Both the position numbers and the translations under genes were made by a program. This document shows, piece after piece, positions 1 through 64,000 of a DNA stretch of 64,000 nucleotides. The DNA is taken from NCBI RefSeq assembly GCF_900176115.1, contig NZ_FWWR01000009.1, forward strand, positions 620,001 to 684,000, in the 5' to 3' direction. Numbering within the stretch: the first letter of the stretch is position 1; every line of letters begins with the position of its first letter. The DNA comes from Peptoniphilus asaccharolyticus DSM 20463 (lineage in GTDB: Bacteria > Bacillota > Clostridia > Tissierellales > Peptoniphilaceae). The notes beneath the pieces are model-generated. The model saw only the letters and a program-made list of their open reading frames with translations. It was not told the origin of the DNA and did no database searches.

Positions 1-2430
1 GGTTCATGTGGTGCAGGAATACTTGGGTCAGGTGTAGGCGAAGGATTCTTTTGATCTGTTTCAGGTGGAGTCGTTTTTTCCTCTTGTTTTACTTCATCCA
101 ATACACGTTTTAAATCCCCAATTGCAACATTCATTTCATCTAAGGATTGTCCATTAAGTGCAGCTTCAGCAGTTTTTAGAGTGTTCTCAAATTTTTCTTT
201 TAATTTTGAATCTGGAGACAATTTCTTTGTTTTTGCTTCTTCCACCAAAGTCTTCAGTTCTTCTCTTGCAGCCTTCAAAGTTTCTGCCTTGTTTTTTTCT
301 CTTAGATTATCTTCATTTTTATGGATCGCTTCTTTTTTAATATCATTAATTTCATTAACACTTCCAGCTACATTCAAACGTTCTACATAGCCTTTCACTT
401 CATCTTGTGATAAATTAGAAAGCTTTTCTACTTCCACGATTGCAGCTTTTTTTGCGGCTTCAAGATCTTCTTTTGTCCTACTTCTTTCTTCGTTGATTTT
501 TGTGTATCTTTCAACAATTGCTGTAATTTCGGAAATGTCTCTTACTGCTTTAATTTCCTCAATAGCAGACTCTAGTTCAGATTCACTTAGTTCTTTTAAG
601 TTTGTTACTTTTTCCAAGGCTGCAGCTTTGGCTTTAGATAAATTAATTTCTACCCCCCTCTTATATGCACTTTTTATAGCATCCATTATTTTAGCGTCTT
701 GAATATCTTTTTTGAATTTGCTCTTATCCTCATTTGTTAAGTAAATCAAGTCATCAACTTTTTTGCTGTACTCATTTTTTGCATCTTCAAGCATCTTTTC
801 TTGACTTATTTTCTTGCTCTCTTCTTCATATTTACTTACAATTTTATCAATTTCTACTTTATTACTTGCTTTTTTTAGTTCCTCTTCGGCTTGAGCAAGT
901 TTTTCTTTCGGTAAGTTTGTCAGATTTTTTATTTTATTGAGAGCATCCTTCCTCTGGTCTTCAAGTATTTTTGCTTTTTCATTTTCTATGCTTTTATCTA
1001 AAGCCTTTTGATAAATGGCTTTTACAAAATTTCCTGACTCAGCTTTTTCAACTTCTTCAATAAAGGCCTTTCTATCATTTTCTGAGAGAGCATGGAGTTT
1101 ATTAATTTTATCTTTTGTTTCTTCTTTCAATTTACTCAAATTATTTTTAATACCATTTTCTGCATCAAGATTTCTATATTTCTTGGAAATTTCGGCAATT
1201 TTAGAGTATTCCTTTGCCGTTTTTATTTCTTTTTCTGCCTTAGCTCTTTGTTCATCAGATAGATTATTTAAATTTTTAATTTCTTCCAGAGTTTGATTTC
1301 TAAACTTTTCAAGCTCATCTTTTTCTGAATCTTTTTTCCTTGCCTCTTGGACAAAGCCATTGATTTCTTCCTCAGTGGAGGCGCCTATTACTTTTCCTAT
1401 ATAATTTTGCTTAGTCTTTTCATCAAGTTTTTTTAGAGCTTCAATAATTTTTCTCGCTTCTTGACGCTTAGAAACAAGCTTATCCCTAAGGTTCGGCAGG
1501 ATAATATTTTCTAAAGCATTTACTGCCCGATCCACTTCTTCTTGTGTTCTGTCTTCTTTTTCTAGGTTGTTTTTAATTGTTTCAATTTGTACTTTAAACT
1601 TTTCTTTCTTTTCATCGGGGTAGGTCTTCAGTTCTTCATAAAGTGGGCTTGCTTTTGTCATGTCTACTTTATAAGTTTCAGTCACAAGATTAGAAGAATT
1701 AAAGTTTTCACCTACTTGAGAAAATTTAAATTCCGCATTATTAGGAGTGCTTTTCGGAATAGAATAGAATAATCCGCCATCTACTAATGTAAGGTCTTGA
1801 TTTAATGATGACTTATTAATAGTATATGTTTTTTTTTCATTTCCTTTTACAAGTTTAAGTTGTGGAAATTTATTTTGAATTGGTGTTGGCTCAAGATTCT
1901 TATTATCAGGAAGAGAAATAGTAAAACCTGCCGAGGCATTTGCATTTTTACGCTCTTTAAATTTTACATCAGGTGCTTCATAAGTATTCTTAAAACGCAT
2001 TTTCTTGCTAATGGATTTCCCTTTTCCCTTTTCTTGATGAACAACAACAAATTCATCCCCGATATTTGCTCCATACTCAGTTTGCAACTTTTTCATTGTA
2101 AAGTCGTAGGAAATTGCATTAGCTGTATTTTTTTTATCAAATATGAATTTTTTCCATTTACCATCACTTTTGGTGTGTACAACCATTTCTATAGACCCTG
2201 TCATCTTCGAAGACATCATAATCTTATCTTTTGTTTGCTCCACAATTGGTTCTAAACTTCTTTCTCCCTTAACAGTAATATTACCTACTCTAGTCTCTTT
2301 ATTTCCCTTTACAATATAAAGTTCAATTCTGTCCCCAGCAGTGAATTCTCTAAATAGCATTATAGAACTTCCTACTAGTCCCATGATTTGAACACTAGTG
2401 TAATCTTCTTTAATGTCGTCATTTTTTACA
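1..2430 (-). pseudogene. GA-module surface protein, downstream part (IS-interrupted, runs off window)
   Basis: The minus strand is open from the IS30 edge at 2430 to the window edge. It continues the reading frame of the signal-peptide fragment at 3512-3850 once the element and one 4-bp target repeat are removed. The translation has a beta-rich N-terminal region of about 250 residues, then a FIVAR-like helical segment, then about seven tandem helical units of 50-60 residues with the recurrent pattern 'L..R..A...I..L.NLS...K....I..A', typical of GA (protein G-related albumin-binding) modules. A second FIVAR-like unit and a Pro/Thr-rich linker (PSPTPDPSIPAP) follow. Proteins of this build in Gram-positive anaerobic cocci are cell-surface adhesins or albumin binders; that role is inferred here. 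The 3' end, and so any wall anchor, lies outside the window. Separated from its promoter and start codon by the element, this part is probably not expressed as a surface protein. Confidence 0.85.
2427..2430. repeat. Target-site duplication TACA, left copy (IS30 copy 1)
   Basis: TACA lies directly left of the element and again at 3548-3551 directly right of it. Removing one copy plus the element restores an open reading frame through the surface-protein gene, which supports these boundaries. Confidence 0.8.
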
Positions 2431-3547
2431 GATAATTTATCATAACAAGTGCAACATAAATAAACTCATAGCTAATCAGCTGTGTTAATATGTAAGTGAC
2501 CAAACAAAACATATTAAAAGGAGTGATTAACTATGAGCTATAACCATCTTACCATAGAAGAAAGATCTTGTATTTACCAATTTTTAAATTTAGGAATGAG
2601 TATAAGGAAAATTGCACAAGCACTTAAAAGGTCACCTAGTACAATATCTAGAGAAATTAAAAGAAATTCATCTAAGATAAAAGTTAGTAGGGGAAGTTAC
2701 ACTAAGTACTTTCCGATAAAGGCAAATGATAAATATATTGATAGAAGAAAAGACTGCCATAGAAAAAGTAAATTTTCTAAAGATGTTATTGATTATTTAA
2801 CTGTAAAGATTAACGAACATTGGTCCCCTGAACAAATATCAAATAGAAACACAAATGAGATTCATGAATTACCATCTACATCAACGATATATAGAATGAT
2901 ACACGCCAAAAAGCTGCCAAAAACTAGTATGAAAAATTTGAGAAGAAAAGCTAAATTTAAAAGGCCAGCAGAAGAAAGAGGAAAATTCAATGATAAAGGT
3001 AGAACAATTAAGAAAAGACCTAAAGAGATATACAGAAGGCAAGAATTAGGCCACTGGGAAGCAGATACAGTGGAATCAGGCAGATTAGATCATAAAAGGA
3101 AAAGTAGATGTTGTTTCGTAACTTTAGCAGAAAGAAAATCTAGATATTATATAGCAATCCTAGTTGAAAATAGAAAGTCGGAAAGCGTAACACCAGCAAT
3201 AATAAATGCATTAAAAGATTATCCAAAAGAATTAGTAAAAACAATAACCTTTGATAGAGGTAAAGAATTTTCAGAATTTGAGAAAATAGAAAAAGAATTA
3301 GGATGCAAAACTTATTTTTGTGATCCCTATTGTGCATGGCAAAAAAGGTACAAATGAAAATAGTAACGGACTTTTGAGGGAGTTTTATCCTAAGGGTATG
3401 GATTTATCAGAAGTGAATATTGATGAATTAAATTATAACTTAAGTTTAATGAATAATAGACCTAGAAAATGTATAAAATATAAAACACCTAAAGAAGAAC
3501 TTTTTGGTCTCTTACCATAGGTGTTGCATTTGATTTGACAATTCGTC
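2431..3547 (+). mobile_element. IS30-family insertion sequence, copy 1 (frameshifted)
   Basis: The element is 1117 bp. Its ends are imperfect inverted repeats of about 25 bp: the left end starts GATAATTTATCATAAC, and the right end read inward starts GACGAATTGTCAAATC; both run into TGCAAC. It is flanked by a 4-bp TACA duplication. The same element lies at 29829-30944 (1116 bp). I see two differences between the copies: one extra A in an A-run near 3342-3347, and one G/A change giving Glu or Lys at transposase residue 148. It sits in the plus orientation inside a minus-strand gene. The near-identity of the copies points to recent transposition within this genome. Confidence 0.92.
2533..3520 (+). 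pseudogene. IS30-family transposase, frameshifted
   Basis: This DDE transposase would catalyse cut-and-paste or circle-mediated IS30 transposition. The first 274 codons match the intact copy at 29931: an N-terminal helix-turn-helix (LTIEERSCIYQFLNLGMSIR, residues 6-25), then the first catalytic Asp in GHWEADTVESG and the second in TITFDRGKEFS. At the A-run after the codons for AWQK this copy has six A's where the other has five. Translation shifts and ends at RYK-stop, removing the GTNENSNG segment that holds the catalytic Glu. The lost part is readable in another frame to 3520. A Shine-Dalgarno AAAGGAG precedes the ATG. It is inactive unless the extra A is a sequencing error or is bypassed by slippage. 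Confidence 0.88.
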
Positions 3548-3850
3548 TACAGAATTAACTAGGGTTTTTTTTAGTTGTTCATTACCGATAATAAGCTTCA
3601 TTAGAAGTCTATCTCCAAAAGCAAGTTTATTATCGTCCATTAATTTTTTTGTATTTATATGAAGTTTTGTATCACCAATCTCAGGTGCTTTTGAGAAATA
3701 CATTCTCATTTCCAATTCTTGACTTTGAACCTTTGCTTTATCCAATGTTTCTGACGCTGCTTGGACAATGTTATTAGGTAATGATGTCGCAATTGTGGCG
3801 ATACTCATTGCTAAAGCGAGTGTTCGAATATTTTTTTTGCTTATTCTCAT
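3512..3850 (-). pseudogene. GA-module surface protein, N-terminal fragment with signal peptide
   Basis: This fragment encodes the start of the surface protein found at 1-2430. A basic N-terminus and hydrophobic stretch (KKNIRTLALAMSIATIATSL) end at a likely signal-peptidase site near VQA-AS, about residue 32. About 70 residues of mature protein follow. The native frame runs to 3552 and is then interrupted by the IS30 element; translation continues about 12 codons into the element and stops at 3512. The start codon is well supported by an upstream AAAGGAG at 5 nt spacing and a strong promoter. If expressed it would release a short secreted stub without GA modules. Confidence 0.85.
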
Positions 3851-3882
3851 AGGCTCTCCTTTTAATTTATTTTTTTCAATTC

Positions 3883-3912
3883 ATAATATAATAGATTCTT
3901 TTTAACTGTCAA
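3883..3912 (-). promoter_or_regulatory. Promoter of the surface-protein gene
   Basis: Read on the minus strand: TTGACA (3907-3912), then 18 bp, then TATTAT (3883-3888). A 16-bp alternative is TATATT. A consensus -35 and near-consensus -10 lie about 35 bp upstream of the start codon. The promoter survives the insertion and now drives only the truncated fragment. Confidence 0.75.
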
Positions 3913-4530
3913 TAAAATTTTTACATTTTCTCAAAAAATTTTATGTAAAAAAATTAAAAGTAACTTCTAGGAATTTAGTCATATATATAATGAGTAAAAA
4001 GAAGTCTTGGATGTGGATATAGGTGAAAAATAATAATATTAATTTGTTAGCTTTTTATGATCTACTTTCAAATAGAATTTAAGTCCATTATTCTAGACTT
4101 CTAAAAATTAATGGTAATCATATCCCTAGTAAAAAATATACTATTAATTTAAGAAAAAAAGTATGATTGTTAGTCTTGTGGTCGTCCTTTTGAAAGAGAT
4201 TTTGATTTTATTGCTTAATCCTAGTGCCGTGAATAATATGCTTGTTTTTACTACTCTTGCTGAGTTTGACGAGTCTATTCTATCTTTTCTATTCCTAAAA
4301 ACTTTAATATTTCTTCTAAGCTTAGAACCTATTTTAAGAGAAGCAGGAGTCTATTAAGAAGGCCTGCTTATATTCTAACTTCTGATTTAAAAAATATTTT
4401 TACTTGTAAGTAATGATGGGGAAATGGATAAAAAATTCAAAACCCTAGTGTTTTTTGTTTCCTATGTTCATTTTTAGAATTATTAGTTGCTTTAGAATTG
4501 ATAGTTTGATTAGCATATATGTTCTAATTT
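3913..4530. other. Intergenic region with no convincing intact gene
   Basis: About 620 bp between the surface-protein promoter and the DsbA-like gene. Every frame on both strands is broken by stops. Short open stretches exist, such as a 64-codon plus-strand one at 4163-4357 of hydrophobic, low-complexity composition, but none has a ribosome binding site or a protein I recognise. On the minus strand an approximately 58-codon run ending near 4160 is rich in Lys/Arg/Ser and could be decayed coding sequence. I read the region as gene debris. Confidence 0.5.
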
Positions 4531-4541
4531 CTACATAAAAA

Positions 4542-4566
4542 GAGAGACTCGAGTTAACAAGTCTCC
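4542..4566 (-). terminator. Intrinsic terminator of the DsbA-like gene
   Basis: On the minus strand GAGACT (4560-4565) and AGTCTC (4544-4549) form a stem across a 10-nt loop, followed by a T-rich run. The stop codon of the gene lies inside the loop. Confidence 0.55.
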
Positions 4567-5414
4567 CCAATATTTGATATAGAGCCAAACTTTATCTCCT
4601 TAGTATCTCCTACAATCTTAATTTCAACTAAATTATTCTCCTTCAAATTATTTAAAGTATTCTTTACAAGCTCCTCATCTGTAAATAACTCATATATCTC
4701 AGGCAAAAACACTCTCTTGTATTTCTTTATAAAATCAAAAATATTTTCTTCACTCTGCTCTATTTCAATTGGTTTTAAATCTGAATGCTCAAATATAAAA
4801 TTTAACAATTCTTCTTTAGATTTATATCCTTTAATAAGAAATTCTCTTCCCTTTTCATTAACATACATAAAATTTGGAAAAGCTTCAAGCCTTCTGTCAA
4901 AAGTGCTCATCCTATCTTCTAAGAAACTTTGATTAGAATTTTCTTCAAAACTTTCTAAAAACTCTTCAAAGTCTATTCCAACTTCATTTAAAAGTGGTTC
5001 AATGTTTTTTACTTGCATAGTATCTATTCCATCAACTATTGTGGCTTCTCTTAATTTTCTTAAAAATAAATTTGCCTTATCAGACGAAGTTTCTCTTGCT
5101 GCAATAAAAAACTTATCCAATTTATTTGTACTCGGATTTTCTCTTGAAAGTAAATTCGGAATATCTTTAGACACAGGCATCTTGTGAATTGTTGAACCAG
5201 CTGTCCAAATTCGTCTTAGTATTCCATTTGCCGTTTCATTTGAGTCCTGATCTTTCATGTTCATAGGCAAAATATCATGGTAATCAGAAATCATTCCTCC
5301 CATTATATTTTCAAATTCAATTTTATTTCCAAATAAATAATCTATTGCTCTTAATACTTTCTCTTGCCCCCAAGACCATGTGCATACAACATCTGAAAAA
5401 ATATATATCTTCAT
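4554..5414 (-). CDS. DsbA-family thioredoxin-fold protein (SpxH-like)
   Basis: A 286-residue cytoplasmic protein with no signal peptide. It opens with a beta strand and FSDVVCTWSWGQEKVLRAI, the position where DsbA-fold proteins carry their active-site Cys; here one Cys is followed by T-W-S-W rather than C-x-x-C. The middle has the helical insertion of the family, and near residue 185 MYVNEKGREFLIKGYKSKEE resembles the second half of the fold with its cis-Pro loop (EAFPNFMYV). The length and single-Cys arrangement recall SpxH/YjbH, the ClpXP adaptor for Spx, and FrnE-type oxidoreductases. I cannot decide between an adaptor and a redox role. It is monocistronic, with GAGGTAG as Shine-Dalgarno and its own terminator. 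Confidence 0.7.
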   Translation of the reverse strand: MKIYIFSDVVCTWSWGQEKVLRAIDYLFGNKIEFENIMGGMISDYHDILPMNMKDQDSNETANGILRRIWTAGSTIHKMPVSKDIPNLLSRENPSTNKLDKFFIAARETSSDKANLFLRKLREATIVDGIDTMQVKNIEPLLNEVGIDFEEFLESFEENSNQSFLEDRMSTFDRRLEAFPNFMYVNEKGREFLIKGYKSKEELLNFIFEHSDLKPIEIEQSEENIFDFIKKYKRVFLPEIYELFTDEELVKNTLNNLKENNLVEIKIVGDTKEIKFGSISNIGETC

Positions 5415-5448
5415 AACTCTACCTCAATTTAAATTTCATACTCATACT

Positions 5449-5454
5449 ATTATA
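5449..5454 (-). promoter_or_regulatory. Candidate -10 box for the DsbA-like gene
   Basis: TATAAT on the minus strand about 35 bp upstream of the ATG. No good -35 is visible at the expected distance, so this rests on the -10 match alone. Confidence 0.35.
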
Positions 5455-5565
5455 GCCTATCATCTATTTTTATAAAATGTTTATACATTTTTTATATGTA
5501 ACTGTTATTTTAAATTTTATCTAACAAATCCCTTTATATAGACGTTTATACCCCTATGATGAAGT

Positions 5566-5623
5566 TTTCTATATATTGTATTTATCACACTTTCTAATTG
5601 AATATCACCACCATATATAGTAT
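5566..5623 (+). promoter_or_regulatory. Two NrdR-box-like sites upstream of nrdD
   Basis: Box 1 at 5566-5581 reads, on the minus strand, ATACAATATATAGAAA. Box 2 at 5608-5623 reads CCACCATATATAGTAT. Both match the NrdR consensus acaCwAtATaTwGtgt in its core (C-x-AtATaTaG). Their starts are 42 bp apart, four helical turns, so both would face the same side of the DNA. NrdR represses ribonucleotide reductase operons when dATP is high. Box 2 lies between and over the promoter elements, a typical repressing position. No nrdR gene is in this window. Confidence 0.7.
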
Positions 5624-5626
5624 ACT
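5598..5626 (+). promoter_or_regulatory. nrdDG promoter
   Basis: TTGAAT (5598-5603), 17 bp, TATACT (5621-5626). The -10 region overlaps the second NrdR-box-like site. Transcription would start near 5633, giving a 40-nt leader. Confidence 0.7.
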
Positions 5627-5672
5627 AATTGAAGTAAATAAAAGATGAAAACTATGAGATTGAAAGGATTGG

Positions 5673-7802
5673 GTGGCAATGTTAGAGGTTATTAAGAGAA
5701 ATGGCAAGAAAGCTGATTTCAATAGGGAAAAAATAGAAATTGCAATTGAGAAAGCAATGAACTCAATGAGCGGAGTTTGCATAGAAGGACAAGCTGAAAA
5801 AATAGCTTTAGAAATTGAAGAGCAAGCTATGCTAAGTAAAGAACCAATGTCTATTTCAACAATAGAAGAGCTTGTATATTATAAATTGATTGCATATAAT
5901 AACCCAGCCACTGCAAGAGCTTACGAAAATTATAAGGCTGTGCAATCCTATAAGAGAGAACAAAATACAACAGATAATGAAATATTGGGTTTATTAAATC
6001 AAACTAATGTAGACATAATGGATGAAAATTCAAATAAGAATGCCATCATAGCCTCAACTCAACGTGACTTAATTGCCGGCGAAGTTTCAAAAGACATTGC
6101 TAAACGTAAAATGATTCCGGCTGATTTGGTTGATGCTCATGAATGTGGAGCAATTCATATACATGATATGGACTACATAATTCAACCTATCTTTAATTGT
6201 TGCTTAGTAAATATTAAAGATATGTTAGACAACGGAACAGTAGTCAATGGAAAAATGATTGAAACTCCTAAATCTTTCCAAGTTGCTTGTAATGTTATGA
6301 CTCAAATCATAGCTCAAATAGCATCTAATCAATATGGTGGACAAAGTATAAACATAGCTTGTCTTGGAAAATATTTAAGACGTTCTTATGACAAAAACTT
6401 AACTCTTGCCATAGATACGCTTGGAGATATAAAACTTGCTGAAAAAATGGCAACAAAAATGACTCAAAAAGACTTGGAAAGTGGAATTCAAACTATCCAA
6501 TATCAAATAAATACTCTAATGACATCAAATGGTCAAGCTCCTTTTGTAACTCTATTTATGCAACTTGAGGACAATGACCCTTACATTGATGAAATTGCTC
6601 AAATTATTGAAGAAATTTTAAAACAAAGAATACAAGGTATTAAAAACGATGCGGGTGTTTATGTTACACCAGCATTCCCTAAATTAATCTATGTGCTTGA
6701 CGAAAACAATGTTAAGCCGGATTCTAAATACTACTATTTAACTTCATTAGCTATTAGATGTACTGCTAAGAGAATGTATCCAGATTACATTTCTGCTAAG
6801 AAAATGAAGAACAACTACGAAGGAAATGTATTTAGTCCTATGGGATGTCGTGCATTCTTACCACCTTGGAAAAATAAAAAGGGTGCTTACCAATTTGAAG
6901 GACGATTCAACATGGGTGCTTGCTCATTAAACTTACCTCAAATAGCAATCCTTGCCAGCGGAGACGAATCAAAGTTCTTTGAAATATTAGAAAAGAGACT
7001 TGAACTTGTTAAGAGAGTTGGACTTTTGAGATATGAACACCTAAAGAAAGTAAATTCAGACTCTTCACCTATTCACTGGCAACACGGTGCCATTGCAAGA
7101 CTTGGAAAACATGAGTCAATAGCTCCACTTCTTGAAAACGGATATTCTACTGTTTCTATGGGGTACATTGGAATATATGAAGCAACTTACTTAATTAAAG
7201 GCGTTTCTCATACAGACCCTAAGGGATATGATTTTGCAATGAAAATTATGGACAGCTTAAACAATGCTGTTAAGAGATGGACTGAGGAAACTGGTATTAA
7301 GTTTACTCTATATGCAACTCCTGCTGAGTCACTTACAAATAGATTTGCAAGCATAGACAGGGATAGATTTGGAGTTATAGAAAATGTAACTGACAAAGGC
7401 TACTATACAAACTCTTTCCATGTTGATGTAAGAGAAGATATATCTGCTTTTGAAAAATTTGCCTTTGAATCTAAATTCCAAGACAGATCAACTGGTGGAT
7501 GTATATCCTATGTTGAAATTCCTAACATGTCACATAACTTAGAAGCACTTGAAACTATAGTTAGATACATCTACGACAACATTCAATATGCAGAATTCAA
7601 CACTAAGAGCGATTACTGTGCAGAATGTGGCTATGATGGAGAAATCAAACTAAATGCCGATCATGAATGGGAATGCCCACAATGTCATAATAAAGATAAA
7701 TCTACTCTAACTGTTGTAAGACGTACTTGCGGCTACCTTGGAGAGAACTTCTGGAATGAAGGAAGAACTAAGGAAATCAATGATAGAGTGTTGCATATCT
7801 AA
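5673..7802 (+). CDS. nrdD: Anaerobic ribonucleoside-triphosphate reductase
   Basis: Class III ribonucleotide reductase makes dNTPs from NTPs using a glycyl radical and formate, and works only without oxygen. It has 709 residues from the GTG at 5673, which sits 5 nt after AAAGG; an ATG two codons on is also possible. An N-terminal ATP-cone (LEVIKRNGKKADFNREKIE) gives allosteric dATP/ATP control. The central glycyl-radical-enzyme barrel follows. Near residues 648-673 two Cys pairs (CAECG and CPQC) form the zinc site. The C-terminal RTCGYLGENFW carries the radical Gly at about residue 687. It overlaps nrdG in a TAATG junction, so the two are co-translated. NrdR-like boxes upstream suggest nucleotide-responsive repression. 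Confidence 0.97.
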   Translation: MAMLEVIKRNGKKADFNREKIEIAIEKAMNSMSGVCIEGQAEKIALEIEEQAMLSKEPMSISTIEELVYYKLIAYNNPATARAYENYKAVQSYKREQNTTDNEILGLLNQTNVDIMDENSNKNAIIASTQRDLIAGEVSKDIAKRKMIPADLVDAHECGAIHIHDMDYIIQPIFNCCLVNIKDMLDNGTVVNGKMIETPKSFQVACNVMTQIIAQIASNQYGGQSINIACLGKYLRRSYDKNLTLAIDTLGDIKLAEKMATKMTQKDLESGIQTIQYQINTLMTSNGQAPFVTLFMQLEDNDPYIDEIAQIIEEILKQRIQGIKNDAGVYVTPAFPKLIYVLDENNVKPDSKYYYLTSLAIRCTAKRMYPDYISAKKMKNNYEGNVFSPMGCRAFLPPWKNKKGAYQFEGRFNMGACSLNLPQIAILASGDESKFFEILEKRLELVKRVGLLRYEHLKKVNSDSSPIHWQHGAIARLGKHESIAPLLENGYSTVSMGYIGIYEATYLIKGVSHTDPKGYDFAMKIMDSLNNAVKRWTEETGIKFTLYATPAESLTNRFASIDRDRFGVIENVTDKGYYTNSFHVDVREDISAFEKFAFESKFQDRSTGGCISYVEIPNMSHNLEALETIVRYIYDNIQYAEFNTKSDYCAECGYDGEIKLNADHEWECPQCHNKDKSTLTVVRRTCGYLGENFWNEGRTKEINDRVLHI

Positions 7803-8296
7803 TGCGCTACGGACAAATAAGACGATATGATGTTGCAAATGGCCCTGGAATAAGAACAAGTTTCTTTGTAACTGGTTGCACTCACCACTGCCCTGAATGC
7901 TTTAATCAAGAATATCAAGATTTTAAAGCCGGAGAGCTTTGGACAGACGAACAAACGTCTGAAGTTATAGAGCACTTAACTGAGTCTGTTAACAACGGGC
8001 TAACTATACTTGGTGGCGAACCGTTTCAAAATGTTCCCGACCTTACATCCGTTGTAAAAAAAATAAAAAAATATACCAACAAGTCCATTTGGATTTATTC
8101 CGGATATACATTTGAACAAATATTAGAAAACGATAAAAAATTTGAACTCTTAAAACTTTGCGATGTGCTCGTAGATGGTCTATTTGTAAATGAATTAAAA
8201 GATTTAAGTTTAAAATTTAGGGGTTCATCAAATCAGAGAATTATAGATATAAAAAAATCACTTGAACTAAATCAAGTGATCATATACGAAATATAA
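7802..8296 (+). CDS. nrdG: Anaerobic RNR activating protein (radical SAM)
   Basis: A radical-SAM activase that abstracts hydrogen from the Gly radical site of NrdD. It has 164 residues, normal for the family. The 4Fe-4S cluster motif is C26-x3-C30-x2-C33 in VTGCTHHCPEC, and the SAM-binding GGEP (LTILGGEPF) follows near residue 75. The start codon overlaps the nrdD stop (TAATG). A terminator follows directly, so nrdDG is a two-gene operon. Confidence 0.97.
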   Translation: MRYGQIRRYDVANGPGIRTSFFVTGCTHHCPECFNQEYQDFKAGELWTDEQTSEVIEHLTESVNNGLTILGGEPFQNVPDLTSVVKKIKKYTNKSIWIYSGYTFEQILENDKKFELLKLCDVLVDGLFVNELKDLSLKFRGSSNQRIIDIKKSLELNQVIIYEI

Positions 8297-8320
8297 AGGA
8301 GCTATGTAGCTCCTTTTTAT
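8295..8320 (+). terminator. Terminator after nrdG (possibly bidirectional)
   Basis: Arms AAAGGAGCTA (8295-8304) and TAGCTCCTTT (8307-8316) with a tight TG centre, followed by TTA. The minus-strand ribH remnant ends at 8317 and has an A-rich mirror on that side, so the hairpin may serve both genes. Confidence 0.8.
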
Positions 8321-8788
8321 ATGTTTTCTATTTCTTTCAACAGATTAATTGATTCTATAACTGTCATTGCAGCATCGTATCCTTTGTTTCCCGCTTTTGT
8401 TCCCGCTCTTTCTATGGCCTGCTCTATAGATTCTGTTGTGAGAACTCCAAATGCAACTGGCAAGTTTGTATCCAAAGATATCTTCGCCACGCCTTTTGAA
8501 ACTTCACTACATACATAATCGAAGTGTGGTGTACTACCTCTTATTACTACTCCAAGACATATAAATGCCATCATAATTTTGTGTATTGGCCAATTTTTGT
8601 GCGAAAAGTGGTATCTCAAATGCTCCCAGCACCCAACATACTGTTATATTTTCTTCTTCTAATTCATGTCTTTTTAAACAATCCACCGCTCCCCCGAATA
8701 GCTCAGATGTTATAAATTCATTAAATCTACTGGCTACAATTGCAACTTTACTTCCCTTTGCTGAATAATTTCCCTCTAAAATTCTCAT
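8317..8788 (-). pseudogene. ribH: 6,7-dimethyl-8-ribityllumazine synthase, frameshifted
   Basis: Lumazine synthase joins a ribityl-aminouracil and a C4 phosphate in the penultimate step of riboflavin synthesis. The N-terminal half (MRILEGNYSAKGSKVAIVAS onward, with SRFNEFIT and GAFEIPL) lies in one frame from the ATG at 8786-8788 to the codons for NTQNYD. The C-terminal half ([17 protein letters not shown], with the catalytic-site His, then [11 protein letters not shown]) lies in the next frame. One extra G near 8567, in the run coding NYD-[G]-AFIC, accounts for the shift. Together the halves give about 156 residues, the normal length. An FMN riboswitch precedes the gene and no other rib gene is adjacent. 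It is broken as read, although a sequencing error cannot be excluded. Confidence 0.9.
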
Positions 8789-8822
8789 TACATTAAATGA
8801 AACAAAATCATAATTTCTACAC

Positions 8823-8848
8823 AAAAAAACCGAAGCTCTTAGAGCTCC
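8823..8848 (-). terminator. Riboswitch-linked terminator upstream of ribH
   Basis: On the minus strand GGAGCTC (8842-8848), loop TAA, GAGCTTC (8832-8838), then GG and seven T's. It lies between the FMN aptamer and ribH, where the expression platform is expected. FMN binding would favour this hairpin and stop transcription. Confidence 0.75.
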
Positions 8849-8919
8849 AGATGGATGACAAATTAAGACAAAACAATTATAAATCCACAAGAGCGTGAAA
8901 ATATAATTATCTCCCCTAA

Positions 8920-9032
8920 ATATTCTTCTCCCATCCGGACTATACCGTCGGTATCGGAATTTCACCGATTCAATCTTTCGACTCGTGGACTATCACCACC
9001 GGTGAGGAATTGCACCTCGCTCTGAAGAAATA
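8920..9032 (-). promoter_or_regulatory. FMN riboswitch (RFN element)
   Basis: The minus-strand RNA shows the conserved RFN segments in order: CTTCAGAGCGAGGTGCAATT, CTCACCGGTGGTGATAGTCC, then AATCGGTGAAATTCCGAT, ACCGACGGTATAGTCCGGAT and GGGAGAAG. All the near-invariant blocks (GGTG-AATTCC-CACCGG, GACGGTATAGTCCGGATG) are present, so the aptamer looks functional. It senses FMN and controls riboflavin genes. Here it controls only a frameshifted ribH. Confidence 0.95.
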
Positions 9033-9124
9033 TGAAAATGTTTTTCTATTTGTTAATAAAATAACATGTTTGTTAAAAAAAGTAAAGCTATTTTCTATTT
9101 TAAATGGTTCACAAGTCTAAAATT

Positions 9125-9133
9125 TGCTATAAT
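9125..9133 (+). promoter_or_regulatory. Extended -10 promoter of the Na/Pi cotransporter gene
   Basis: TGCTATAAT (9125-9133) is a consensus -10 with the extended TG motif. No clear -35 is seen. It lies about 40 bp upstream of the ATG at 9175. Confidence 0.6.
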
Positions 9134-9174
9134 TATAAAGGTTATGTTTATAATAAATTAGTTGGAGGAATTTA

Positions 9175-10860
9175 ATGGATCAAACAATTACTCTTGCTGA
9201 AATTAATTGGCAATTAATAGCAGGAGGTCTAGCACTTTTCCTATATGGTATTAAACTTATGGGAGATGGTTTGACAAATTTTGCTGGAACTAAAATTAGA
9301 AGTTACATTGAAAAATATACTTCTTCTCCAATCAGCGCAATATTTGTCGGTATACTCATGACGGGTATAATGCAATCATCATCAGCCACTACAGTAATCG
9401 CTATAAGTTTGGTTAGATCCGGACTTATGAATCTTAAACAAGCCATAGGTATAACTCTTGGTGCCAACATCGGTACTACAGTAACTGCTATACTTATCGG
9501 TTTTGATTTAGACTACTTAGCCTATTTTATTATCTTGATTGGTGTTTTAATCTATATGTTGGCAACAAAAAAGAAAAGCACTTATGCGGGTGAAATAATA
9601 ATAGGATTCGGTCTACTATTTATCGGTCTTAATATGATGGGTGGAGCTCTAAAAGATTTAAAAAACATTGCAGGATTTGAATCTTTTGTAGTAGAAATGT
9701 CAACAACACCAGTCTTAGGTGCTATTGTCGGAGCTATTGTAACTGGTATAATTCAATCTTCCAGTGCTATCGTAGGTATTGTTCAATCCCTATATCAAAC
9801 TGATGCCCTAACTTTAAAAGCATCTCTTGGTTTGGTATTCGGTGCCAACATCGGTACTACTATCACAGCTCTTTTAGCTTCTATCGGTGGTACTGTTTCC
9901 GCTAAGAAAACTTCTCTATTCCACATTATATTTAACGTTGGAGTATCTATAGTATTTTTAATTTTAATAACACCTTACTATCATCTTTTATTGTTCATTA
10001 CCGAAAAATTTGAACTTAACAAGATGATGACTATAGCTGTTGGACACTTCATGTTTAACTTCTTAGGTATGCTTATATTCTTACCATTTATTTCCAAATT
10101 TGGTGAAGTACTTGATAAGTTAATGCCTGGTAAAGATGAATTGGCCATTGATTACGGTAAAGTTGAATTTGATGAACAAATGATTAAGAACTTCCCAGCC
10201 GGAGCCCTTAAACAAGCTAGACTTGCCATAGAGTCTGCTTCTACACTTGCTCTTCAAACTCTTCAAACATCTCAACAGTATTTAGAAACTGGAGATAGAA
10301 AATATTTCGAAAAAGTAAATCAAATTGAAGATATTGTGAATGCACAAGATACGGAAATAGCAACCTATCTTCTAAAAATATCCAAAGAAAATCTATCTTC
10401 TGATATGATTCTTGAATATTCAGTTGATTTACAAGTTCAGAAAAATTTTGAAAGAATTTCTGACTTGGCTCAAAACTTAGCTGAATACTATGCAATGATT
10501 TTTGATGCCGGAGAAAAGATTAGTGAAGATGCAATAGAAGAGTTAAGAGATGTATATGATTTAATTAGCAAAATATATATCAATGCGGTTGATGTCTTTA
10601 AAACTAATGATATATCTCTATACGACACAATGAAAGATGATGAAAACAAATTAAATCAATTAGAATACAGATTGAGAGAGTCTCACTTTAACAGACTTAC
10701 TACAAGACACGTAAAGGCCACTGTTGAAACTTCTCTTTTTGTAGACATCATCGGTACGCTTGAAAGAATTGGGGACCATGCATTCAACATAGCGCGTATA
10801 ACTTTCAAGCCAATCAAGACACATGATGAAAAAGCTGATCCTGCAGAATTTTTTGAATAA
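9175..10860 (+). CDS. Na+/phosphate cotransporter, NptA type with PhoU domain
   Basis: A 561-residue membrane transporter that couples sodium entry to inorganic phosphate uptake. It contains two inverted Na/Pi-cotransporter repeats, recognisable from the paired motifs MQSSSATTVIAISLVR plus LGANIGTTVTA near residues 65-105 and IQSSSAIVGIVQSL plus FGANIGTTITA near 190-230. About eight to nine hydrophobic segments lie in the first 310 residues. The C-terminal 220 residues are a soluble, helical PhoU-like domain with two repeats (for example FERISDLAQNLAEYY and LERIGDHAFNIARI). It has a good Shine-Dalgarno, GGAGG, 6 nt before the ATG, and is monocistronic. An IS1182-like remnant lies just downstream. 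Confidence 0.93.
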   Translation: MDQTITLAEINWQLIAGGLALFLYGIKLMGDGLTNFAGTKIRSYIEKYTSSPISAIFVGILMTGIMQSSSATTVIAISLVRSGLMNLKQAIGITLGANIGTTVTAILIGFDLDYLAYFIILIGVLIYMLATKKKSTYAGEIIIGFGLLFIGLNMMGGALKDLKNIAGFESFVVEMSTTPVLGAIVGAIVTGIIQSSSAIVGIVQSLYQTDALTLKASLGLVFGANIGTTITALLASIGGTVSAKKTSLFHIIFNVGVSIVFLILITPYYHLLLFITEKFELNKMMTIAVGHFMFNFLGMLIFLPFISKFGEVLDKLMPGKDELAIDYGKVEFDEQMIKNFPAGALKQARLAIESASTLALQTLQTSQQYLETGDRKYFEKVNQIEDIVNAQDTEIATYLLKISKENLSSDMILEYSVDLQVQKNFERISDLAQNLAEYYAMIFDAGEKISEDAIEELRDVYDLISKIYINAVDVFKTNDISLYDTMKDDENKLNQLEYRLRESHFNRLTTRHVKATVETSLFVDIIGTLERIGDHAFNIARITFKPIKTHDEKADPAEFFE

Positions 10861-10917
10861 ATGTATTATATACTTTTAAAGAAAATATCAAAGGGGCTGT
10901 TGCAAAAGTCCTAAAAT

Positions 10918-10956
10918 AAAAAAGACGAGGAAACTAAAAAATCCTCGTCTTTTTTG
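10918..10956. terminator. Bidirectional terminator inside the IS1182 left end
   Basis: AAAAGACGAGGA and TCCTCGTCTTTT are perfectly complementary 12-bp arms separated by about 10 nt, flanked by A- and T-runs that make it work in both directions. It probably also terminates the upstream transporter transcript. Confidence 0.8.
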
Positions 10957-11003
10957 ATAAAATGTATTTATGAAAAAAATAAAAATACATCATCATTAAC
11001 TAA

Positions 11004-11973
11004 TATACACTAGTTAATGACACAATACAATTAAAATTAAACTTTAATACAGAAATATATATCCAAGATGATGTAAAATTAAGACTTGTAAAAAATATAA
11101 TCGAAAGGATGAATCTATCAGAACTAAAAAAAGTCTACTCATCATACGGAAGAAAGCCAACTGTAAACCCGGTAACAATGCTAGAAATACTAATATATTG
11201 CTATTCAGAAGGAATACTCTCATCAAGAGAAATAGAAAAATCTTGTAAATATGATCTAAGAATAAAATACTTACTCAATGAAGAACAAGCACCTGACCAT
11301 AGCACAATAAATAGATTTATACAAAAAATACTAAAACTAACTCCAGATCTACTTAATCAAATGGTCAAAATATTAATAGAAGAAAAACAAATAGACCTAT
11401 CAAGCATATACATAGATGGAACAAAGATAGAAGCCTATGCAAATAGATATAGCTTTGTATGGAGAGGAAGTATTGAAAAATATCAAGAAAAGCTAAGAAT
11501 TAAAGCTATAAAACACTTAGGACTTAATGAAAATTCAACAGCAGAAGAAGTCCTTGAAGTAGTAAGAACAGTTTTTAACTCAATTGCAAAAGAATGTATA
11601 GATAAAAATATAGAATTTGTATATGGACAAGGAAAAAGAAAAAACAAATTCAACGAGATTGTGAAATGCTAAAAGACTGGAAAGAAAAGTTTGAAAAATA
11701 CAAAGAACATCTAGAAATAATGGGAGAGAATAGAAACTCATACTCAAAAACAGATTATGATTCAACATTTATGCGAATGAAAAAAGACCATATGAAAAAT
11801 GGTCAACTAAAACCGGTATACAACATACAACTAGCAAGTGCATCAGGATTTATCATAGGATAAAACATATCGCACCATCCAAATTGCATATATACATTAA
11901 ATCCATTCCTAAATAAATTAGCTTCAAAAATAATAAAAAATAACTTAGAAATCATAAAATACAAAGCTGCTTA
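11004..11973 (+). pseudogene. IS1182-family transposase remnant
   Basis: DDE transposase debris. The frame is open from 11004 with no good start, giving NFNTEIYIQDDVKLRL, then MNLSELKKVYSSYGRKPTVN at 11109 and the family motifs SSREIEKSCKYDLRIKYL, APDHSTINRF and YIDGTKIEAYANRY (first catalytic Asp). Near 11665 the frame shifts; the continuation holds [20 protein letters not shown] (second Asp region), but a stop follows GFIIG at 11863. The same frame then gives NPFLNKLASKIIKNN, which may be the extreme C-terminus after an internal deletion. At least one frameshift, one stop and a loss of roughly 100 or more residues make it inactive. Confidence 0.85.
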
Positions 11974-12168
11974 AGAAAAAAATTTCAAAAAGTATAGCTT
12001 TATTAAGTGTACCCAATTTTAAGAAAAAACGAGATAAACCTGTCTTAAAAATTATTTTAAACAACAAATACAATGGCTAAATTTAAATATTTAATAAAAA
12101 AGAGGATGAGGAGAATAGATTTACCTATTCTGCAACAGCCCCTTTATTTTATATATAGTATTAATTAG

Positions 12169-12623
12169 TCCTTATTCACTTCTATTAATAGATTATATGA
12201 AATCACTAAATAACATCTACATGGCGACCTAAATTTAATAAAATTTTTATATCGTGAACTTGAAAAATATAAATTGTCTAATTTTAATTGGTTTGAATAT
12301 TCAGTATCTCAAAAAGAATTACTTTATAATTTAGTGTTATTAAACATTGATATTAATGCTCTTATTGAATATGATTATAACAAGCAACAACTTAATTTAC
12401 TTGCATAAAGTTGCTTAAAAATCACGGAGAATTTAAATTTTCAGCTTTTAATAATTCTACTTTTTGGGAAGATATGCTAGTAATAATTGAAAATAAAAAA
12501 TATTTAATAACTAAAGAAGAAAATAATATAATCTATTCTACAGAATATGTATGTATAAAAACAAATTTTTTTAAAACTGATATAACTAATAAAAAAACTT
12601 TTAACGATATCTTTAATAGATGA
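12169..12623 (+). pseudogene. Gene debris of unknown function
   Basis: Two adjoining coding-like stretches without a proper start. The first (12169-12408, one in-frame stop at 12211) encodes HGDLNLIKFLYRELEKYKLS and ends NKQQLNLLA. The second (12411-12623, only a TTG without Shine-Dalgarno) encodes FWEDMLVIIENKKYLITKEE and ends NDIFNR. Codon use and amino-acid composition look like real protein, and the two could be one gene split by a frameshift at about 12405. I do not recognise the family. Its 5' part may have been lost when the adjacent IS1182 arrived. Confidence 0.45.
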
Positions 12624-12626
12624 ATA

Positions 12627-12671
12627 AACTGAGTATACTAAATAATCCTTTAAAATAGTACTCTCAGTTAT
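12627..12671. terminator. Possible bidirectional terminator
   Basis: AACTGAG (12627-12633) and CTCAGTT (12663-12669) form the base of a hairpin, with further partial pairing inside. It lies between the plus-strand debris and the convergent minus-strand membrane-protein gene. Confidence 0.45.
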
Positions 12672-12680
12672 TATTCATAT

Positions 12681-13016
12681 TTATTTTTTATTTCTTGCCT
12701 TCTTTGATATTATCATATGCCTTAAAATTATACCTACTAACACTATAGTATTAAAAATAGAAATAATTAATCTATATTTAATATTTTCTAAATTCATAGA
12801 AATATAATAACTCATTGGAATAAGCCCGATAAATACTATTTCTAAAATAGCTAATTTATTTAAGCTTATATCCCCAAATCTTTTTAAGATTAGCAGTGTC
12901 AAAGCTATGAATAGTAATGAAATAGCTATTATAACATTAGATTTAGAAATTAATCCTATATTTAGGATAATATATGTTAAGGTTAATAGTAAGTATTTTT
13001 TCTTATTTTCATTCAT
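12681..13016 (-). CDS. Small four-helix membrane protein
   Basis: A 111-residue protein that is almost wholly hydrophobic, with about four predicted membrane helices (YLLLTLTYIILNIGLI, VIIAISLLFIALTLLIL, LAILEIVFIGLIPMSYYI, IISIFNTIVLVGIIL) and Lys/Arg-rich ends. I chose the ATG at 13016 because it follows GAAAG-ATAAA; an in-frame GTG at 13028 lies inside the upstream gene and lacks a ribosome site. It sits 1 nt after the stop of the secreted Gly-rich protein gene, so the two are translationally coupled and probably act together. I do not recognise the family. A membrane partner or an immunity protein for the secreted product is plausible from size and position, but this is inference. Confidence 0.6.
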   Translation of the reverse strand: MNENKKKYLLLTLTYIILNIGLISKSNVIIAISLLFIALTLLILKRFGDISLNKLAILEIVFIGLIPMSYYISMNLENIKYRLIISIFNTIVLVGIILRHMIISKKARNKK

Positions 13017-13017
13017 T

Positions 13018-13826
13018 TTATCTTTCACTAATCAATTCAAGGGCGTATTGTAGATTAGGATATATCTGCGAACTCAGTGCATTAGAAATTCTATGATTTC
13101 CCCACATATTACTATTATATCCGTCATAATATGTTTCTCCTGTATGATATTTTTGATCTGTCACATAATATTTGTGTCCTGTTAAAGACCCTGAACCCAT
13201 TCCTCTTGAATCTTTTCCTCTAATATAATATGTTGTAACTCTCGCATTAACATTTGTAGATAAAACTCCTTTTATAAATCCCCCTGCTATAGTTATTCCA
13301 GCACTTTGAAGAATACCGGCTAATACTCTATTCGCAATTGCCCCTGTTAAATTTAGACCACCAGCAAGAATAGAAACTACATCTACTATAGCAGCTTCTT
13401 TAGTGTTTATTTGATAAGAAGTATTAATTGTAGTTTCACTACATGATACATCTATATAATAATTTTTATAGGCTGTCGAATTGTTATGTGATAAAAAAGT
13501 AGCTCTACCTAAATTGCCCCCTGCACTTAAATTGTATGTAGCCACCTTATTATGTGAGCTATCATACTGTTCAACATTTATTGTTGAATCATCTACTATC
13601 GCAACTTTATCTAAAACACCATCAATATATCCTCGAATGTATTCTTTACCATCTTCAGAGTAAGCCTCAACTACATTTCTACCATCCCCATATTCAACTT
13701 TTGAATAATTTTCTTCCATAACTGTGTCACTATTGCTAGCAAAAACCATGGCTGGTACAAAAACTTGTATTATATAGCTAATAAAAAAGCGGAAACTGTT
13801 TTATTGAATTTATAATATTTTAACAT
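13018..13826 (-). pseudogene. Secreted Gly-rich protein, signal peptide frameshifted
   Basis: The natural start is the ATG at 13824-13826, preceded by AAAGGAG. It begins MLKYYKFNKTVSAFLLAI, a signal-peptide start, and then hits TAA. Two bases removed from the TATATA run near 13777 would continue as IQVFVPAMVFA-SNSDTV, completing the signal peptide and joining the 243-codon frame that ends at 13018. The mature part has a charged beta-rich first half (KVEYGDGRNVVEAYSEDGKE), a hydrophobic Gly-rich middle (VSILAGGLNLTGAIANRVLA and AGITIAGGFIKGVL), and a Tyr/Gly/Asn-rich C-terminus (YYDGYNSNMWGNHRISNAL). No known family comes to mind. The amphipathic Gly-rich segment and the adjoining small membrane protein recall bacteriocin-like exported peptides, but nothing proves it. 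Confidence 0.65.
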
Positions 13827-13849
13827 TTCATTCTCCTTTCAAAGTTTAC

Positions 13850-14124
13850 ATCTTATTGTTTTTTTATCTTTCTTTTAATATGTACAATGGAATCTCCTCC
13901 TTAATACAAGTGTCCTATATTTATTACTAATAATAGTATTACCATAAATATATCTATATGAATAGTCTGTTAATAATTTTATTTAAATGTTATAATATAA
14001 TTTAGTGTTGTAAATTTAAAAATTCATAAATTTGGTGTCAAAACCCAAAAAATATTTTCTACTTTACTATAGCCATATTTGCCATCCAGTTTACAATTAG
14101 ATTTTATATTCTAATTGTAGTATA
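13850..14124. other. Non-coding region upstream of the secreted-protein gene
   Basis: It holds a strong orphan Shine-Dalgarno on the minus strand (AAGGAGG at 13896-13902) followed by an 8-codon TTG or 11-codon ATT frame, possibly a leader peptide. It also holds a 9-bp palindrome at 14093-14118 (ACAATTAGA / TCTAATTGT). The rest is AT-rich, with no gene I can support. Confidence 0.45.
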
Positions 14125-14152
14125 TAAAAAATAGAGCCTTTAAAAGGCTCTA
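14125..14152 (-). terminator. Terminator of the obgE-ridA operon
   Basis: Arms AGAGCCTT and AAGGCTCT around a 3-4 nt loop at 14133-14151. On the minus strand the stem is followed by A and a T-run. It lies 11 nt beyond the ridA stop codon. Confidence 0.8.
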
Positions 14153-14162
14153 CTTAAGTAAA

Positions 14163-14537
14163 TTATAATTCAGCTATTGCTTCTATTTCAAGAAGACCAT
14201 TTTTAGGAAGTTTTCCAACTTCTACACAAGATCTAGCTGGTTTGTGATCTCCAAAGAATTCAGTATAAACTTCGTTTACTGCTGCAAAATCAGCTATGTT
14301 ATCTAAAAAGATATTAACTTTAACAATCTTATCAACGCTTGATCCAGCTTCTTCAACGATAGCTTTTACGTTATCTAAACTTTGTTGAGTTGCTTTTTTG
14401 ATGTCATCAGTTACTAATTCACCTGTTTCTGGAACTAATGGAAGTTGTCCTGAAGTAAATACTAAATTACCAACAATTGTACCTTGTGAATATGGACCTA
14501 CTGCTGCAGGTGCCTTTTCTGTTTGAATTATTTTCAT
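14163..14537 (-). CDS. ridA: RidA family reactive-enamine deaminase
   Basis: RidA hydrolyses 2-aminoacrylate and related enamines or imines released by PLP enzymes, protecting the cell from them. It has 124 residues, full family length. Landmarks are APAAVGPYSQG near residue 10, GQLPLVPETGEL near 32-42, and the C-terminal PARSCVEVGKLPKNGLLEIE with the substrate-binding Arg (about 103) and Glu. It is the last gene of the obgE operon and overlaps rsfS by 4 nt (ATGA). A terminator follows. Confidence 0.95.
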   Translation of the reverse strand: MKIIQTEKAPAAVGPYSQGTIVGNLVFTSGQLPLVPETGELVTDDIKKATQQSLDNVKAIVEEAGSSVDKIVKVNIFLDNIADFAAVNEVYTEFFGDHKPARSCVEVGKLPKNGLLEIEAIAEL

Positions 14538-14881
14538 ATGTCCCCCTTATCCTTAAAGTTGTCACTATTAGACCAAAGTCTTTCGATGTTATAATATTCC
14601 CTTTCATCCTTGTGGAATACATGTACTATTATATCATCAAAATCTAATAGAATCCACCTCATTGAATTTCTACCTTCTTTGTTAGTAGGTTCAAATCCAG
14701 CTTCTGCCATCTTATCTTCAACTTCATCTGCTATTGCAGAAACTTGGTTTGATGAATTTCCACTTGCTATGACAAAGTATTCTGCAATACCTGACATCTC
14801 TTGAATATCCAAAACTTGAATATCCATACCTTTTTTATCTTCACATGCATTTTTTATAATTTCAAGTTTCTTGTTTATCAT
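14534..14881 (-). CDS. rsfS: Ribosome silencing factor RsfS
   Basis: RsfS binds L14 on the 50S subunit and blocks subunit joining during nutrient stress. It has 115 residues, normal length. Family motifs are visible: KKGMDIQVLDI, EYFVIASGNSSNQVSAIADE, and NSMRWILLDFDDIIVHVFH followed by REYYNIERLW. It sits in the usual place after nadD and yqeK, here with an LCP gene inserted between, and its start directly follows the LCP stop. Confidence 0.97.
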   Translation of the reverse strand: MINKKLEIIKNACEDKKGMDIQVLDIQEMSGIAEYFVIASGNSSNQVSAIADEVEDKMAEAGFEPTNKEGRNSMRWILLDFDDIIVHVFHKDEREYYNIERLWSNSDNFKDKGDI

Positions 14882-15787
14882 TTATTCTCCTTGCTTTAAA
14901 TCTAATTCTCTAAGCAATTTCTCTGTACCTTTCTCATCTAAAAAGAAATAAGAAATTTTATTCTTATACCCTGCTCTACCTGGTAAAGTATGTTTTTCTA
15001 TATTTTCCATTTTAAAGTTCCCAACATTCTTACCCAACTTTATTACAGTTGAAAAAGGCATATTGGTATCGGTATATTGCTCATATGCTTGTAATAAAAG
15101 TGGTGCTTTAAGCCAAGTCTTAGGTTCTTTCAACTTTGCTAGGAATGCCCCTGCAAATTGTTGTTGAGCTTCCACTCTTCCTAAATCTTGGTTTGCATAA
15201 CCTTTTCTAAATCTCAAAAACTGAATTGCTTCTTCTCCATTTAAAGTTTGAAGTCCCTTTTTAAGATCTATGTGTAAAGGTGGATCAGACCATTCATCGT
15301 TGTATTTCATGTCCATTGGAACATCCACTTCCACTCCGTCTACTACATCTGTAACTTTTTTTACAAAGCCATAGTCAACTACAACATAGTTTTCAATCTC
15401 TGTCCCCAAAGTATCATTTATAGTTTGAAGAGTCAATTTAGGACCACCAAAATTGAATGAATGATTTAATTTTTGTCTTCCATGTCCTTCTATTTTAGCA
15501 TAAGTATCACGAGGAACGGAAATTATATCTGTTTGTCCTGTCTCAGTATTCATGCTAACTATCATCATGGTATCTGAACGTGTGCCATTTTCAATGTTTT
15601 TTACATCCTTTACGTCCACTCCCATAACTACAAAAGTTTCTCTTTTATTACTATCGTTAAAAACTTCATTAAAGAAATCACTAGGATTTTCAATATGGTT
15701 TTTTAATATAAAATATCCAATTGAACCTACAAAGATAATAATAAGAATTAACAATGTAGCAAAAAATGCTTTAAAAAACCTTGCCAT
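14882..15787 (-). CDS. LytR-CpsA-Psr (LCP) family cell-wall ligase
   Basis: LCP proteins transfer undecaprenyl-linked teichoic acid or capsule precursors to peptidoglycan at the outer membrane face. It has 301 residues with an N-terminal membrane anchor ([20 protein letters not shown], residues 8-27). The extracellular LCP domain contains GTRSDTMMIVSMN with the conserved Arg and Asp, SVPRDTYAKI (Arg/Asp motif) near 95-104, and QFLRFRKG near 190. It overlaps the end of yqeK by 17 nt and is followed directly by rsfS, so it is co-expressed with ribosome-assembly genes. The exact polymer it transfers cannot be told. Confidence 0.93.
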   Translation of the reverse strand: MARFFKAFFATLLILIIIFVGSIGYFILKNHIENPSDFFNEVFNDSNKRETFVVMGVDVKDVKNIENGTRSDTMMIVSMNTETGQTDIISVPRDTYAKIEGHGRQKLNHSFNFGGPKLTLQTINDTLGTEIENYVVVDYGFVKKVTDVVDGVEVDVPMDMKYNDEWSDPPLHIDLKKGLQTLNGEEAIQFLRFRKGYANQDLGRVEAQQQFAGAFLAKLKEPKTWLKAPLLLQAYEQYTDTNMPFSTVIKLGKNVGNFKMENIEKHTLPGRAGYKNKISYFFLDEKGTEKLLRELDLKQGE

Positions 15788-16346
15788 TTTTCATCTCCAA
15801 TAGATAATTTCTAGCATCAAATGTATATTTTGCAATATAATTCATCTTATTTGCCAAAAATAAAATTGTATTATTTAAACTTTCAAGCATAGCCAAGTCG
15901 ATGTCTTCATAACTCAACTTGCGAGCTCTTTCAACTCCATCAAAATTTCGCATAGGCTCTATATAATCTGCTAAATATATAACTTTTTCTAGCATACTCA
16001 TATTAGCTCTGCCAGTGGTGTGAAATCTTATTGCATCTAAAATTTCAATATCGTCTATACCATATCTTTTATTTGCTATTTCTGCTCCTAAAAAAGAATG
16101 TATTATTTGAGGTGAGTAGTGCATATCATGAGTTAACTCAAAATTGTACTCTCTACATTTTTCCAAGAGTTTATCTAAATCTCTTATCTTAGCACAATCG
16201 TGAAGCATTCCGGCTATTTTTGCCTTTTCAGGATCCACTCCATGTGCTATAGCAAGTTTTTGAGCTTCTTCTGAAACTCTTATGGTATGTTCAAATCTCT
16301 TTTCACCTATTAGCGAAATAATTTCATCTCTATATTTTTCTATCAC
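15771..16346 (-). CDS. yqeK: YqeK: HD-domain Ap4A hydrolase
   Basis: YqeK enzymes are symmetrical diadenosine tetraphosphatases giving two ADP. It has 191 residues and a single HD domain: HTIRVSEEAQKLA near residue 20, GMLHDCAK with the metal-binding His-Asp near 47-50, HS/H residues in MHYSPQIIHSFLGAE, and RFHTTGRANMSMLEKVIYLADYIEP near 107-130. It overlaps nadD by 4 nt, the standard nadD-yqeK-rsfS order of Firmicutes. Confidence 0.94.
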   Translation of the reverse strand: MIEKYRDEIISLIGEKRFEHTIRVSEEAQKLAIAHGVDPEKAKIAGMLHDCAKIRDLDKLLEKCREYNFELTHDMHYSPQIIHSFLGAEIANKRYGIDDIEILDAIRFHTTGRANMSMLEKVIYLADYIEPMRNFDGVERARKLSYEDIDLAMLESLNNTILFLANKMNYIAKYTFDARNYLLEMKNGKVF

Positions 16347-16936
16347 TTGTACAATTCCTTCTCTTTTATATAGTCTATAACCTTGTCTGGAATGAGATAC
16401 TTCACTGACTTGCCTTTAGAAATTCTATTTCTCAAATCAGTTGATGAAATTTCATAAAGAGGAGTTTCAACTATATGGATTTCAGCTTTATATTTTTGCT
16501 TTAAATATTTAAGTTCCAAATCCAATATTTGAGTGGATACATATTCCGGACGTATTGCACATATAAATTCGACTTTTTCAAATAGCAAATCTATTTTCTT
16601 CCATGTCTTTAACTGAAATAAAGTGTCCGAACCGATTATAAAATAAATTTTGCCATCTAATTCCTTTTCAAGCTTTGTTATAGTGTCTACTGTGTAGCTT
16701 ATATCGCTATTTCTAACTTCGATATCTGATATTGAAAAATATTGATTTTCTTCAACTGCAAGCTCCACCATTCTATATCTAAGCTCTGCATCAGTGGTCT
16801 TCTTATGAGGAGGATTGCCAGTTGGAACAAATATTATTTCGTTCAACTGCATATCCTCTCTAATATATTCACTTATCATTAAATGTCCAAGATGTATAGG
16901 ATTGAAAGTCCCACCCATTATGCCATACTTTTTCAT
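16343..16936 (-). CDS. nadD: Nicotinate-nucleotide adenylyltransferase
   Basis: NadD makes deamido-NAD from nicotinate mononucleotide and ATP, the central step of NAD synthesis. It has 197 residues. The nucleotidyltransferase GTFNPIHLGHL (residues 9-19) holds the catalytic His pair, FVPTGNPPHKKT the substrate loop, and ISSTDLRNRI (about 163-172) the ISSTxxR ATP motif. It lies between yhbY and yqeK in the obgE operon. Confidence 0.97.
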   Translation of the reverse strand: MKKYGIMGGTFNPIHLGHLMISEYIREDMQLNEIIFVPTGNPPHKKTTDAELRYRMVELAVEENQYFSISDIEVRNSDISYTVDTITKLEKELDGKIYFIIGSDTLFQLKTWKKIDLLFEKVEFICAIRPEYVSTQILDLELKYLKQKYKAEIHIVETPLYEISSTDLRNRISKGKSVKYLIPDKVIDYIKEKELYK

Positions 16937-16946
16937 TAGCTTAACC

Positions 16947-17234
16947 TTATAATTCTATTTTTTTGTTTTCCTTAGATTCTCTATAAATAGTAAGTTTATT
17001 TCCTATTTGTTGCACAAACTCAGCATTTGTAGCATCTAATATCTCTTCCACAATTTCTCTTGCTTCCACGGGTGAATTTTTTAGTACTGTTATCTTTACC
17101 AATTCATGGTCTTCTAAGCTCTTATCTATTTGAGATAGCATTCCATCTCCAATTCCACCCTTGCCAACTTGAATTAATGGATTTAAAGTGTTGGCAATAG
17201 ACTTTAAATATGATCTTTGTTTACCTGTTAACAT
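16947..17234 (-). CDS. yhbY: YhbY/CRM-domain ribosome assembly RNA-binding protein
   Basis: A single CRM domain that binds pre-50S particles. It has 95 residues from the ATG at 17234, chosen because TAGGAG ends 5 nt before it; a longer frame reaching into obgE lacks such a site. The family core is visible: LTGKQRSYLKSIANTLNPLI, the loop QVGKGGIGDGM (the GxxG of the RNA-binding surface), and VKITVLKNSP. Its start lies 7 nt after the obgE stop. Confidence 0.94.
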   Translation of the reverse strand: MLTGKQRSYLKSIANTLNPLIQVGKGGIGDGMLSQIDKSLEDHELVKITVLKNSPVEAREIVEEILDATNAEFVQQIGNKLTIYRESKENKKIEL

Positions 17235-17241
17235 TTTTCTC

Positions 17242-18504
17242 CTATTCAAAGAACTCAAATTCGTAGTCTCCGATGAATACTGAATCACCTTCGCCTACTC
17301 CAAGTTCTTTAAGTTTATCTACTACTCCGTTCTTTCTCAAGTTTTCTTGGAAATAACGAAGTGAATCTCTATCTTCGAAATTAGTAGACCTCAACAATTT
17401 GTCTATATAAGGTCCATCTACAATATACTCACCGTTTTCAGTATATACCTTGATTCCCTCTTCACGAACTTCTTCTTCAACGTGCACTTCATCATATGTT
17501 TCATACTCTTCTTCTACATTTTGAAGTTCTGTATAAACAGCTTTCATAAGTTCATTAAGATTTTCGGTAGTTGCTGCTGAACCAGTAAAGATTTTATAAT
17601 CTGATAATTCTTCTTTAACTCTCTCAACATTTTCTTCACCACCTGGTATATCTGTCTTATTTAAAAATATAATTTGCTTCTTTTGTGAAAGTCTTTCATT
17701 ATAATTTTTTAATTCTTCATTAATCTTGTAAAAATCTTCAATAGGATCTCTACCTTCTTGACCTGAAGCATCTATTACATGTATAAGCACCTTAGTTCTC
17801 TCAACATGCTTTAAGAATTCATCTCCAAGTCCGATACCTTCACTAGCGCCTTCTATAAGACCCGGTATATCGGCAAGTACAAAACTCATTTCACTTCCAA
17901 GGCTCACAACACCAAGATTTGGTGTAAGAGTAGTGAAGTGATAGTTTGCAATCTTAGGTTTAGCTGCTGTCACAACTGATAGCATAGTTGACTTCCCAAC
18001 ATTTGGAAAACCTACTAACCCAACGTCTGCAAGCATCTTCAACTCTAAAATTACTTCTCTTTCTTCTCCTCTTGTACCAGCTTGTGCAAAAGAAGGAGCT
18101 TGTCTTGTAGAAGTGGTAAATTTAGCATTACCCTTTCCTCCACGGCCACCTTTACAAATCGTATATTCATCGTCAACATTTTTTAAATCGACAATTACAC
18201 CACCTGATTTTGCATCTTTTACAAGAGTACCAACTGGAACACGCAAGACTATATTTTCTCCATCTTTACCAAACTTTAGTTTGTTCATTCCGTTTCCGCC
18301 GCTTTCAGCTTTGTAAACTCTTTGATATCTAAAGTCCATAAGAGTATGAAGACCTGAGTCTGTTCTAATTATGATGTCGCCACCACGGCCTCCGTTTCCT
18401 CCGGCAGGTCCTCCAGCTGGCTCATATTTTTCTCTTCTCCAAGCCACAGCTCCATCTCCGCCATGACCTGCTTGTAATTTTATCTCTGCTCTATCTATAA
18501 ACAT
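17242..18504 (-). CDS. obgE: Obg/CgtA ribosome-assembly GTPase
   Basis: An essential GTPase that acts in 50S maturation and stress signalling. It has 420 residues in three parts. The Gly-rich Obg domain covers residues 1-158 (AGHGGDGAVAWRREKYEPAG, GGNGGRGGDI). The G domain has G1 GFPNVGKSTM near 166, G3 DIPGLIEG near 212 and the NKTD motif near 283. A C-terminal OCT domain of about 70 residues follows an acidic linker (VEEEYETYDEVHVEEEV). It is the first gene of a seven-gene operon, with an extended -10 promoter just upstream. Confidence 0.98.
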   Translation of the reverse strand: MFIDRAEIKLQAGHGGDGAVAWRREKYEPAGGPAGGNGGRGGDIIIRTDSGLHTLMDFRYQRVYKAESGGNGMNKLKFGKDGENIVLRVPVGTLVKDAKSGGVIVDLKNVDDEYTICKGGRGGKGNAKFTTSTRQAPSFAQAGTRGEEREVILELKMLADVGLVGFPNVGKSTMLSVVTAAKPKIANYHFTTLTPNLGVVSLGSEMSFVLADIPGLIEGASEGIGLGDEFLKHVERTKVLIHVIDASGQEGRDPIEDFYKINEELKNYNERLSQKKQIIFLNKTDIPGGEENVERVKEELSDYKIFTGSAATTENLNELMKAVYTELQNVEEEYETYDEVHVEEEVREEGIKVYTENGEYIVDGPYIDKLLRSTNFEDRDSLRYFQENLRKNGVVDKLKELGVGEGDSVFIGDYEFEFFE

Positions 18505-18520
18505 ATTTCATCACTCTTTA

Positions 18521-18529
18521 ATTATATCA
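18521..18529 (-). promoter_or_regulatory. Extended -10 promoter of the obgE operon
   Basis: TGATATAAT on the minus strand, about 20 bp upstream of the ATG. No good -35 is seen. It lies after the rpmA terminator, so obgE is probably transcribed separately from the L21 operon, with some read-through possible. Confidence 0.5.
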
Positions 18530-18585
18530 TCTAAATCTAACCAAACTTGTTAAGTTAAAGCTAAGATTTCTATAATATTTCTAAG

Positions 18586-18610
18586 AAAAAAAGCCGTAGG
18601 TTTCTACGAC
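18586..18610 (-). terminator. Terminator after rpmA
   Basis: On the minus strand GTCGTAG (18604-18610), loop AAAC, CTACGGC (18593-18599), then seven T's. Confidence 0.85.
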
Positions 18611-18618
18611 TTTTGTGT

Positions 18619-18897
18619 TTAAGCGTAAACGCTAACTATCTTTTTGTTACCTCTGCCTTTAGTTTCGAATTTAACTACTCCATCTGCTGTTGCAAATAGT
18701 GTATCATCGTTACCACGCATAACGTTTAGTCCCGGATGGAACTTAGTACCTCTTTGTCTTACAATAATGTTGCCGCTAAGTACAGGTTGTCCGTCACTTC
18801 TCTTAACTCCAAGTCTCTTAGAATTAGAATCACGACCGTTCTTTGATGAACCTACACCCTTCTTAGAAGAGAATAACTGTAAATCAAACTTTATCAT
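18619..18897 (-). CDS. rpmA: 50S ribosomal protein L27 with cleavable N-terminal extension
   Basis: L27 sits at the peptidyl-transferase centre. It has 92 residues. The N-terminus [18 protein letters not shown] carries the Firmicutes extension that ends in LQLF before the residue exposed in the mature protein; removal by Prp is required for a functional ribosome. The body is a standard L27 ([35 protein letters not shown]). The gene overlaps prp by 1 nt, and prp encodes the processing protease. Confidence 0.98.
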
Positions 18898-19241
18898 TAT
18901 CCCACCTCCTGTGAGTTGTTATCTACTTTAAGCATTACATGCTCTGAGTAATTTTTTTCAAGCAAGCTTATTCCTTCTTTTAAAAACAAGAAACTGTCTT
19001 GCATTTTTTTATAATCAGATTTATTTTTGAAAATAATTTTTAAATATCCTGAGTCCTGTTCATCGTATATATCTTCTTCTGCAATACCCAAATTGTTTAT
19101 CGCTTGAAAATATAGCGTTTGAGTGAGAATAGAAACTCCCGCACAAACTATATCATACTCAGAATCTCCATAATCTGCATGACCTGTAGATTTGAAACCA
19201 AAATATAAATTATTTTCTCTATAGAGAGTTACCTCAACCAT
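18897..19241 (-). CDS. prp: Ribosomal-processing cysteine protease Prp
   Basis: Prp cleaves the N-terminal extension of L27 (and of some phage proteins). It has 114 residues. The catalytic pair is visible as H21 and C33 in [20 protein letters not shown], the family signature GHA-x(8-10)-DIVCAxVS. It is encoded between L21 and L27, the invariant arrangement in Firmicutes, Fusobacteria and relatives that have the extended L27. Its ATG overlaps the rplU stop (TAATG). Confidence 0.96.
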
Positions 19242-19546
19242 TAGTTAATAGCACTGATTTCTACTAATGTGTATGGTTGTCTGTGTCCTCTTCTTTTTCT
19301 TTCGTTCTTCTTTGATTTGTATTTGAAAACAACAATTTTCTTATCCTTAGCTTGTGCAAGAACTTTAGCTTCTACTTTAGCTCCTTCAACGTAAGGTTTA
19401 CCGATTTTTGTAGTTTCTCCACCAACGATTAGGACTTTGTCAAAACTTACATTAGCGCCTTCTTCAACGTCTAATTTTTCAACTTTTACCTTATCGCCAA
19501 CTTTTACTTGGTATTGTTTACCACCTGTTTCAATTACTGCGTACAC
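19241..19546 (-). CDS. rplU: 50S ribosomal protein L21
   Basis: L21 binds 23S rRNA. It has 101 residues from the GTG at 19546, giving [20 protein letters not shown], the usual N-terminus. AGGAGG stands 8 nt upstream; an earlier in-frame GTG would place the Shine-Dalgarno inside the coding region. The C-terminal [19 protein letters not shown] is the family rRNA-binding tail. It is first in the rplU-prp-rpmA operon. Confidence 0.97.
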
Positions 19547-19554
19547 TTGTAGCA

Positions 19555-19624
19555 CCTCCTCATTTTTAAGACTCGCCTAATAGGTAATTAAATTTTGCAC
19601 CTAGTTCGTGCGGTTACTCTTGGT
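19555..19624 (-). promoter_or_regulatory. Probable L21 leader (autoregulatory 5' UTR)
   Basis: About 70 nt separate the promoter from the Shine-Dalgarno. They contain short complementary segments, such as GCAC/GTGC around CGAACTAG. L21 operons of Firmicutes often begin with a structured leader thought to bind the ribosomal protein. The assignment rests on position and weak pairing only. Confidence 0.45.
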
Positions 19625-19653
19625 ATATTAACACAAAGACTTGTATTTTGCAA
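19625..19653 (-). promoter_or_regulatory. Promoter of the rplU-prp-rpmA operon
   Basis: On the minus strand TTGCAA (19648-19653), exactly 17 bp, TAATAT (19625-19630). Confidence 0.75.
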
Positions 19654-19673
19654 CAAAAAAAGCAATTTCAAAC

Positions 19674-19850
19674 TCACTTTTTTAAACTATTTTTTATTTT
19701 TAACTCTTTAAAATATTTATAAGTTAAATAGCCAAGATATATAAGAAATAAAAAACCAAAAATTATTTGCGTATGTCTACTAAATAAATCAGTAAAATAA
19801 AATATAATTCCCATCAGCAAGATTACTAAACCAAAGCTATAATTTTTCAA
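19674..19850 (-). CDS. 58-residue two-helix membrane protein at the end of the hyd operon
   Basis: A small gene starting TTG at 19850 with GAGAGGGG about 8 nt upstream. The product is MKNYSFGLVILLMGIIFYF, a short polar turn (TDLFSRHTQ), a second hydrophobic helix (IIFGFLFLIYLGYLTY) and a Lys-rich tail (KYFKELKIKNSLKK). Two membrane helices with a basic C-terminus suggest a hairpin protein with both ends in the cytoplasm. It begins 28 nt after hydF, so it is probably co-transcribed. I do not know the family. Confidence 0.6.
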   Translation of the reverse strand: MKNYSFGLVILLMGIIFYFTDLFSRHTQIIFGFLFLIYLGYLTYKYFKELKIKNSLKK

Positions 19851-19877
19851 TTTTTATTCCCCTCTCTTTTATATAGT

Positions 19878-21011
19878 CTAATACTCCACCTTATCCAAAA
19901 TACCCTTTAACTTTGAAATAGTGAGTCCATAGTTTGTAACTGGTATGTTGGAAATCTGTGCCTTTTGAATTCTGCTCATAACCCTTGCTCTGTTAAACAT
20001 ACAACTTCCACACATAATTATTAAGTCGTAGTCCAACTCGCTTGGAAAATCAAGCCCTCTTGAAAAATCTATTTGCATCTCTCCATACTTAGCTCTTAGC
20101 ATCTTTGGGATTTTTATTCTGCCTATGTCTTCTTCAAGTGGAGCATGTGTACAAGCTTCTGATATCAATACTTTTGAGTTCTCATTTAATAGATCTATTT
20201 GATTAGCACCTTTTACAAGCTCTTCTATATCGCCCTTTGCTCTTGCCATTAATATGGAAAATGAAGTTATCTTAGAGTTTTCAGGTTTTAGTTTATATAC
20301 TTCTGCAAAGACTTGCGAATCTGTTATTATCATGTCAGGTTCGTCTTTTAAAAGATTTAAAGTCCTTTCTAAGTCATCTGTCTTGCAAGAAAAAACAGAA
20401 CACCCTAAGTCGAGGAGCGCCCTCATTGTTTGAACTTGTGGCAAAATCAGTCTGCCCTTAGGAGCTTGTAGGTCTTGTGGCATTACCAACACTACAGCTT
20501 CTCCACCAAATAACAGCCCATCTAATAGAGGCCTTTCCCCTATCAAATCTTTTGCAACTTCTCTTATCTTTAATAAAATTTCCTCTTTATTAAATTTGAT
20601 ATATCCATCTCTTTTTAAATTAGAATTATTTATTTTTATCAAAGGTTTTTTTACAGACTCTAAGCTGTTTAGTAGTTCGTCGTTTGGATTGTCCCTTTCC
20701 ACGTAGATAAGTATGTCGCACTCTTCTAAAACTTTTTTAGTACGCTCCATCCTCTTTTCTCCAAGTTCTGAACTGTCGTCAAATCCGGCTGTGTCGATTA
20801 GGGTTGTCGCTCCTACCCCTTGAATTTCCATTGGTTTATAAACCGGATCGGTTGTCGTCCCCGATACATTGGAGACAAGAGAAGTTTCTTGACCTGTGAG
20901 CAAATTTACAAGTGTAGACTTACCTGAATTTGTATTCCCAAAAATGCCTATGTGAATTCTATTTCCCTTGGGAGTTTTCATCCCCTTAGAATCTAAAATC
21001 TCTTTCTCCAT
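19878..21011 (-). CDS. hydF: [FeFe]-hydrogenase maturation GTPase HydF
   Basis: HydF is the scaffold on which the diiron subcluster is assembled before transfer to apo-hydrogenase. It has 377 residues. The N-terminal GTPase domain has G1 GIFGNTNSGKST (K31) and G3 DTAGFDDSSELGEKR near 75. A middle dimerisation domain follows. The C-terminal cluster-binding domain has the family ligands C-T-H (SEACTHAPLEED) and C-G-S-C (IMCGSCMFNRARV). It overlaps the end of hydG by 26 nt, third in the hydE-hydG-hydF order. No hydrogenase structural gene is in the window. Confidence 0.97.
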   Translation of the reverse strand: MEKEILDSKGMKTPKGNRIHIGIFGNTNSGKSTLVNLLTGQETSLVSNVSGTTTDPVYKPMEIQGVGATTLIDTAGFDDSSELGEKRMERTKKVLEECDILIYVERDNPNDELLNSLESVKKPLIKINNSNLKRDGYIKFNKEEILLKIREVAKDLIGERPLLDGLLFGGEAVVLVMPQDLQAPKGRLILPQVQTMRALLDLGCSVFSCKTDDLERTLNLLKDEPDMIITDSQVFAEVYKLKPENSKITSFSILMARAKGDIEELVKGANQIDLLNENSKVLISEACTHAPLEEDIGRIKIPKMLRAKYGEMQIDFSRGLDFPSELDYDLIIMCGSCMFNRARVMSRIQKAQISNIPVTNYGLTISKLKGILDKVEY

Positions 21012-22398
21012 TTTTTATTTTCTCCAAGTATTCTTTAGTTCTCTCTCTAACTCTATCGTTCTTTATCACTTTTAGATTTTCTTCGATTGTTTTCTTTCCT
21101 TCTTCAAGTGTTTTTTCATTTCCATAGTCACACATGTATTCTTCAAGAGTTATAAGTGCATTTGGATGGCAACAGTTCACTATTTGCCCACTCTTTAATA
21201 AACTCATAAATCTGTCTCCAGTTCTGCCCTCTCTGTAGCAAGCCGTACAAAAACTTGGTATGTATCCAAGTTCAAGCAACCAATTTACAACTTCTTGTAA
21301 TGATCTCTTATCTGAGACATCAAATTGTGCAGATTCAGACTCTATATCTTTTATATATCCACCAACAGCTGTCCTTGAACCACCTGAAATTTGACTTACT
21401 CCAAGGTCTAATGCCTTTCTTCTCATTTCCATAGATTCTCTTGTTGAGATTATCATACCAGTATAAGGAACTGCTATTCTGATAAGGGCGATTAACTTTT
21501 CAAAAGTTTCATCATCTAATGCATCTTTAAAATCTTCTGTGTCTATATCATCTGCTGGACATATTCTTGGAACTGAAATTGTATGAGGTCCAACTCCAAA
21601 TGTAGCCTCCAAGTGTTCAGCGTGCATTAGAAGCCCTACAAGCTCATACTTATAGTTTTCAAGCCCATATAATACACCAATACCAACATCATCTATACCA
21701 GCTTCCATAGCCCTATCCATGGCTTCTGTATGGTATGCGTAGTTTGACTTAGGTCCTGTTGGGTGAAGTGCTTCATAATTTTCTTTATTGTATGTTTCTT
21801 GGAATAGGATATATGTTCCAATGCCAGCATCTTTTAACTTTTTATAGCTTTCCACGTCAGTTGCAGCTATATTTACATTTATTCTTCTAATAGAACCGTT
21901 TTTATGTTTCGTATCGTAAATTGTCTTTATACTTTCCAAAACATATTCTAATGAATTATTTACTGGATCTTCTCCAAGCTCAACTGCTATTCTCTTGTGC
22001 CCCATGTCTTGTAGAGCTATTACCTCTTGTCTAATCTCTTCTTGGGTTAGCTTTAGTCTTGGTATGCTCTTATTCTTGCTGTGATATGGGCAGTACACAC
22101 ATCCGTTCACACAGTAATTTGAAAGATAAAGTGGAGCAAAGAGTACAATTCTATTTCCATAAAATTTTTCTTTTATCTCTCTTGCTATAGTCTTCATCTC
22201 TTCAATGATTTCTTTATCTTCACAGTTTAAAAGTATTGCTGCTTCTCTATGTGCAAGCCCTTTTAAACTCCTAGCTTTTTCTAATAATTGCCTGTGAAGT
22301 TCAAGATTATCTTTATTCTTCTTTCCATATTTTAATGACTCTAATATTTCATCATTATCTATAAATTCAGTAGCTATTTTACTTTTTACATCATACAT
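20986..22398 (-). CDS. hydG: [FeFe]-hydrogenase maturase HydG (radical SAM tyrosine lyase)
   Basis: HydG cleaves tyrosine to supply the CO and CN ligands of the H-cluster. It has 470 residues. The radical-SAM cluster motif is C96-x3-C100-x2-C103 in SNYCVNGCVYCPYH. The C-terminal auxiliary cluster motif is CTACYREGRTGDRFM followed by the NCCHPNA segment, typical of HydG rather than ThiH. It overlaps hydE by 8 nt and hydF by 26 nt, implying tightly coupled translation. Confidence 0.97.
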   Translation of the reverse strand: MYDVKSKIATEFIDNDEILESLKYGKKNKDNLELHRQLLEKARSLKGLAHREAAILLNCEDKEIIEEMKTIAREIKEKFYGNRIVLFAPLYLSNYCVNGCVYCPYHSKNKSIPRLKLTQEEIRQEVIALQDMGHKRIAVELGEDPVNNSLEYVLESIKTIYDTKHKNGSIRRINVNIAATDVESYKKLKDAGIGTYILFQETYNKENYEALHPTGPKSNYAYHTEAMDRAMEAGIDDVGIGVLYGLENYKYELVGLLMHAEHLEATFGVGPHTISVPRICPADDIDTEDFKDALDDETFEKLIALIRIAVPYTGMIISTRESMEMRRKALDLGVSQISGGSRTAVGGYIKDIESESAQFDVSDKRSLQEVVNWLLELGYIPSFCTACYREGRTGDRFMSLLKSGQIVNCCHPNALITLEEYMCDYGNEKTLEEGKKTIEENLKVIKNDRVRERTKEYLEKIKNGERDFRF

Positions 22399-23455
22399 CT
22401 TTAAAATCTCCTCTGCTCATAACAACACGATATCCCAGACTTCCAAATAACTTTTTCAATTCCTCTAAATTTTCCGCTGCTTCTATTTTAAAACATGCCT
22501 TATCTTTATAAAGAGAATAATCCATTCTCCTGTAAGTCGGAGTCATATTTGGCATATATACATTAGCTGCATACTCTATGGCCTTATCTCTCCACTCTTT
22601 CGAAAGAGTGGCAAGAGATGTAGTGGCCGGTATATTTGCCTTTGGAAACATAATTCTTAGAATACATAGCAAAAACACTGTCATCTCAACCGAGCCACTG
22701 GCTTCATTTTCAAATGGAGTTCCCTGCGCCGGTATAAAAGGCCCTATCCCAACCATCTCAGGTTGTAATTCCAATAAGAATACCAAATCTTCCGCTATAT
22801 TTTCAATGGTCTGCCCCGGTGAGCCAACCATTATTCCAGAACCAGTTTGAAATCCAAGTGTCTTTAAATCTCTAAGTACTTTTAATCTATGCTCTTGACT
22901 CATTGACTTAGGGTGCAGCTTATAATAGTGCTCTCTGTTTTTAGTCTCGTGTCTCAACAAAAACCTATCAGCACCAGCTTCCCTATACATTTTAAGTACA
23001 TCAAATTCCTTTTCTCCGACAGATAAAGTAATGGCAGTCTGTGGATTAATTGTCTTTATATTTTTTATTATGTCAATTAAATCTTCGTCTTTAAATCCAC
23101 CATCTTCGCCACCTTGCAAAACAAAAGTTTTAAAACCAAGTTCAGTGCCAAGCCTTACACTATCTAATATCTCCTCTTTAGAAAGTCTATATCTATTCAC
23201 ATTTTTATTAGAAGCCCTTATTCCGCAGTAATAACAGTCATTTTTACAGCAATTTGAAATTTCAATAAGTCCTCTAACATATATTTCTTTATTAAAAAAT
23301 TTTTTTGTAATTGCCTTTGCCGATCGGTACACATCATCTAAGACAAAATCTCTATTTAGAATTAAAAACTCAAATTCATTTTTTGATAAGCTTCTCGTCT
23401 TTAATAACTTGTCAAAAATTAAATAGACATCGCTTTTAAATACTTTTCTATTCAT
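22391..23455 (-). CDS. hydE: [FeFe]-hydrogenase maturase HydE (radical SAM)
   Basis: HydE is the radical-SAM enzyme that converts the HydG-derived iron synthon toward the diiron precursor. It has 354 residues. The cluster motif is C70-x3-C74-x2-C77 (SNCCKNDCYYCGIRASN), and FVLQGGEDGG (about 126) matches the GGE SAM-binding motif. The TIM barrel continues with GSGIMVGSPGQT and GPFIPAQGTPF. It is the first gene of the hyd operon. Its promoter region is shared with the divergent metallo-hydrolase gene. Confidence 0.96.
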   Translation of the reverse strand: MNRKVFKSDVYLIFDKLLKTRSLSKNEFEFLILNRDFVLDDVYRSAKAITKKFFNKEIYVRGLIEISNCCKNDCYYCGIRASNKNVNRYRLSKEEILDSVRLGTELGFKTFVLQGGEDGGFKDEDLIDIIKNIKTINPQTAITLSVGEKEFDVLKMYREAGADRFLLRHETKNREHYYKLHPKSMSQEHRLKVLRDLKTLGFQTGSGIMVGSPGQTIENIAEDLVFLLELQPEMVGIGPFIPAQGTPFENEASGSVEMTVFLLCILRIMFPKANIPATTSLATLSKEWRDKAIEYAANVYMPNMTPTYRRMDYSLYKDKACFKIEAAENLEELKKLFGSLGYRVVMSRGDFKDV

Positions 23456-23481
23456 CTCAATCCCCTTAACAAACTAAGAAA

Positions 23482-23490
23482 ATTATATCA
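23482..23490 (-). promoter_or_regulatory. Extended -10 promoter of the hyd operon
   Basis: TGATATAAT on the minus strand about 30 bp upstream of the hydE ATG, with the -35 not clear. It lies back to back with the promoter of the divergent gene. Confidence 0.5.
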
Positions 23491-23563
23491 TATAATTATA
23501 AATTCAAACTAAATTTTAAATCTTCATACTTTCTTTTATTGTTCCTCTTTTTAAATTTATATT

Positions 23564-23572
23564 TGATATACT
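23564..23572 (+). promoter_or_regulatory. Extended -10 promoter of the metallo-hydrolase gene
   Basis: TGATATACT at 23564-23572, about 21 bp before the ATG at 23594. AAAGGAG provides the ribosome site. No strong -35 is visible. Confidence 0.5.
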
Positions 23573-23593
23573 ACTTACTAAAGGAGTTTTGAT

Positions 23594-24583
23594 ATGAAAG
23601 AAATATTTAAAAATATATATACTTTTGAAGTGACCTTGCCAAATAGCCCACTAAAATTTATAAATTCATACATTATTAAAGGAAAAGATAAGACACTGCT
23701 AATAGACACCAGATATAACCGTACAGAAACTAAATCAGATTTACTTGCAGGACTTAGAGAGCTAAATGTGGAGTTAATAATCACCCATCTACATGCAGAC
23801 CACACCGGTTTAGTAAACTTGTTCAGCGATGCAGGTTGCAAAGTATATGTCAGCAAGACTGATGGAGAATTTATAAATTCTATGGTGTCAGATGATTATT
23901 GGAATATGATGAATGGCTTTAAACAACTCTACGGAGTTGATGAAGACGAAATGACCATAGCAGATAACCCTGGATATAATTTTAAACTTGAACACACCGT
24001 TGAATTTGATGAACTAAAGATTGGAGAAATTATAGAGATAGCCGATTTTAAATTTGAAATTATAGACTTAAAAGGACACACTCCAGGTCATATAGGACTT
24101 TATGATAAAGAACATAAAATTTTATTCGGAGCCGACACTGTACTCGATCCAATAACTCCAAACATAACTTTTTGGGGTTTTAAATATCCAGACATCTTGG
24201 GCACTTACGTAAATACGCTTTTAAAACTCAAAACTCTAAATTTAGATTATATATTCTCATCTCACAGAAAAATAATTGATAATCCTACGGAGAGGATTGA
24301 ACAACTCTTAGAGCACCACAAAAATAGACTACAAGAAATTTTGACAGTAATGGATAGAAATAGAGAATACACTGTAAAAGAAATTTCATCCAAAATCACA
24401 TGGAGAATTCGAGCTAACAATTGGGATGAATTTCCCAAACCACAAAAATGGTTTGCCACTGGAGAAACTATGTCCCATATTGAACACATGGTTCACACAG
24501 GCCATCTGACAATGGTAAATAAAAATGGCGTTTTATATTTCAAAAAAGAAAAAGATACAATCGAAAATATATTCACTAAATAA
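23594..24583 (+). CDS. Metallo-beta-lactamase-fold hydrolase
   Basis: A 329-residue cytoplasmic protein. The MBL signature THLHADH (H65, H67, D69, H70) is followed by GHTPGHIGLY (His near 162) and FGADTVL (Asp near 178), the expected dinuclear zinc ligands. A final active-site His lies in FSSHRK near 226. A C-terminal helical/winged region of about 90 residues (HHKNRLQEILTVMDRNREYT, then HIEHMVHTGHLTMVNKNGVL) resembles the LACTB2-like/RNA-associated MBL subgroup. The substrate cannot be deduced. It is monocistronic, divergent from hydE, and ends in a shared terminator. Confidence 0.85.
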   Translation: MKEIFKNIYTFEVTLPNSPLKFINSYIIKGKDKTLLIDTRYNRTETKSDLLAGLRELNVELIITHLHADHTGLVNLFSDAGCKVYVSKTDGEFINSMVSDDYWNMMNGFKQLYGVDEDEMTIADNPGYNFKLEHTVEFDELKIGEIIEIADFKFEIIDLKGHTPGHIGLYDKEHKILFGADTVLDPITPNITFWGFKYPDILGTYVNTLLKLKTLNLDYIFSSHRKIIDNPTERIEQLLEHHKNRLQEILTVMDRNREYTVKEISSKITWRIRANNWDEFPKPQKWFATGETMSHIEHMVHTGHLTMVNKNGVLYFKKEKDTIENIFTK

Positions 24584-24585
24584 AT

Positions 24586-24612
24586 AAAAGAAGACCTCAC
24601 AGTCTTCTTTTT
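24586..24612. terminator. Bidirectional terminator between convergent genes
   Basis: AAAAGAAGAC (24586-24595) and GTCTTCTTTT (24602-24611) with a 6-nt loop; A and T flanks serve both directions. Confidence 0.8.
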
Positions 24613-25477
24613 AAATTAATTTTCCACTTTTATCCTTTACAATTTGGTACAGCGCTCTTAATGTATTTTCTTCTTTTCCTAACTCACTGTAGTATTTAGG
24701 TATAATATGTGTAAAACCATAACCGTCCACTACTTCAAAATTAATTTGTACTTTTGAGCCATTTTTAAATTTATACTTTGCACTCTCAATAACTCCGTCA
24801 AAATATCCATTGTGCCACTCTTTTAATTTTATTGTCTTTCTATCAATCTCTTTATCATCTTCAAAAACTACAAAATCAATTTTATCAGCCACAACTCCGC
24901 AGCTCATGTTAGCCCTATAACTCATTGATATTCTTCCTCTAAAATCAATTTCTGAAAAGTCATCCTTTAGATTGTTTTTAATTAGATTATCCCATGGCGT
25001 GTCAAAATAATATTCTCCCAAGACATTGTTGAGTACACTCAAAATCAAATTTATTTCTTCTGTCTTTTCCATTCCATTTGCCTTAACACTCACCCTACCC
25101 AAATTAAAATTGCTATTTATAGGAACTCTTTCACTATATAAATAGTATCCATCTTTATATTCAGCTTTCTTATAAGCTCCATTAACCTCAATTTTAACTT
25201 CTTTATCGTTAAATTCATCTTTCAAAAATAATTTGACAACACTCTCTACAGTATTATCTTCTAAATTTATATTTTCAAAATATATGCTCTTATCTTTTAC
25301 AATCGCAAACTTCTTATCTATATAGCTTTGTAATTCATTCTTTGTTTCCTGAATTTCATATCTATTATTCTCTATTTCTCTTTGTAGAAAACTAATTTTA
25401 GTATTCAAGCTATGTATATAACTTCCAACGAAGATTATTAAAATTATAAATAGGATTTTCTTTATATTCTTATTCAT
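24611..25477 (-). CDS. Membrane-anchored extracytoplasmic protein of unknown function
   Basis: A 288-residue protein. An N-terminal signal anchor (KKILFIILIIFVGSYIHSL, residues 6-24) is followed by a short coiled coil (ISFLQREIENNRYEIQETKN) and then about 220 residues of beta-rich sequence with two repeating units that read like Ig or carbohydrate-binding sheets (for example VKIEVNGAYKKAEYKDGYYL and KVQINFEVVDGYGFTHIIP). I do not recognise a catalytic motif. It is preceded by AAAGGAG and a TATAAT box close to the thrS terminator. It is probably a structural or sensing protein at the cell surface. Confidence 0.7.
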   Translation of the reverse strand: MNKNIKKILFIILIIFVGSYIHSLNTKISFLQREIENNRYEIQETKNELQSYIDKKFAIVKDKSIYFENINLEDNTVESVVKLFLKDEFNDKEVKIEVNGAYKKAEYKDGYYLYSERVPINSNFNLGRVSVKANGMEKTEEINLILSVLNNVLGEYYFDTPWDNLIKNNLKDDFSEIDFRGRISMSYRANMSCGVVADKIDFVVFEDDKEIDRKTIKLKEWHNGYFDGVIESAKYKFKNGSKVQINFEVVDGYGFTHIIPKYYSELGKEENTLRALYQIVKDKSGKLI

Positions 25478-25540
25478 AGAGACTCCTTTCTAAAAAAATT
25501 TATCAATTTATCTTTTTATCATATTATATACTAAGTACAA

Positions 25541-25568
25541 AAAAAGAGAAGACATTAGCCTCCTCTTT
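25541..25568 (-). terminator. Terminator of thrS
   Basis: On the minus strand AGAGGAGGC (25558-25566), loop TAAT, GTCTTCTCT (25545-25553), then a T-run. Two G-U pairs weaken it slightly. Confidence 0.7.
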
Positions 25569-25575
25569 ATTAAAA

Positions 25576-27483
25576 CTATTCAGTTATTGTTTTTTCTGCA
25601 ATTTCTTTTTGTAAATCTGCTATAAAGTCTTCAACTGCAACATCTTTGATTTCTTCTCCGCTTCTCTTTCTTACAGAAAGTTTTCCACTTTGAATTTCTT
25701 GTTCTCCAACTACAAGCATATAGTTAACTTTTTTAACTTGTGCCTCACGAATCTTATAACCTACTTTTTCAGCTCTTGCATCTAACTTAACTCTTAAGCC
25801 AGCTGCTCTTAACTTATCAGCAATTGCATTTGCTCCATCTGCAAATTTGTCAGAAACAGGTATAACTGCAACTTGCACTGGTGCTAACCATAGAGGGAAC
25901 TTACCTGCAAAGTGTTCAATTAAAATTCCAAGGAATCTTTCTATTGAACCGAATAATGCTCTATGAAGCATTACAGGTCTTGCCTTTTCTCCATTTTCAT
26001 TAATATAAGTTAAGTCAAAGTTAATTGGCATTTGGAAGTCAAGTTGGATTGTACCACATTGCCATGTTCTTCCAATTGCATCTTCAAGGTGGAAGTCAAT
26101 CTTAGGGCCGTAGAATGCACCGTCTCCTTCATTGATTGTATATTCCATTCCTCTGTCTTTTAAAGCTGCTTCAAGTGCCGCTTCAGCTTTGTTCCAAGAC
26201 TCTAAATCTCCCATATAATCTTCAGGTCTTGTTGAAAGTTCAACTGTGTATTTAAATCCAAAAGTAGCATATAGCTTATCAGCTAAATCAATTAATTTGA
26301 ACACTTCTTCTTCGATTTGAGATGGTAGACAGTATACATGGGCATCATCTTGAGTAAATGTTCTTACTCTGAATAGTCCGTGTAGCGCTCCTGAAAGCTC
26401 ATGTCTATGAACTTGACCATATTCCGCAAGTCTGATTGGAAGTTCTCTATAAGAGTGTGGGCTTGAAGCGTACACAATTGTAGAACCAGGACAGTTCATA
26501 GGTTTTACAGCATAATCTGAACCATCTATCTTAGTGAAGTACATATTTTCTTTATAGTGATCCCAGTGACCACTCTTGTGCCATAACTCTTCATTTAAGA
26601 TGATTGGTGTTAAAATTTCACCATATCCATTTTGTAGTAACTCATCTCTCCACCAATTTAAAAGTATATTTCTAACTAACATACCATTTGGGTGGAAGAA
26701 TGGGAATCCTGGACCTTCTTCATGCATTGTGAAAAGTTCAAGTTCTTTTCCAAGTTTTCTATGGTCTCTCTTTTCAGCTTCTTCAATTCTTTCGATATAT
26801 TCATCAAGTTGTTTTTTCTTTTCAAATGAAATACCATAAATTCTTTGAAGCATCTTGTTATTTTCGTCGCCTCTCCAATAAGCTCCGGCGATTGAATTTA
26901 ACTTAATTGCTTTAATATTCTTTATTGTATCAAGATGAGGTCCTTTACATAGGTCGTAAAAATCTCCAATTTTGTAAAGAGTTATATTTTCATCTTCTAA
27001 GCCTTCTATAAGTTCAAGTTTGTAATCTTGTTCTTTTTCTTTGAACATTGCTATAGCTTCAGCTCTTGGCATTGAAAGTTTTTCAACTGCTGGAGCTTCT
27101 TTTATAATAGCTTTCATTTCAGATTCGATTTTTTCTAAATCTTCAGGTACAAATCTATATTCAACATCTATATCATAGTAGAATCCATTGTCTATTGAAG
27201 GTCCTATCGCAAATTTTGCATTTGGATATAATCTTTGGATTGCGTATGCCATAACATGAGATGTTGTATGCCAGAAAATTTGTTTTCCTTCTTTATCATC
27301 AAATTTTACAACTTTAAATTCACAGTCTTCGTTTACAGTTTCAAGTTTCCCTCTAACTTCTCCGTTTACAACTGCTCCAACTGCTGCTCTTTCCAATCCT
27401 TCAGAAATATCAAGAATCAATTCTTTTACAGTTTTTTCTGAATCATATTTTCTTTCTGAACCATCCGGTAATCTTACTATCAT
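25576..27483 (-). CDS. thrS: Threonyl-tRNA synthetase
   Basis: Charges tRNA-Thr. It has 635 residues from the ATG at 27483; GGAGG lies 6 nt before it, and an ATG four codons earlier would place the Shine-Dalgarno inside the gene. Order of domains: TGS (IVRLPDGSERKYDSEKTVKE), editing domain with HTTSHVMAYAIQ and the Cys/His site near residue 180 (LCKGPHLD), the class II core with motif 2 (RVRTFTQDDAHVYC) and motif 3 (MLHRALFGSIERF), and the anticodon-binding domain (QVAVIPVSDKFADGA). Expression is controlled by the T-box upstream. Confidence 0.98.
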   Translation of the reverse strand: MIVRLPDGSERKYDSEKTVKELILDISEGLERAAVGAVVNGEVRGKLETVNEDCEFKVVKFDDKEGKQIFWHTTSHVMAYAIQRLYPNAKFAIGPSIDNGFYYDIDVEYRFVPEDLEKIESEMKAIIKEAPAVEKLSMPRAEAIAMFKEKEQDYKLELIEGLEDENITLYKIGDFYDLCKGPHLDTIKNIKAIKLNSIAGAYWRGDENNKMLQRIYGISFEKKKQLDEYIERIEEAEKRDHRKLGKELELFTMHEEGPGFPFFHPNGMLVRNILLNWWRDELLQNGYGEILTPIILNEELWHKSGHWDHYKENMYFTKIDGSDYAVKPMNCPGSTIVYASSPHSYRELPIRLAEYGQVHRHELSGALHGLFRVRTFTQDDAHVYCLPSQIEEEVFKLIDLADKLYATFGFKYTVELSTRPEDYMGDLESWNKAEAALEAALKDRGMEYTINEGDGAFYGPKIDFHLEDAIGRTWQCGTIQLDFQMPINFDLTYINENGEKARPVMLHRALFGSIERFLGILIEHFAGKFPLWLAPVQVAVIPVSDKFADGANAIADKLRAAGLRVKLDARAEKVGYKIREAQVKKVNYMLVVGEQEIQSGKLSVRKRSGEEIKDVAVEDFIADLQKEIAEKTITE

Positions 27484-27541
27484 TCTTTCCTCCATTAAAA
27501 ACCCACAATACTTACGTGGGCATCAAGTGAAACTTTATAAT

Positions 27542-27735
27542 AAAAAAAGCCCAACATCCCAAAAGGACGTTAGACCGTGGTTCCACCTTAATTGCTCCTC
27601 AAAAGTCTTATCGCGACCTACACGCTCCGCATTACCGAAGTACTCAGGGTTAGTTTTCATATCGTTACTCAAAGCCTCGCACCAGCCGGCTCCTCTCTTT
27701 AGAGATAGTTATATTACTCGTCCCTTCAACGTTGT
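27542..27735 (-). promoter_or_regulatory. T-box riboswitch upstream of thrS
   Basis: The RNA contains the invariant T-box AAGGTGGAACCACGG (27575-27589), which pairs with the NCCA end of uncharged tRNA, followed by an intrinsic terminator (GTCC...GGAT-type stem with a T-run at 27542-27548). Upstream lie stem I features: GGCTGGTG (GNUG-type loop), GAGTAC (AG-box-like) and a specifier region ACTAACCCT that offers ACT or ACC, both Thr codons. Uncharged tRNA-Thr would stabilise the antiterminator and allow thrS transcription. Confidence 0.93.
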
Positions 27736-27740
27736 AAGAT

Positions 27741-27769
27741 ATGATAACACAATTCATAAAAATAATCAA
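27741..27769 (-). promoter_or_regulatory. thrS promoter
   Basis: On the minus strand TTGATT (27764-27769), exactly 17 bp, TATCAT (27741-27746). The start point falls just before the T-box. Confidence 0.65.
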
Positions 27770-27780
27770 TATTTTTATCT

Positions 27781-27808
27781 TATGAATTTGAGTTTATACA
27801 AATTCATA
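27781..27808. promoter_or_regulatory. Perfect 10-bp palindrome over the molbindin promoter
   Basis: TATGAATTTG (27781-27790) and CAAATTCATA (27799-27808) are perfect arms around 8 bp. It covers the -35 region of a plus-strand promoter whose -10 is TATAAT at 27820-27825, and lies just upstream of the thrS promoter. It looks like an operator for a dimeric repressor. It could instead form a hairpin, but no T-run follows. Confidence 0.5.
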
Positions 27809-27847
27809 ATGGGTATTTTTATAATATAAAATTTAAGGAGGTTAAAG

Positions 27848-28057
27848 ATGAAAATTAGTGCACGTAATGTGTTTAAAGGTAAAGTTGTAGCTATTGAAAA
27901 AGGTGCTGTTAACGGAATCGTTAAAATAGATCTTGGCAATGATGTTATAATAACTTCTTCAATCACAAATAGCGCCATTGAAGAGCTTGGTCTTGAAGTT
28001 GGCAAAGAAGCTAACGCTATAGTAAAAGCTAGCAACGTAATGGTTGGAGTTGAATAA
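27848..28057 (+). CDS. Molbindin (single TOBE domain)
   Basis: A 69-residue protein, essentially one TOBE/Mop domain. It starts MKISARNVFKGKVVAIEKGA, continues NGIVKIDLGNDVIITSSITN and ends EANAIVKASNVMVGVE, matching stand-alone molybdopterin-binding (Mop) proteins that store molybdate or tungstate as hexamers. AAGGAGG provides a strong ribosome site. It is monocistronic with its own promoter, operator-like palindrome and terminator. No molybdate transporter or molybdenum-cofactor genes are nearby, so the ligand is uncertain. Confidence 0.85.
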   Translation: MKISARNVFKGKVVAIEKGAVNGIVKIDLGNDVIITSSITNSAIEELGLEVGKEANAIVKASNVMVGVE

Positions 28058-28088
28058 ATAAGAGAAGGAATTACCTTTTTGATAGTAC

Positions 28089-28120
28089 AAAAAATCCAGG
28101 AGAAATTTCCTGGGTTTTTT
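28089..28120 (+). terminator. Terminator of the molbindin gene
   Basis: AATCCAGGA and TTCCTGGGTT form a stem around GAAAT, followed by six T's; an A-run on the other side gives possible bidirectional use. Confidence 0.8.
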
Positions 28121-28211
28121 AATTCCATTATATACTAATAGTTATAGCAATTTATAATACTTACTTTTTTGTTCATTAGCTCATTATGATTTTCTTTAAT
28201 TTACATATAAC

Positions 28212-28574
28212 TTATTCTTTCAAACTTTGTCTATTTAATATACTTCTCGTTATCAAATAACCAACAAAAAATATTAAAAACATTATTAAATACTCCATAG
28301 GATATACATAATCTCCTACATTAACAATTTTAAAAATAGATTCAAGAATAGGCCCCGTAATAATTGGAGCAGTATCTATTATAAAATGAATTATTATTGG
28401 ATAAATTAAATTTTTACTTTTTATATAAAGTAATCCTAATACAAATCCACCTACAATAGCAAATAAAGTCATTAAAACAGTCTCTAAATGAATAATCCCA
28501 AATGGTACAGCAATGATAAATAGGATATATTTTTCATTTAGTTTATTGGCTCTATAATAAATGTATAGTAATAA
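28212..28574 (-). pseudogene. CPBP-family intramembrane protease, C-terminal remnant
   Basis: The frame is open from a stop at 28575-28577 and has no start codon with a ribosome site. It encodes about 120 residues: FIIAVPFGIIHLETVLMTL carries the FxxxH motif of the CPBP (CAAX-protease/bacteriocin-processing) family, and IKSKNLIYPIIIHFIIDT carries the second His motif. The expected N-terminal half with the EExxxR motif is missing. It is a 5'-truncated gene, probably dead. An in-frame ATG (MTLFAIVGG) could make an 86-residue product lacking the first His motif. Confidence 0.7.
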
Positions 28575-28647
28575 TTATCAAAAAATTTTGAATTAAATTA
28601 TTCAAAATTACAAATAAAAATAAACTTTAATACACTATGTTGTAGTT

Positions 28648-29817
28648 CTACAAGCCTTGAGCTGTTATAACTGCGCTTGCTAAAACTTCGGATGCTGTTT
28701 TTATTCCACTATCTGCCGCATGATAACATGAATGGTGTAGTGCTTGATTTTCTTCTCCAACTATTCCACTTCCAAACCAATACATAAATGACGGAACGTT
28801 TTGCATTATAATCGCAAAATCTTCACTTGCCATTGTTGGTTTTATATTAACTATATCGTCTCTTCCAACTATTTTTTCAGCAGCTTTAACGGCCAAATTA
28901 TACATTTCTTCTGAATTGAAAGTTAGAGGAATATCTTCATGATATGTAATTTTATAATCACATTCATAGGCAGAACAAATGTCTCTTACAATTCTCTCCA
29001 TTCTCTCTTTTGCTCTTGCCATGGCTTCACTACTCAATGAACGAATTGTAGCCGTCATTATTGTATTATCTACAACCAAGTTTTCTTTACTTCCGCCGTT
29101 TACATAATTTATAGAAAATACAACTTGCTCAAAAGGATCTATATTTCTACTTAAAACCGTTTGTAAAGACATTATCACAGCCGATGTGCAAACTATTGGG
29201 TCAATATTTAAATGAGGCATTGAACCGTGTCCACCTCTTCCAATAATTTCTATTTCAAAATTTGTCTTGGCTGACATAAGCGCTCCATTTTTACAAATTA
29301 CTTTTCCCGTTGGAACTAAAGGCCAATTGTGTAAACCGAAGAACATATCCGGTTTTGTAATTTCCAAAAGTCCAGCCTCTATCATCTCTTTAGCGCCTGT
29401 GGTAGTTTCTTCAGCTTTTTGAAAAAGTAAAATAGCATCGCCATGCATTTGACTTCTCAATTTGCTTAAAATGATTGCTGCTCCAAGAAGAGATGCTGTA
29501 TGAAAATCATGACCGCAAGCATGCATCACTCCGTTCACCTTTGACTTATGTTCCCAATCATACTTTTCTGTTTGACTGATTGCATCTATATCACATCTAA
29601 GCCCTATGGTCTTCCCCTCTTTAGCTCCTTTTATTCTTGCAACTGCTCCCGTTTGAACATCAAGTGGAATTATTTCAACTCCATCAATTGTACTCAAAAA
29701 TTCTTTTATATTTTTTGTAGTGTTGAATTCCATATTAGAAAGTTCTGGATATTCGTGCATGTGGTGTCTAAATTCTAAAATTTTGTTTTCTTCTGCTTTT
29801 GTAAGTTCTATATTCAT
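28648..29817 (-). CDS. M20-family amidohydrolase (HipO/AbgB-like)
   Basis: A 389-residue metal-dependent amidohydrolase that probably deacylates N-acyl amino acids or small peptides. Metal-ligand motifs are present: GLRCDIDAIS near residue 80, MHACGHDFHTA near 107-117, QKAEETTTGA near 142, and the C-terminal HHSCYHAADSG. GRGGHGSMPHL marks the lid/dimerisation domain. I chose ATG 29817 (preceded by AGAGGA) because the longer frame runs into the IS30 element. The element inserted 11 bp upstream of this ATG, within the ribosome-site neighbourhood, and separates the gene from the operon it followed. Confidence 0.92.
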   Translation of the reverse strand: MNIELTKAEENKILEFRHHMHEYPELSNMEFNTTKNIKEFLSTIDGVEIIPLDVQTGAVARIKGAKEGKTIGLRCDIDAISQTEKYDWEHKSKVNGVMHACGHDFHTASLLGAAIILSKLRSQMHGDAILLFQKAEETTTGAKEMIEAGLLEITKPDMFFGLHNWPLVPTGKVICKNGALMSAKTNFEIEIIGRGGHGSMPHLNIDPIVCTSAVIMSLQTVLSRNIDPFEQVVFSINYVNGGSKENLVVDNTIMTATIRSLSSEAMARAKERMERIVRDICSAYECDYKITYHEDIPLTFNSEEMYNLAVKAAEKIVGRDDIVNIKPTMASEDFAIIMQNVPSFMYWFGSGIVGEENQALHHSCYHAADSGIKTASEVLASAVITAQGL

Positions 29818-29828
29818 TTCTTCCTCTA

Positions 29829-30944
29829 GATAATTTATCATAACAAGTGCAACATAAATAAACTCATAGCTAATCAGCTGTGTTAATATGTAAGTGACCA
29901 AACAAAACATATTAAAAGGAGTGATTAACTATGAGCTATAACCATCTTACCATAGAAGAAAGATCTTGTATTTACCAATTTTTAAATTTAGGAATGAGTA
30001 TAAGGAAAATTGCACAAGCACTTAAAAGGTCACCTAGTACAATATCTAGAGAAATTAAAAGAAATTCATCTAAGATAAAAGTTAGTAGGGGAAGTTACAC
30101 TAAGTACTTTCCGATAAAGGCAAATGATAAATATATTGATAGAAGAAAAGACTGCCATAGAAAAAGTAAATTTTCTAAAGATGTTATTGATTATTTAACT
30201 GTAAAGATTAACGAACATTGGTCCCCTGAACAAATATCAAATAGAAACACAAATGAGATTCATGAATTACCATCTACATCAACGATATATAGAATGATAC
30301 ACGCCAAAAAGCTGCCAAAAACTAGTATGAAAAATTTGAGAAGAAAAGCTAAATTTAAAAGGCCAGCAGAAAAAAGAGGAAAATTCAATGATAAAGGTAG
30401 AACAATTAAGAAAAGACCTAAAGAGATATACAGAAGGCAAGAATTAGGCCACTGGGAAGCAGATACAGTGGAATCAGGCAGATTAGATCATAAAAGGAAA
30501 AGTAGATGTTGTTTCGTAACTTTAGCAGAAAGAAAATCTAGATATTATATAGCAATCCTAGTTGAAAATAGAAAGTCGGAAAGCGTAACACCAGCAATAA
30601 TAAATGCATTAAAAGATTATCCAAAAGAATTAGTAAAAACAATAACCTTTGATAGAGGTAAAGAATTTTCAGAATTTGAGAAAATAGAAAAAGAATTAGG
30701 ATGCAAAACTTATTTTTGTGATCCCTATTGTGCATGGCAAAAAGGTACAAATGAAAATAGTAACGGACTTTTGAGGGAGTTTTATCCTAAGGGTATGGAT
30801 TTATCAGAAGTGAATATTGATGAATTAAATTATAACTTAAGTTTAATGAATAATAGACCTAGAAAATGTATAAAATATAAAACACCTAAAGAAGAACTTT
30901 TTGGTCTCTTACCATAGGTGTTGCATTTGATTTGACAATTCGTC
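29829..30944 (+). mobile_element. IS30-family insertion sequence, copy 2 (intact)
   Basis: 1116 bp, nearly identical to the copy at 2431-3547 and bounded by the same imperfect inverted repeats. It is flanked by a 4-bp duplication TCTA (29825-29828 and 30945-30948), different from the TACA of copy 1, so each copy inserted independently. It lies between the terminator of the upstream gene and the M20 start codon, in the opposite orientation to both. Confidence 0.93.
29931..30917 (+). CDS. IS30-family transposase, intact
   Basis: A 328-residue transposase with an N-terminal helix-turn-helix (SIRKIAQALKRSPSTISREI, the typical IS30 N-terminal motif), a basic middle, and a full DDE triad: Asp in GHWEADTVESG, Asp in TITFDRGKEFS and Glu in WQKGTNENSNGLLREFY, the spacing typical of IS30. 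AAAGGAGTGATTAACT precedes the ATG. It probably supplies transposase for both copies. Confidence 0.97.
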   Translation: MSYNHLTIEERSCIYQFLNLGMSIRKIAQALKRSPSTISREIKRNSSKIKVSRGSYTKYFPIKANDKYIDRRKDCHRKSKFSKDVIDYLTVKINEHWSPEQISNRNTNEIHELPSTSTIYRMIHAKKLPKTSMKNLRRKAKFKRPAEKRGKFNDKGRTIKKRPKEIYRRQELGHWEADTVESGRLDHKRKSRCCFVTLAERKSRYYIAILVENRKSESVTPAIINALKDYPKELVKTITFDRGKEFSEFEKIEKELGCKTYFCDPYCAWQKGTNENSNGLLREFYPKGMDLSEVNIDELNYNLSLMNNRPRKCIKYKTPKEELFGLLP

Positions 30945-30948
30945 TCTA

Positions 30949-30980
30949 TAAAAAAGAGCCTGAAATAAATCAGACTCTAA
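30949..30980 (-). terminator. Terminator after the GME-fold gene
   Basis: On the minus strand AGAGTCTGA (30970-30978), loop of six, TCAGGCTCT (30955-30963), then a T-run that ends at the IS30 target duplication. Before insertion the M20 gene began about 20 bp after this T-run. Confidence 0.75.
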
Positions 30981-30982
30981 AT

Positions 30983-31660
30983 CTAAATCTCGATAATACT
31001 TCCTATATCAATTATAGTACTTTCTGTCAGAAACTCAAAATTTTCATTATTAGCTTCTAAAAATTTTATAATTTTATTTTTTGAAGAATGCCCATCTAAT
31101 ACACCTGTGAAAAATAACTTTCCATCTACAAGTCCTGTGCATCCACCTATAAATCCGTAGTTGAAATTTCTAAGTTCAATTTGCTTATGATCTATCAGTA
31201 AAATATTTGTTAAATCTTTTAATTTTTCATAAATATCTACATCTGAAGTTATAAGGCAATTTTTGCCAACTGCCAGATTGCACTTCGTATAGCCTTGCTT
31301 TACATCTATAAATGTAAAATCTCTCTCTTTATAAAATTCCAAAACTTTTTCGTCTGTAAATTTTAAATTATGAATAAAGAGATTTTTATAAACTGCAAAA
31401 TTTAACTTTACATGGTTTGGATATGGACTTCTTATCCCTTCAACCTCGATTATTTTTTTACATTCTAAATATTTTTCATAATATTCAAAATTTTCTGAAT
31501 CCACTGCAACTGTTTTCGAGTCCAATCTTCTTATCAACAAGTCTGGGTGAGCTTCTATTCCGTCGAGAATATTTTCATTTCTCTTTGTCCGAACTACTGT
31601 CCCATGCTTTTCAAGGTTCTTAACAATTTCATCTCTTGCATAGTAATCTACAAAAATCAT
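30983..31660 (-). CDS. GME-fold (DUF6873-like) protein
   Basis: A 225-residue cytoplasmic protein. It resembles the DUF6873 'GME fold' family, relatives of amidinotransferases and dimethylargininases: repeated beta-hairpin blades with VRTKRNENILDGIEAHPDLL (a His-Pro-Asp near 39-41), GYTKCNLAVGKNCLITSDVD (a Cys near 126), and FNYGFIGGCTGLVDGKLFF (a Cys near 173). In this fold a Cys acts as nucleophile; whether this protein is catalytic is unknown. It overlaps the upstream methyltransferase gene by 4 nt and ends the rho operon before a terminator. The family assignment is from memory of the motif pattern. Confidence 0.6.
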   Translation of the reverse strand: MIFVDYYARDEIVKNLEKHGTVVRTKRNENILDGIEAHPDLLIRRLDSKTVAVDSENFEYYEKYLECKKIIEVEGIRSPYPNHVKLNFAVYKNLFIHNLKFTDEKVLEFYKERDFTFIDVKQGYTKCNLAVGKNCLITSDVDIYEKLKDLTNILLIDHKQIELRNFNYGFIGGCTGLVDGKLFFTGVLDGHSSKNKIIKFLEANNENFEFLTESTIIDIGSIIEI

Positions 31661-32406
31661 CTCATCATCTCATACATCAATATCGAACCCGCCACATTTA
31701 CATTTAGCGATTCAATATTTTGAGTTTGTATATATATTTTTCTCTCAGATAAATTTAGCATTTCATTTGAAACGCCTTTTGCTTCATTTCCAAGAATTAA
31801 AATTGTATTCTCTCTGAAATTGAAGTCTTTTGAAATTTCTCCACCATCAACATCTGTAGCAACTATTTCAAATCCCCTTTCTCTTAGAGATTCTATTTCT
31901 GCTTTGTTATTTAAAATATGAATTTCAACTCTGAAAATAGATGTCATGGTTGAACGTATCAACTTTGGGTTATATAACTCCACACATTCAGGAGTCATAA
32001 TGAGTTTAACTCCAAAACCATCAGCACTTCTTATAAGCCCACCCACGTTTCCTGGGTCTCTCACATCATCAAGCAAAATGTACTTTCCTGCTTTTATATT
32101 TTCTATTCCGAAATTATGAATTTGCTCAAAATAAGCTATCACACCTTGTGAATTTACAGTATCTGAAATGCCTTTGAATATTTTGTCAGCAATAACATAG
32201 ATTTGAGTTTCTATATTTAATTTTTCAAGCTCTAATACTTTTGACTCGCTTATAGCAATATACTTAGGATTTTTGTACTTTAAAGCTTCTTTTAAAACTA
32301 CAAAACCCTCTGTATAAAATATATTTTCTTTATCTCTATATTTTTTTTGTTGTAATGACTTCAAATATTTATAAATTTTATTTTCTTTACTACTTATACT
32401 TATCAT
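31657..32406 (-). CDS. SPOUT-class RNA methyltransferase (TrmH/SpoU family)
   Basis: A 249-residue 2'-O-ribose methyltransferase acting on tRNA or rRNA. It has an N-terminal RNA-binding L30e-like domain ([35 protein letters not shown]), then the SPOUT knot motifs: [20 protein letters not shown] (motif 1, Asn and Arg), [15 protein letters not shown] (motif 2) and [20 protein letters not shown] (motif 3, Ser-Leu-Asn). It overlaps rho by 17 nt. The exact site (for example 23S G2251-type) cannot be told. Confidence 0.93.
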
Positions 32407-34096
32407 AATCTTTATTCAATTTATCCACTGAAACTTTTAACAAATCTTTGTTCTTATCATATTTTTGAATCGTATCTAATAAAAACTCTGTTAATTCCTG
32501 AGTTGACTCACTATTCATTGCTCTTCTTATAGCCCAATTGAATTCCATTTCTTCTTCATTTAACAGAAGTTCTTCTTTTCTAGTTCCAGATTTGAAGATA
32601 TCAATTGCAGGGAATATTCTCTTTTCAGATAATTTTCTATCCAAATGGACTTCCATATTACCAGTTCCCTTGAACTCTTCAAAGATTACATCGTCCATTC
32701 TAGAACCTGTTTCAACCAAGGCTGTAGCAAGTATAGTAAGCGAACCACCTTCTTCAATATTTCTAGCCGCCCCAAAGAATCTCTTAGGTTTGTGTAATGA
32801 AAGTGGGTCAAGACCTCCGGATAGGGTTTTACCACTTGCTGGAGTTATTAAATTGTAAGCTCTAGTAAGTCTTGTTAGTGAATCAAGCAAAATCACTACG
32901 TCTTTCTTTTGTTCAGCTAATCTCTTTGCTCTTTCTATGGCTGCCTCTGCAACTTTTGTATGATTTTTAGGTTGTTCATCAAAAGTAGAATAGATTACCT
33001 CTCCCTTTACAGACCTTATCATGTCTGTAACTTCTTCAGGTCTTTCATCTATAAGCACCACCATCAAATGTGCTTCAGGATAATTTTTCGAAATTGAATG
33101 AGCTAATTTCTTTAAAAGTGTAGTCTTTCCACTCTTAGGTTGAGAAACTATAAGACCTCTCTGTCCCTTTCCAATCGGAGCAATCAAATCAATCATTCTT
33201 GTTGCGGTATCTTTTGGATTATTTTCAAGAATATATCTTTGATTTGGATATATAGGTGTTAAATTGTCAAAATAAGGTCTCTTTATAATCTTATTAGGTT
33301 CAACCCCATTTACCGACTTGATATATATTAGCGCATTGTATGACTCGCCTTCTTTATCAGGCCTTGGAACACCTACTATTTCATCACCATTTCTAAGTCT
33401 AAATTTTCTAATTTGACTTGGAGAAACATATATATCTCCTTCGCCTGGAAGATAATTATTAACCCTTAAAAATCCATATCCATCTTGATAAAGATCCAAT
33501 ATCCCACTTACATAATTTATATTTTGCATATCTTCAATTATTTCAGTGGCATTATCTGATAAATCCGATACATCTATAACTTCTTTTTCTTCAACTTCTT
33601 CAGAAATAAAATCTTCATAAAATTCATCAAATTCCTCAACATCTTGGTCAGGATGAATATTTAATATTTTATCTATTATTTCTTGTTTTTTTAGAGTATA
33701 TGATTTTTCAATTCCAAGTTCATCTGCCATTCCTCGAAGTTTTAAAAGTGTCATGGAATTTAATTTGGACCTGTTCACATCTTGATCTGATAAGTTAAGT
33801 TGTCGTTCTAAAATGGTTTTAATTAATTCTTCTTTTTTAAACTTATATGGACTTTGTACACCCATGTCTCCAGCAATTCGTCTAACATCAACTAAAGCTA
33901 ATTTCCCTAAAAATTCTTCGTCGTAGTTGTCTACTTTAGGTTTTTTACCATTTACAATATAATTATAGTAGTCTCCACGGGTTAAAGACTTGTGGTCTAT
34001 TAACCCCATGGAAACTGCTATATTTCTTAAATCTTCTATAGTTTTGTTTTTTAATACTTCACTATTTCCAGTATTATTATGCAATTTATCCTCCAA
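32390..34096 (-). CDS. rho: Transcription termination factor Rho with three SAP-like repeats
   Basis: A hexameric RNA helicase that ends untranslated transcripts. It has 568 residues, longer than the roughly 420 of E. coli. Three tandem Rho_N/SAP-like units at about 17-50, 65-98 and 114-147 (for example [20 protein letters not shown] and [20 protein letters not shown]) are followed by an acidic linker, a cold-shock RNA-binding domain ([19 protein letters not shown]) and the ATPase with P-loop [13 protein letters not shown] (K324), [10 protein letters not shown] and the Q/R loops. It lies between glpX (2 nt gap) and the methyltransferase gene. Confidence 0.97.
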
Positions 34097-34098
34097 AA

Positions 34099-35067
34099 TT
34101 ATTGAGCATACTCAGGTTTTTGAGATAGCTTATGTTGTGATTTAACGTATCTCGCTGTACCACTTGGAAGTCTAAGCACTAATGTTTCTGTAGTTGCAAT
34201 ATCTTTTGAAATGAATTTAACAGCATCTAAAAGTTCTCCCTTAGAAACTCCTGTTGCTGAGAATACAACTTCATTTCCCTTTACTAAATCATTTATTGTA
34301 TAAATTTTATCTAAATCTGCATTTAAAGCTTTACATCTTTCAAGTTGTTCTTCGTCAGATGGTGCTAATCTTCCTTGGAAATCTCCTCCAAGACATTTGA
34401 TGGCTGCAGCTGCTATTACTCCTTCTGGTGCTCCACCTATTCCAAGAAGTAAATCTACTCCAGAGTCTTCGAAGCAGGTTTCAACGGCTGTGATAATATC
34501 TCCTTCTGAGAATGATTTTATCTTAGCACCAAGAGCTCTTACTTCATCTACTATTTTTTGATGACGTTCTCTGTCTAAAATTGCAACTGTTATATCTTCT
34601 ATATTTTTATCAAGAGCTTTAGCCACTCTCTTTATATTTTCAGTTGGAGTGTCATTTAGATTAATGCATCCTTTTGCCTTTGGACCACAAGCTATTTTGT
34701 CCATATACACGTCTGGAGCAAATAACAAGCATCCTCTTGGGGCCATTGCTATAACTGCTATTGCATTGTTCATACCTTTTGATACTGCTGTAGTTCCGTC
34801 TACTGGGTCTACTGCAATATCAACTTTATCAGCATTTACTTTTCCTTCTCCAATTTTTTCACCTATGTAAAGCATAGGTGCTTCGTCCATTTCACCTTCA
34901 CCGATTACAACTTCTGCATCAACTTCAATTTGGTCAAGCATTCTTCTCATAGCATCTACAGCTGCTCCGTCAGCTCCATTTTTGTCGCCTTTTCCAAGCC
35001 ATTTTGCTGCGTTTATAGCTGCTGCTTCTGTAACTCTCGCTAAATTAAGTGCTAAATTTCTGTTCAT
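34099..35067 (-). CDS. glpX: Class II fructose-1,6-bisphosphatase
   Basis: GlpX makes fructose 6-phosphate for gluconeogenesis. It has 322 residues, normal for the class. Motifs: [17 protein letters not shown] near 58-74 and [17 protein letters not shown] (metal and substrate binding) near 82-98, then [20 protein letters not shown] near 208-227. It shares a 1-nt overlap with the transaldolase-like gene and sits 2 nt before rho, so the pair of sugar-phosphate genes is embedded in a cell-envelope/transcription operon. Confidence 0.97.
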
Positions 35068-35723
35068 TAAAACTCTCCTTTTGTTTCAACTGTCTTAAAA
35101 TCTTCTAAAAACTTTTCTATACCTGAATTTGTCAATGGATGTACTAACATTTGTTTGAAAACTTTATATGGTATTGTTGCAATATCAGCTCCAGCCTTCA
35201 TACATTCTAATACGTGGCTTGTATGTCTTACAGATGCTGCAATAATTTCAGTTTCTAGACCATAAATACCAAAAATTTCTGCTAAATCTCTTATAAGGTC
35301 CATACCATCTTGTCCTATATCATCAAGTCTGCCTATAAATGGACTTACATAGCTTGCTCCGGCTCTTGCAGCTAAAAGAGCTTGGTTTGCTGAAAAGATT
35401 AAAGTTACATTTGTTTTTATTCCTTTTTTAGACAAAACTTTTACAGCTTTAAGTCCTTCAGCTGTCATAGGAATTTTTATTACAATATTTTCTGAAATTT
35501 TAACAAGTTCCATTGCTTGAGCAACCATAGTTTCTGCATCAAGTGCTGTTACTTCAGCTGATATCGGTCCATCAACTATTTCAGTAATTTCTTTTACAAC
35601 ATCTTCAAATACTCTTCCCTCTTTTGCTATTAAGCTTGGATTTGTAGTTACTCCTGAAACAACTCCCCAAGAGTTAATTTCTCTTATTTCTTCTACATCT
35701 GCAGTATCGATAAAAAATTTCAT
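35067..35723 (-). CDS. Transaldolase-like / fructose-6-phosphate aldolase (TalC/FSA)
   Basis: A short (218-residue) class I aldolase of the MipB/TalC group. [20 protein letters not shown] is the typical N-terminus; the Schiff-base Lys lies in [15 protein letters not shown] near residue 84; [31 protein letters not shown] follows. It transfers dihydroxyacetone units (transaldolase) or cleaves fructose 6-phosphate; the two cannot be told apart by eye. It overlaps ispF by 4 nt and glpX by 1 nt. Confidence 0.93.
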
Positions 35724-36199
35724 ATATTTCCCCTCTCTAATAATACAACACTTTGTGCTGCTATTCCCTCTTTTCTTCCTTCAAAGCCTAACTTTTCAGT
35801 GGTTGTTGCCTTCACAGAAACATTTTCAACATCTGTCTTTAAAATCTTTGCAAGTATATTTCTAATCTCAGCTATATGATTTTTTAACTTTGGTTCTTCA
35901 CAGATAACAATTGAATCAATGTTTCCTATTTTATAACCTTTAGATTCCATCACTTCTACAACTCTACCAAGTAGAATTTTAGAATCTATATCTTTATATG
36001 CCATGTCGGTATCTGGAAATAACTTTCCAATATCTCCAAGCGCTAAAGCACCGAGTATGGCATCCATAATTGCATGTATTAAAACGTCTGCATCAGAATG
36101 ACCTAAAAGACCTTTTTCGTAGTCAATCTTTAGTCCTCCAAGAAATAACTCTCTTCCTTCGACTAATTTATGCACATCATATCCTATACCTATTTTCAT
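35720..36199 (-). CDS. ispF: MECDP synthase (MEP pathway)
   Basis: IspF makes 2-C-methyl-D-erythritol 2,4-cyclodiphosphate for isoprenoids. It has 159 residues. Motifs: [19 protein letters not shown] (D8, H10 zinc ligands), [20 protein letters not shown] (His 42 and neighbours), [11 protein letters not shown], and [19 protein letters not shown] near the C-terminus. It overlaps ispD by 4 nt, so ispD-ispF are coupled. Confidence 0.97.
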
Positions 36200-36894
36200 A
36201 AGTCACTTCCTATTAAAGCCTCAGCTAAAATCAAATCCTCCGGAGTAGTTATCTTTATATTTCCATAGCCATTCCAGACTAATTTGATTTTCTTACCAGT
36301 TTTTTCTACCAATGAGCAATCATCTGTTCCATAGTATCCTTCTTGATACGCTTGATTATATGCATTCATTAGCACATCTTTTAAAAATACCTGTGGAGTT
36401 TGAACTGCCCACAATTCATTCCTATTTGGAGTATAATCCACTGTCTTTCCATTTTTAGAAATCTTTATAGTATCTTTCACAGTATTTGCAAGTGTAGCGG
36501 CTCCCGTTTCAAAAGTAGCCTCTATAACTTCATCTATCTTCGATACCTCTACAAGTGGCCTCGCCCCATCATGAGTCAAGACCACCTTTGTTTTTTCAGG
36601 AATGCTCAAAAGTCCATTGTAAATTGAGTCCTGTCTTTCAGCACCGCCATAAACTATATTGTAAGGTATATTTATTGTTAAATTCTCCAAGATATCATTT
36701 AAATAATTTAAATCAGAATCTTTTATGATAATAGTCAAATGGTCAATATATTTTGACGCAAGTATTTTTTTCAAAGTATGAGATAGTATCTTATCTCCAC
36801 TTATTTCTAAAAACTGCTTATTTAATTCAGTTTTCATTCTTCTACCCATTCCAGCTGCTGCAACCATCGCGCTTACATACTGCCCATTTATCAT
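36196..36894 (-). CDS. ispD: MEP cytidylyltransferase
   Basis: IspD activates methylerythritol phosphate with CTP in the MEP isoprenoid pathway. It has 232 residues. The N-terminal nucleotide loop [19 protein letters not shown] (with the catalytic Arg and Lys), [19 protein letters not shown] near 105 and [18 protein letters not shown] near 160 are standard. It overlaps the PBP gene by 1 nt. Isoprenoid precursors are needed for the undecaprenyl carrier used by the adjacent cell-wall genes, which fits the gene order. Confidence 0.97.
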
Positions 36895-38330
36895 CAGTCC
36901 AACACTCCTAGTGAATAGTTTATTATATCTCCCGCCAAAGGAGCTGCTATCTCTCCACCAAATTTTTCAACATCTTGTATTATTACAGCAACAGCTACTT
37001 GAGGATCTTTTGCAGGTGCATATCCAACAAACCATGCATTATACTTATCAGCATCTTTAGATATCTGAGCTGTACCAGTCTTTCCAGCAACTTGAGCTCT
37101 TCTTATCCTAGCAGTCTTACCAGAACCATTTTTAACTACATTTACCATCATCTTTCCTATTTGAGATGCAACTTCAGGTGAAACTGCTTCAGAAAGAACC
37201 TTCGGCTCTCTAGTGTATATATTTGATCCATCTGGTGATTGTACACTGCTAACAAGATATGGAGCCATCATCTTACCTTCATTACCTATAGCTGAAGCAA
37301 CCATACACATTTCAAGTGGTGTGGTTAATATATCTGCTTGACCTATTCCGGCACTTGCCAAGGCATGTTGGTCCCAAGACGAAGCTTTGAAAGAAGATGT
37401 TGATAGATAAGTTGTCTTTGTATTTAAATCAAAATCAACTTGTTTATTCATCATAAATCTTTCAGCCACTTCAACAAATTTCTCTTTTCCAACTCCAACT
37501 ACTTTATTTGCAAAATAAGTATTCACAGAGTAAGTAAATGCTTTGTTTAAGTCTATATTCCCATATTCTTTTCCGCCTGCATTTTTTATTGCACGGCCTA
37601 AGATTTCTTCTTCTCCTGTATCTTTATACTTTTGGTCTATTCCAGATTCTATTATAGCTGCAGCAGATATTATTTTAAATACAGAACCGGGAGCATATCC
37701 ACCTTGAATAGCATTGTTGAAAAATGCCCCATTATTTTGTTCAACTATTGCGCTATAATCAGAATCTATATTTTGTATATTAAAGTCCGGATAAGACGCC
37801 ATACCAAGTATCTCTCCAGTCTTTGGATTCATAACTACTACTGCACCTTTTTCTCCACTCTCAGCTAATTTATCTCTTATATACTGTTGTATCTTTGTGC
37901 TTGTTGTAAGAGTTAAATTATTTCCAACATCAGAATCTATATCTTTGTTGAAGAAAGCCCTTATCGACCTAAGTATATTAGAACCCTTAGTTCCCAAAAG
38001 TTCTTCGCTATATGAGGCCTCTAATCCAGAACTGCCCTTAGTCCTACTAGAATATCCTACAATATGCGCATAAGCTCTTGGATGAGGATAGACTCTTGTA
38101 TATTTATATTTTTCACCTTCAGTTTGAGCCAAAACCTCTCCATTCCTATCTACTATAGTTCCTCTCTTAAAAGCCGCAACTTTTATAGCATCACGTCTAT
38201 TGGCAGGATGGTTTACTATTTCTTTGGCCTCAAATATTGTAAAATAACTCAAATAAAATATCAAACCTAAGAACATTATAATTAATCCTATTAGGACAAC
38301 TAACATTCTCCTATTTTCTTTTATATTCAT
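36894..38330 (-). CDS. Penicillin-binding protein (class B transpeptidase, FtsI/PbpA type)
   Basis: A 478-residue monofunctional transpeptidase that cross-links peptidoglycan. An N-terminal membrane anchor (MLVVLIGLIIMFLGLIFYL) precedes a short dimerisation region (KRGTIVDRNGEVLA, GLEASYSEELLGTKG) and the catalytic domain with SxxK in APGSVFKI (S216/K219), SVN in FTYSVNTYF near 268, and KTGTAQ near 418. No PASTA domains. It is shorter than typical FtsI or MrdA. It pairs with the RodA/FtsW gene directly upstream, as in pbpA-rodA loci of actinobacteria and clostridia. Confidence 0.95.
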   Translation of the reverse strand: MNIKENRRMLVVLIGLIIMFLGLIFYLSYFTIFEAKEIVNHPANRRDAIKVAAFKRGTIVDRNGEVLAQTEGEKYKYTRVYPHPRAYAHIVGYSSRTKGSSGLEASYSEELLGTKGSNILRSIRAFFNKDIDSDVGNNLTLTTSTKIQQYIRDKLAESGEKGAVVVMNPKTGEILGMASYPDFNIQNIDSDYSAIVEQNNGAFFNNAIQGGYAPGSVFKIISAAAIIESGIDQKYKDTGEEEILGRAIKNAGGKEYGNIDLNKAFTYSVNTYFANKVVGVGKEKFVEVAERFMMNKQVDFDLNTKTTYLSTSSFKASSWDQHALASAGIGQADILTTPLEMCMVASAIGNEGKMMAPYLVSSVQSPDGSNIYTREPKVLSEAVSPEVASQIGKMMVNVVKNGSGKTARIRRAQVAGKTGTAQISKDADKYNAWFVGYAPAKDPQVAVAVIIQDVEKFGGEIAAPLAGDIINYSLGVLD

Positions 38331-38332
38331 CT

Positions 38333-39580
38333 CTATCCCTCATATTTATAAGACATATCCTCACTTGTAACTTGTAGCACTCCAAGAGCTATGAAACTTG
38401 AAATCATAGATGAACCACCATAAGACACAAAAGGAAGTGTCAAACCTGTCATTGGAATCAATTTTATAACTCCTCCAATATTTAAGAAGCATTGAACAGC
38501 AAATAAAATTCCTATCCCTATGGCAAGTATTCTATAAAATTTATACTCTTGTCTTATACTTATCTTCACAGCTCTATAAGCCAATAGTAAAAACAGCATT
38601 ATTATACCTATTCCAGCAAATATTCCCATCTCTTCACATATTACAGGGAAGATGAAATCTGAAGTCCCAACAGGAACTAACTTAGGATGTCCAAGTCCTA
38701 TTCCCGTTCCAAAAAATCCACCTTCTGCAATGGCAAATAGAGATTGTACTATTTGCGCTGAACTCTTATATATAGTCTCAGGATTCCACGGATCCAACCA
38801 AATTCCAATTCTCACTCTTACGTGCCTAAACAAAAAGTACCCTGCCACTCCACCTATAACTACCAACAGAAGATTTAATAAAATCATCTTTCTATCTTCT
38901 TCATAGATAAACTGTATTCCTGTGAATATTGACAAAAATATTACCGCTGTCCCCAAGTCCTTTTGAATAAACAATAAACCTATTAATAGGTATACAGTTC
39001 CCATTAACAAAATAGATTTATACTTAAACTTCTTTGGAATTTTATATTGATACTCTGTATAGTATGAAGCTATTAAGAAAACTAATACTATCTTTGTAAG
39101 TTCTGTAGGCTGTAATAAAACACTTTCGCTTAGCTTTATCCAGTTCTTAGAACCACCTCTTTCAACTCCAAACAACAGAGTTATTAAAAACAACATAATT
39201 GAAACTGCAACATAAAAATATGTCCAGTTTTCTATTTTTCTAAGCGCTCTCATAACAAAGTATGTTATATAGAAAATCAATATTCCAACTAAAGACCATA
39301 CCAACTGTTTAAGTCCTAAGTCGGGATTTAATCTATAAATAGTTAAAATACCAATAGTTAAAAGCATGGAAACAATGAGGAAAATATAATTGTCCCCAGT
39401 TGAAATCCTACCTAATATGAAATTTGAAATATAAATTACTGAAATCAATCCAAAAAATAATATTACTATATATTTGTCTACGTGCTGATTGTTAAAAAAG
39501 AAAAGTAATAATACTGCTAAAATTTCAAATACTAAGAGTAGATTTCTTGGCTTATCAGATCTAAAAACTTTAGTAATCAT
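38333..39580 (-). CDS. SEDS-family peptidoglycan glycosyltransferase (RodA/FtsW)
   Basis: A 415-residue polytopic protein with about ten membrane helices that polymerises lipid II. SEDS landmarks: LLFGVERGGSKNWIKL (about 146-161), QPTELTKIVLVFLIASYY (catalytic region), FIQKDLGTAVIFLSIF, and SDFIFPVICEEMGIFAGIGI with the conserved Glu pair near 310. The C-terminal TGLTLPFVSYGGSSMISSF is typical. Together with the PBP gene 2 nt downstream it forms a cognate polymerase/transpeptidase pair. RodA or FtsW cannot be decided from sequence alone. Confidence 0.95.
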   Translation of the reverse strand: MITKVFRSDKPRNLLLVFEILAVLLLFFFNNQHVDKYIVILFFGLISVIYISNFILGRISTGDNYIFLIVSMLLTIGILTIYRLNPDLGLKQLVWSLVGILIFYITYFVMRALRKIENWTYFYVAVSIMLFLITLLFGVERGGSKNWIKLSESVLLQPTELTKIVLVFLIASYYTEYQYKIPKKFKYKSILLMGTVYLLIGLLFIQKDLGTAVIFLSIFTGIQFIYEEDRKMILLNLLLVVIGGVAGYFLFRHVRVRIGIWLDPWNPETIYKSSAQIVQSLFAIAEGGFFGTGIGLGHPKLVPVGTSDFIFPVICEEMGIFAGIGIIMLFLLLAYRAVKISIRQEYKFYRILAIGIGILFAVQCFLNIGGVIKLIPMTGLTLPFVSYGGSSMISSFIALGVLQVTSEDMSYKYEG

Positions 39581-39583
39581 AAT

Positions 39584-40021
39584 CTACCCCCTGTCGTCAA
39601 CGAATAAAAGTTGGATGAATCCCACACCAATCTTATCTCCGTTTCTAAGTTCTATAATATCATGAACCTCTTCTCCATTTAAAAAAGTCCCATTTGCAGA
39701 ATTTAAATCTTCTAAGAAATATACTCCATCTTCTTCTCTTATTTCAATATGTTCCTTTGAAACAAATTTATCTTTTATAGTAATATCACATTTTGAAGAT
39801 CTACCTATTATGGTAACCCCTTTTAGAACGTAGAATTCGTCCATTTTAAAATCCAAAGAATCCAATCTGTTTACAACCTTTAAATAAGCTGCATCCATAT
39901 AAGAACCCTTCATATCCATTTTTTTTATGTCCATGTAAATAAGTCTAATAATACTCAATAAGAATAAATAAATTATGACTATAAATACATACCTTAAGCC
40001 TTGCGAGATTATTTCAAACAT
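39584..40021 (-). CDS. Membrane-anchored FHA-domain protein
   Basis: A 145-residue protein. An N-terminal membrane helix (LRYVFIVIIYLFLLSIIRLI) is followed by a cytoplasmic FHA domain of about 90 residues that reads phosphothreonine: TIIGRSSKCDITIKDKFVSK holds the GRS and SxxH region, then EHIEI, and LEDLNSANGTFLNG. FHA proteins are typical partners of PASTA kinases; prkC lies at 49.6-51.6 kb. As first gene of the RodA/PBP2 operon it is likely to link kinase signalling to cell-wall synthesis, as in actinobacterial fhaB-rodA-pbpA loci. Confidence 0.92.
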   Translation of the reverse strand: MFEIISQGLRYVFIVIIYLFLLSIIRLIYMDIKKMDMKGSYMDAAYLKVVNRLDSLDFKMDEFYVLKGVTIIGRSSKCDITIKDKFVSKEHIEIREEDGVYFLEDLNSANGTFLNGEEVHDIIELRNGDKIGVGFIQLLFVDDRG

Positions 40022-40049
40022 TATGCACCTCTATAATTTTCTAATAGTT

Positions 40050-40058
40050 ATAATATCA
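40050..40058 (-). promoter_or_regulatory. Extended -10 promoter of the FHA-rodA-rho operon
   Basis: TGATATTAT on the minus strand, about 30 bp upstream of the ATG; no clear -35. Confidence 0.45.
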
Positions 40059-40121
40059 TAAATAGAAAAACTTTAAAACTATAACAATCTTAATTAAAAT
40101 CAAGCTTTTATCAAATAAAAA

Positions 40122-40130
40122 TGTTAAAAT
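40122..40130 (+). promoter_or_regulatory. Extended -10 promoter of recX
   Basis: TGTTAAAAT at 40122-40130, 15 bp before the ATG, so the leader would be very short. It is divergent from the FHA operon promoter. Confidence 0.4.
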
Positions 40131-40145
40131 TTAATAGGTGATAAA

Positions 40146-40766
40146 ATGATTATTGAAAAAATTGTATTCCTCCCAAAATCAAAAAACTATACTGTATTTT
40201 TTAGTGATGGTTCTGGAACAGAAATCATTGAAGATACATTAGTCAAATTTAATTTATATAAGGGAATGGAAATAGAACCAGACACTATTTCAAATATAAA
40301 ATATGAAAATCAAAAGTTTGAAGCTGCTAAGTCAGTATTTAGATATATTCAAAATAAAAAAACTGTAAAAGAAGTAAAAGACTATCTGTCCAAAAAAGGT
40401 TACGATGAAGATGTTGTCGAATTGACTGCAGACTATTTAGTTGAAAAAGGATATATTGACGATAGAAAATATGTTTCTGCTTTTGTAAATGATAAATTAA
40501 AAATAAATAAATACGGTCGAAATAAAATTAAAAATCAACTTATTGTTCACGGAATTGATAAAGACTTAGCTGAGAGTGCAGTGTATAATTTAGATGAAAA
40601 TATAGAATATGAAAATTTAAAATCACACGCAGAGAAAAAGTTTAAAACATTAAAAAAAGATATGAACACAAAATCTAAATTAATAAATCATTTGATATAC
40701 AAAGGATACCAATATGATATGATAAAAAATGTTTTAAAAGAATTTGATTTTGGCTATGACGAATAA
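40146..40766 (+). CDS. recX: RecX regulator of RecA
   Basis: RecX restrains RecA filament extension. It has 206 residues. An N-terminal leader domain (IVFLPKSKNYTVFFSDGSG) is followed by three helical repeats: FRYIQNKKTVKEVKDYLSKK (R1), DYLVEKGYIDDRKYVSAFVN (R2, the best-conserved part) and NHLIYKGYQYDMIKNVLKEF (R3). Shine-Dalgarno AGGTGA. It overlaps the next gene by 11 nt. Confidence 0.93.
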   Translation: MIIEKIVFLPKSKNYTVFFSDGSGTEIIEDTLVKFNLYKGMEIEPDTISNIKYENQKFEAAKSVFRYIQNKKTVKEVKDYLSKKGYDEDVVELTADYLVEKGYIDDRKYVSAFVNDKLKINKYGRNKIKNQLIVHGIDKDLAESAVYNLDENIEYENLKSHAEKKFKTLKKDMNTKSKLINHLIYKGYQYDMIKNVLKEFDFGYDE

Positions 40767-41031
40767 AAAATACTACGTATATCTTTTAAAGTGCAATGAT
40801 AACTCTCTCTATTGCGGATATACAGTTGATTTGCAAAATAGAGTGTCTGCACATAACAACAAAACCGGCGCTAAATATACCCGTTCTCGCACTCCTGTTG
40901 AACTCGTATATTACGAGACATTTTCAAATAAGAGTGATGCTTTAAAAAGAGAGTGTTCAATAAAAAAATTAACTCGAGATAAAAAACTGCTTTTAATAAA
41001 AAGCTTTGAAGAACAAATAAAAAACTCCTAA
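40756..41031 (+). CDS. GIY-YIG nuclease-domain protein (YhbQ/YazA family)
   Basis: A 91-residue single GIY-YIG domain: KYYVYLLKCNDNSLYCGYT is the GIY-YIG equivalent (YVYLL...YCGYT), followed by RVSAHNNKTGAKYTRSRTP with the catalytic-type Arg and His, VELVYYETFSNKSDALKREC with the conserved Glu, and KKLTRDKKLLLI. The start at ATG 40756 is chosen because upstream in-frame TTG codons lie inside recX. UvrC-like nuclease activity is inferred for the family; physiological substrates are poorly known. A terminator overlaps its stop codon. Confidence 0.93.
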   Translation: MTNKKYYVYLLKCNDNSLYCGYTVDLQNRVSAHNNKTGAKYTRSRTPVELVYYETFSNKSDALKRECSIKKLTRDKKLLLIKSFEEQIKNS

Positions 41032-41057
41032 ACAGCTTTTGCTAATTTAGGAGTTTT
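41021..41057. terminator. Bidirectional terminator between convergent operons
   Basis: AAAACTCCTA (41021-41030) and TAGGAGTTTT (41048-41057) are perfect 10-bp arms. It ends both the recX operon and the cdaA/two-component operon. Confidence 0.85.
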
Positions 41058-41065
41058 ATTTGAAT

Positions 41066-41371
41066 TTATTTCCCACCTTGTATTATTCCAAATATAAGTG
41101 CAACTAAAAGAGATATTACACCACTAGAACAACCTATTAAAAATACTGCTAAAGCATCTACATTTTCTGGATTGAACAAATCACTTATAACTGAAAATAA
41201 TACAAATATTCCTATTGTGATTAATACAATACCAGGCAAATACTTAGCAAATTTAAGTCTCTTAGCAACTATACTCAATACTATTGTAACTGCTATAGCA
41301 ATTATTATCCCATAAATTGAAAGTAGTATAAATTCGGTATTACCTCCTACGGCTTCCATAACTTTAGACAT
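41066..41371 (-). CDS. Small three-helix membrane protein
   Basis: A 101-residue protein with three hydrophobic helices: FILLSIYGIIIAIAVTIVLS, KYLPGIVLITIGIFVLFSVI and FLIGCSSGVISLLVALIFGI. The second and third are joined by a short acidic loop (DLFNPENVDAL). Ribosome site GAGGTG. It is the last gene of the cdaA/two-component operon, 9 nt after the lipoprotein gene. I do not recognise the family. Confidence 0.75.
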   Translation of the reverse strand: MSKVMEAVGGNTEFILLSIYGIIIAIAVTIVLSIVAKRLKFAKYLPGIVLITIGIFVLFSVISDLFNPENVDALAVFLIGCSSGVISLLVALIFGIIQGGK

Positions 41372-41380
41372 ATTACACCT

Positions 41381-42751
41381 CTAATTCGTGTTTAATTTTT
41401 CTTTAATATTAATTGAGTTACTACCTACAAATCTCTCAATTTGAACAATTTCTGAACTTTGCGGTATTTCTATTGAATATATTTTCTTCGAACCCAATGC
41501 TGCATCAACTATATTATAAATGTTTAAGCTGTTATTTTCTATAGTCACTATAAATCTATTATTTGATGACATAACTGCATCTTTCAAATCCGGCAAATAT
41601 GTCTTTATATTTTCAAAAGGCATATTTAATTCAGCAGTATTTTCCAAGATTCTATTTATATCAATCCCTAAGTCAAAAAAAACATCTTCTTTTGAAGCAT
41701 CTCTGTATGTCATCAATCCAAAAACTTCAAACCTCCCATTTTTTCTCCTTATTCCAAAATTGGAATCATTTATATAGCCTTCTTCTGCAGATTTTAAAGC
41801 TTGTTTTTTAAATATTTTATCCCCATCATCAATCAACTTAGATAGAGGAATTCTCCTATCTTTATCAATTTCATTTGTGTATTTAAAAGTTAGACTTTTC
41901 CTATCGTCTTCATAATTCTTCTTTAAGCTAATATAATCTTCTGATACATACATTATCTCTGAATTTTCTGAATCTTTAACTTCTTCTGTCTTTTTAGAAT
42001 CTCCAGTTTCATTGATCAATGTTACATACTTATTTTCTTCATCTATAGATATAATTCCCTTTTCACCGATAATTTTTAAACCTTCTACCTCTCCAACTGA
42101 TTCTAAATCGTTGTTATTGAACTTCAAATAGAAACTTCTATAGTTAAACCTATTTTCATCATCATACTTTAGTCCTATTAAGATTCCATTATCTTTAGAA
42201 TTGGCATCCAGTTTTTCTTTTAGATTTGTAAGTTTTGATTCCTCTCTGCTTTTAATATCTTGAAATTCTTCTTCACTTACATCTTCTGAAACTCTCGATA
42301 GTTGTAGAAAAACACCATCTAAATATATATAACATTCATTTTCTTCAACTTTTAGAATTTGATAGACTAAGTCTTTTGAATTATATAAATTTACAACAGT
42401 GAGTTTTTCCTTATCTATACCTAAGTCACTAGGTTCAATTTGGTATTTTCTCTCCAAAAATTTTTCAGTATTAACTACCTTTGATTTAATCGAAGGATTT
42501 TCAAAATAATATCCATCTATTATAAACCCATTGTTAGAAAAATATATATCCGAACCTATTTTATCTTTATAATTAAAATATTCCTTGTTATCTTTTATAA
42601 AAATAACTTTTGTAACTGTCCAACTCCCATTGATAGGCGTTTTATTTATCTTAGGAGCTGCTATATTTCTCATATTAATATTTACAAATGAACATCCTGT
42701 AAGTGCCATTATAATAAACATTAATCCTAAAACTCTAATTTTCTTCTTCAT
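41381..42751 (-). CDS. Lipoprotein of unknown function
   Basis: A 456-residue protein. It has a type II signal peptide (KKKIRVLGLMFIIMALTGC) with lipobox LTGC, so Cys 20 would be lipidated. The mature part is beta-rich and acidic with internal repeats of 'Y/F-x-K-x-N...I.I.D' sort, for example FNYRSFYLKFNNNDLESVGE and KYVTLINETGDSKK, which read like beta-propeller blades. It overlaps the histidine-kinase gene by 17 nt. Lipoproteins encoded directly after a sensor kinase often modulate that kinase; here that is inference. Family unknown. Confidence 0.8.
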   Translation of the reverse strand: MKKKIRVLGLMFIIMALTGCSFVNINMRNIAAPKINKTPINGSWTVTKVIFIKDNKEYFNYKDKIGSDIYFSNNGFIIDGYYFENPSIKSKVVNTEKFLERKYQIEPSDLGIDKEKLTVVNLYNSKDLVYQILKVEENECYIYLDGVFLQLSRVSEDVSEEEFQDIKSREESKLTNLKEKLDANSKDNGILIGLKYDDENRFNYRSFYLKFNNNDLESVGEVEGLKIIGEKGIISIDEENKYVTLINETGDSKKTEEVKDSENSEIMYVSEDYISLKKNYEDDRKSLTFKYTNEIDKDRRIPLSKLIDDGDKIFKKQALKSAEEGYINDSNFGIRRKNGRFEVFGLMTYRDASKEDVFFDLGIDINRILENTAELNMPFENIKTYLPDLKDAVMSSNNRFIVTIENNSLNIYNIVDAALGSKKIYSIEIPQSSEIVQIERFVGSNSINIKEKLNTN

Positions 42752-44153
42752 CTTTTTGTACCTTTACTATTGGTAGAGTTACTTTGACAGTTGTTCCTAT
42801 ATTCTTTTCAGAATATATATTTAACTCTCCTTGATGCAAATTAGCAATTTCGTCAGCTATAGAAAGTCCTATCCCACTATGGCTCTTTGAATGCTTTCCT
42901 TTATAAAATTTTTCTTTTACATGCTGAATTTCATCTTTATCTATTCCCTGTCCATTATCTGTTATAAGAATAACTATGCTGTCTTCCAAAACACTGGATG
43001 TGAATCTTACAAACCCATCAGTTGATGTAAATTTAATAGCATTGTCAAGCAAGTTTATAAGCAACTGTCTTATTCTATTTTCATCACCTATTAAAATTGC
43101 CTTTTCAGAATCTATGTTGGATTGAAATTCAATTTTGTTTAACTCGGCTCTTGGTCTCATTTGTTTTGCTATATCATTTAAAACATCCGTCAAATTTAGA
43201 GTATCTTTTTCAAGTTGAATTCTACCTGATATAAATCTTGAAAAATCTAACAGTTCTTCAACCATCTTAGAAAGTCTATCTGTTTCATTTTCTATTATAT
43301 TCAGTCCATCGTTTAAAAGGGTCTTTTCATCTTCTCTTGCACTCTTTAGCACTACTGCCCACCCTTTAATAGATGTTAAAGGTGTTCTAAGCTCATGTGA
43401 TATAGAAGATATGAAATCATTCTTAATCTGCTCTCTTTTTAAAATTTCTTCTGCCATTGAATTCAACGTCTTGCCAAGCTGACCAAATTCATCCGGAGTG
43501 TTTAATTCAGACCTAATTTTGTATTGTCCATCAGCCATTTTCGCCGCAACAGATATCAACTCTCCCATAGGCTTTACTATAGAATTTGCCAAAATCAAAC
43601 TCATTACAGTTGTTATAGCTATTACAACCACGCCCAATCCAAGTATACCAAGAGATGTCTTTAATATTTCTTTGTTAGGTTCTTCTAAAGAGCTTATAAA
43701 TCTTAAATATCCTATATCCATACCAGCTGAATTGCGTAGTTTGCCGGTCAAAGCCATGACTTTATCATTAGTGTAGCTATTAGAGCCTATAAAAGTGGAC
43801 TTAACTCCATTTTCTGCAGACTTAACATCGTATGTAATGATTGTGTTTGTTGGCATAGCACCTATAGAGTCATAGATTACATACTTATCATTGTTCAAAA
43901 TTTGAACCTCTGAATTTGTATTCGCCCATAGCATTTCAGTATCTTCCAAGATTAAATCCTCTAAAGTTCTATCCGAATAAAATTTCTCAAAAGAATCTAT
44001 AGATAAATTTAATCTTGATGAAAGTTCATTTTCTATATTTGAATAGTAGAAATTTCTAAATCCAACTATCAAAAACAAACTTATGATAGCTACAGTAAGT
44101 ATGATAATAAACAGGAAATTTTTGACAAGCTTTTTTCCTATTGAATACTTCAA
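42735..44153 (-). CDS. Sensor histidine kinase (HAMP, HisKA, HATPase)
   Basis: A 472-residue membrane sensor. TM1 (FLFIIILTVAIISLFLIV, 13-30), an extracytoplasmic sensing region of about 135 residues, TM2 (LGILGLGVVVIAITTVMS, 168-185), HAMP (NSIVKPMGELISVAAKMADG, 190-209), HisKA with the phospho-acceptor H253 in SHELRTPLTSIKG, and HATPase with N box (LLINLLDNAIKFTS), G1 (ITDNGQGID) and G2 (HSGIGLSIADEI). It is encoded 1 nt after its response regulator, downstream of cdaA-cdaR. The signal is unknown; an envelope cue is plausible. Confidence 0.95.
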   Translation of the reverse strand: MKYSIGKKLVKNFLFIIILTVAIISLFLIVGFRNFYYSNIENELSSRLNLSIDSFEKFYSDRTLEDLILEDTEMLWANTNSEVQILNNDKYVIYDSIGAMPTNTIITYDVKSAENGVKSTFIGSNSYTNDKVMALTGKLRNSAGMDIGYLRFISSLEEPNKEILKTSLGILGLGVVVIAITTVMSLILANSIVKPMGELISVAAKMADGQYKIRSELNTPDEFGQLGKTLNSMAEEILKREQIKNDFISSISHELRTPLTSIKGWAVVLKSAREDEKTLLNDGLNIIENETDRLSKMVEELLDFSRFISGRIQLEKDTLNLTDVLNDIAKQMRPRAELNKIEFQSNIDSEKAILIGDENRIRQLLINLLDNAIKFTSTDGFVRFTSSVLEDSIVILITDNGQGIDKDEIQHVKEKFYKGKHSKSHSGIGLSIADEIANLHQGELNIYSEKNIGTTVKVTLPIVKVQKDEEEN

Positions 44154-44154
44154 C

Positions 44155-44838
44155 TTACACCCCTGACCATCTATACCCTACGCCCCAAACAGTTTCTATA
44201 TAAGTTGGTTTGGCTGCATTCTTTTCTATTTTAGAACGTAATCTACGTATATTTACATCGACAATTTTAGAATCGCCAATAAACTCTTCTCCCCATACCA
44301 TTCTCAAAATCTCATCTCTCTTAAGAGCTTTTCCAGGATTCTCCATAAAAATCTTCATTATTTGATATTCAGTAGGAGTTAGTACTAATTCAATATTATC
44401 TTTGTAGAATCTTCTTGAATAAGTATCTAATTTGAAAGGTCCTTCTATCATCATATTTTTTTCTGTATCTTCTATTTCTAAACGTCTTTCAAGAGATTTT
44501 ATTCTTAGAGTTAGCTCAGTTGGATTAAATGGCTTAGTCATGTAGTCGTCTGTTCCATATTGAAGTCCCATTATCTTATCATAATCTTCAGCTTTAGCTG
44601 TCAGCATTATAATCCCAAGATTTGGAAATTCTTCTCTAAGTGTTTGACAAACTTCAAAGCCATCTATCCCTGGAAGCATTACATCCAAAACAACTATTTC
44701 AGGTTTTACTTGTCTTGCTATGTCTATTCCATCTTCACCCGTTCCAGCTTCATAGACATCGTAAAATTCTCTTTCCAGATTTATCTTAACAAATTTTCTA
44801 ATTGACTCTTCATCTTCTACTAAAAGTATTTTTGTCAT
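44155..44838 (-). CDS. OmpR/PhoB-family response regulator
   Basis: A 227-residue DNA-binding regulator. Receiver domain with acidic pocket VEDE (8-10), phospho-acceptor D52 in VVLDVMLPG, Thr in IMLTAKAED and Lys in YMTKPFNPTEL. A C-terminal winged helix (residues about 130-227; LTPTEYQIMKIFMENPGKAL, VDVNIRRLRSKIE, and VWGVGYRW) follows. It lies 9 nt after cdaR and directly before its kinase. Its target genes are not identifiable here. Confidence 0.97.
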   Translation of the reverse strand: MTKILLVEDEESIRKFVKINLEREFYDVYEAGTGEDGIDIARQVKPEIVVLDVMLPGIDGFEVCQTLREEFPNLGIIMLTAKAEDYDKIMGLQYGTDDYMTKPFNPTELTLRIKSLERRLEIEDTEKNMMIEGPFKLDTYSRRFYKDNIELVLTPTEYQIMKIFMENPGKALKRDEILRMVWGEEFIGDSKIVDVNIRRLRSKIEKNAAKPTYIETVWGVGYRWSGV

Positions 44839-44847
44839 ATTATCTAC

Positions 44848-46062
44848 CTAAAAAATTCCCTTCTTCTTTATTTCCAACTTAACTACTTTAGGACTTATTT
44901 TTTCAACCTTAAATTCTTTTGGTACCTCTATCTTAGGTGCTATTTCATAAGTTCCAACTCCTAAATCTTTTAAATTCAAAATAACTTTTACATCTTTTTT
45001 ATTTAGTGTTAAATCTTCCAAAACATTCTTTTGTACAAATTCAACATTCAGATTATTTAATTCTGAAACTATTTCTTTATCGTCTAACCCCTCAAAAATT
45101 ATATCTTCTTTACTAAAATTAATAGCAGTTTTCTTAGGTGTTAAATCTTCTGAGGAAGCTACAATTTTTATATCTTTATCTACCAATGAGACTCCATCTG
45201 GTAAAACTAATCCCACTTCAACTCTATTTCCTATCAAGCTATTAACGTCCACAGGTTGAGTTGTAAGTTCAGTTATTCCATTTATTACAGCTGAATTTCC
45301 TCTAATCATTACAGAACTTGGTTCTATAGAGAATGCTTGAGTGTCCATTCCATCCGGTATTCTACCAATAATATTCAATCTTATTGGCACTGTCATAGTT
45401 TTTAGTACCGGCACTTCGATATCTATCGAACTCGGTGTTATTGTAAGATTATCAATTTCTTTTCCATCTTTATCATAGGCTATTATCTTACCTGTCTTAA
45501 CTTCACTCTTATACATTTCTGTAACATCTACTTCTGATATTATCTTTTCTATTGAATGTACAATGCTTGATGCACCTTTAACATCAACTTTTTCAGCCGG
45601 CTTTATATTTCCCAATACATATCCTTCAGCAAGTTGTCCCTTAGTGCTTATAACAGCTTCCATCTTTTCTTCTATAACTTCATCAATCTTTACAGTTATT
45701 CTTGATGGTTCTTTAGAAGCTACTCTAACTCCACTGTTGTTATCTATGCTTACCTTTATAGGAATGCTATTTTCCCCTTCTGAATATCCGGATAGATTAA
45801 TAGATGCTAAAATATTTTCTCTACTCATTCTTGCCATTTCAGAAGTCTTACCAGAAATAGATATATTAGTTTTTAAATTCATATTAGATACTACAGCTAA
45901 ATTATGTTCCTTAATTTCAGCTAAATTTTCAAAACGCACATCAACATCTTTATATGTTACCGTTCTTTCAGGGTCAACTTCACTTCTCACGTATGACCAT
46001 AAAAAGAGTGCAAATATAATTGATATGAATTTAAACATGGTGTTTTTACTCATTTTTCGCAT
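44848..46062 (-). CDS. cdaR: CdaR: YbbR-domain regulator of CdaA
   Basis: CdaR is an extracytoplasmic partner that modulates the c-di-AMP synthase CdaA. About 404 residues from ATG 46062, which follows GGTGGTG by 6 nt; the frame is open further upstream into cdaA but lacks a better start. One membrane helix (FKFISIIFALFLWSYVRS) leads to about four YbbR repeats, each with a pattern like SISGKTSEMARMSRENI, VDVKGASSIVHSIEKIISEV, VMIRGNSAVINGITEL and the last around VILNLKDLGVGTY. It overlaps cdaA by about 17 nt. Confidence 0.9.
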   Translation of the reverse strand: MRKMSKNTMFKFISIIFALFLWSYVRSEVDPERTVTYKDVDVRFENLAEIKEHNLAVVSNMNLKTNISISGKTSEMARMSRENILASINLSGYSEGENSIPIKVSIDNNSGVRVASKEPSRITVKIDEVIEEKMEAVISTKGQLAEGYVLGNIKPAEKVDVKGASSIVHSIEKIISEVDVTEMYKSEVKTGKIIAYDKDGKEIDNLTITPSSIDIEVPVLKTMTVPIRLNIIGRIPDGMDTQAFSIEPSSVMIRGNSAVINGITELTTQPVDVNSLIGNRVEVGLVLPDGVSLVDKDIKIVASSEDLTPKKTAINFSKEDIIFEGLDDKEIVSELNNLNVEFVQKNVLEDLTLNKKDVKVILNLKDLGVGTYEIAPKIEVPKEFKVEKISPKVVKLEIKKKGIF

Positions 46063-46876
46063 TTTTTTCACCACCAATTTTCCACTTAAATAAACTACTT
46101 TGATTTACTAGTGTTGGATTATAAATCTTATTAAGTATTGTCTCCAAAGTTTCTAAATCTAAGTATCTTGAAATTTTTCCTTTTTCAGCTACAGATATAG
46201 ATCCTGTTTCCTCACTTACCATTATGCTCAAACAATCTGATTTTTCACTTATTCCAATTCCGGCTCTATGTCTTGTTCCCAACTCTTTTGAAATATTATC
46301 TGCATCGCTAAGTGGTAAAAAACAAGAAGCTGCCACAATTCTATCTCCCTTTACTATAACGGCACCGTCGTGCAAAGGAGTGTTTGGAATAAAAATATTT
46401 ATTATCAATCCACTTGATACCAATCCATCAACTCTTGTTCCCGTTTCTACTATTTCATTTAATCCAGTTTGTCTTTCAACTATTATCAGCGCACCTATCT
46501 TTTGTCTAGCTAAAGAACCCACTGAATCACATATTTCCGTTACAGTACGCGGAACTCTTACAACATCTCTAGAATTTCTAAATGAACTAGAAGATCTTCC
46601 TATAAGTTCAAGTCCCTTTCTAAGTTCCGGCTGAAATACAACCAAAATGGCAACAATTCCCCAAGTCATTAATTTATCAAGTAGCCAATAAATGGTATAA
46701 AATTTTCCCCACTCACTCAATTTAGTTAAAATCAAAATTACTATTATACCTTTTGCTAATTGTTCCGCTCTAGTTCCTTGCCAAAGTTTAAGACAATTAT
46801 AAGTAAGTATTGCTATTATAAAGATATCTATCAGGTCTCTTATTCGTATATAATTAAAAATTTCTTGTATATTCAT
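46046..46876 (-). CDS. cdaA: Diadenylate cyclase CdaA (c-di-AMP synthase)
   Basis: CdaA makes c-di-AMP from two ATP and controls potassium, osmolyte and cell-wall homeostasis. It has 276 residues. Three N-terminal membrane helices fall within residues 14-80, followed by a DAC domain with the catalytic DGA (170-172, TPLHDGAVIVKGD) and RHR (202-204, GTRHRAGIG). It is flanked by a DUF5317 gene (1 nt) and cdaR (overlap). The usual third gene of this operon, glmM, is not here; a two-component system follows instead. Confidence 0.97.
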   Translation of the reverse strand: MNIQEIFNYIRIRDLIDIFIIAILTYNCLKLWQGTRAEQLAKGIIVILILTKLSEWGKFYTIYWLLDKLMTWGIVAILVVFQPELRKGLELIGRSSSSFRNSRDVVRVPRTVTEICDSVGSLARQKIGALIIVERQTGLNEIVETGTRVDGLVSSGLIINIFIPNTPLHDGAVIVKGDRIVAASCFLPLSDADNISKELGTRHRAGIGISEKSDCLSIMVSEETGSISVAEKGKISRYLDLETLETILNKIYNPTLVNQSSLFKWKIGGEKNAKNE

Positions 46877-47428
46877 CTATGTCTCCTGTTTAAAAACTAC
46901 TCCCGCCTGAATTATTATAGCTAAAAACAATCCAAATGCTATAACTATGTCTCCTACACTAATAATAGTTTTGTACGGTATTGGTAAATAAATTATATCC
47001 GATAGAAAATAAGCTTTAGGGTTTCCAAAAACTCCATGGCTTAAACTTCTAAAATTGAGTATAATTTCAGCCCTCTGTTGTGGAATTTTACTCAAATATT
47101 CATATTTAACCGGCATCTTACCATTTAAAATAATTGGAATAACATTCATTATAAATCCAGTGCCCATCAGAACAAGCCCCTTACTTTGAAAATTAAATAT
47201 TAATGTCATCCCCAAAATGGTTAAATACAAGATGTGAAAAAAGCTATAGTATTTAATAAACACCCATGTCAATTTTCCGAAATCATGAGTAGTTAATATA
47301 GTTAAGAGTACATCTATTCCCACACCTAAAAATAAAAGCCCAGCATATTTTATTTCCATCTTATTTAATTCAAGATTGCCAAATATTTTTGCAACTATTA
47401 CACCAAGTATAAGTGCTAAAAAAATCAT
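46877..47428 (-). CDS. DUF5317-like membrane protein
   Basis: A 183-residue protein with about five membrane helices (MIFLALILGVIVAKIFGNLE, KYAGLLFLGVGIDVLLTIL, YYSFFHILYLTILGMTLIF, LVLMGTGFIMNVIPIILNG, ISVGDIVIAFGLFLAIIIQ). NGKMPV in the middle and the FLSDIIYLPIPYKTIISVGD segment near the end are hallmarks of the DUF5317 family as I recall it. It lies 1 nt upstream of cdaA and starts that operon. Function unknown. Confidence 0.7.
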   Translation of the reverse strand: MIFLALILGVIVAKIFGNLELNKMEIKYAGLLFLGVGIDVLLTILTTHDFGKLTWVFIKYYSFFHILYLTILGMTLIFNFQSKGLVLMGTGFIMNVIPIILNGKMPVKYEYLSKIPQQRAEIILNFRSLSHGVFGNPKAYFLSDIIYLPIPYKTIISVGDIVIAFGLFLAIIIQAGVVFKQET

Positions 47429-47465
47429 TCCTATCTCCTATAATATCACAATTAGATCTATTTAT

Positions 47466-47505
47466 AAAAAAGGATTTATCAATCAATAGACCTGATGATA
47501 AATCC
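47466..47505 (-). terminator. Terminator after thiN
   Basis: On the minus strand GGATTTATC (47497-47505) and GATAAATCC (47472-47480) form a 9-bp stem, followed by six T's. It overlaps the last codons of the gene and marks the end of the priA-prkC-thiN operon. Confidence 0.75.
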
Positions 47506-48108
47506 TCTTCCCTCGTGTACTGTGATTTTTGCTGTGTCACCCTTAATTTCGTTACTGACACCTCTAATTTCACTTGTTGAAATTTTTAATTCATCAGCTT
47601 CATATTTCATTCCATCTGTAGAATAAACTATTTCTTTACTTATAGCCACTACACTGATGTAACCATGCCTATCTTTCTTAAAGAAATACTCTCCTTTTTC
47701 AACGTACTCTATTATATTATGGTTATCTACCATTTTCGCTCTAGTCTTTCCAAATAGCTTTTGCAATAAAAATATATTAGCAAGAGTGTGATCCATCCTA
47801 GTGCCTGAAGCTCCAAGTATTATTATTTCACTAAAGTTCATATCAAGTACAATATCTATTGCAGCCTCTGTGTCTGTAAAATTTTTAATTGGATTATAAA
47901 CTCTCTTTTCTATATTTTTTTCTTCAATAAATTTTTTTCCTTTTTCATCTATTGAATCAAAATCTCCAACTATTATGTTTGGCAAGATAGTAGAATTGTA
48001 AAAATTTTTAATTCCACCATCACAACATACTATATACGCATCTGTTGTGTACTCTTTTAATATTTCAGGATTTACTTTGCTCCCTCCTGAAACTACTACA
48101 CCTTTCAT
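47479..48108 (-). CDS. thiN: Thiamine pyrophosphokinase
   Basis: ThiN transfers pyrophosphate from ATP to thiamine. It has 209 residues. Family motifs: VVSGGSKVNPEIL, VCCDGGIKNFYNSTILPNII (acidic substrate loop), VGDFDSIDEKGKKFI, DFTDTEAAIDIVLD (NFTD), and LGASGTRMDHTLANIFLL (about 100-117); the C-terminal barrel ends EIRGVSNEIKGDTAKI. It overlaps rpe by 4 nt and ends the operon. Confidence 0.95.
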   Translation of the reverse strand: MKGVVVSGGSKVNPEILKEYTTDAYIVCCDGGIKNFYNSTILPNIIVGDFDSIDEKGKKFIEEKNIEKRVYNPIKNFTDTEAAIDIVLDMNFSEIIILGASGTRMDHTLANIFLLQKLFGKTRAKMVDNHNIIEYVEKGEYFFKKDRHGYISVVAISKEIVYSTDGMKYEADELKISTSEIRGVSNEIKGDTAKITVHEGRGFIIRSID

Positions 48109-48752
48109 TTTCCAATCCTTTTAAAATCTTCAATAGCTTTCATCGGATCTTCCACTCCAAAAACAGCTGAACCGGCAACTAATAGATTTGCTCCACTTTT
48201 ATAAACTCTCTCTGCATTATCTAACTTAACTCCCCCGTCAACTTCAAGAATACAGTTTGGATTTTCTCTATCGATTATCTCTCTAGCACATGCTATCTTG
48301 TCATAAACTTGCTCTATGAATTTTTGTCCCCCAAATCCAGGATTTACACTCATCAGTAAAAGTAAGTCTAAGTCTTTGATTGTATAATCTAAAATGGACA
48401 AACTCTCAGCTGGATTTATTGCTAGTCCAACTTTAACGCCTTTTTCTCTTATCAAGTTTAAAGTTCTATTTAAGTGCTTTGTAGCTGACGCGTGGACTGT
48501 TATTATATCTGCTCCTGCTTTTACAAAGTCCTCAATATATCTTTCAGGTTGCTCTATCATCAAATGCACATCAAACGGTATTTCTGTTAACTCTCTAAGT
48601 TGAGAAATTATAGCTAGCCCAAATGAAATATTTGGTACATACATTCCATCCATTACATCCACATGAACATAGTCTGCTCCAGCCTTGTTCATCATTTCAA
48701 ATTGTTCTCTTATTTTTGTAAAATCACATGATAGTATTGATGGTGAAATCAT
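48105..48752 (-). CDS. rpe: Ribulose-phosphate 3-epimerase
   Basis: Rpe interconverts ribulose 5-phosphate and xylulose 5-phosphate in the pentose phosphate pathway. It has 215 residues in a TIM barrel. Motifs: SPSILSCDFTKI (Ser and Asp), DYVHVDVMDGMYVPNISFG (metal ligands), MSVNPGFGGQKFIE and LEVDGGVKLDNA (Asp near 175), then VAGSAVFG. Start and stop overlap rsgA and thiN by 4 nt each. Confidence 0.97.
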   Translation of the reverse strand: MISPSILSCDFTKIREQFEMMNKAGADYVHVDVMDGMYVPNISFGLAIISQLRELTEIPFDVHLMIEQPERYIEDFVKAGADIITVHASATKHLNRTLNLIREKGVKVGLAINPAESLSILDYTIKDLDLLLLMSVNPGFGGQKFIEQVYDKIACAREIIDRENPNCILEVDGGVKLDNAERVYKSGANLLVAGSAVFGVEDPMKAIEDFKRIGK

Positions 48753-49603
48753 ACGCGCTCCTTTTCTTTTAACTCATTGTAAATTTGAACATAACTATTA
48801 TATCTTGATTGAGGAATTTCTCCCTCTTCCACTAATTTCTTTATTGCACACCCAGGTTCATTTATATGTCTGCAATCTTGGAATTTACAATTTTCTCTAT
48901 TCTTTTCAAGCTCTCTAAAATATTCTTTTAGTTCATCTGCTTTTATATCTAATTCAAAACTTGAAAATCCAGGAGTATCAAATACATAAGTATCGTCATC
49001 CCCAGAAATTATTTCAACGTGTCTCGTTGTATGTGTTCCTCTTTTTGTCTTTTCAGACACATCTCCTATTTGAACGTCTTTCTTTAATATGTGACTAATT
49101 ATAGTAGATTTGCCTGCTGCAGAAACTCCCGAAAGAGCAGTGGTTTTTCCCTTTAGATACTCTCTTAGTAAATCAACTGTAAAAGTGTATTTATAGGAAA
49201 TTAAAAAAGTTTTAAAACCTGCTTTTCTATATGTTTCAAATAAGTACTCTGCTTCTTTTTTATCTAAATCATATTTATTTATAGCTATTAAGATTTCAAC
49301 TTCATCTTCATAAGAAGCTATTATCTTATCTACTAAATTTAAATTATACATAGGGTCTTTAGTTGGAATAACTATCAACACTTGATCAACGTTTGCAACA
49401 GTAGGTCTTTTCAGTACATTTTTTCTAGGATATATATTTTCAATATATCCTAGATTGCTTTGCATTTTAAACTCTACAATATCTCCAACCAAAGGTTTTT
49501 TATCCTCATTTCTAAAAAGACCTCTGGCTCTTGTTTCATAAACTGTATCATCACTAATTACATAGTAAAACCCACCTGTTAATTTTATAATTTTACCCTT
49601 CAT
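48749..49603 (-). CDS. rsgA: RsgA: 30S-maturation circularly permuted GTPase
   Basis: RsgA checks 30S decoding-centre maturation. It has 284 residues: an OB fold (residues 1-65), the permuted GTPase with G4 (INKYDLDK) before G1 (ALSGVSAAGKSTII) and G3 (DTPGFSSFEL), and a C-terminal zinc domain (CKFQDCRHINEPGCA). The G1 reads G-V-S-A-A-G-K-S where most members have G-V-S-G-V-G-K-S; the Lys and Ser are kept. It lies 8 nt after prkC, a standard neighbour. Confidence 0.97.
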   Translation of the reverse strand: MKGKIIKLTGGFYYVISDDTVYETRARGLFRNEDKKPLVGDIVEFKMQSNLGYIENIYPRKNVLKRPTVANVDQVLIVIPTKDPMYNLNLVDKIIASYEDEVEILIAINKYDLDKKEAEYLFETYRKAGFKTFLISYKYTFTVDLLREYLKGKTTALSGVSAAGKSTIISHILKKDVQIGDVSEKTKRGTHTTRHVEIISGDDDTYVFDTPGFSSFELDIKADELKEYFRELEKNRENCKFQDCRHINEPGCAIKKLVEEGEIPQSRYNSYVQIYNELKEKERV

Positions 49604-49610
49604 ATATCAC

Positions 49611-51596
49611 CTATTCTAAAACAATGTCTTTTATTACTTTGCCATCAAGTATAACTTCAAATCTGTCACCTTTTTTAGCATAATCAATATTTTGGACAAA
49701 ATCTTCTTTTAGATTTTTAAAATCGGCAAGTACATATTGCTTGCCGTTTTTAGTATATCTTGTAATTGTTAAACTATGAGTTTCCCCATCATCAGGTACA
49801 TCTACATTTATATCTGAAGGAGCTGATGAATGTTCTTCTCTTGATTTCTTATCAGAGTTATCATTGTCATTGGAACTTTCTTCAGGCCCTTTACTGATAA
49901 GCAGTTCTATAACTGAACCTTGTTCAGCTTCTCCCTTAGGGTTATAATCTGAAACTTCACCAAAATCAACATTTGAAGAATTAACTTCTTTGATTTTAAC
50001 TTCAAATCCCAAACTCTTCAGAGTTATCTCTGCATCATCTACGCTCAAACCAGATATATTAGGAATTTTTATAACTTTCTTATCTTTACCTGAAGATATA
50101 TATAATTTTATTTTTGATCCAGCAGGTACATTTTCTCCATTTTCAGGTTCTTGTTGGAATATCTGACCTTCTTCATAGTCTGCAGATGGTAAATTCTTTA
50201 TATCACCAACCAAAAGACCTGATTGATCCAATAATAATTTTGCCTGTTCTAAAGTTTTTCCAACAAGATTTGGAGCAACAACTGTTTGTGGTTTCACATT
50301 TACCTTAACCACTACAGTACTTCCTTCTTTTATCTTCTCTCCCGCTATGGGATCTTGACTTAAAACTTGTCTATCTTCAATTTTTGAATCTTCACCTTGA
50401 TCTTCAACAGCTTCTATATCTATTACTAGCCCAAGAGCTTCTAATTCTTCTCTAGCTTGTTTATCACTCTTGCCTACCAATCCAGGCACTGTTACAATCT
50501 TTCCTTCTTGTGATGATTTAAATGCATTTGGTCCTATATATATAATTAAAAATACAAGCAACAAAGCACATAGTACACCTAACATTACAGGTAGTGATGA
50601 TTTTTCTTTCTTCTTATATTCTCTAGATTCAGATTTCTTTTCTCTAGGATAATTTTCAGTTGCTCTTCTTCTAACTACTTTTTTAGATGGCTCTGTATTT
50701 CTATTGGCGTATAGATTAGAAGTCCTTCCCGTTCTTGTAGTAGTTGAATACATATTAGGATTAGTTTTCCCAAGTTGTATATTTTTTATATCCTTCATCA
50801 ACTCTGAGACATCTGCATATCTATCGTCAGGGTCTTTTTGTGTCATTTTCAATACTATTGAATCAGTTTCTTTAGATATATCCGGCACCACTGTAGAAGG
50901 TATTGGCATATTACCTTGTACTTGCATAAGGGCAACTGACACAGGGTTGTCTGCATCAAAGGGCACTCTGCCAGTCAACATTTCAAACATAACTATTCCA
51001 AGTGAATATATATCTGATCTATGATCTACTTTAGAACCTCTTGCCTGTTCAGGAGAAAAATAGTGTACAGAACCCATTATGGCATTTGTAGCTGTCACTG
51101 TTGCATTATCAGCGACACGCGCTATACCAAAGTCAGTCACTTTAACTCTATAGTCTTTTGTGACCATTATATTCTGACTCTTTATATCTCTGTGAACTAT
51201 CCCCTTATTATGGGCTACTTTAAGAGCTTCTGTTATTTGAGCTAAATAATTAAGAGCTCTTTTTTCAGGTATTTTACCTTCATCTGCTATTAATTCTTTT
51301 AATGTCTTACCATCTATAAATTCCATTACTATATAGTGAACTTTTTCGCTATCAACTTCTTCAGTCCCAACATCATAAATACTTACAATATTAGGATGTG
51401 ATATGCTTGCAGCTGCTAAAGATTCTCTTTTAAATTTTCTAATGAAATTATTGTCATCGTTATATTGAGCTTTCAACACTTTTATAGCTACTATTCTATC
51501 TAGCTTGTGACAATGAGCTTTGTATACATCTCCCATTCCACCTGTGCCAATTTTCTCTAATATTTCGTATCTATTACCAAGTATTTTCCCTATCAT
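49611..51596 (-). CDS. prkC: PASTA Ser/Thr protein kinase (PrkC/Stk)
   Basis: A membrane kinase that senses muropeptides or lipid II and phosphorylates cell-wall and translation factors. It has 661 residues. The kinase domain covers about 10-270 with GTGGMGDVYK (P-loop), K39, HRDIKSQN (135-142) and DFG (155-157). A basic juxtamembrane region, TM (LPVMLGVLCALLLVFLIIYI) and three PASTA domains (starting VTVPGLVGKSDKQA, VVAPNLVGKTLEQA and IKIPNISGLSVDDA) follow. After them come a Ser/Asn/Asp-rich linker and about 50 extra beta-rich residues (SLTITRYTKNGKQYVLADF) not usual in short members. It is coupled to stp and rsgA. Confidence 0.97.
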   Translation of the reverse strand: MIGKILGNRYEILEKIGTGGMGDVYKAHCHKLDRIVAIKVLKAQYNDDNNFIRKFKRESLAAASISHPNIVSIYDVGTEEVDSEKVHYIVMEFIDGKTLKELIADEGKIPEKRALNYLAQITEALKVAHNKGIVHRDIKSQNIMVTKDYRVKVTDFGIARVADNATVTATNAIMGSVHYFSPEQARGSKVDHRSDIYSLGIVMFEMLTGRVPFDADNPVSVALMQVQGNMPIPSTVVPDISKETDSIVLKMTQKDPDDRYADVSELMKDIKNIQLGKTNPNMYSTTTRTGRTSNLYANRNTEPSKKVVRRRATENYPREKKSESREYKKKEKSSLPVMLGVLCALLLVFLIIYIGPNAFKSSQEGKIVTVPGLVGKSDKQAREELEALGLVIDIEAVEDQGEDSKIEDRQVLSQDPIAGEKIKEGSTVVVKVNVKPQTVVAPNLVGKTLEQAKLLLDQSGLLVGDIKNLPSADYEEGQIFQQEPENGENVPAGSKIKLYISSGKDKKVIKIPNISGLSVDDAEITLKSLGFEVKIKEVNSSNVDFGEVSDYNPKGEAEQGSVIELLISKGPEESSNDNDNSDKKSREEHSSAPSDINVDVPDDGETHSLTITRYTKNGKQYVLADFKNLKEDFVQNIDYAKKGDRFEVILDGKVIKDIVLE

Positions 51597-51603
51597 AAAG
51601 CAC

Positions 51604-52317
51604 CTACTTAATTTCTATAATGATAAATGTAATATTGTCAATTCCGCCTGCTTTTAAAGCTTTTTCTAATAGCTCATCAGCTGAATCTTCAAGTTCTTCA
51701 TTTTGCAAAACTTTTAACATTTCTTCGTTTGAAACCATATTTGAAAGTCCATCTGAACACATAAGTATCTTTCCTGAGTTCAAATCGAAACTCATCACTT
51801 CTGGAATCAAATTTTCCGAAGTACCTATAGCCCTAGTTATTACATTCTTCTTCGGATGTTCCTTAGCTTCTTCTTCGGTGATTTCTCCTAAGTCCACTAA
51901 GTAATTTACAAAAGAATCATCTCTTGTAATCTGTTCTATACTGCCGTCTATTCTGTATATTCGACTATCTCCTACATTAGTATAGAAAAACTTATTGTCG
52001 TATACATATACTATACTAATAGTGGTACCCATACCTCTTAAATTTAATTCTTCCAGAGATTTTTTATAAACTATTTCATTGGATTTTCTAACAGCTTCTT
52101 TTAAACTTTCTATAAGCTCTTCAGTACTTTTAAACTCTTTTTTTGACAATTCTTCAACCACTGTTTCTACTGCCATTTTAGATGCAGTTTCTCCAGCCAA
52201 ATGTCCACCCATTCCATCCGCTAAGATAAATAAATTTCCATCTTCCTTAGGAACATAATAATAGTCTTCATTGATTTCTCTTATATTACCTTTATGGGTT
52301 CTATGAACAAACCTCAT
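51604..52317 (-). CDS. stp: PP2C-type protein phosphatase (PrpC/Stp)
   Basis: It reverses the action of the adjacent PASTA kinase. It has 237 residues from ATG 52317, chosen because AAGGTGG lies just before it and the N-terminus MRFVHRTHKGNIREINED is typical. PP2C metal motifs: EDYYYVP, LFILADGMGGHLAGETAS (DGMGGH), TVGD-like YTNVGDSRIYRI, KILMCSDGLSNMV and the C-terminal AGGIDNITFIII. The start overlaps rlmN by 17 nt and the stop lies 7 nt before prkC. Confidence 0.96.
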   Translation of the reverse strand: MRFVHRTHKGNIREINEDYYYVPKEDGNLFILADGMGGHLAGETASKMAVETVVEELSKKEFKSTEELIESLKEAVRKSNEIVYKKSLEELNLRGMGTTISIVYVYDNKFFYTNVGDSRIYRIDGSIEQITRDDSFVNYLVDLGEITEEEAKEHPKKNVITRAIGTSENLIPEVMSFDLNSGKILMCSDGLSNMVSNEEMLKVLQNEELEDSADELLEKALKAGGIDNITFIIIEIK

Positions 52318-53335
52318 TAATACCACCTTCATACTTTCTTCTAAGTTGTCCACATGATGCACTTATATCTTTTCCAAGTTCTCTTCTAACAGTAACCTCA
52401 GCTCCGTAAGATATAAGTTTTGATTTAAACTTTTCAATTTCTTCAATAGATGGTCTACCTTTTTGATATTCCTCAATCGAATTTAAAGGAATCAAATTTA
52501 TATGATATTTTAATCCCTTAAGTAAATCGAATAATTCTTCTGCATCTGATAAAGACGAATTTTCTCCACTTATTAATGTATATTCAAAAGTTATCCTACT
52601 CTTAGTCTCTTCTGAATAGTATTTACAAGCTTCTATTAATTTGTCAAGATTATACTTTCTATTTATTGGAAGTACTTTAGACCTCGTCTCATCATTTGGG
52701 CTATGCAGAGATATCGCCAATGTTATAGGCAAATTTTCTTTAGCTAAATCATATATTCTATCGACTACCCCGCAAGTTGAAATAGTCATGTTTCTATAAC
52801 TCATGTTGTGACCTTCTTCAGAATGAAAAATTTTTAGAAACTTTATTACATTTTCATAGTTATCTAATGGTTCTCCACTCCCCATTAGAATTATATTAGA
52901 AACTCTTATGCCAAGTTTGTTTTCAACACTATAAACCTGTCTTAACATTTCTGCCGGAGCTAAATTCCTTATAAGACCTGCTTTTGTTGACGCACAAAAA
53001 ACACACCCCATTCTGCACCCAACTTGCGTTGAAATACACTGAGAATAGCCGTGTTTATATTTCATCAAAACTCCCTCTACTAAATTTCCATCATTTAATT
53101 TAAAAAGATATTTTTTAGTTGAATCTAACTTCGATGAAAACTCGCATTCAATTTCTGCTATATCCAAATCAGAGCCAACAGCTTCTATAATATCTTTAGA
53201 TAAATTCGAATTTTCAATATCAATCCTCTGATTCTTATTAAAAAACGTATATATCTGCTTAGCTCTAAACTTAGGATATCCATTTTGCTGAGTCCACTCT
53301 TGTAACTCAGCAAGTGCCATATTATTAATTTTCAT
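52301..53335 (-). CDS. rlmN: 23S rRNA A2503 / tRNA A37 C2-methyltransferase
   Basis: A dual-specificity radical-SAM methylase. It has 344 residues. The cluster motif CRMGCVFCAST has Cys at x3 and x2 spacing. NIILMGSGEPLDNYENV is the GGEP-like SAM motif. ISTCGVVDRI and LAISLHSPNDETRSKVLPIN are family blocks. The C-terminal VTVRRELGKDISASCGQLR holds the acceptor Cys. It overlaps rsmB by 11 nt. Confidence 0.97.
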   Translation of the reverse strand: MKINNMALAELQEWTQQNGYPKFRAKQIYTFFNKNQRIDIENSNLSKDIIEAVGSDLDIAEIECEFSSKLDSTKKYLFKLNDGNLVEGVLMKYKHGYSQCISTQVGCRMGCVFCASTKAGLIRNLAPAEMLRQVYSVENKLGIRVSNIILMGSGEPLDNYENVIKFLKIFHSEEGHNMSYRNMTISTCGVVDRIYDLAKENLPITLAISLHSPNDETRSKVLPINRKYNLDKLIEACKYYSEETKSRITFEYTLISGENSSLSDAEELFDLLKGLKYHINLIPLNSIEEYQKGRPSIEEIEKFKSKLISYGAEVTVRRELGKDISASCGQLRRKYEGGINEVCS

Positions 53336-54644
53336 TTACCTTTACCAATCTAGTTATTGAAAAACCATCTGTTCCATGAACATTTGGATATAGTTTTAAA
53401 GTATCCTTTTCTTTAGTTTTTATAACTTCAAAGTTTGAATTTTCTCTTAAAAATTCAGCAATCACTTCTTCATTTTCTTCAACTGTTAAGGTACAAGTTG
53501 AATATATTATCATACCTTTAATTTTAACATATCTTGCTGCATTTTTTAGTATGTCGCTTTGAATCTTTGATAAACCTTTAATATTTTCTAAACTTCTATT
53601 CCACTTTATCTCAGGTTTTCTTCTTATAAGACCAAGCCCTGAGCACGGAGCATCTACGATCACAAGATCAAACTTATTTTCTAAATTCTTATTATAGATT
53701 GTTGCATCATTTTTTATAATTCCCGAAGACTCCAAATTTAGTCTCTTAAAATTTTCTTTAACCAAAGAAGTTTTCTTATCTGAAATATCACAAGACAGTA
53801 TACTTGCATCACTATTTAACAGTTTTGCATTTATAGATTTACCTCCCGGAGCGGAGCATAAATCAAGAATATCTTTTGCTCTATAATCAGATAACTCCAC
53901 TGCTAAAATAGATGCCTCATCTTGTACATAAAATTCTCCTTTTTTAAAAGATGAAGTCTCTATTATCCCACTTGGATTTTCTATCTGTAATGCATATTTG
54001 GAATACTTAGTTTCGTTTACAACGTATCCATCTTTTTCTAAAGTTGCTTTTAAATCCTCTCTACTACATAGTTTGGTATTCACTCTTATCGTAAATGGTG
54101 GCTTATCATTATTAGCTTTTAAAAGTTCTTCTACAAATGCCTCTTCTTTTTCACTCAACAAACTCTCTACGTACTCAATAGGGTGTGAATATAACACAGA
54201 AAATTTTTGAGCTATGTCTTCTATTTCATCTGTATAAAAATTAGATTTTATTATCTCATCTTTTTTGGCCACAATATTTCTAAGAATTGCATTTGTAAAA
54301 CCAATTGAGCCTTTATTCCCGTATATTTTAGCAAGTTTCACAGACTCATCCACAACAGAATAACTAGGAACCTTATCTAAAAATAAGATTTGATAAACTC
54401 CAATCATAAGGATATTCAAAATAGTTTTATGTATTTTTTTTATTCTAATTTTAGAATTCTTCCTTATGACATATTCTAAAAGTAGTTTGTTTTTAACTAC
54501 GCCTGTTGTAATTTGAGTAAGTAAATTATAATCCCTTATATCATCTTTTGGTTTATATGCTATCAAAAGTTCCTCATTTAGAAAGGCACCTTTATAAATA
54601 ACATCGTCAATTATAGTTAGTGCCTTTCTTCTCATATCTTTCAT
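53325..54644 (-). CDS. rsmB: 16S rRNA m5C967 methyltransferase
   Basis: It has 439 residues: an N-terminal NusB-like helical domain (MRRKALTIIDDVIYKGAFL, about 1-130), then the SAM-dependent methyltransferase. SAM binding: DLCSAPGGKSINAKLL. Catalytic Cys pair: VDAPCSGLGLIRRKPEIKW and YSTCTLTVEENEEVI. Standard position between yugP and rlmN. Confidence 0.97.
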   Translation of the reverse strand: MKDMRRKALTIIDDVIYKGAFLNEELLIAYKPKDDIRDYNLLTQITTGVVKNKLLLEYVIRKNSKIRIKKIHKTILNILMIGVYQILFLDKVPSYSVVDESVKLAKIYGNKGSIGFTNAILRNIVAKKDEIIKSNFYTDEIEDIAQKFSVLYSHPIEYVESLLSEKEEAFVEELLKANNDKPPFTIRVNTKLCSREDLKATLEKDGYVVNETKYSKYALQIENPSGIIETSSFKKGEFYVQDEASILAVELSDYRAKDILDLCSAPGGKSINAKLLNSDASILSCDISDKKTSLVKENFKRLNLESSGIIKNDATIYNKNLENKFDLVIVDAPCSGLGLIRRKPEIKWNRSLENIKGLSKIQSDILKNAARYVKIKGMIIYSTCTLTVEENEEVIAEFLRENSNFEVIKTKEKDTLKLYPNVHGTDGFSITRLVKVNEN

Positions 54645-54648
54645 TCTT

Positions 54649-55314
54649 CTATCTTTTCCTTGAAATGCTCAACAATCTCAACAATTGTAAAACTGCCATA
54701 ACTGTCGATGCTACATAAGTAAGTGCCGCTGCACTTAAAACTTTTTTCGAACCAATAAGAGCTTCATGTCCCATGTAGTTTTCCAATTCAATTTGAGCTC
54801 TTCTTGACGCATCAAATTCAACGGGTAGTGTAACTATGGTAAATAAAACTGAAGCTGCAAAAAATATTATTCCAACATTGACTAATACTCGTGAAAAAAT
54901 AAGTCCCATTATGACCATATATACTCCAAAATTAGAGCCTATATTTGCCATAGGAATTAAAACACTTCTTAGTTTTAGTGGTGTGTATCCTTCTTGATGT
55001 TGAATTGCGTGTCCAACTTCGTGAGCTGCAATCCCAAGAGAAGCTATACTTGTCTTTGAGTAAACTCCATCAGATAAATTTAATTCTCTTGTCTGTGGAT
55101 TGTAGTGATCTGTTAAATTACCAGCTATTCTATTTATTCTCACATCATACAACCCATGGCTATGCAATATCTTTTCAGCAACATCTGCACCTGTAAGCCC
55201 CGTTCTTGAATCAATTTTAGAATATTCAGAATAAGCACTTTTAACTTTATATTGTGCGTATAACAATAGTAAAATTGCCGGTAGTATATAACTTAAATAA
55301 TCATATCCGTACAA
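54649..55314 (-). CDS. Zinc metallopeptidase, YugP family
   Basis: A 221-residue membrane protease with HExxH in GIAAHEVGHAIQHQEGYTPL (about 93-112) and four hydrophobic segments (YLSYILPAILLLLYAQY, PMANIGSNFGVYMVIMGLIF, VNVGIIFFAASVLFTIVTLP, AAALTYVASTVMAVLQLLRL). The third ligand is likely a Glu/Asp in VEFDASRRAQIELENY. Regularly found beside fmt and rsmB in Firmicutes. Substrate unknown. Confidence 0.92.
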   Translation of the reverse strand: MYGYDYLSYILPAILLLLYAQYKVKSAYSEYSKIDSRTGLTGADVAEKILHSHGLYDVRINRIAGNLTDHYNPQTRELNLSDGVYSKTSIASLGIAAHEVGHAIQHQEGYTPLKLRSVLIPMANIGSNFGVYMVIMGLIFSRVLVNVGIIFFAASVLFTIVTLPVEFDASRRAQIELENYMGHEALIGSKKVLSAAALTYVASTVMAVLQLLRLLSISRKR

Positions 55315-55318
55315 AAAA

Positions 55319-56236
55319 TCACTCCCCTAATATGGTTCCCTCTTCAAGTCTATTTCCCAACATAAAGCTTTTGGAGTCCATTCTTTTCTTTCCAGGCATT
55401 TGAAGTTCTTTTATCTCTATTGCTCCATCTAAAGTTTTGACCTTTAATCCAGATAAAACTTTGCCCGGTTTTTCGTTAGAACCATCATCTATAGACTCTA
55501 CATCAAATATCTTTATTCTATCGCCTTTATATTGAGCTATAGCTCCACCTCTATCTGTCATACCTCTGACTAATCTATCTATTTGGAAAGTATTCATACT
55601 ATTAAAATCTATATATGCAGTTTGCTTTGTTATTTTTTCAGCATACGTTGAAATAGATTCATCTTGAGGTTTATATACTATATTCCCATTTTCTACATCT
55701 TCTAAAAACTTTAATATAAGCTTTGAACCCATTTTTGAAAGTTCAAGTGCCAACTGTTCAGAATTTAAATTTTCTATTGAAATAGATTCACTTAAAGCCA
55801 CATTCCCAGTATCAAGACCTTTGTTCATCTTCATAATTGATATTCCGGTTTCTTTATCTCCATCAATTATCGCTCTATTTATAGGTGCCGCTCCTCTTAG
55901 TTTTGGAAGAAGAGATGCGTGTATATTTATACAGCCGTACTTCGGCATATCTAAAATCTCTTGTTTTAAGATTTGACCATATGCCACTACCACAAATACA
56001 TCCGCTTCTATATTTCTTAAAACTTCAATGGATTCTTCACTATTTATATTTTCAGGTTGATAAACTTTTAAACCTAAATTTTCTGCAGCCAGTTTTACTT
56101 CTGGAGGTAATAATTTTTTACCTCTCCCCTTTTTTCTGTCTTCTTGAGTCACAACTAATTCAACATTATGATATTTATTAATTTCCTCAAGTGGCAATAC
56201 AGAAAATTCAGGAGTCCCCATGAATACTACTTTCAA
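55319..56236 (-). CDS. fmt: Methionyl-tRNA formyltransferase
   Basis: It formylates initiator Met-tRNA. It has 305 residues. Motifs: MKVVFMGTPEFSVLPLEEI, INIHASLLPKLRGAAPINRA with the catalytic His and the SLLPKLRG loop, then GISIMKMNKGLDTGNVALSE. A C-terminal OB-like domain covers residues about 205-305 (VRGMTDRGGAIAQYKGDRIK). Four nt after def, so formylation and deformylation are co-expressed. Confidence 0.97.
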   Translation of the reverse strand: MKVVFMGTPEFSVLPLEEINKYHNVELVVTQEDRKKGRGKKLLPPEVKLAAENLGLKVYQPENINSEESIEVLRNIEADVFVVVAYGQILKQEILDMPKYGCINIHASLLPKLRGAAPINRAIIDGDKETGISIMKMNKGLDTGNVALSESISIENLNSEQLALELSKMGSKLILKFLEDVENGNIVYKPQDESISTYAEKITKQTAYIDFNSMNTFQIDRLVRGMTDRGGAIAQYKGDRIKIFDVESIDDGSNEKPGKVLSGLKVKTLDGAIEIKELQMPGKKRMDSKSFMLGNRLEEGTILGE

Positions 56237-56240
56237 ATTA

Positions 56241-56723
56241 CTATTCCTCGCTTATATCTTCTAATTCACTCAAATCATACATCTCTTCAGCTCTATCAGA
56301 ATATAGTACGCCATCTAAATGGTCTAACTCATGTTGTACAATTCTAGCTAAAAATTCATTTACAACCACTTCGTGTCTTTCTCCACTTTCATCTGTGTAC
56401 TCAAGTTCAAGTTCATTATATCTCTTTACTCTACCTTGCTTTTGTGGCACAGAAAGGCAACCTTCCATTCCCAATTGTTCACCTGTAGGATTTTTTATAA
56501 CAGGATTGATTAAAGTAAATTTATTTCCTTCTCTGTCATCTATAACCACTATTCTCTTTAAAATTCCAACTTGTACTGCAGCAATTCCAACTCCATCAGA
56601 GTCATACATTGTATCGTACATATCGCTTATAAGTTCTCTAACTCTAGGAGTTACTTCTGAAACCTCTTTTGATTTCTTTCTTAAAATTGGATCTCCATCT
56701 ATTCTTACATTTCTAATAGCCAC
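56241..56723 (-). CDS. def: Peptide deformylase
   Basis: It removes the N-formyl group from nascent proteins. It has 160 residues. All three motifs are present: GVGIAAVQVG (motif 1), EGCLSVP (motif 2, with metal Cys) and QHELDHLDG (motif 3, HExxH-like). Type I-like N-terminus NVRIDGDPILRKKSKEV. It lies between priA and fmt with 4-nt gaps. Confidence 0.97.
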   Translation of the reverse strand: MAIRNVRIDGDPILRKKSKEVSEVTPRVRELISDMYDTMYDSDGVGIAAVQVGILKRIVVIDDREGNKFTLINPVIKNPTGEQLGMEGCLSVPQKQGRVKRYNELELEYTDESGERHEVVVNEFLARIVQHELDHLDGVLYSDRAEEMYDLSELEDISEE

Positions 56724-56727
56724 TATA

Positions 56728-59067
56728 TCACCTCTTAAATTCTACATCTGTATATATATTTAAATTCTCACTTTTAGATTTATATTCATCTAATACCCGT
56801 TTTATTTCCCGAGATAACTTATCCGAATTTTCAGGCGCTACTTTTAAAGTAAATTTTACTTTATAGACATTCTGAATCTTCGGCATATTTATTATTCTAC
56901 TATATTGTACTTCATAACCAACTATTTTTCTCCCTATATTCATTAAAATTTCATTGGCAAAGTTCTCCAAACTTTGGTTTTTCTCAGATGAAAAATATAT
57001 ATTTATCATCTCTTGGAAAGGAGGATATCCGTATAATTTACGATTTTCTATTTCTTGTTTGTAAAACTCTATATAGTTAGAACTTGATGAACACTGTATA
57101 GAGTAATTATCTGGAGAATAAGTTTGAATTACAACATAGCCTTGCTCTTTTGATCTTCCAGCTCTGCCCGAAACTTGAGTTAACAAATCAAATGTACTTT
57201 CTTCTGCCTTATAATCTGAAATGTGCAAAGACAAATCAGCAGCTATGACTCCAACCAAAGTCACATCCTCAAAATCAAGTCCCTTCGCCAACATTTGAGT
57301 TCCTATCAATATATCAGCTTCGCCATTCTTCATCATCTCATAAAAAGATTCATAAGCATCCTTTTTAGTTGTTGTATCACGGTCCATCCTAATAATTTTT
57401 TTATCTGGGAAAAGTTTTTGACACTCTTCTTCAACCTTTTGAGTTCCTATCCCAAACTGTTTTATATATTTGCTACCGCACTTCGGACAAACTTTTGGTA
57501 CAGGTTTTGTTTCTCCACAGTAATGACATCTAAGTCTATTAATCGATTTATGATATGTCATGGAGATATCACAGTTGTCACAATTTATAACATGGCCACA
57601 ACTTCTACAAGATATGAAATGTGAAAATCCTCTTCTATTTAAGAAAAGTATCGCCTGTCTATTTTCTTTCATAGTAGTTTCAAGTTTACTTCTCAAATTT
57701 TCGCTAAATATAGAAACATTTCCTCTTAATAGTTCCTCTCGCATGTCAACTATTTCTACTTGCGGTAGCTTAGCCCCAGTCACTGCCCTTTTATTTAAAT
57801 TAAATAGACTATACTCCCCAGTTTGAGTTTTATAATAGCTTGTTACATCCGGTGTTGCACTCCCAAGTAAAACTTTACCATTCAATAATTCCATTCTCTT
57901 TTTCGCTATTTCAATTGTGTCATATCTTAATGCGTTGTGAAATCTATAAGAGTTGTCATGCTCTTCATCTACAATTATCAATTTTAAATTTTCAAAAGGA
58001 GCAAACACTGCCGACCTCGCTCCAACGACTATATCAACTTCAGAGTTTTTTATCTTTCTCCAAGCATCATATCTCTCTCCTCTAGAAAGTTTGGAATGTA
58101 TAACGGCAACCCTTCCCTTAAATCTTCCAAAAAACCTCTCTATCATCTGAGGCGTTAAACCAATTTCCGGAACCAATACTATAACTTGACCAGTCTGTTC
58201 AATTATCTTTTCAGCTAATTTTAAATAAACTTCTGTCTTTCCGCTCCCAGTCATACCATGCAAAAGAGATACTGTTTTTTCAGTTTTCAAAACTCCTTCT
58301 ACTGCACTTATTTGTTCTAAATTTAGATTGTGAGCACTATATGTCTTTGCTTCTCTTAAATCCCTATAGACTTGCTTGTTTACCAGCTTAATTAAGTTTT
58401 TACTCTCCAAAGACTTTATCGGAGAATTAGACACGCCTAACTCCATCAATAAATCAGCTTGCTTTACACTTCCATTTTTGGATAAATATTTTAAAACTAA
58501 CGATTGTTTTTCAGTTAGTTTAACTTCTCCACTAGCCAATCTATCTAAATAATCTTCTTCAAGCTCTATAAAAAGTTGAGTTTTAATTCCACTTTCTGTA
58601 TCCACTAAAATTTCAGATTTAATCTTCTTGCGTTGTAGCATTTGAGAGATAAACTCTTTATCTTGATTTTCTAAATTTTTCAATCTAAATATTTCAGCTT
58701 CTGACAATCCACTCTCATCAACAATTTTAAATTTTGTCTTAACTGTCTTAAAGTCACCCGGCGGAAGTATTGGTGCAAAACTTTGATTAAAGGTTGTGAG
58801 ATATTTTTCATTCATATAAAATCCCAACTCAATCAAATCTTTTGTCAGTATTGGTTCGTAATCTATTTGCTCTATTACTTTTTTTAATTTATATTTCCCA
58901 TCAAATGAATTTACAACTCTGAGTACAAGTGCAATCTTAGTTGAATTTCCCTTTCCAAATGGAACCACAACTCTCATACCTGGTTGTAAATCTAAATCAG
59001 TGGAGTATGTATACAAGATATCTATTTTTGATATATTATTTTTTATAAAAACTTCTACAAATTTCAT
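56728..59067 (-). CDS. priA: Primosomal replication-restart helicase PriA
   Basis: PriA reloads the replisome at stalled forks. It has 779 residues from ATG 59067, which follows GGAGG by 5 nt. N-terminal 3'-DNA-binding domain (about 1-110), winged helix (KQSLVLKYLSKNGSVKQADL), helicase lobe 1 with LHGMTGSGKTEVYLKLAE and DEEHDNSYRF (Walker B), zinc domain with CRSCGHVINCDNCD and CHYCGETKPVPKVCPKCGS (eight Cys), and lobe 2 with GTQMLAKGLDFEDVTLVGVI. The gene lies between coaBC and def. Confidence 0.97.
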   Translation of the reverse strand: MKFVEVFIKNNISKIDILYTYSTDLDLQPGMRVVVPFGKGNSTKIALVLRVVNSFDGKYKLKKVIEQIDYEPILTKDLIELGFYMNEKYLTTFNQSFAPILPPGDFKTVKTKFKIVDESGLSEAEIFRLKNLENQDKEFISQMLQRKKIKSEILVDTESGIKTQLFIELEEDYLDRLASGEVKLTEKQSLVLKYLSKNGSVKQADLLMELGVSNSPIKSLESKNLIKLVNKQVYRDLREAKTYSAHNLNLEQISAVEGVLKTEKTVSLLHGMTGSGKTEVYLKLAEKIIEQTGQVIVLVPEIGLTPQMIERFFGRFKGRVAVIHSKLSRGERYDAWRKIKNSEVDIVVGARSAVFAPFENLKLIIVDEEHDNSYRFHNALRYDTIEIAKKRMELLNGKVLLGSATPDVTSYYKTQTGEYSLFNLNKRAVTGAKLPQVEIVDMREELLRGNVSIFSENLRSKLETTMKENRQAILFLNRRGFSHFISCRSCGHVINCDNCDISMTYHKSINRLRCHYCGETKPVPKVCPKCGSKYIKQFGIGTQKVEEECQKLFPDKKIIRMDRDTTTKKDAYESFYEMMKNGEADILIGTQMLAKGLDFEDVTLVGVIAADLSLHISDYKAEESTFDLLTQVSGRAGRSKEQGYVVIQTYSPDNYSIQCSSSSNYIEFYKQEIENRKLYGYPPFQEMINIYFSSEKNQSLENFANEILMNIGRKIVGYEVQYSRIINMPKIQNVYKVKFTLKVAPENSDKLSREIKRVLDEYKSKSENLNIYTDVEFKR

Positions 59068-59099
59068 ATATTCCTCCACATCATAAAAAAAGCAAGAAA

Positions 59100-60302
59100 T
59101 TATCTTGCTCTTAAAAATTCTAATGCCTTGTTAATTATCACATGAGAAAGTTCTTCTTTTGACATTGTCCCCGGCTCAGTGATATTTTTATTTCTGTCGA
59201 CTATTTTTACAGTGTTTATATCTTTTTTGAAACCGGCATTTTTTTGAGTTATATTGTTTATAACAATCATGTCAAAATTTTTAGATTCCAGTTTCTTTAA
59301 ACCATAATTTAATTCATCTCTTGATTCAGCCGCAAAACCAACTATTACTTGATTTTTCTTTATAGCTCCAAAATACTTAGCTATATCAGGATTTGGCACA
59401 AGTTCCAAAGCTTCGATATTAGATTCTGTCTTTTTAACTTTATCAACGCTATAGTTTTTAGGTTTAAAATCAGCAGGAGCTGCCGCTTTTATAAGTACAT
59501 CCGCACTATCAAAGTTCTTTTCTACAGCATCAAACATATCTTGGGTACTTTTAACTGAAATAAAATTTGCTACATTTGGCTTTTCTAAATTTGTAGGCCC
59601 TGAAATCAATGTAACTTTAGCTCCTCTTTTAGATGCATTTTTTGCAAGTTCATATCCCATTTTACCACTTGAGTGATTTGAAATAAATCTAACAGGATCT
59701 ATTGACTCTTGAGTAGGACCTGCTGTTATAACAAAATTATACCCTTCCAAATCCTTCTCTGCCAAATGGAAATCTATAAGTTCAACAATTTGAGATGGCT
59801 CTAACATCTTTCCATCTCCAACATCATTGCACGCAAGTAAATCGTGTTGAGTGTTTGTAACTATAACTCCACGACTTCTTAACTTTTCCATATTTTCTAT
59901 GCTTGCTACTGAATTTAGCATATAGGTATTCATAGCCGGAACTATCATAACCTTAGACCTACTAGCACTTAACACTGTAGTTAAAAGATTATCCGCTATT
60001 CCCATTGCAAACTTTGCAATTGTATTTGCACTTGCAGGAGCAACCACTATCATATCAGCCCATTTTGCCAATGAAATGTGCTCTACATCCATATTTGTAA
60101 GTTGTTCAAACATTTTATAATGAACTATTTCATTTGACATAGTCTGAAATGTAAGAGGAGTTATAAATTCTGTAGCAGCTTCTGTCATTATAACTTTTAC
60201 ATTAGCTCCTAGCTTTTTTAATATACTAACAATTCCCGGAGATTTATATGCTGCAATCCCTCCAGTAACTCCTAATAATATATTTTTGTTTTTAAGATTC
60301 AA
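59100..60302 (-). CDS. coaBC: Bifunctional CoaBC (PPC synthetase/decarboxylase)
   Basis: It makes 4'-phosphopantetheine from 4'-phosphopantothenate and cysteine for CoA. It has 400 residues. The flavoprotein CoaC half (1-185) has LLGVTGGIAAYKSPGIVSIL, DVEHISLAKWADMIVVAPAS and IVPAMNTYML. The CoaB half has FVITAGPTQESIDPVRFISN, NHSSGKMGYELAKNA and the CTP-site KVKKTESNIEAL. Start codon is TTG at 60302, preceded by GGAGAAG; it overlaps rpoZ by 11 nt, a sign of coupling. Confidence 0.97.
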   Translation of the reverse strand: MNLKNKNILLGVTGGIAAYKSPGIVSILKKLGANVKVIMTEAATEFITPLTFQTMSNEIVHYKMFEQLTNMDVEHISLAKWADMIVVAPASANTIAKFAMGIADNLLTTVLSASRSKVMIVPAMNTYMLNSVASIENMEKLRSRGVIVTNTQHDLLACNDVGDGKMLEPSQIVELIDFHLAEKDLEGYNFVITAGPTQESIDPVRFISNHSSGKMGYELAKNASKRGAKVTLISGPTNLEKPNVANFISVKSTQDMFDAVEKNFDSADVLIKAAAPADFKPKNYSVDKVKKTESNIEALELVPNPDIAKYFGAIKKNQVIVGFAAESRDELNYGLKKLESKNFDMIVINNITQKNAGFKKDINTVKIVDRNKNITEPGTMSKEELSHVIINKALEFLRAR

Positions 60303-60615
60303 TTAAATCTTCTCCAATTTGTTCAACACCATCTACATCAAGTTCTGATTCATCATTGTTTCTAAGTTTATTTAACTTAGCTTCTTTTTGTGCTTCTATT
60401 TTTTTAAGATATTCTTTATCGCTCATAGGTTCTCCAAATTTTACAGCACCATCTATTATCTCTTCTATTGCTATAGAAACAGGCTTTTCATGTTTAGTCT
60501 TTATTAGAGGATCATTTCCATCCACTAATTTTCTAGATCTTTTTGAAACTAACATAACAAGTCCATATCTACTACTTGATATTTTTCTTAATTGATTAAA
60601 TGAGGGAATATTCAT
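60292..60615 (-). CDS. rpoZ: RNA polymerase omega subunit
   Basis: Omega stabilises beta-prime assembly. It has 107 residues, longer than the roughly 70 of many Firmicutes. The conserved core is SSRYGLVMLVSKRSRKLVDG followed by KPVSIAIEEIIDGAVKF. The extra C-terminal 40 residues are Lys/Glu/Asp-rich and low in complexity. It overlaps gmk by 4 nt, the standard gmk-rpoZ arrangement. Confidence 0.95.
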   Translation of the reverse strand: MNIPSFNQLRKISSSRYGLVMLVSKRSRKLVDGNDPLIKTKHEKPVSIAIEEIIDGAVKFGEPMSDKEYLKKIEAQKEAKLNKLRNNDESELDVDGVEQIGEDLIES

Positions 60616-61235
60616 TCCTTATTTCCTCCTCTTTCTGCCATAACTTCTGCTTTAATATCTTTATGACGTTTTACTCTTAATTTTTCAGCTTCAATAATAT
60701 TTTCTATATCTTGAACTGCATTTTCAACCTTACTATTAACTACAAAATAGTCATACTCTCCAACAAAGTCAAGTTCTTTAAAAGCATTTTTAAAACGTGT
60801 ATTTATTTCTTCTTCAGTCTCAGTATCTCTCTTTATAAGTCTAGACTTTAATTCATCCATTGTTGGTGGTAGAAGGAATATAAATACAGCTTCTTTATAT
60901 CTCTTTTTAATTTGTAGTGCTCCTTGAACATCTATCTCAAGAAGTACAATTTCACCTTTTTCTATTTCATCAAATACAAACTTCTTTGGAGTTCCGTAAT
61001 AGTTAGTGTGTACAAATGCATACTCTAACAATTCATCTTGCTCAACCATCTTTTCAAACTCTTCTATTGAAGTGAAAAAATAATTTTCTCCATTGACTTC
61101 ATTAGGTCTTGGTGTCCTAGTAGTTACTGATGTTGAAAAAGATATTTGATCATTTTTTTCCATTAAAGCTTGGCTAACTGTTCCCTTACCACTTCCTGAA
61201 GGACCTGATAGCACTAATAAAAATCCTGCTGACAA
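60612..61235 (-). CDS. gmk: Guanylate kinase
   Basis: It phosphorylates GMP to GDP. It has 207 residues. P-loop LSGPSGSGKGTVSQAL (8-23), GMP-binding TTRTPRPNEVNGENYFF (39-55), and the lid region KRDTETEEEINTRFKNA. It follows yicC by 14 nt. The remA gene that often separates them in Firmicutes is not present. Confidence 0.97.
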   Translation of the reverse strand: MSAGFLLVLSGPSGSGKGTVSQALMEKNDQISFSTSVTTRTPRPNEVNGENYFFTSIEEFEKMVEQDELLEYAFVHTNYYGTPKKFVFDEIEKGEIVLLEIDVQGALQIKKRYKEAVFIFLLPPTMDELKSRLIKRDTETEEEINTRFKNAFKELDFVGEYDYFVVNSKVENAVQDIENIIEAEKLRVKRHKDIKAEVMAERGGNKE

Positions 61236-61249
61236 AAGATCACTCCCAT

Positions 61250-62125
61250 CTATTCTATATTTTGAATTTGCTCTCTTAACTTCTCTACTTGTGATTTCAT
61301 ATCTACTACAAGCCCTAAAATTTCTACATTTGTAGATTTAGAACCTATAGTATTTACTTCTCTATTTATTTCTTGAACTAAAAAATCAAGTTTTCTGCCT
61401 ACTGGCTCTTTAGAATCTATTATACTATCAAACTGCGAAATATGGGAAAAAAGTCTTCCAATTTCTTCATCAATTGCCAACTTATCTGCCATTATAGCCA
61501 ATTCAGTTGTAAGTCTTTGTATATCTAATTTTTCTTCACCTGTTATTGATTTTATTTTATCTTCAACTTTTTTCAAGTTTTCTTCCACAACTTTAGGTGC
61601 TTTTTCATTGACCTTGCTAACCATATCATACAAAAGATCCTTGTCTTTTATTAAAATTTCTTTTAAGTTTTTACCTTCATCTTCTCTCATCTCTATTAAG
61701 CTACTTATAGCTAAGCTGGTCGCTTCAAATATAGCTTCTTTGTAGAAACTTGAGTCGTTTTCAATTTCGTGTACTTCTAATACACCTTCTCTTAAATATA
61801 AATCGCTAAGGGTTATTGGTTTTGAGATATTAAATTCTTCACTTAAAGAACTTAAAGCACTATGATAGTTTCTCGCCAGGTCCAAATTAGCCTTAACATT
61901 CATATTATCTGAATTATAGATGTTTAAATTTATATAAACATCTAACTTTCCTCTTGAAATTCTCTCTTTTATATTTTTTCTTACAGTTTCTTCAAGATTA
62001 AAAATAATTTTAGGAAGTCGTATATTTATATCAGTGAACCTACTATTTACAGATCTTATTTCAACCTTTAAATCATAGTGTTCATTTTCAATTTTTCCGA
62101 CTCCATAACCGGTCATACTTCTCAT
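61250..62125 (-). CDS. yicC: YicC-family endoribonuclease
   Basis: YicC/YloC proteins are endoribonucleases that act on small or structured RNAs. It has 291 residues. N-terminal domain RSMTGYGVGKIENEHYDLKV and EIRSVNSRFTDINIRLPKI; C-terminal DUF1732-type region ELAIMADKLAIDEEIGRLFS, SHISQFDSIIDSKEPVGRKL, DFLVQEINREVNTIGSKSTN. It is the first gene of the long operon ending at thiN. Confidence 0.95.
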   Translation of the reverse strand: MRSMTGYGVGKIENEHYDLKVEIRSVNSRFTDINIRLPKIIFNLEETVRKNIKERISRGKLDVYINLNIYNSDNMNVKANLDLARNYHSALSSLSEEFNISKPITLSDLYLREGVLEVHEIENDSSFYKEAIFEATSLAISSLIEMREDEGKNLKEILIKDKDLLYDMVSKVNEKAPKVVEENLKKVEDKIKSITGEEKLDIQRLTTELAIMADKLAIDEEIGRLFSHISQFDSIIDSKEPVGRKLDFLVQEINREVNTIGSKSTNVEILGLVVDMKSQVEKLREQIQNIE

Positions 62126-62144
62126 AGTTCACCTCATTTTAACA

Positions 62145-62150
62145 ATTATA
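62145..62150 (-). promoter_or_regulatory. Candidate -10 of the yicC-thiN operon
   Basis: TATAAT on the minus strand about 20 bp upstream of the yicC ATG. The region 17 bp further up has no good -35, so this is tentative. Confidence 0.4.
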
Positions 62151-62190
62151 ACTCACGCAGACTTTTTATGCCATATTAGTTATAAAGTTA

Positions 62191-62220
62191 CAAAAAAATA
62201 AGAGAATCTCATAGATCCTC
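62191..62220 (-). terminator. Terminator downstream of leuS
   Basis: On the minus strand GAGGATCT (62213-62220), loop ATG, AGATTCTC (62202-62209), then TTATTTTTTT. Confidence 0.75.
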
Positions 62221-62264
62221 ATATTGCTTATCAACAAAACTTAGATTATTTAGAGTGTATATAG

Positions 62265-62284
62265 GCCCTACCAAAAGGTAGGGC
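62265..62284 (-). terminator. GC-rich hairpin just after leuS
   Basis: GCCCTACC (62265-62272) and GGTAGGGC (62277-62284) around a 4-nt loop give a strong stem with a poor T-tail on the minus strand. With the hairpin at 62191-62220 it forms a tandem terminator or a 3'-end stabiliser. Confidence 0.65.
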
Positions 62285-62292
62285 TTATTATT

Positions 62293-64000
62293 CTATTTAA
62301 CAACTATATTATATATTTTCTTAGGCACGTAGATTTCTTTAACTACTTGTTTTCCTTGAACTTGGTTACTGTAATTTTCATCTTCTTCAACTACTTTTTT
62401 AACTTCTTCTTGAGTTGCATCTTGAGAAACTTTTACAGTGTATCTAACCTTGCCGTTAAATTGAACTGGTATTTCAATTTCTGTATCAACAGTCTTAGAT
62501 TCATCATATACAGGCCATGAGTTCTCGTTTAGATAACCACCTAATTTATTTACCTCCCATAATTCTTCTGTTATATGAGGTGCAACTGGATTTAATAACA
62601 TCAAGAAAGTTCTAAAGTCTTCTCTTGAAAGTTTACCTAAACTATTGAACTCATTAGTCAAGCTCATTAGTGTTGCTATAGCTGTATTAGCTTTTAAATT
62701 TTCATAGTCTTCTGAAACTTTTTTAATTGCTTTATGAATTGACTTTTCAAGTTCTGGTGTGTATTCTTCTGAATCTGTTAGAATATCTTGAAGATTCCAA
62801 ACTCTTTCTAAGAATCTTCTTGAACCCTTAACTCCATTTTCTGACCAAGGCGCATTCTTTTCGAAATCACCAATGAACATTTCATAAGTTCTCAAAGTAT
62901 CAGCGCCATATTGTTCAACAATTTCATCAGGATTTACTACGTTTCCTCTTGATTTAGACATCTTTTCTCCATTTCCACCAAGAATCATTCCGTGAGATGT
63001 TCTCTTTGCGTATGGTTCTTTAGTTGGAACTATTCCTAAATCGTATAAGAATTTATGCCAGAATCTTGAGTATAGTAAGTGTAGAGTTGTATGTTCCATA
63101 CCTCCGTTATACCAATTTACAGGTGTCCAATATTTTAAAGCTTCTGGATCAGCTAGAGCTTTATCATTCTTAGGATCTGTATATCTTAGGTAGTACCAAG
63201 AAGATCCCGCCCATTGTGGCATAGTATCTGTCTCACGTTTTGCAGGCTTTCCGCAGTGTGGACAAGTTGTATTCAACCATGAATCAATATTTGAAAGTGG
63301 ACTTTCTCCATCATCAGTAGGCTCATAATTTTCAACGTCTGGTAGAAGTATAGGAAGTTCTTCTTCAGGAACTGGAACCCAACCACAGTCTTCGCAATAT
63401 ACCAAAGGTATTGGTTCTCCCCAGTAACGTTGTCTAGAGAATACCCAGTCTCTTAACTTGTAGTTAACTTTTTTATGTCCTAATCCCTTTTCTTCGATAT
63501 GGCTTAACATTGCTTCGATAGCTTCTTTTACACTTAGACCATTCATAAATCCAGAATTTATCATTATTCCAGTGTTAGTGTCAACAAAAGCAGCTTCTTC
63601 AATATTTCCGCCTTCTATAACAGGTATTATTTCTAAGCCAAATTTCTTTGCAAATTCCCAGTCACGTGTATCGTGAGCTGGAACTGCCATTATAGCTCCA
63701 CTACCATAAGTCATAAGCACATAGTCAGAAATCCAAACAGGTATTTCTTTATTAGATATAGGATTTACTGCCTTAATACCTTTTAGTTCTACACCTGTCT
63801 TACCTTGATTTAATTCACTTCTTTCAAAGTCTGATTTCTTAGATACTTCTTCTTTATAAGCTTCTATTTCATCTAAATTTTCTAATTTATCTTTAAATTG
63901 TTCAATCAAAGGATGTTCTGGTGCAACAACCATATATGTTGCTCCAAAAATTGTATCTGGTCTTGTAGTAAATATTTCAAGTTCATAATCCAAGTCTTTT
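62293..64000 (-). CDS. leuS: Leucyl-tRNA synthetase, C-terminal part (5' end outside window)
   Basis: It charges tRNA-Leu. About 569 residues are visible, from inside the CP1 editing domain ([20 protein letters not shown], and [20 protein letters not shown] with the editing Asp). The core continues with [19 protein letters not shown], a zinc-type knuckle (CEDCGW and CPHCG), and the class I KMSKS signature in [15 protein letters not shown]. The anticodon-binding helical bundle and small C-terminal domain ([20 protein letters not shown]) follow. The HIGH motif lies beyond the window edge. The coding sequence is undisturbed. Confidence 0.97.

Follow-up and report, generated by a model that had tools for sequence, protein, structure and literature searches.

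In Firmicutes, the gene of the diadenylate cyclase CdaA is described as part of an operon cdaA-cdaR-glmM, and the mode of cyclase regulation by CdaR is stated to be unclear in the consulted part of the same source (PMC8573169). Two described systems combine a response regulator (RR) and a sensor histidine kinase (HK) with a lipoprotein. One is the operon walA-walR-walK-truA2 of Clostridioides difficile (PMC9210968). The other is actinobacterial MtrAB-LpqB, in which LpqB is reported to modulate its kinase (PMC13189361).

The window analysed here, a stretch of 64,000 nt from the genome of Peptoniphilus asaccharolyticus DSM 20463, carries on its minus strand a row of seven open frames (all coordinates below refer to this strand). 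In transcription order they are DUF5317-cdaA-cdaR-RR-HK-lipoprotein-membrane protein. The block lies within a longer run of genes on the same strand, and 50 nt separate thiN from its start. The successive gaps are 0 nt, an overlap of at least 17 nt, 9 nt, 1 nt, an overlap of 17 nt, and 9 nt. The block ends at an intrinsic terminator at about 41021..41057, which is common to a convergent GIY-YIG gene (-17.9 kcal/mol, z -6.3; 0 of 200 shuffles were as good). The gene order, the tight spacing (from -17 to +9 nt) and the single end terminator thus agree with the original prediction. A simple terminator scan listed no minus-strand terminator in 38000-50000 and overlooked this real one.

The first gene encodes a DUF5317 membrane protein of 183 aa (46877..47428; PF17248, 120.4 bits). 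It is followed by cdaA (46046..46876), whose product, a membrane protein of 276 aa, scores 260.9 bits with TIGR00159 (cut-off 188.8). Its comparison with the solved diadenylate cyclase 9g69 yields 203.9 bits and includes both the DGA and the RHR motif, which we take to be the catalytic motifs of these enzymes. By the equivalog model and the motifs, the predicted product is a CdaA-type diadenylate cyclase. The next gene, cdaR (44848..~46062), overlaps cdaA and has an uncertain start; it encodes a YbbR-domain CdaA regulator with three stretches matching PF07949. We surveyed the neighbourhood of cdaA in 40 loci; 146 genomes had given a match. DUF5317 is immediately 5' of cdaA in 13 of the 40, and all 13 come from the family of the studied organism, which is represented by 20 loci. 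A literature search on DUF5317, mainly of open-access papers, gave no match. The genome encodes a GdpP-type protein. No c-di-AMP riboswitch was found in it by a search that recovered those of B. subtilis and C. glutamicum as controls.

It had been noted from the sequence alone that glmM is not downstream of cdaA-cdaR here, and this is correct: the RR gene follows, and glmM sits on another contig (G000:C5). Among the 40 cdaA loci of the order, glmM was found 3' of cdaR in L017 and L018, i.e., in two of the four candidates tested.

The RR is of the OmpR/PhoB type (44155..44838; 227 aa; PF00072, Response_reg, and PF00486, Trans_reg_C). The HK (42735..44153; 472 aa) has the architecture TM-sensor-TM-HAMP-HisKA-HATPase_c with no PAS match. 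Its whole-protein model, inspected for a Cache domain, has strands between residues 82 and 155 flanked by long helices; the matches listed in a structure search with this model were filled by kinase cores. In the tree of regulators the RR belongs to a clade of 37 rows (100/99) together with the regulator of locus L194, which represents the Clostridioides-type WalA-WalR-WalK. We used L194 as the C. difficile-type reference, having recognised it from its gene order lipoprotein-RR-HK-truA, which matches the operon described for C. difficile (PMC9210968).

The lipoprotein (41381..42751; 456 aa) has the lipobox LTGC with Cys20, an N-terminal beta domain and a predicted C-terminal beta-propeller (186-448). 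Cys20 is invariant in 23 of 23 aligned rows. The propeller match of the model is modest (best Z 7.8), and the lipoprotein profile found no match among solved structures. For a candidate homology with WalA-like lipoproteins, hhalign gave 62-81% over 28-65 columns. A lipobox was recognised by eye in 16 of the 20 Clostridia loci beside orthologous RR-HK pairs; among these 20, no RR or HK was detected by script in L202 and L203, L196 lacks a lipobox, and the start of the gene in L211 was not seen. Lipoprotein genes thus adjoin this two-component system in many Clostridia, whereas the one of C. difficile was described as species-unique. By analogy with LpqB, for which this is reported, and WalA, for which it is proposed, it is plausible that the lipoprotein modulates the kinase. 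The last gene (41066..41371) encodes a small membrane protein of 101 aa. Neither it nor its P. indolicus copy was assigned to a family (no family over the cut-off for the former); such a gene follows the lipoprotein gene in most loci of the family.

The promoter scan of the window was uninformative (70 sites against 66.1 expected from shuffles) and the terminator rule had missed the end terminator; therefore, we compared the gaps between genes across species. In most of the Peptoniphilus and Anaerosphaera examined, there are two units: cdaA-cdaR-guaB, then a hairpin with a T run and a sigma-A-type promoter, and then RR-HK-lipoprotein. We had expected glmM between cdaR and RR of the relatives; this was rejected, as the gene is guaB (IMP dehydrogenase), identified by Pfam in four loci (L003, L007, L008 and L012) and by BLAST elsewhere. 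The RR gene is present in 43 of the 48 loci of the family. It follows cdaR directly in three of them and via guaB in 24 (19 distinct genomes); cdaR is at most four genes away in four further loci, and no cdaR lies within four genes in the remaining 12. Two of the 24 loci, L072 (cdaA and lipoprotein) and L092 (cdaA), were counted despite split or uncalled genes, which are perhaps sequencing errors. In L079 and L087 an opposite-strand MATE gene lies between the two units. Across the order, 79 genomes gave a lipoprotein match. In 11 of these, cdaA and the lipoprotein gene share a contig and are no more than 10 kb apart; all 11 belong to the family itself, and beyond it this proximity was not seen.

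For the guaB-RR gaps we left out five duplicate loci of one genome (L065, L066, L073, L075 and L080), which gave 19 distinct gaps with 18 different sequences. A promoter was found in 19 of 19, a hairpin with a T run in 17 and both in 17, against shuffle means of 0.24, 0.38 and 0.00, respectively. A rule demanding three G-C pairs gave a hairpin in 16 of the 19, and L008, one of the two gaps negative for a hairpin by the rule, folds nonetheless (-19.8 kcal/mol, z -4.7). These counts indicate conservation and not independent events, because the genomes are related and the rule was set after the gaps had been seen.

The window genome is closely related to P. indolicus, and its genus differs from these relatives. 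In all three of its genomes examined (the window genome, L062 from P. indolicus, and G104) guaB, the terminator and the promoter are absent, and RR begins 3-11 nt after cdaR; in the window this junction, 9 nt long, occupies 44839..44847. The order is conserved more than expected by chance, since it is kept in three genomes although the lipoprotein of G104 is just 42% identical to that of the window. In a tree of RR, HK and CdaA (30 rows) the loci with the two units adjacent form a clade of 23 (99/97), and those with the direct fusion form a clade nested inside it (100/100). Adjacency requires one change on this tree, and so does direct fusion. The missing guaB, terminator and promoter together with the single change therefore point to a genus-specific fusion by deletion. 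The gene-order survey of Tissierellia that had been called for found the order in three of three genomes of one genus, so it extends beyond a single strain. As to the claimed tie between the two-component system and the c-di-AMP synthase, the genes are indeed placed for co-transcription, but the tie is not a general trait of Tissierellia, as the fusion is found in one genus. No near DNA match to the window was found in a plasmid search. A literature search covering titles and the openings of abstracts, with most subscription papers outside its reach, gave no description of the arrangement.

We therefore regard it as quite probable that the operon is a lineage-specific fusion, born by deletion, of a c-di-AMP unit and the unit of a probable envelope-sensing three-component system. 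This rests on gene order, its distribution, the hairpins and promoter sites of relatives and the one fusion event on the tree, all of them established by sequence comparison. The ancestral c-di-AMP unit would have been DUF5317-cdaA-cdaR, once ending in guaB; the second unit would have comprised RR, a PAS-less HK, the lipoprotein and the small membrane protein, of the C. difficile WalA-WalR-WalK type. A single event in a common ancestor of Peptoniphilus and Anaerosphaera would have brought the two side by side, both retaining separate promoters, and the P. indolicus lineage would later have lost guaB, its terminator and the promoter of the two-component system. With these lost, transcription of RR-HK-lipoprotein probably has to come from cdaA-cdaR, with which they are probably co-transcribed. 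We propose that the kinase may read the envelope state, the lipoprotein may tune the kinase, and the regulator may adjust cell-wall genes; the dose of the regulator would now be coupled to that of CdaA and CdaR.

Transcription of the whole block may start at a promoter-like site at 47440..47468 (TTTATA, 17 nt, extended -10 TGATATTAT; 9/12 in the promoter scan). The pattern TGnTA[TC][TA]AT, picked after the loci had been inspected, occurs in 21 of 30 loci close to where DUF5317 starts, against a mean of 1.75 in shuffles; G104 lacks it. The use of this site is only putative, because the leader would be a few nucleotides long. The two-component system might also be kept independent of cdaA transcription by an internal promoter, for which there is a 10/12 site within cdaR (45396-45368), about 530 nt before RR. 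We consider this unlikely, since no site of 4/6 and 5/6 was found within 400 nt upstream of RR in the window, L062 and L002, while the relatives have a promoter in 19 of 19 gaps, and scan sites in the window are no commoner than in shuffles.

Two other readings concern what the fusion means, and the deletion history is compatible with both. The fusion may be a by-product of gene loss: the local guaB, made redundant by another copy heading a run of purine genes, was deleted with the terminator and the promoter, leaving the two-component system on read-through without a functional tie. We give this an even chance. The genome's own guaB lies on a long branch (0.67) and heads a run guaB-purE-purM plus three more genes about 440 kb away, and the separate promoters in 19 relatives and the MATE gene in L079 and L087 also speak for this reading. 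Against it stands the fusion in all three genomes of the genus despite the divergent lipoprotein; this persistence is a weak argument, because a two-component system without its own promoter is not easily freed again. A dedicated circuit seems rather improbable. Here the phosphorylated RR would act on the promoter before DUF5317, controlling its own system and the c-di-AMP synthase by feedback. The argument for it is positional, as RR lies within the unit putatively driven from this promoter; in addition, MtrA is reported to bind the mtrAB-lpqB promoter in Streptomyces (PMC13189361). However, the consulted part of the C. difficile study reports that the wal operon was not autoregulated under WalR overexpression (PMC9210968), and the extended -10 before DUF5317 also occurs in relatives whose two-component system is a separate unit. 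It is equally doubtful that in the P. indolicus lineage one transcript and a regulator acting back on its promoter let the envelope state set the c-di-AMP level. If this hard-wired reading is true, the sensor, the lipoprotein, the cyclase and its regulator would all come from a single transcript after a deletion. It is very improbable that the system of the operon is the organism's WalRK, relocated beside cdaA. Among NCBIfam models HK_WalK fits the kinase best, with 234 bits, but chiefly over its core, and RR has 190.2 bits for YycF. A second pair elsewhere in the genome scores higher (306.9 for YycF and 467 for WalK, the latter over nearly the whole profile), and its RR groups elsewhere in the tree; six of the 11 other OmpR-type regulators were scanned against NCBIfam. 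The identification as WalRK was rejected on the sub-cut-off scores and the tree, although the better-scoring pair is likewise below the curated cut-offs (340 and 725).

The fused operon and its relatives with separate promoters provide a natural before/after comparison for the co-production of a sensor and a cyclase. Moreover, a C. difficile-type system and a pair nearer to canonical WalRK coexist in one genome.

LpqB lipoproteins carry LpqB/GerMN domains. The lipoprotein of the window has no Pfam family over the cut-off, and its RR reaches 205 bits for MtrA (cut-off 300); on these two results its membership in LpqB was rejected. The locus shares with MtrAB-LpqB (PMC13189361) the order RR-HK-lipoprotein. 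With canonical WalRK (YycFG) it shares an OmpR-type RR, a HAMP kinase and a presumed envelope role, but RR and HK fall short of the YycF and WalK cut-offs of 340 and 725, and the Pfam scan found no PAS in HK. As in the cdaA-cdaR-glmM operon of Firmicutes, cdaR follows cdaA, but RR and not glmM is directly downstream of cdaR. Shared with the described C. difficile walA-walR-walK are the clade of RR, the HK with HAMP, HisKA and HATPase and no PAS match, and the neighbouring gene of a lipoprotein with a predicted beta-propeller; unlike walA, which precedes the RR gene, the lipoprotein gene of the window follows HK, and the system is linked to cdaA-cdaR.

The seven-gene row that was originally predicted is borne out: DUF5317, cdaA, cdaR, an OmpR-type response regulator (RR), a histidine kinase (HK), a lipoprotein and a small membrane protein are encoded consecutively on the minus strand, from 47428 to 41066, and a hairpin with a T run (about 41021-41057) marks the operon end. 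Intergenic spacing ranges from a 17-nt overlap up to 9 nt; the cdaA-cdaR overlap is perhaps longer than 17 nt, the cdaR start being uncertain. The thiN gene, 50 nt upstream on the same strand, closes the run stp-prkC-rsgA-rpe-thiN, and FHA, FtsW/RodA and PBP genes follow downstream, beyond the convergent recX and GIY-YIG genes (all neighbors were identified by Pfam, except rsgA and rpe, by eye). Within about 15 kb (36894-52362) are clustered the PASTA kinase PrkC, a PP2C phosphatase, CdaA-CdaR, the two-component system (TCS) and FHA-FtsW/RodA-PBP, on one strand throughout with the exception of recX and GIY-YIG; PrkC plausibly has the FHA protein as a partner. Elsewhere on the minus strand, an FMN riboswitch (8919-9033) and a ribosomal protein L21 leader (19559-19625) score above the Rfam gathering score. 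The source genome comprises 2.23 Mb in 17 contigs. The nearest named relative found, Peptoniphilus indolicus ATCC 29427 (locus L062), has 96% identity in the RR and 94% across the joined RR, HK and CdaA columns.

The c-di-AMP genes and RR-HK-lipoprotein are two independent modules. CdaA is present in 146 of the 150 genomes of the order, Tissierellales, and the lipoprotein was matched in 79 of them by a single-sequence query, a count that misses some genomes (a profile also recovers G067, G076 and G088, among others). In the class, the lipoprotein profile matches 51 of 391 genomes. In 11 of these 79 genomes, all of the same family as the window, the CdaA and lipoprotein matches share a contig and lie less than 10 kb apart; in the remaining 68 the distance is larger or the matches fall on separate contigs, the separate-contig cases being drafts that do not give the true distance. 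Across the order, 40 loci of cdaA and 20 of the lipoprotein gene were read. In all 40 cdaA loci cdaR follows cdaA. The next gene is guaB in 12 of the 20 own-family loci; glmM was confirmed in two family loci (L017 and L018). Of the 20 other-family loci, 19 carry phosphotransbutyrylase and butyrate-kinase-like genes no more than four genes downstream of cdaA (by Pfam in L022, by BLAST elsewhere). In these loci (L022-L041) the butyrate-kinase or phosphotransbutyrylase-like genes come 3' of cdaR, and a capA-like gene stands within two genes before cdaA (19/20 each). The second module, RR-HK-lipoprotein, often has the small membrane protein added. In many other families this module is preceded by a polysaccharide deacetylase gene; in Aedoeadaptatus and some further groups an HD-domain gene takes that position. 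FHA and ftsW are found within nine genes downstream in 5/20 order loci and 8/33 named family loci, which are lower bounds because the loci end. In genome G047 (L015 and L160), RR-HK-lipoprotein again lies near cdaA-cdaR, but the order is reversed and FHA-ftsW-pbpA plus a pepF gene separate them; the two modules apparently came together there on a separate occasion.

The junction of the modules was examined in 48 own-family loci, 43 of which hold the RR. Here cdaR is followed directly by the RR in three loci and by guaB and then the RR in 24 (from 19 distinct genomes); in four, cdaR is within four genes of the RR in another arrangement, and in 12 it was not found within four genes. Under a rule fixed after the gaps had been inspected, a TTGnnn-(16-18)-TATAAT site occurs in 19/19 distinct guaB-RR gaps (0.24 per set in dinucleotide shuffles), a hairpin with a T run in 17/19 (0.38), and both together in 17/19 (0.00); since the gaps share descent, these counts reflect conservation, not 19 independent events. 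A hairpin rule with three G-C pairs gives 16/19 positive; the L008 gap is negative under both rules, yet it folds as a hairpin. In the guaB-containing relatives, the cdaA block and the RR block are probably separate units. The three direct loci are those of the window, L062 and genome G104, and they correspond to the three genomes of the window's genus in the set analyzed. L062 and genome G522 agree in contig position and match length. Their cdaR-to-RR distances are 9, 11 and 3 nt, respectively, with neither guaB nor the promoter in between, and no promoter site (4/6 + 5/6) was found within 400 nt upstream of the RR. A loose scan gave a 10-of-12 promoter-like site inside cdaR (45396-45368).

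In a tree built on the joined RR, HK and CdaA sequences of 30 loci, with two other-family loci as root, all loci in which the two modules are neighbors form one clade (23 rows, 99/97). The three fused loci form a clade (100/100) nested within it, beside three guaB-intervening loci, one with two extra genes (99/97). Adjacency and direct fusion each require one change on this tree, and the direction of change follows from the nesting and the outgroup, as counts by themselves are insufficient. The window's genome has a guaB about 440 kb from the operon (L159, contig C15, 7083-8534), where it heads a series of purine genes that starts guaB-purE-purM. It sits on a long branch of unsure placement and may be a second copy that took over from the one linked to cdaR; a second guaB rendering the local copy dispensable would be a likely cause of the loss.

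The original prediction was that envelope sensing by the kinase may be tied to c-di-AMP production. The proposed link is real as a gene fusion, which was found in a single genus and arose later than the family. All the data are compatible with the fusion being a neutral by-product of losing guaB, and predicted co-transcription would not by itself establish a regulatory tie. An extended -10 precedes DUF5317 in 21/30 loci (shuffles 1.75), a pattern picked after the loci had been viewed and not seen in G104; if used, however, it would give a very short leader. Two published results speak against a regulatory tie: the wal operon of C. difficile showed no autoregulation (PMC9210968), and loss of mtrA in Streptomyces altered DisA only slightly (PMC13189361).

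The lipoprotein, a possible kinase modulator in that prediction, has an invariant lipobox Cys20 (23/23 rows). Its model (mean pLDDT 80.6) starts with a beta domain; structure searches with the part spanning 186-448 returned mostly beta-propellers by title; the best match (6nau, Z 7.8, rmsd 3.9, 123 residues) is modest, so that a beta-propeller is likely but unproven. In Anaerosphaera, genus g11, Aedoeadaptatus and kin (L004, L005, L006, L065, L077, L057-L059), the protein consists of the N-domain alone (172-190 aa). The N-domain is thus the part retained across the loci read, and inspection of the 30-locus tree by eye suggests three losses of the C-terminal part.

The operon RR falls in a 37-row clade of a 55-row tree (100/99) together with that of L194, a locus arranged as lipoprotein-RR-HK-truA in a genome of 4.26 Mb. 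This matches walA-walR-walK-truA2 of C. difficile (PMC9210968), and we took L194 as Clostridioides by gene order. WalR-like regulators, including one from the window's own genome, fall outside this clade. That genome has 12 OmpR-type regulators; the NCBIfam scan covered six of the 11 other than the operon RR. Its second pair (L148, contig C15, 940000-945500; 2047-4504) scores 306.9 bits for YycF and 467.4 bits for WalK, with a nearly full WalK profile, and the operon pair scores lower, 190.2 and 234 bits, both pairs being under the cut-offs (340 and 725). Given the clade split and the higher WalRK scores of the L148 pair, the TCS in the operon probably represents a second envelope-type system, and the C. 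difficile-type system and canonical WalRK may be paralogues. Modulation of MtrB by LpqB is reported (PMC13189361), and that of WalK by WalA is a proposal of the authors of PMC9210968. A lipobox-like start adjoins RR-HK in 16/20 loci by eye (L194-L213), mostly upstream of the pair (downstream in L197, L198 and L201), and also in Bacillus L099; in eight such lipoproteins scanned, the repeats are FG-GAP-like, TPR or none recognized. PMC9210968 describes WalA as unique to C. difficile, although many Clostridia and one Bacillus have a lipoprotein gene next to their orthologous RR-HK pair.
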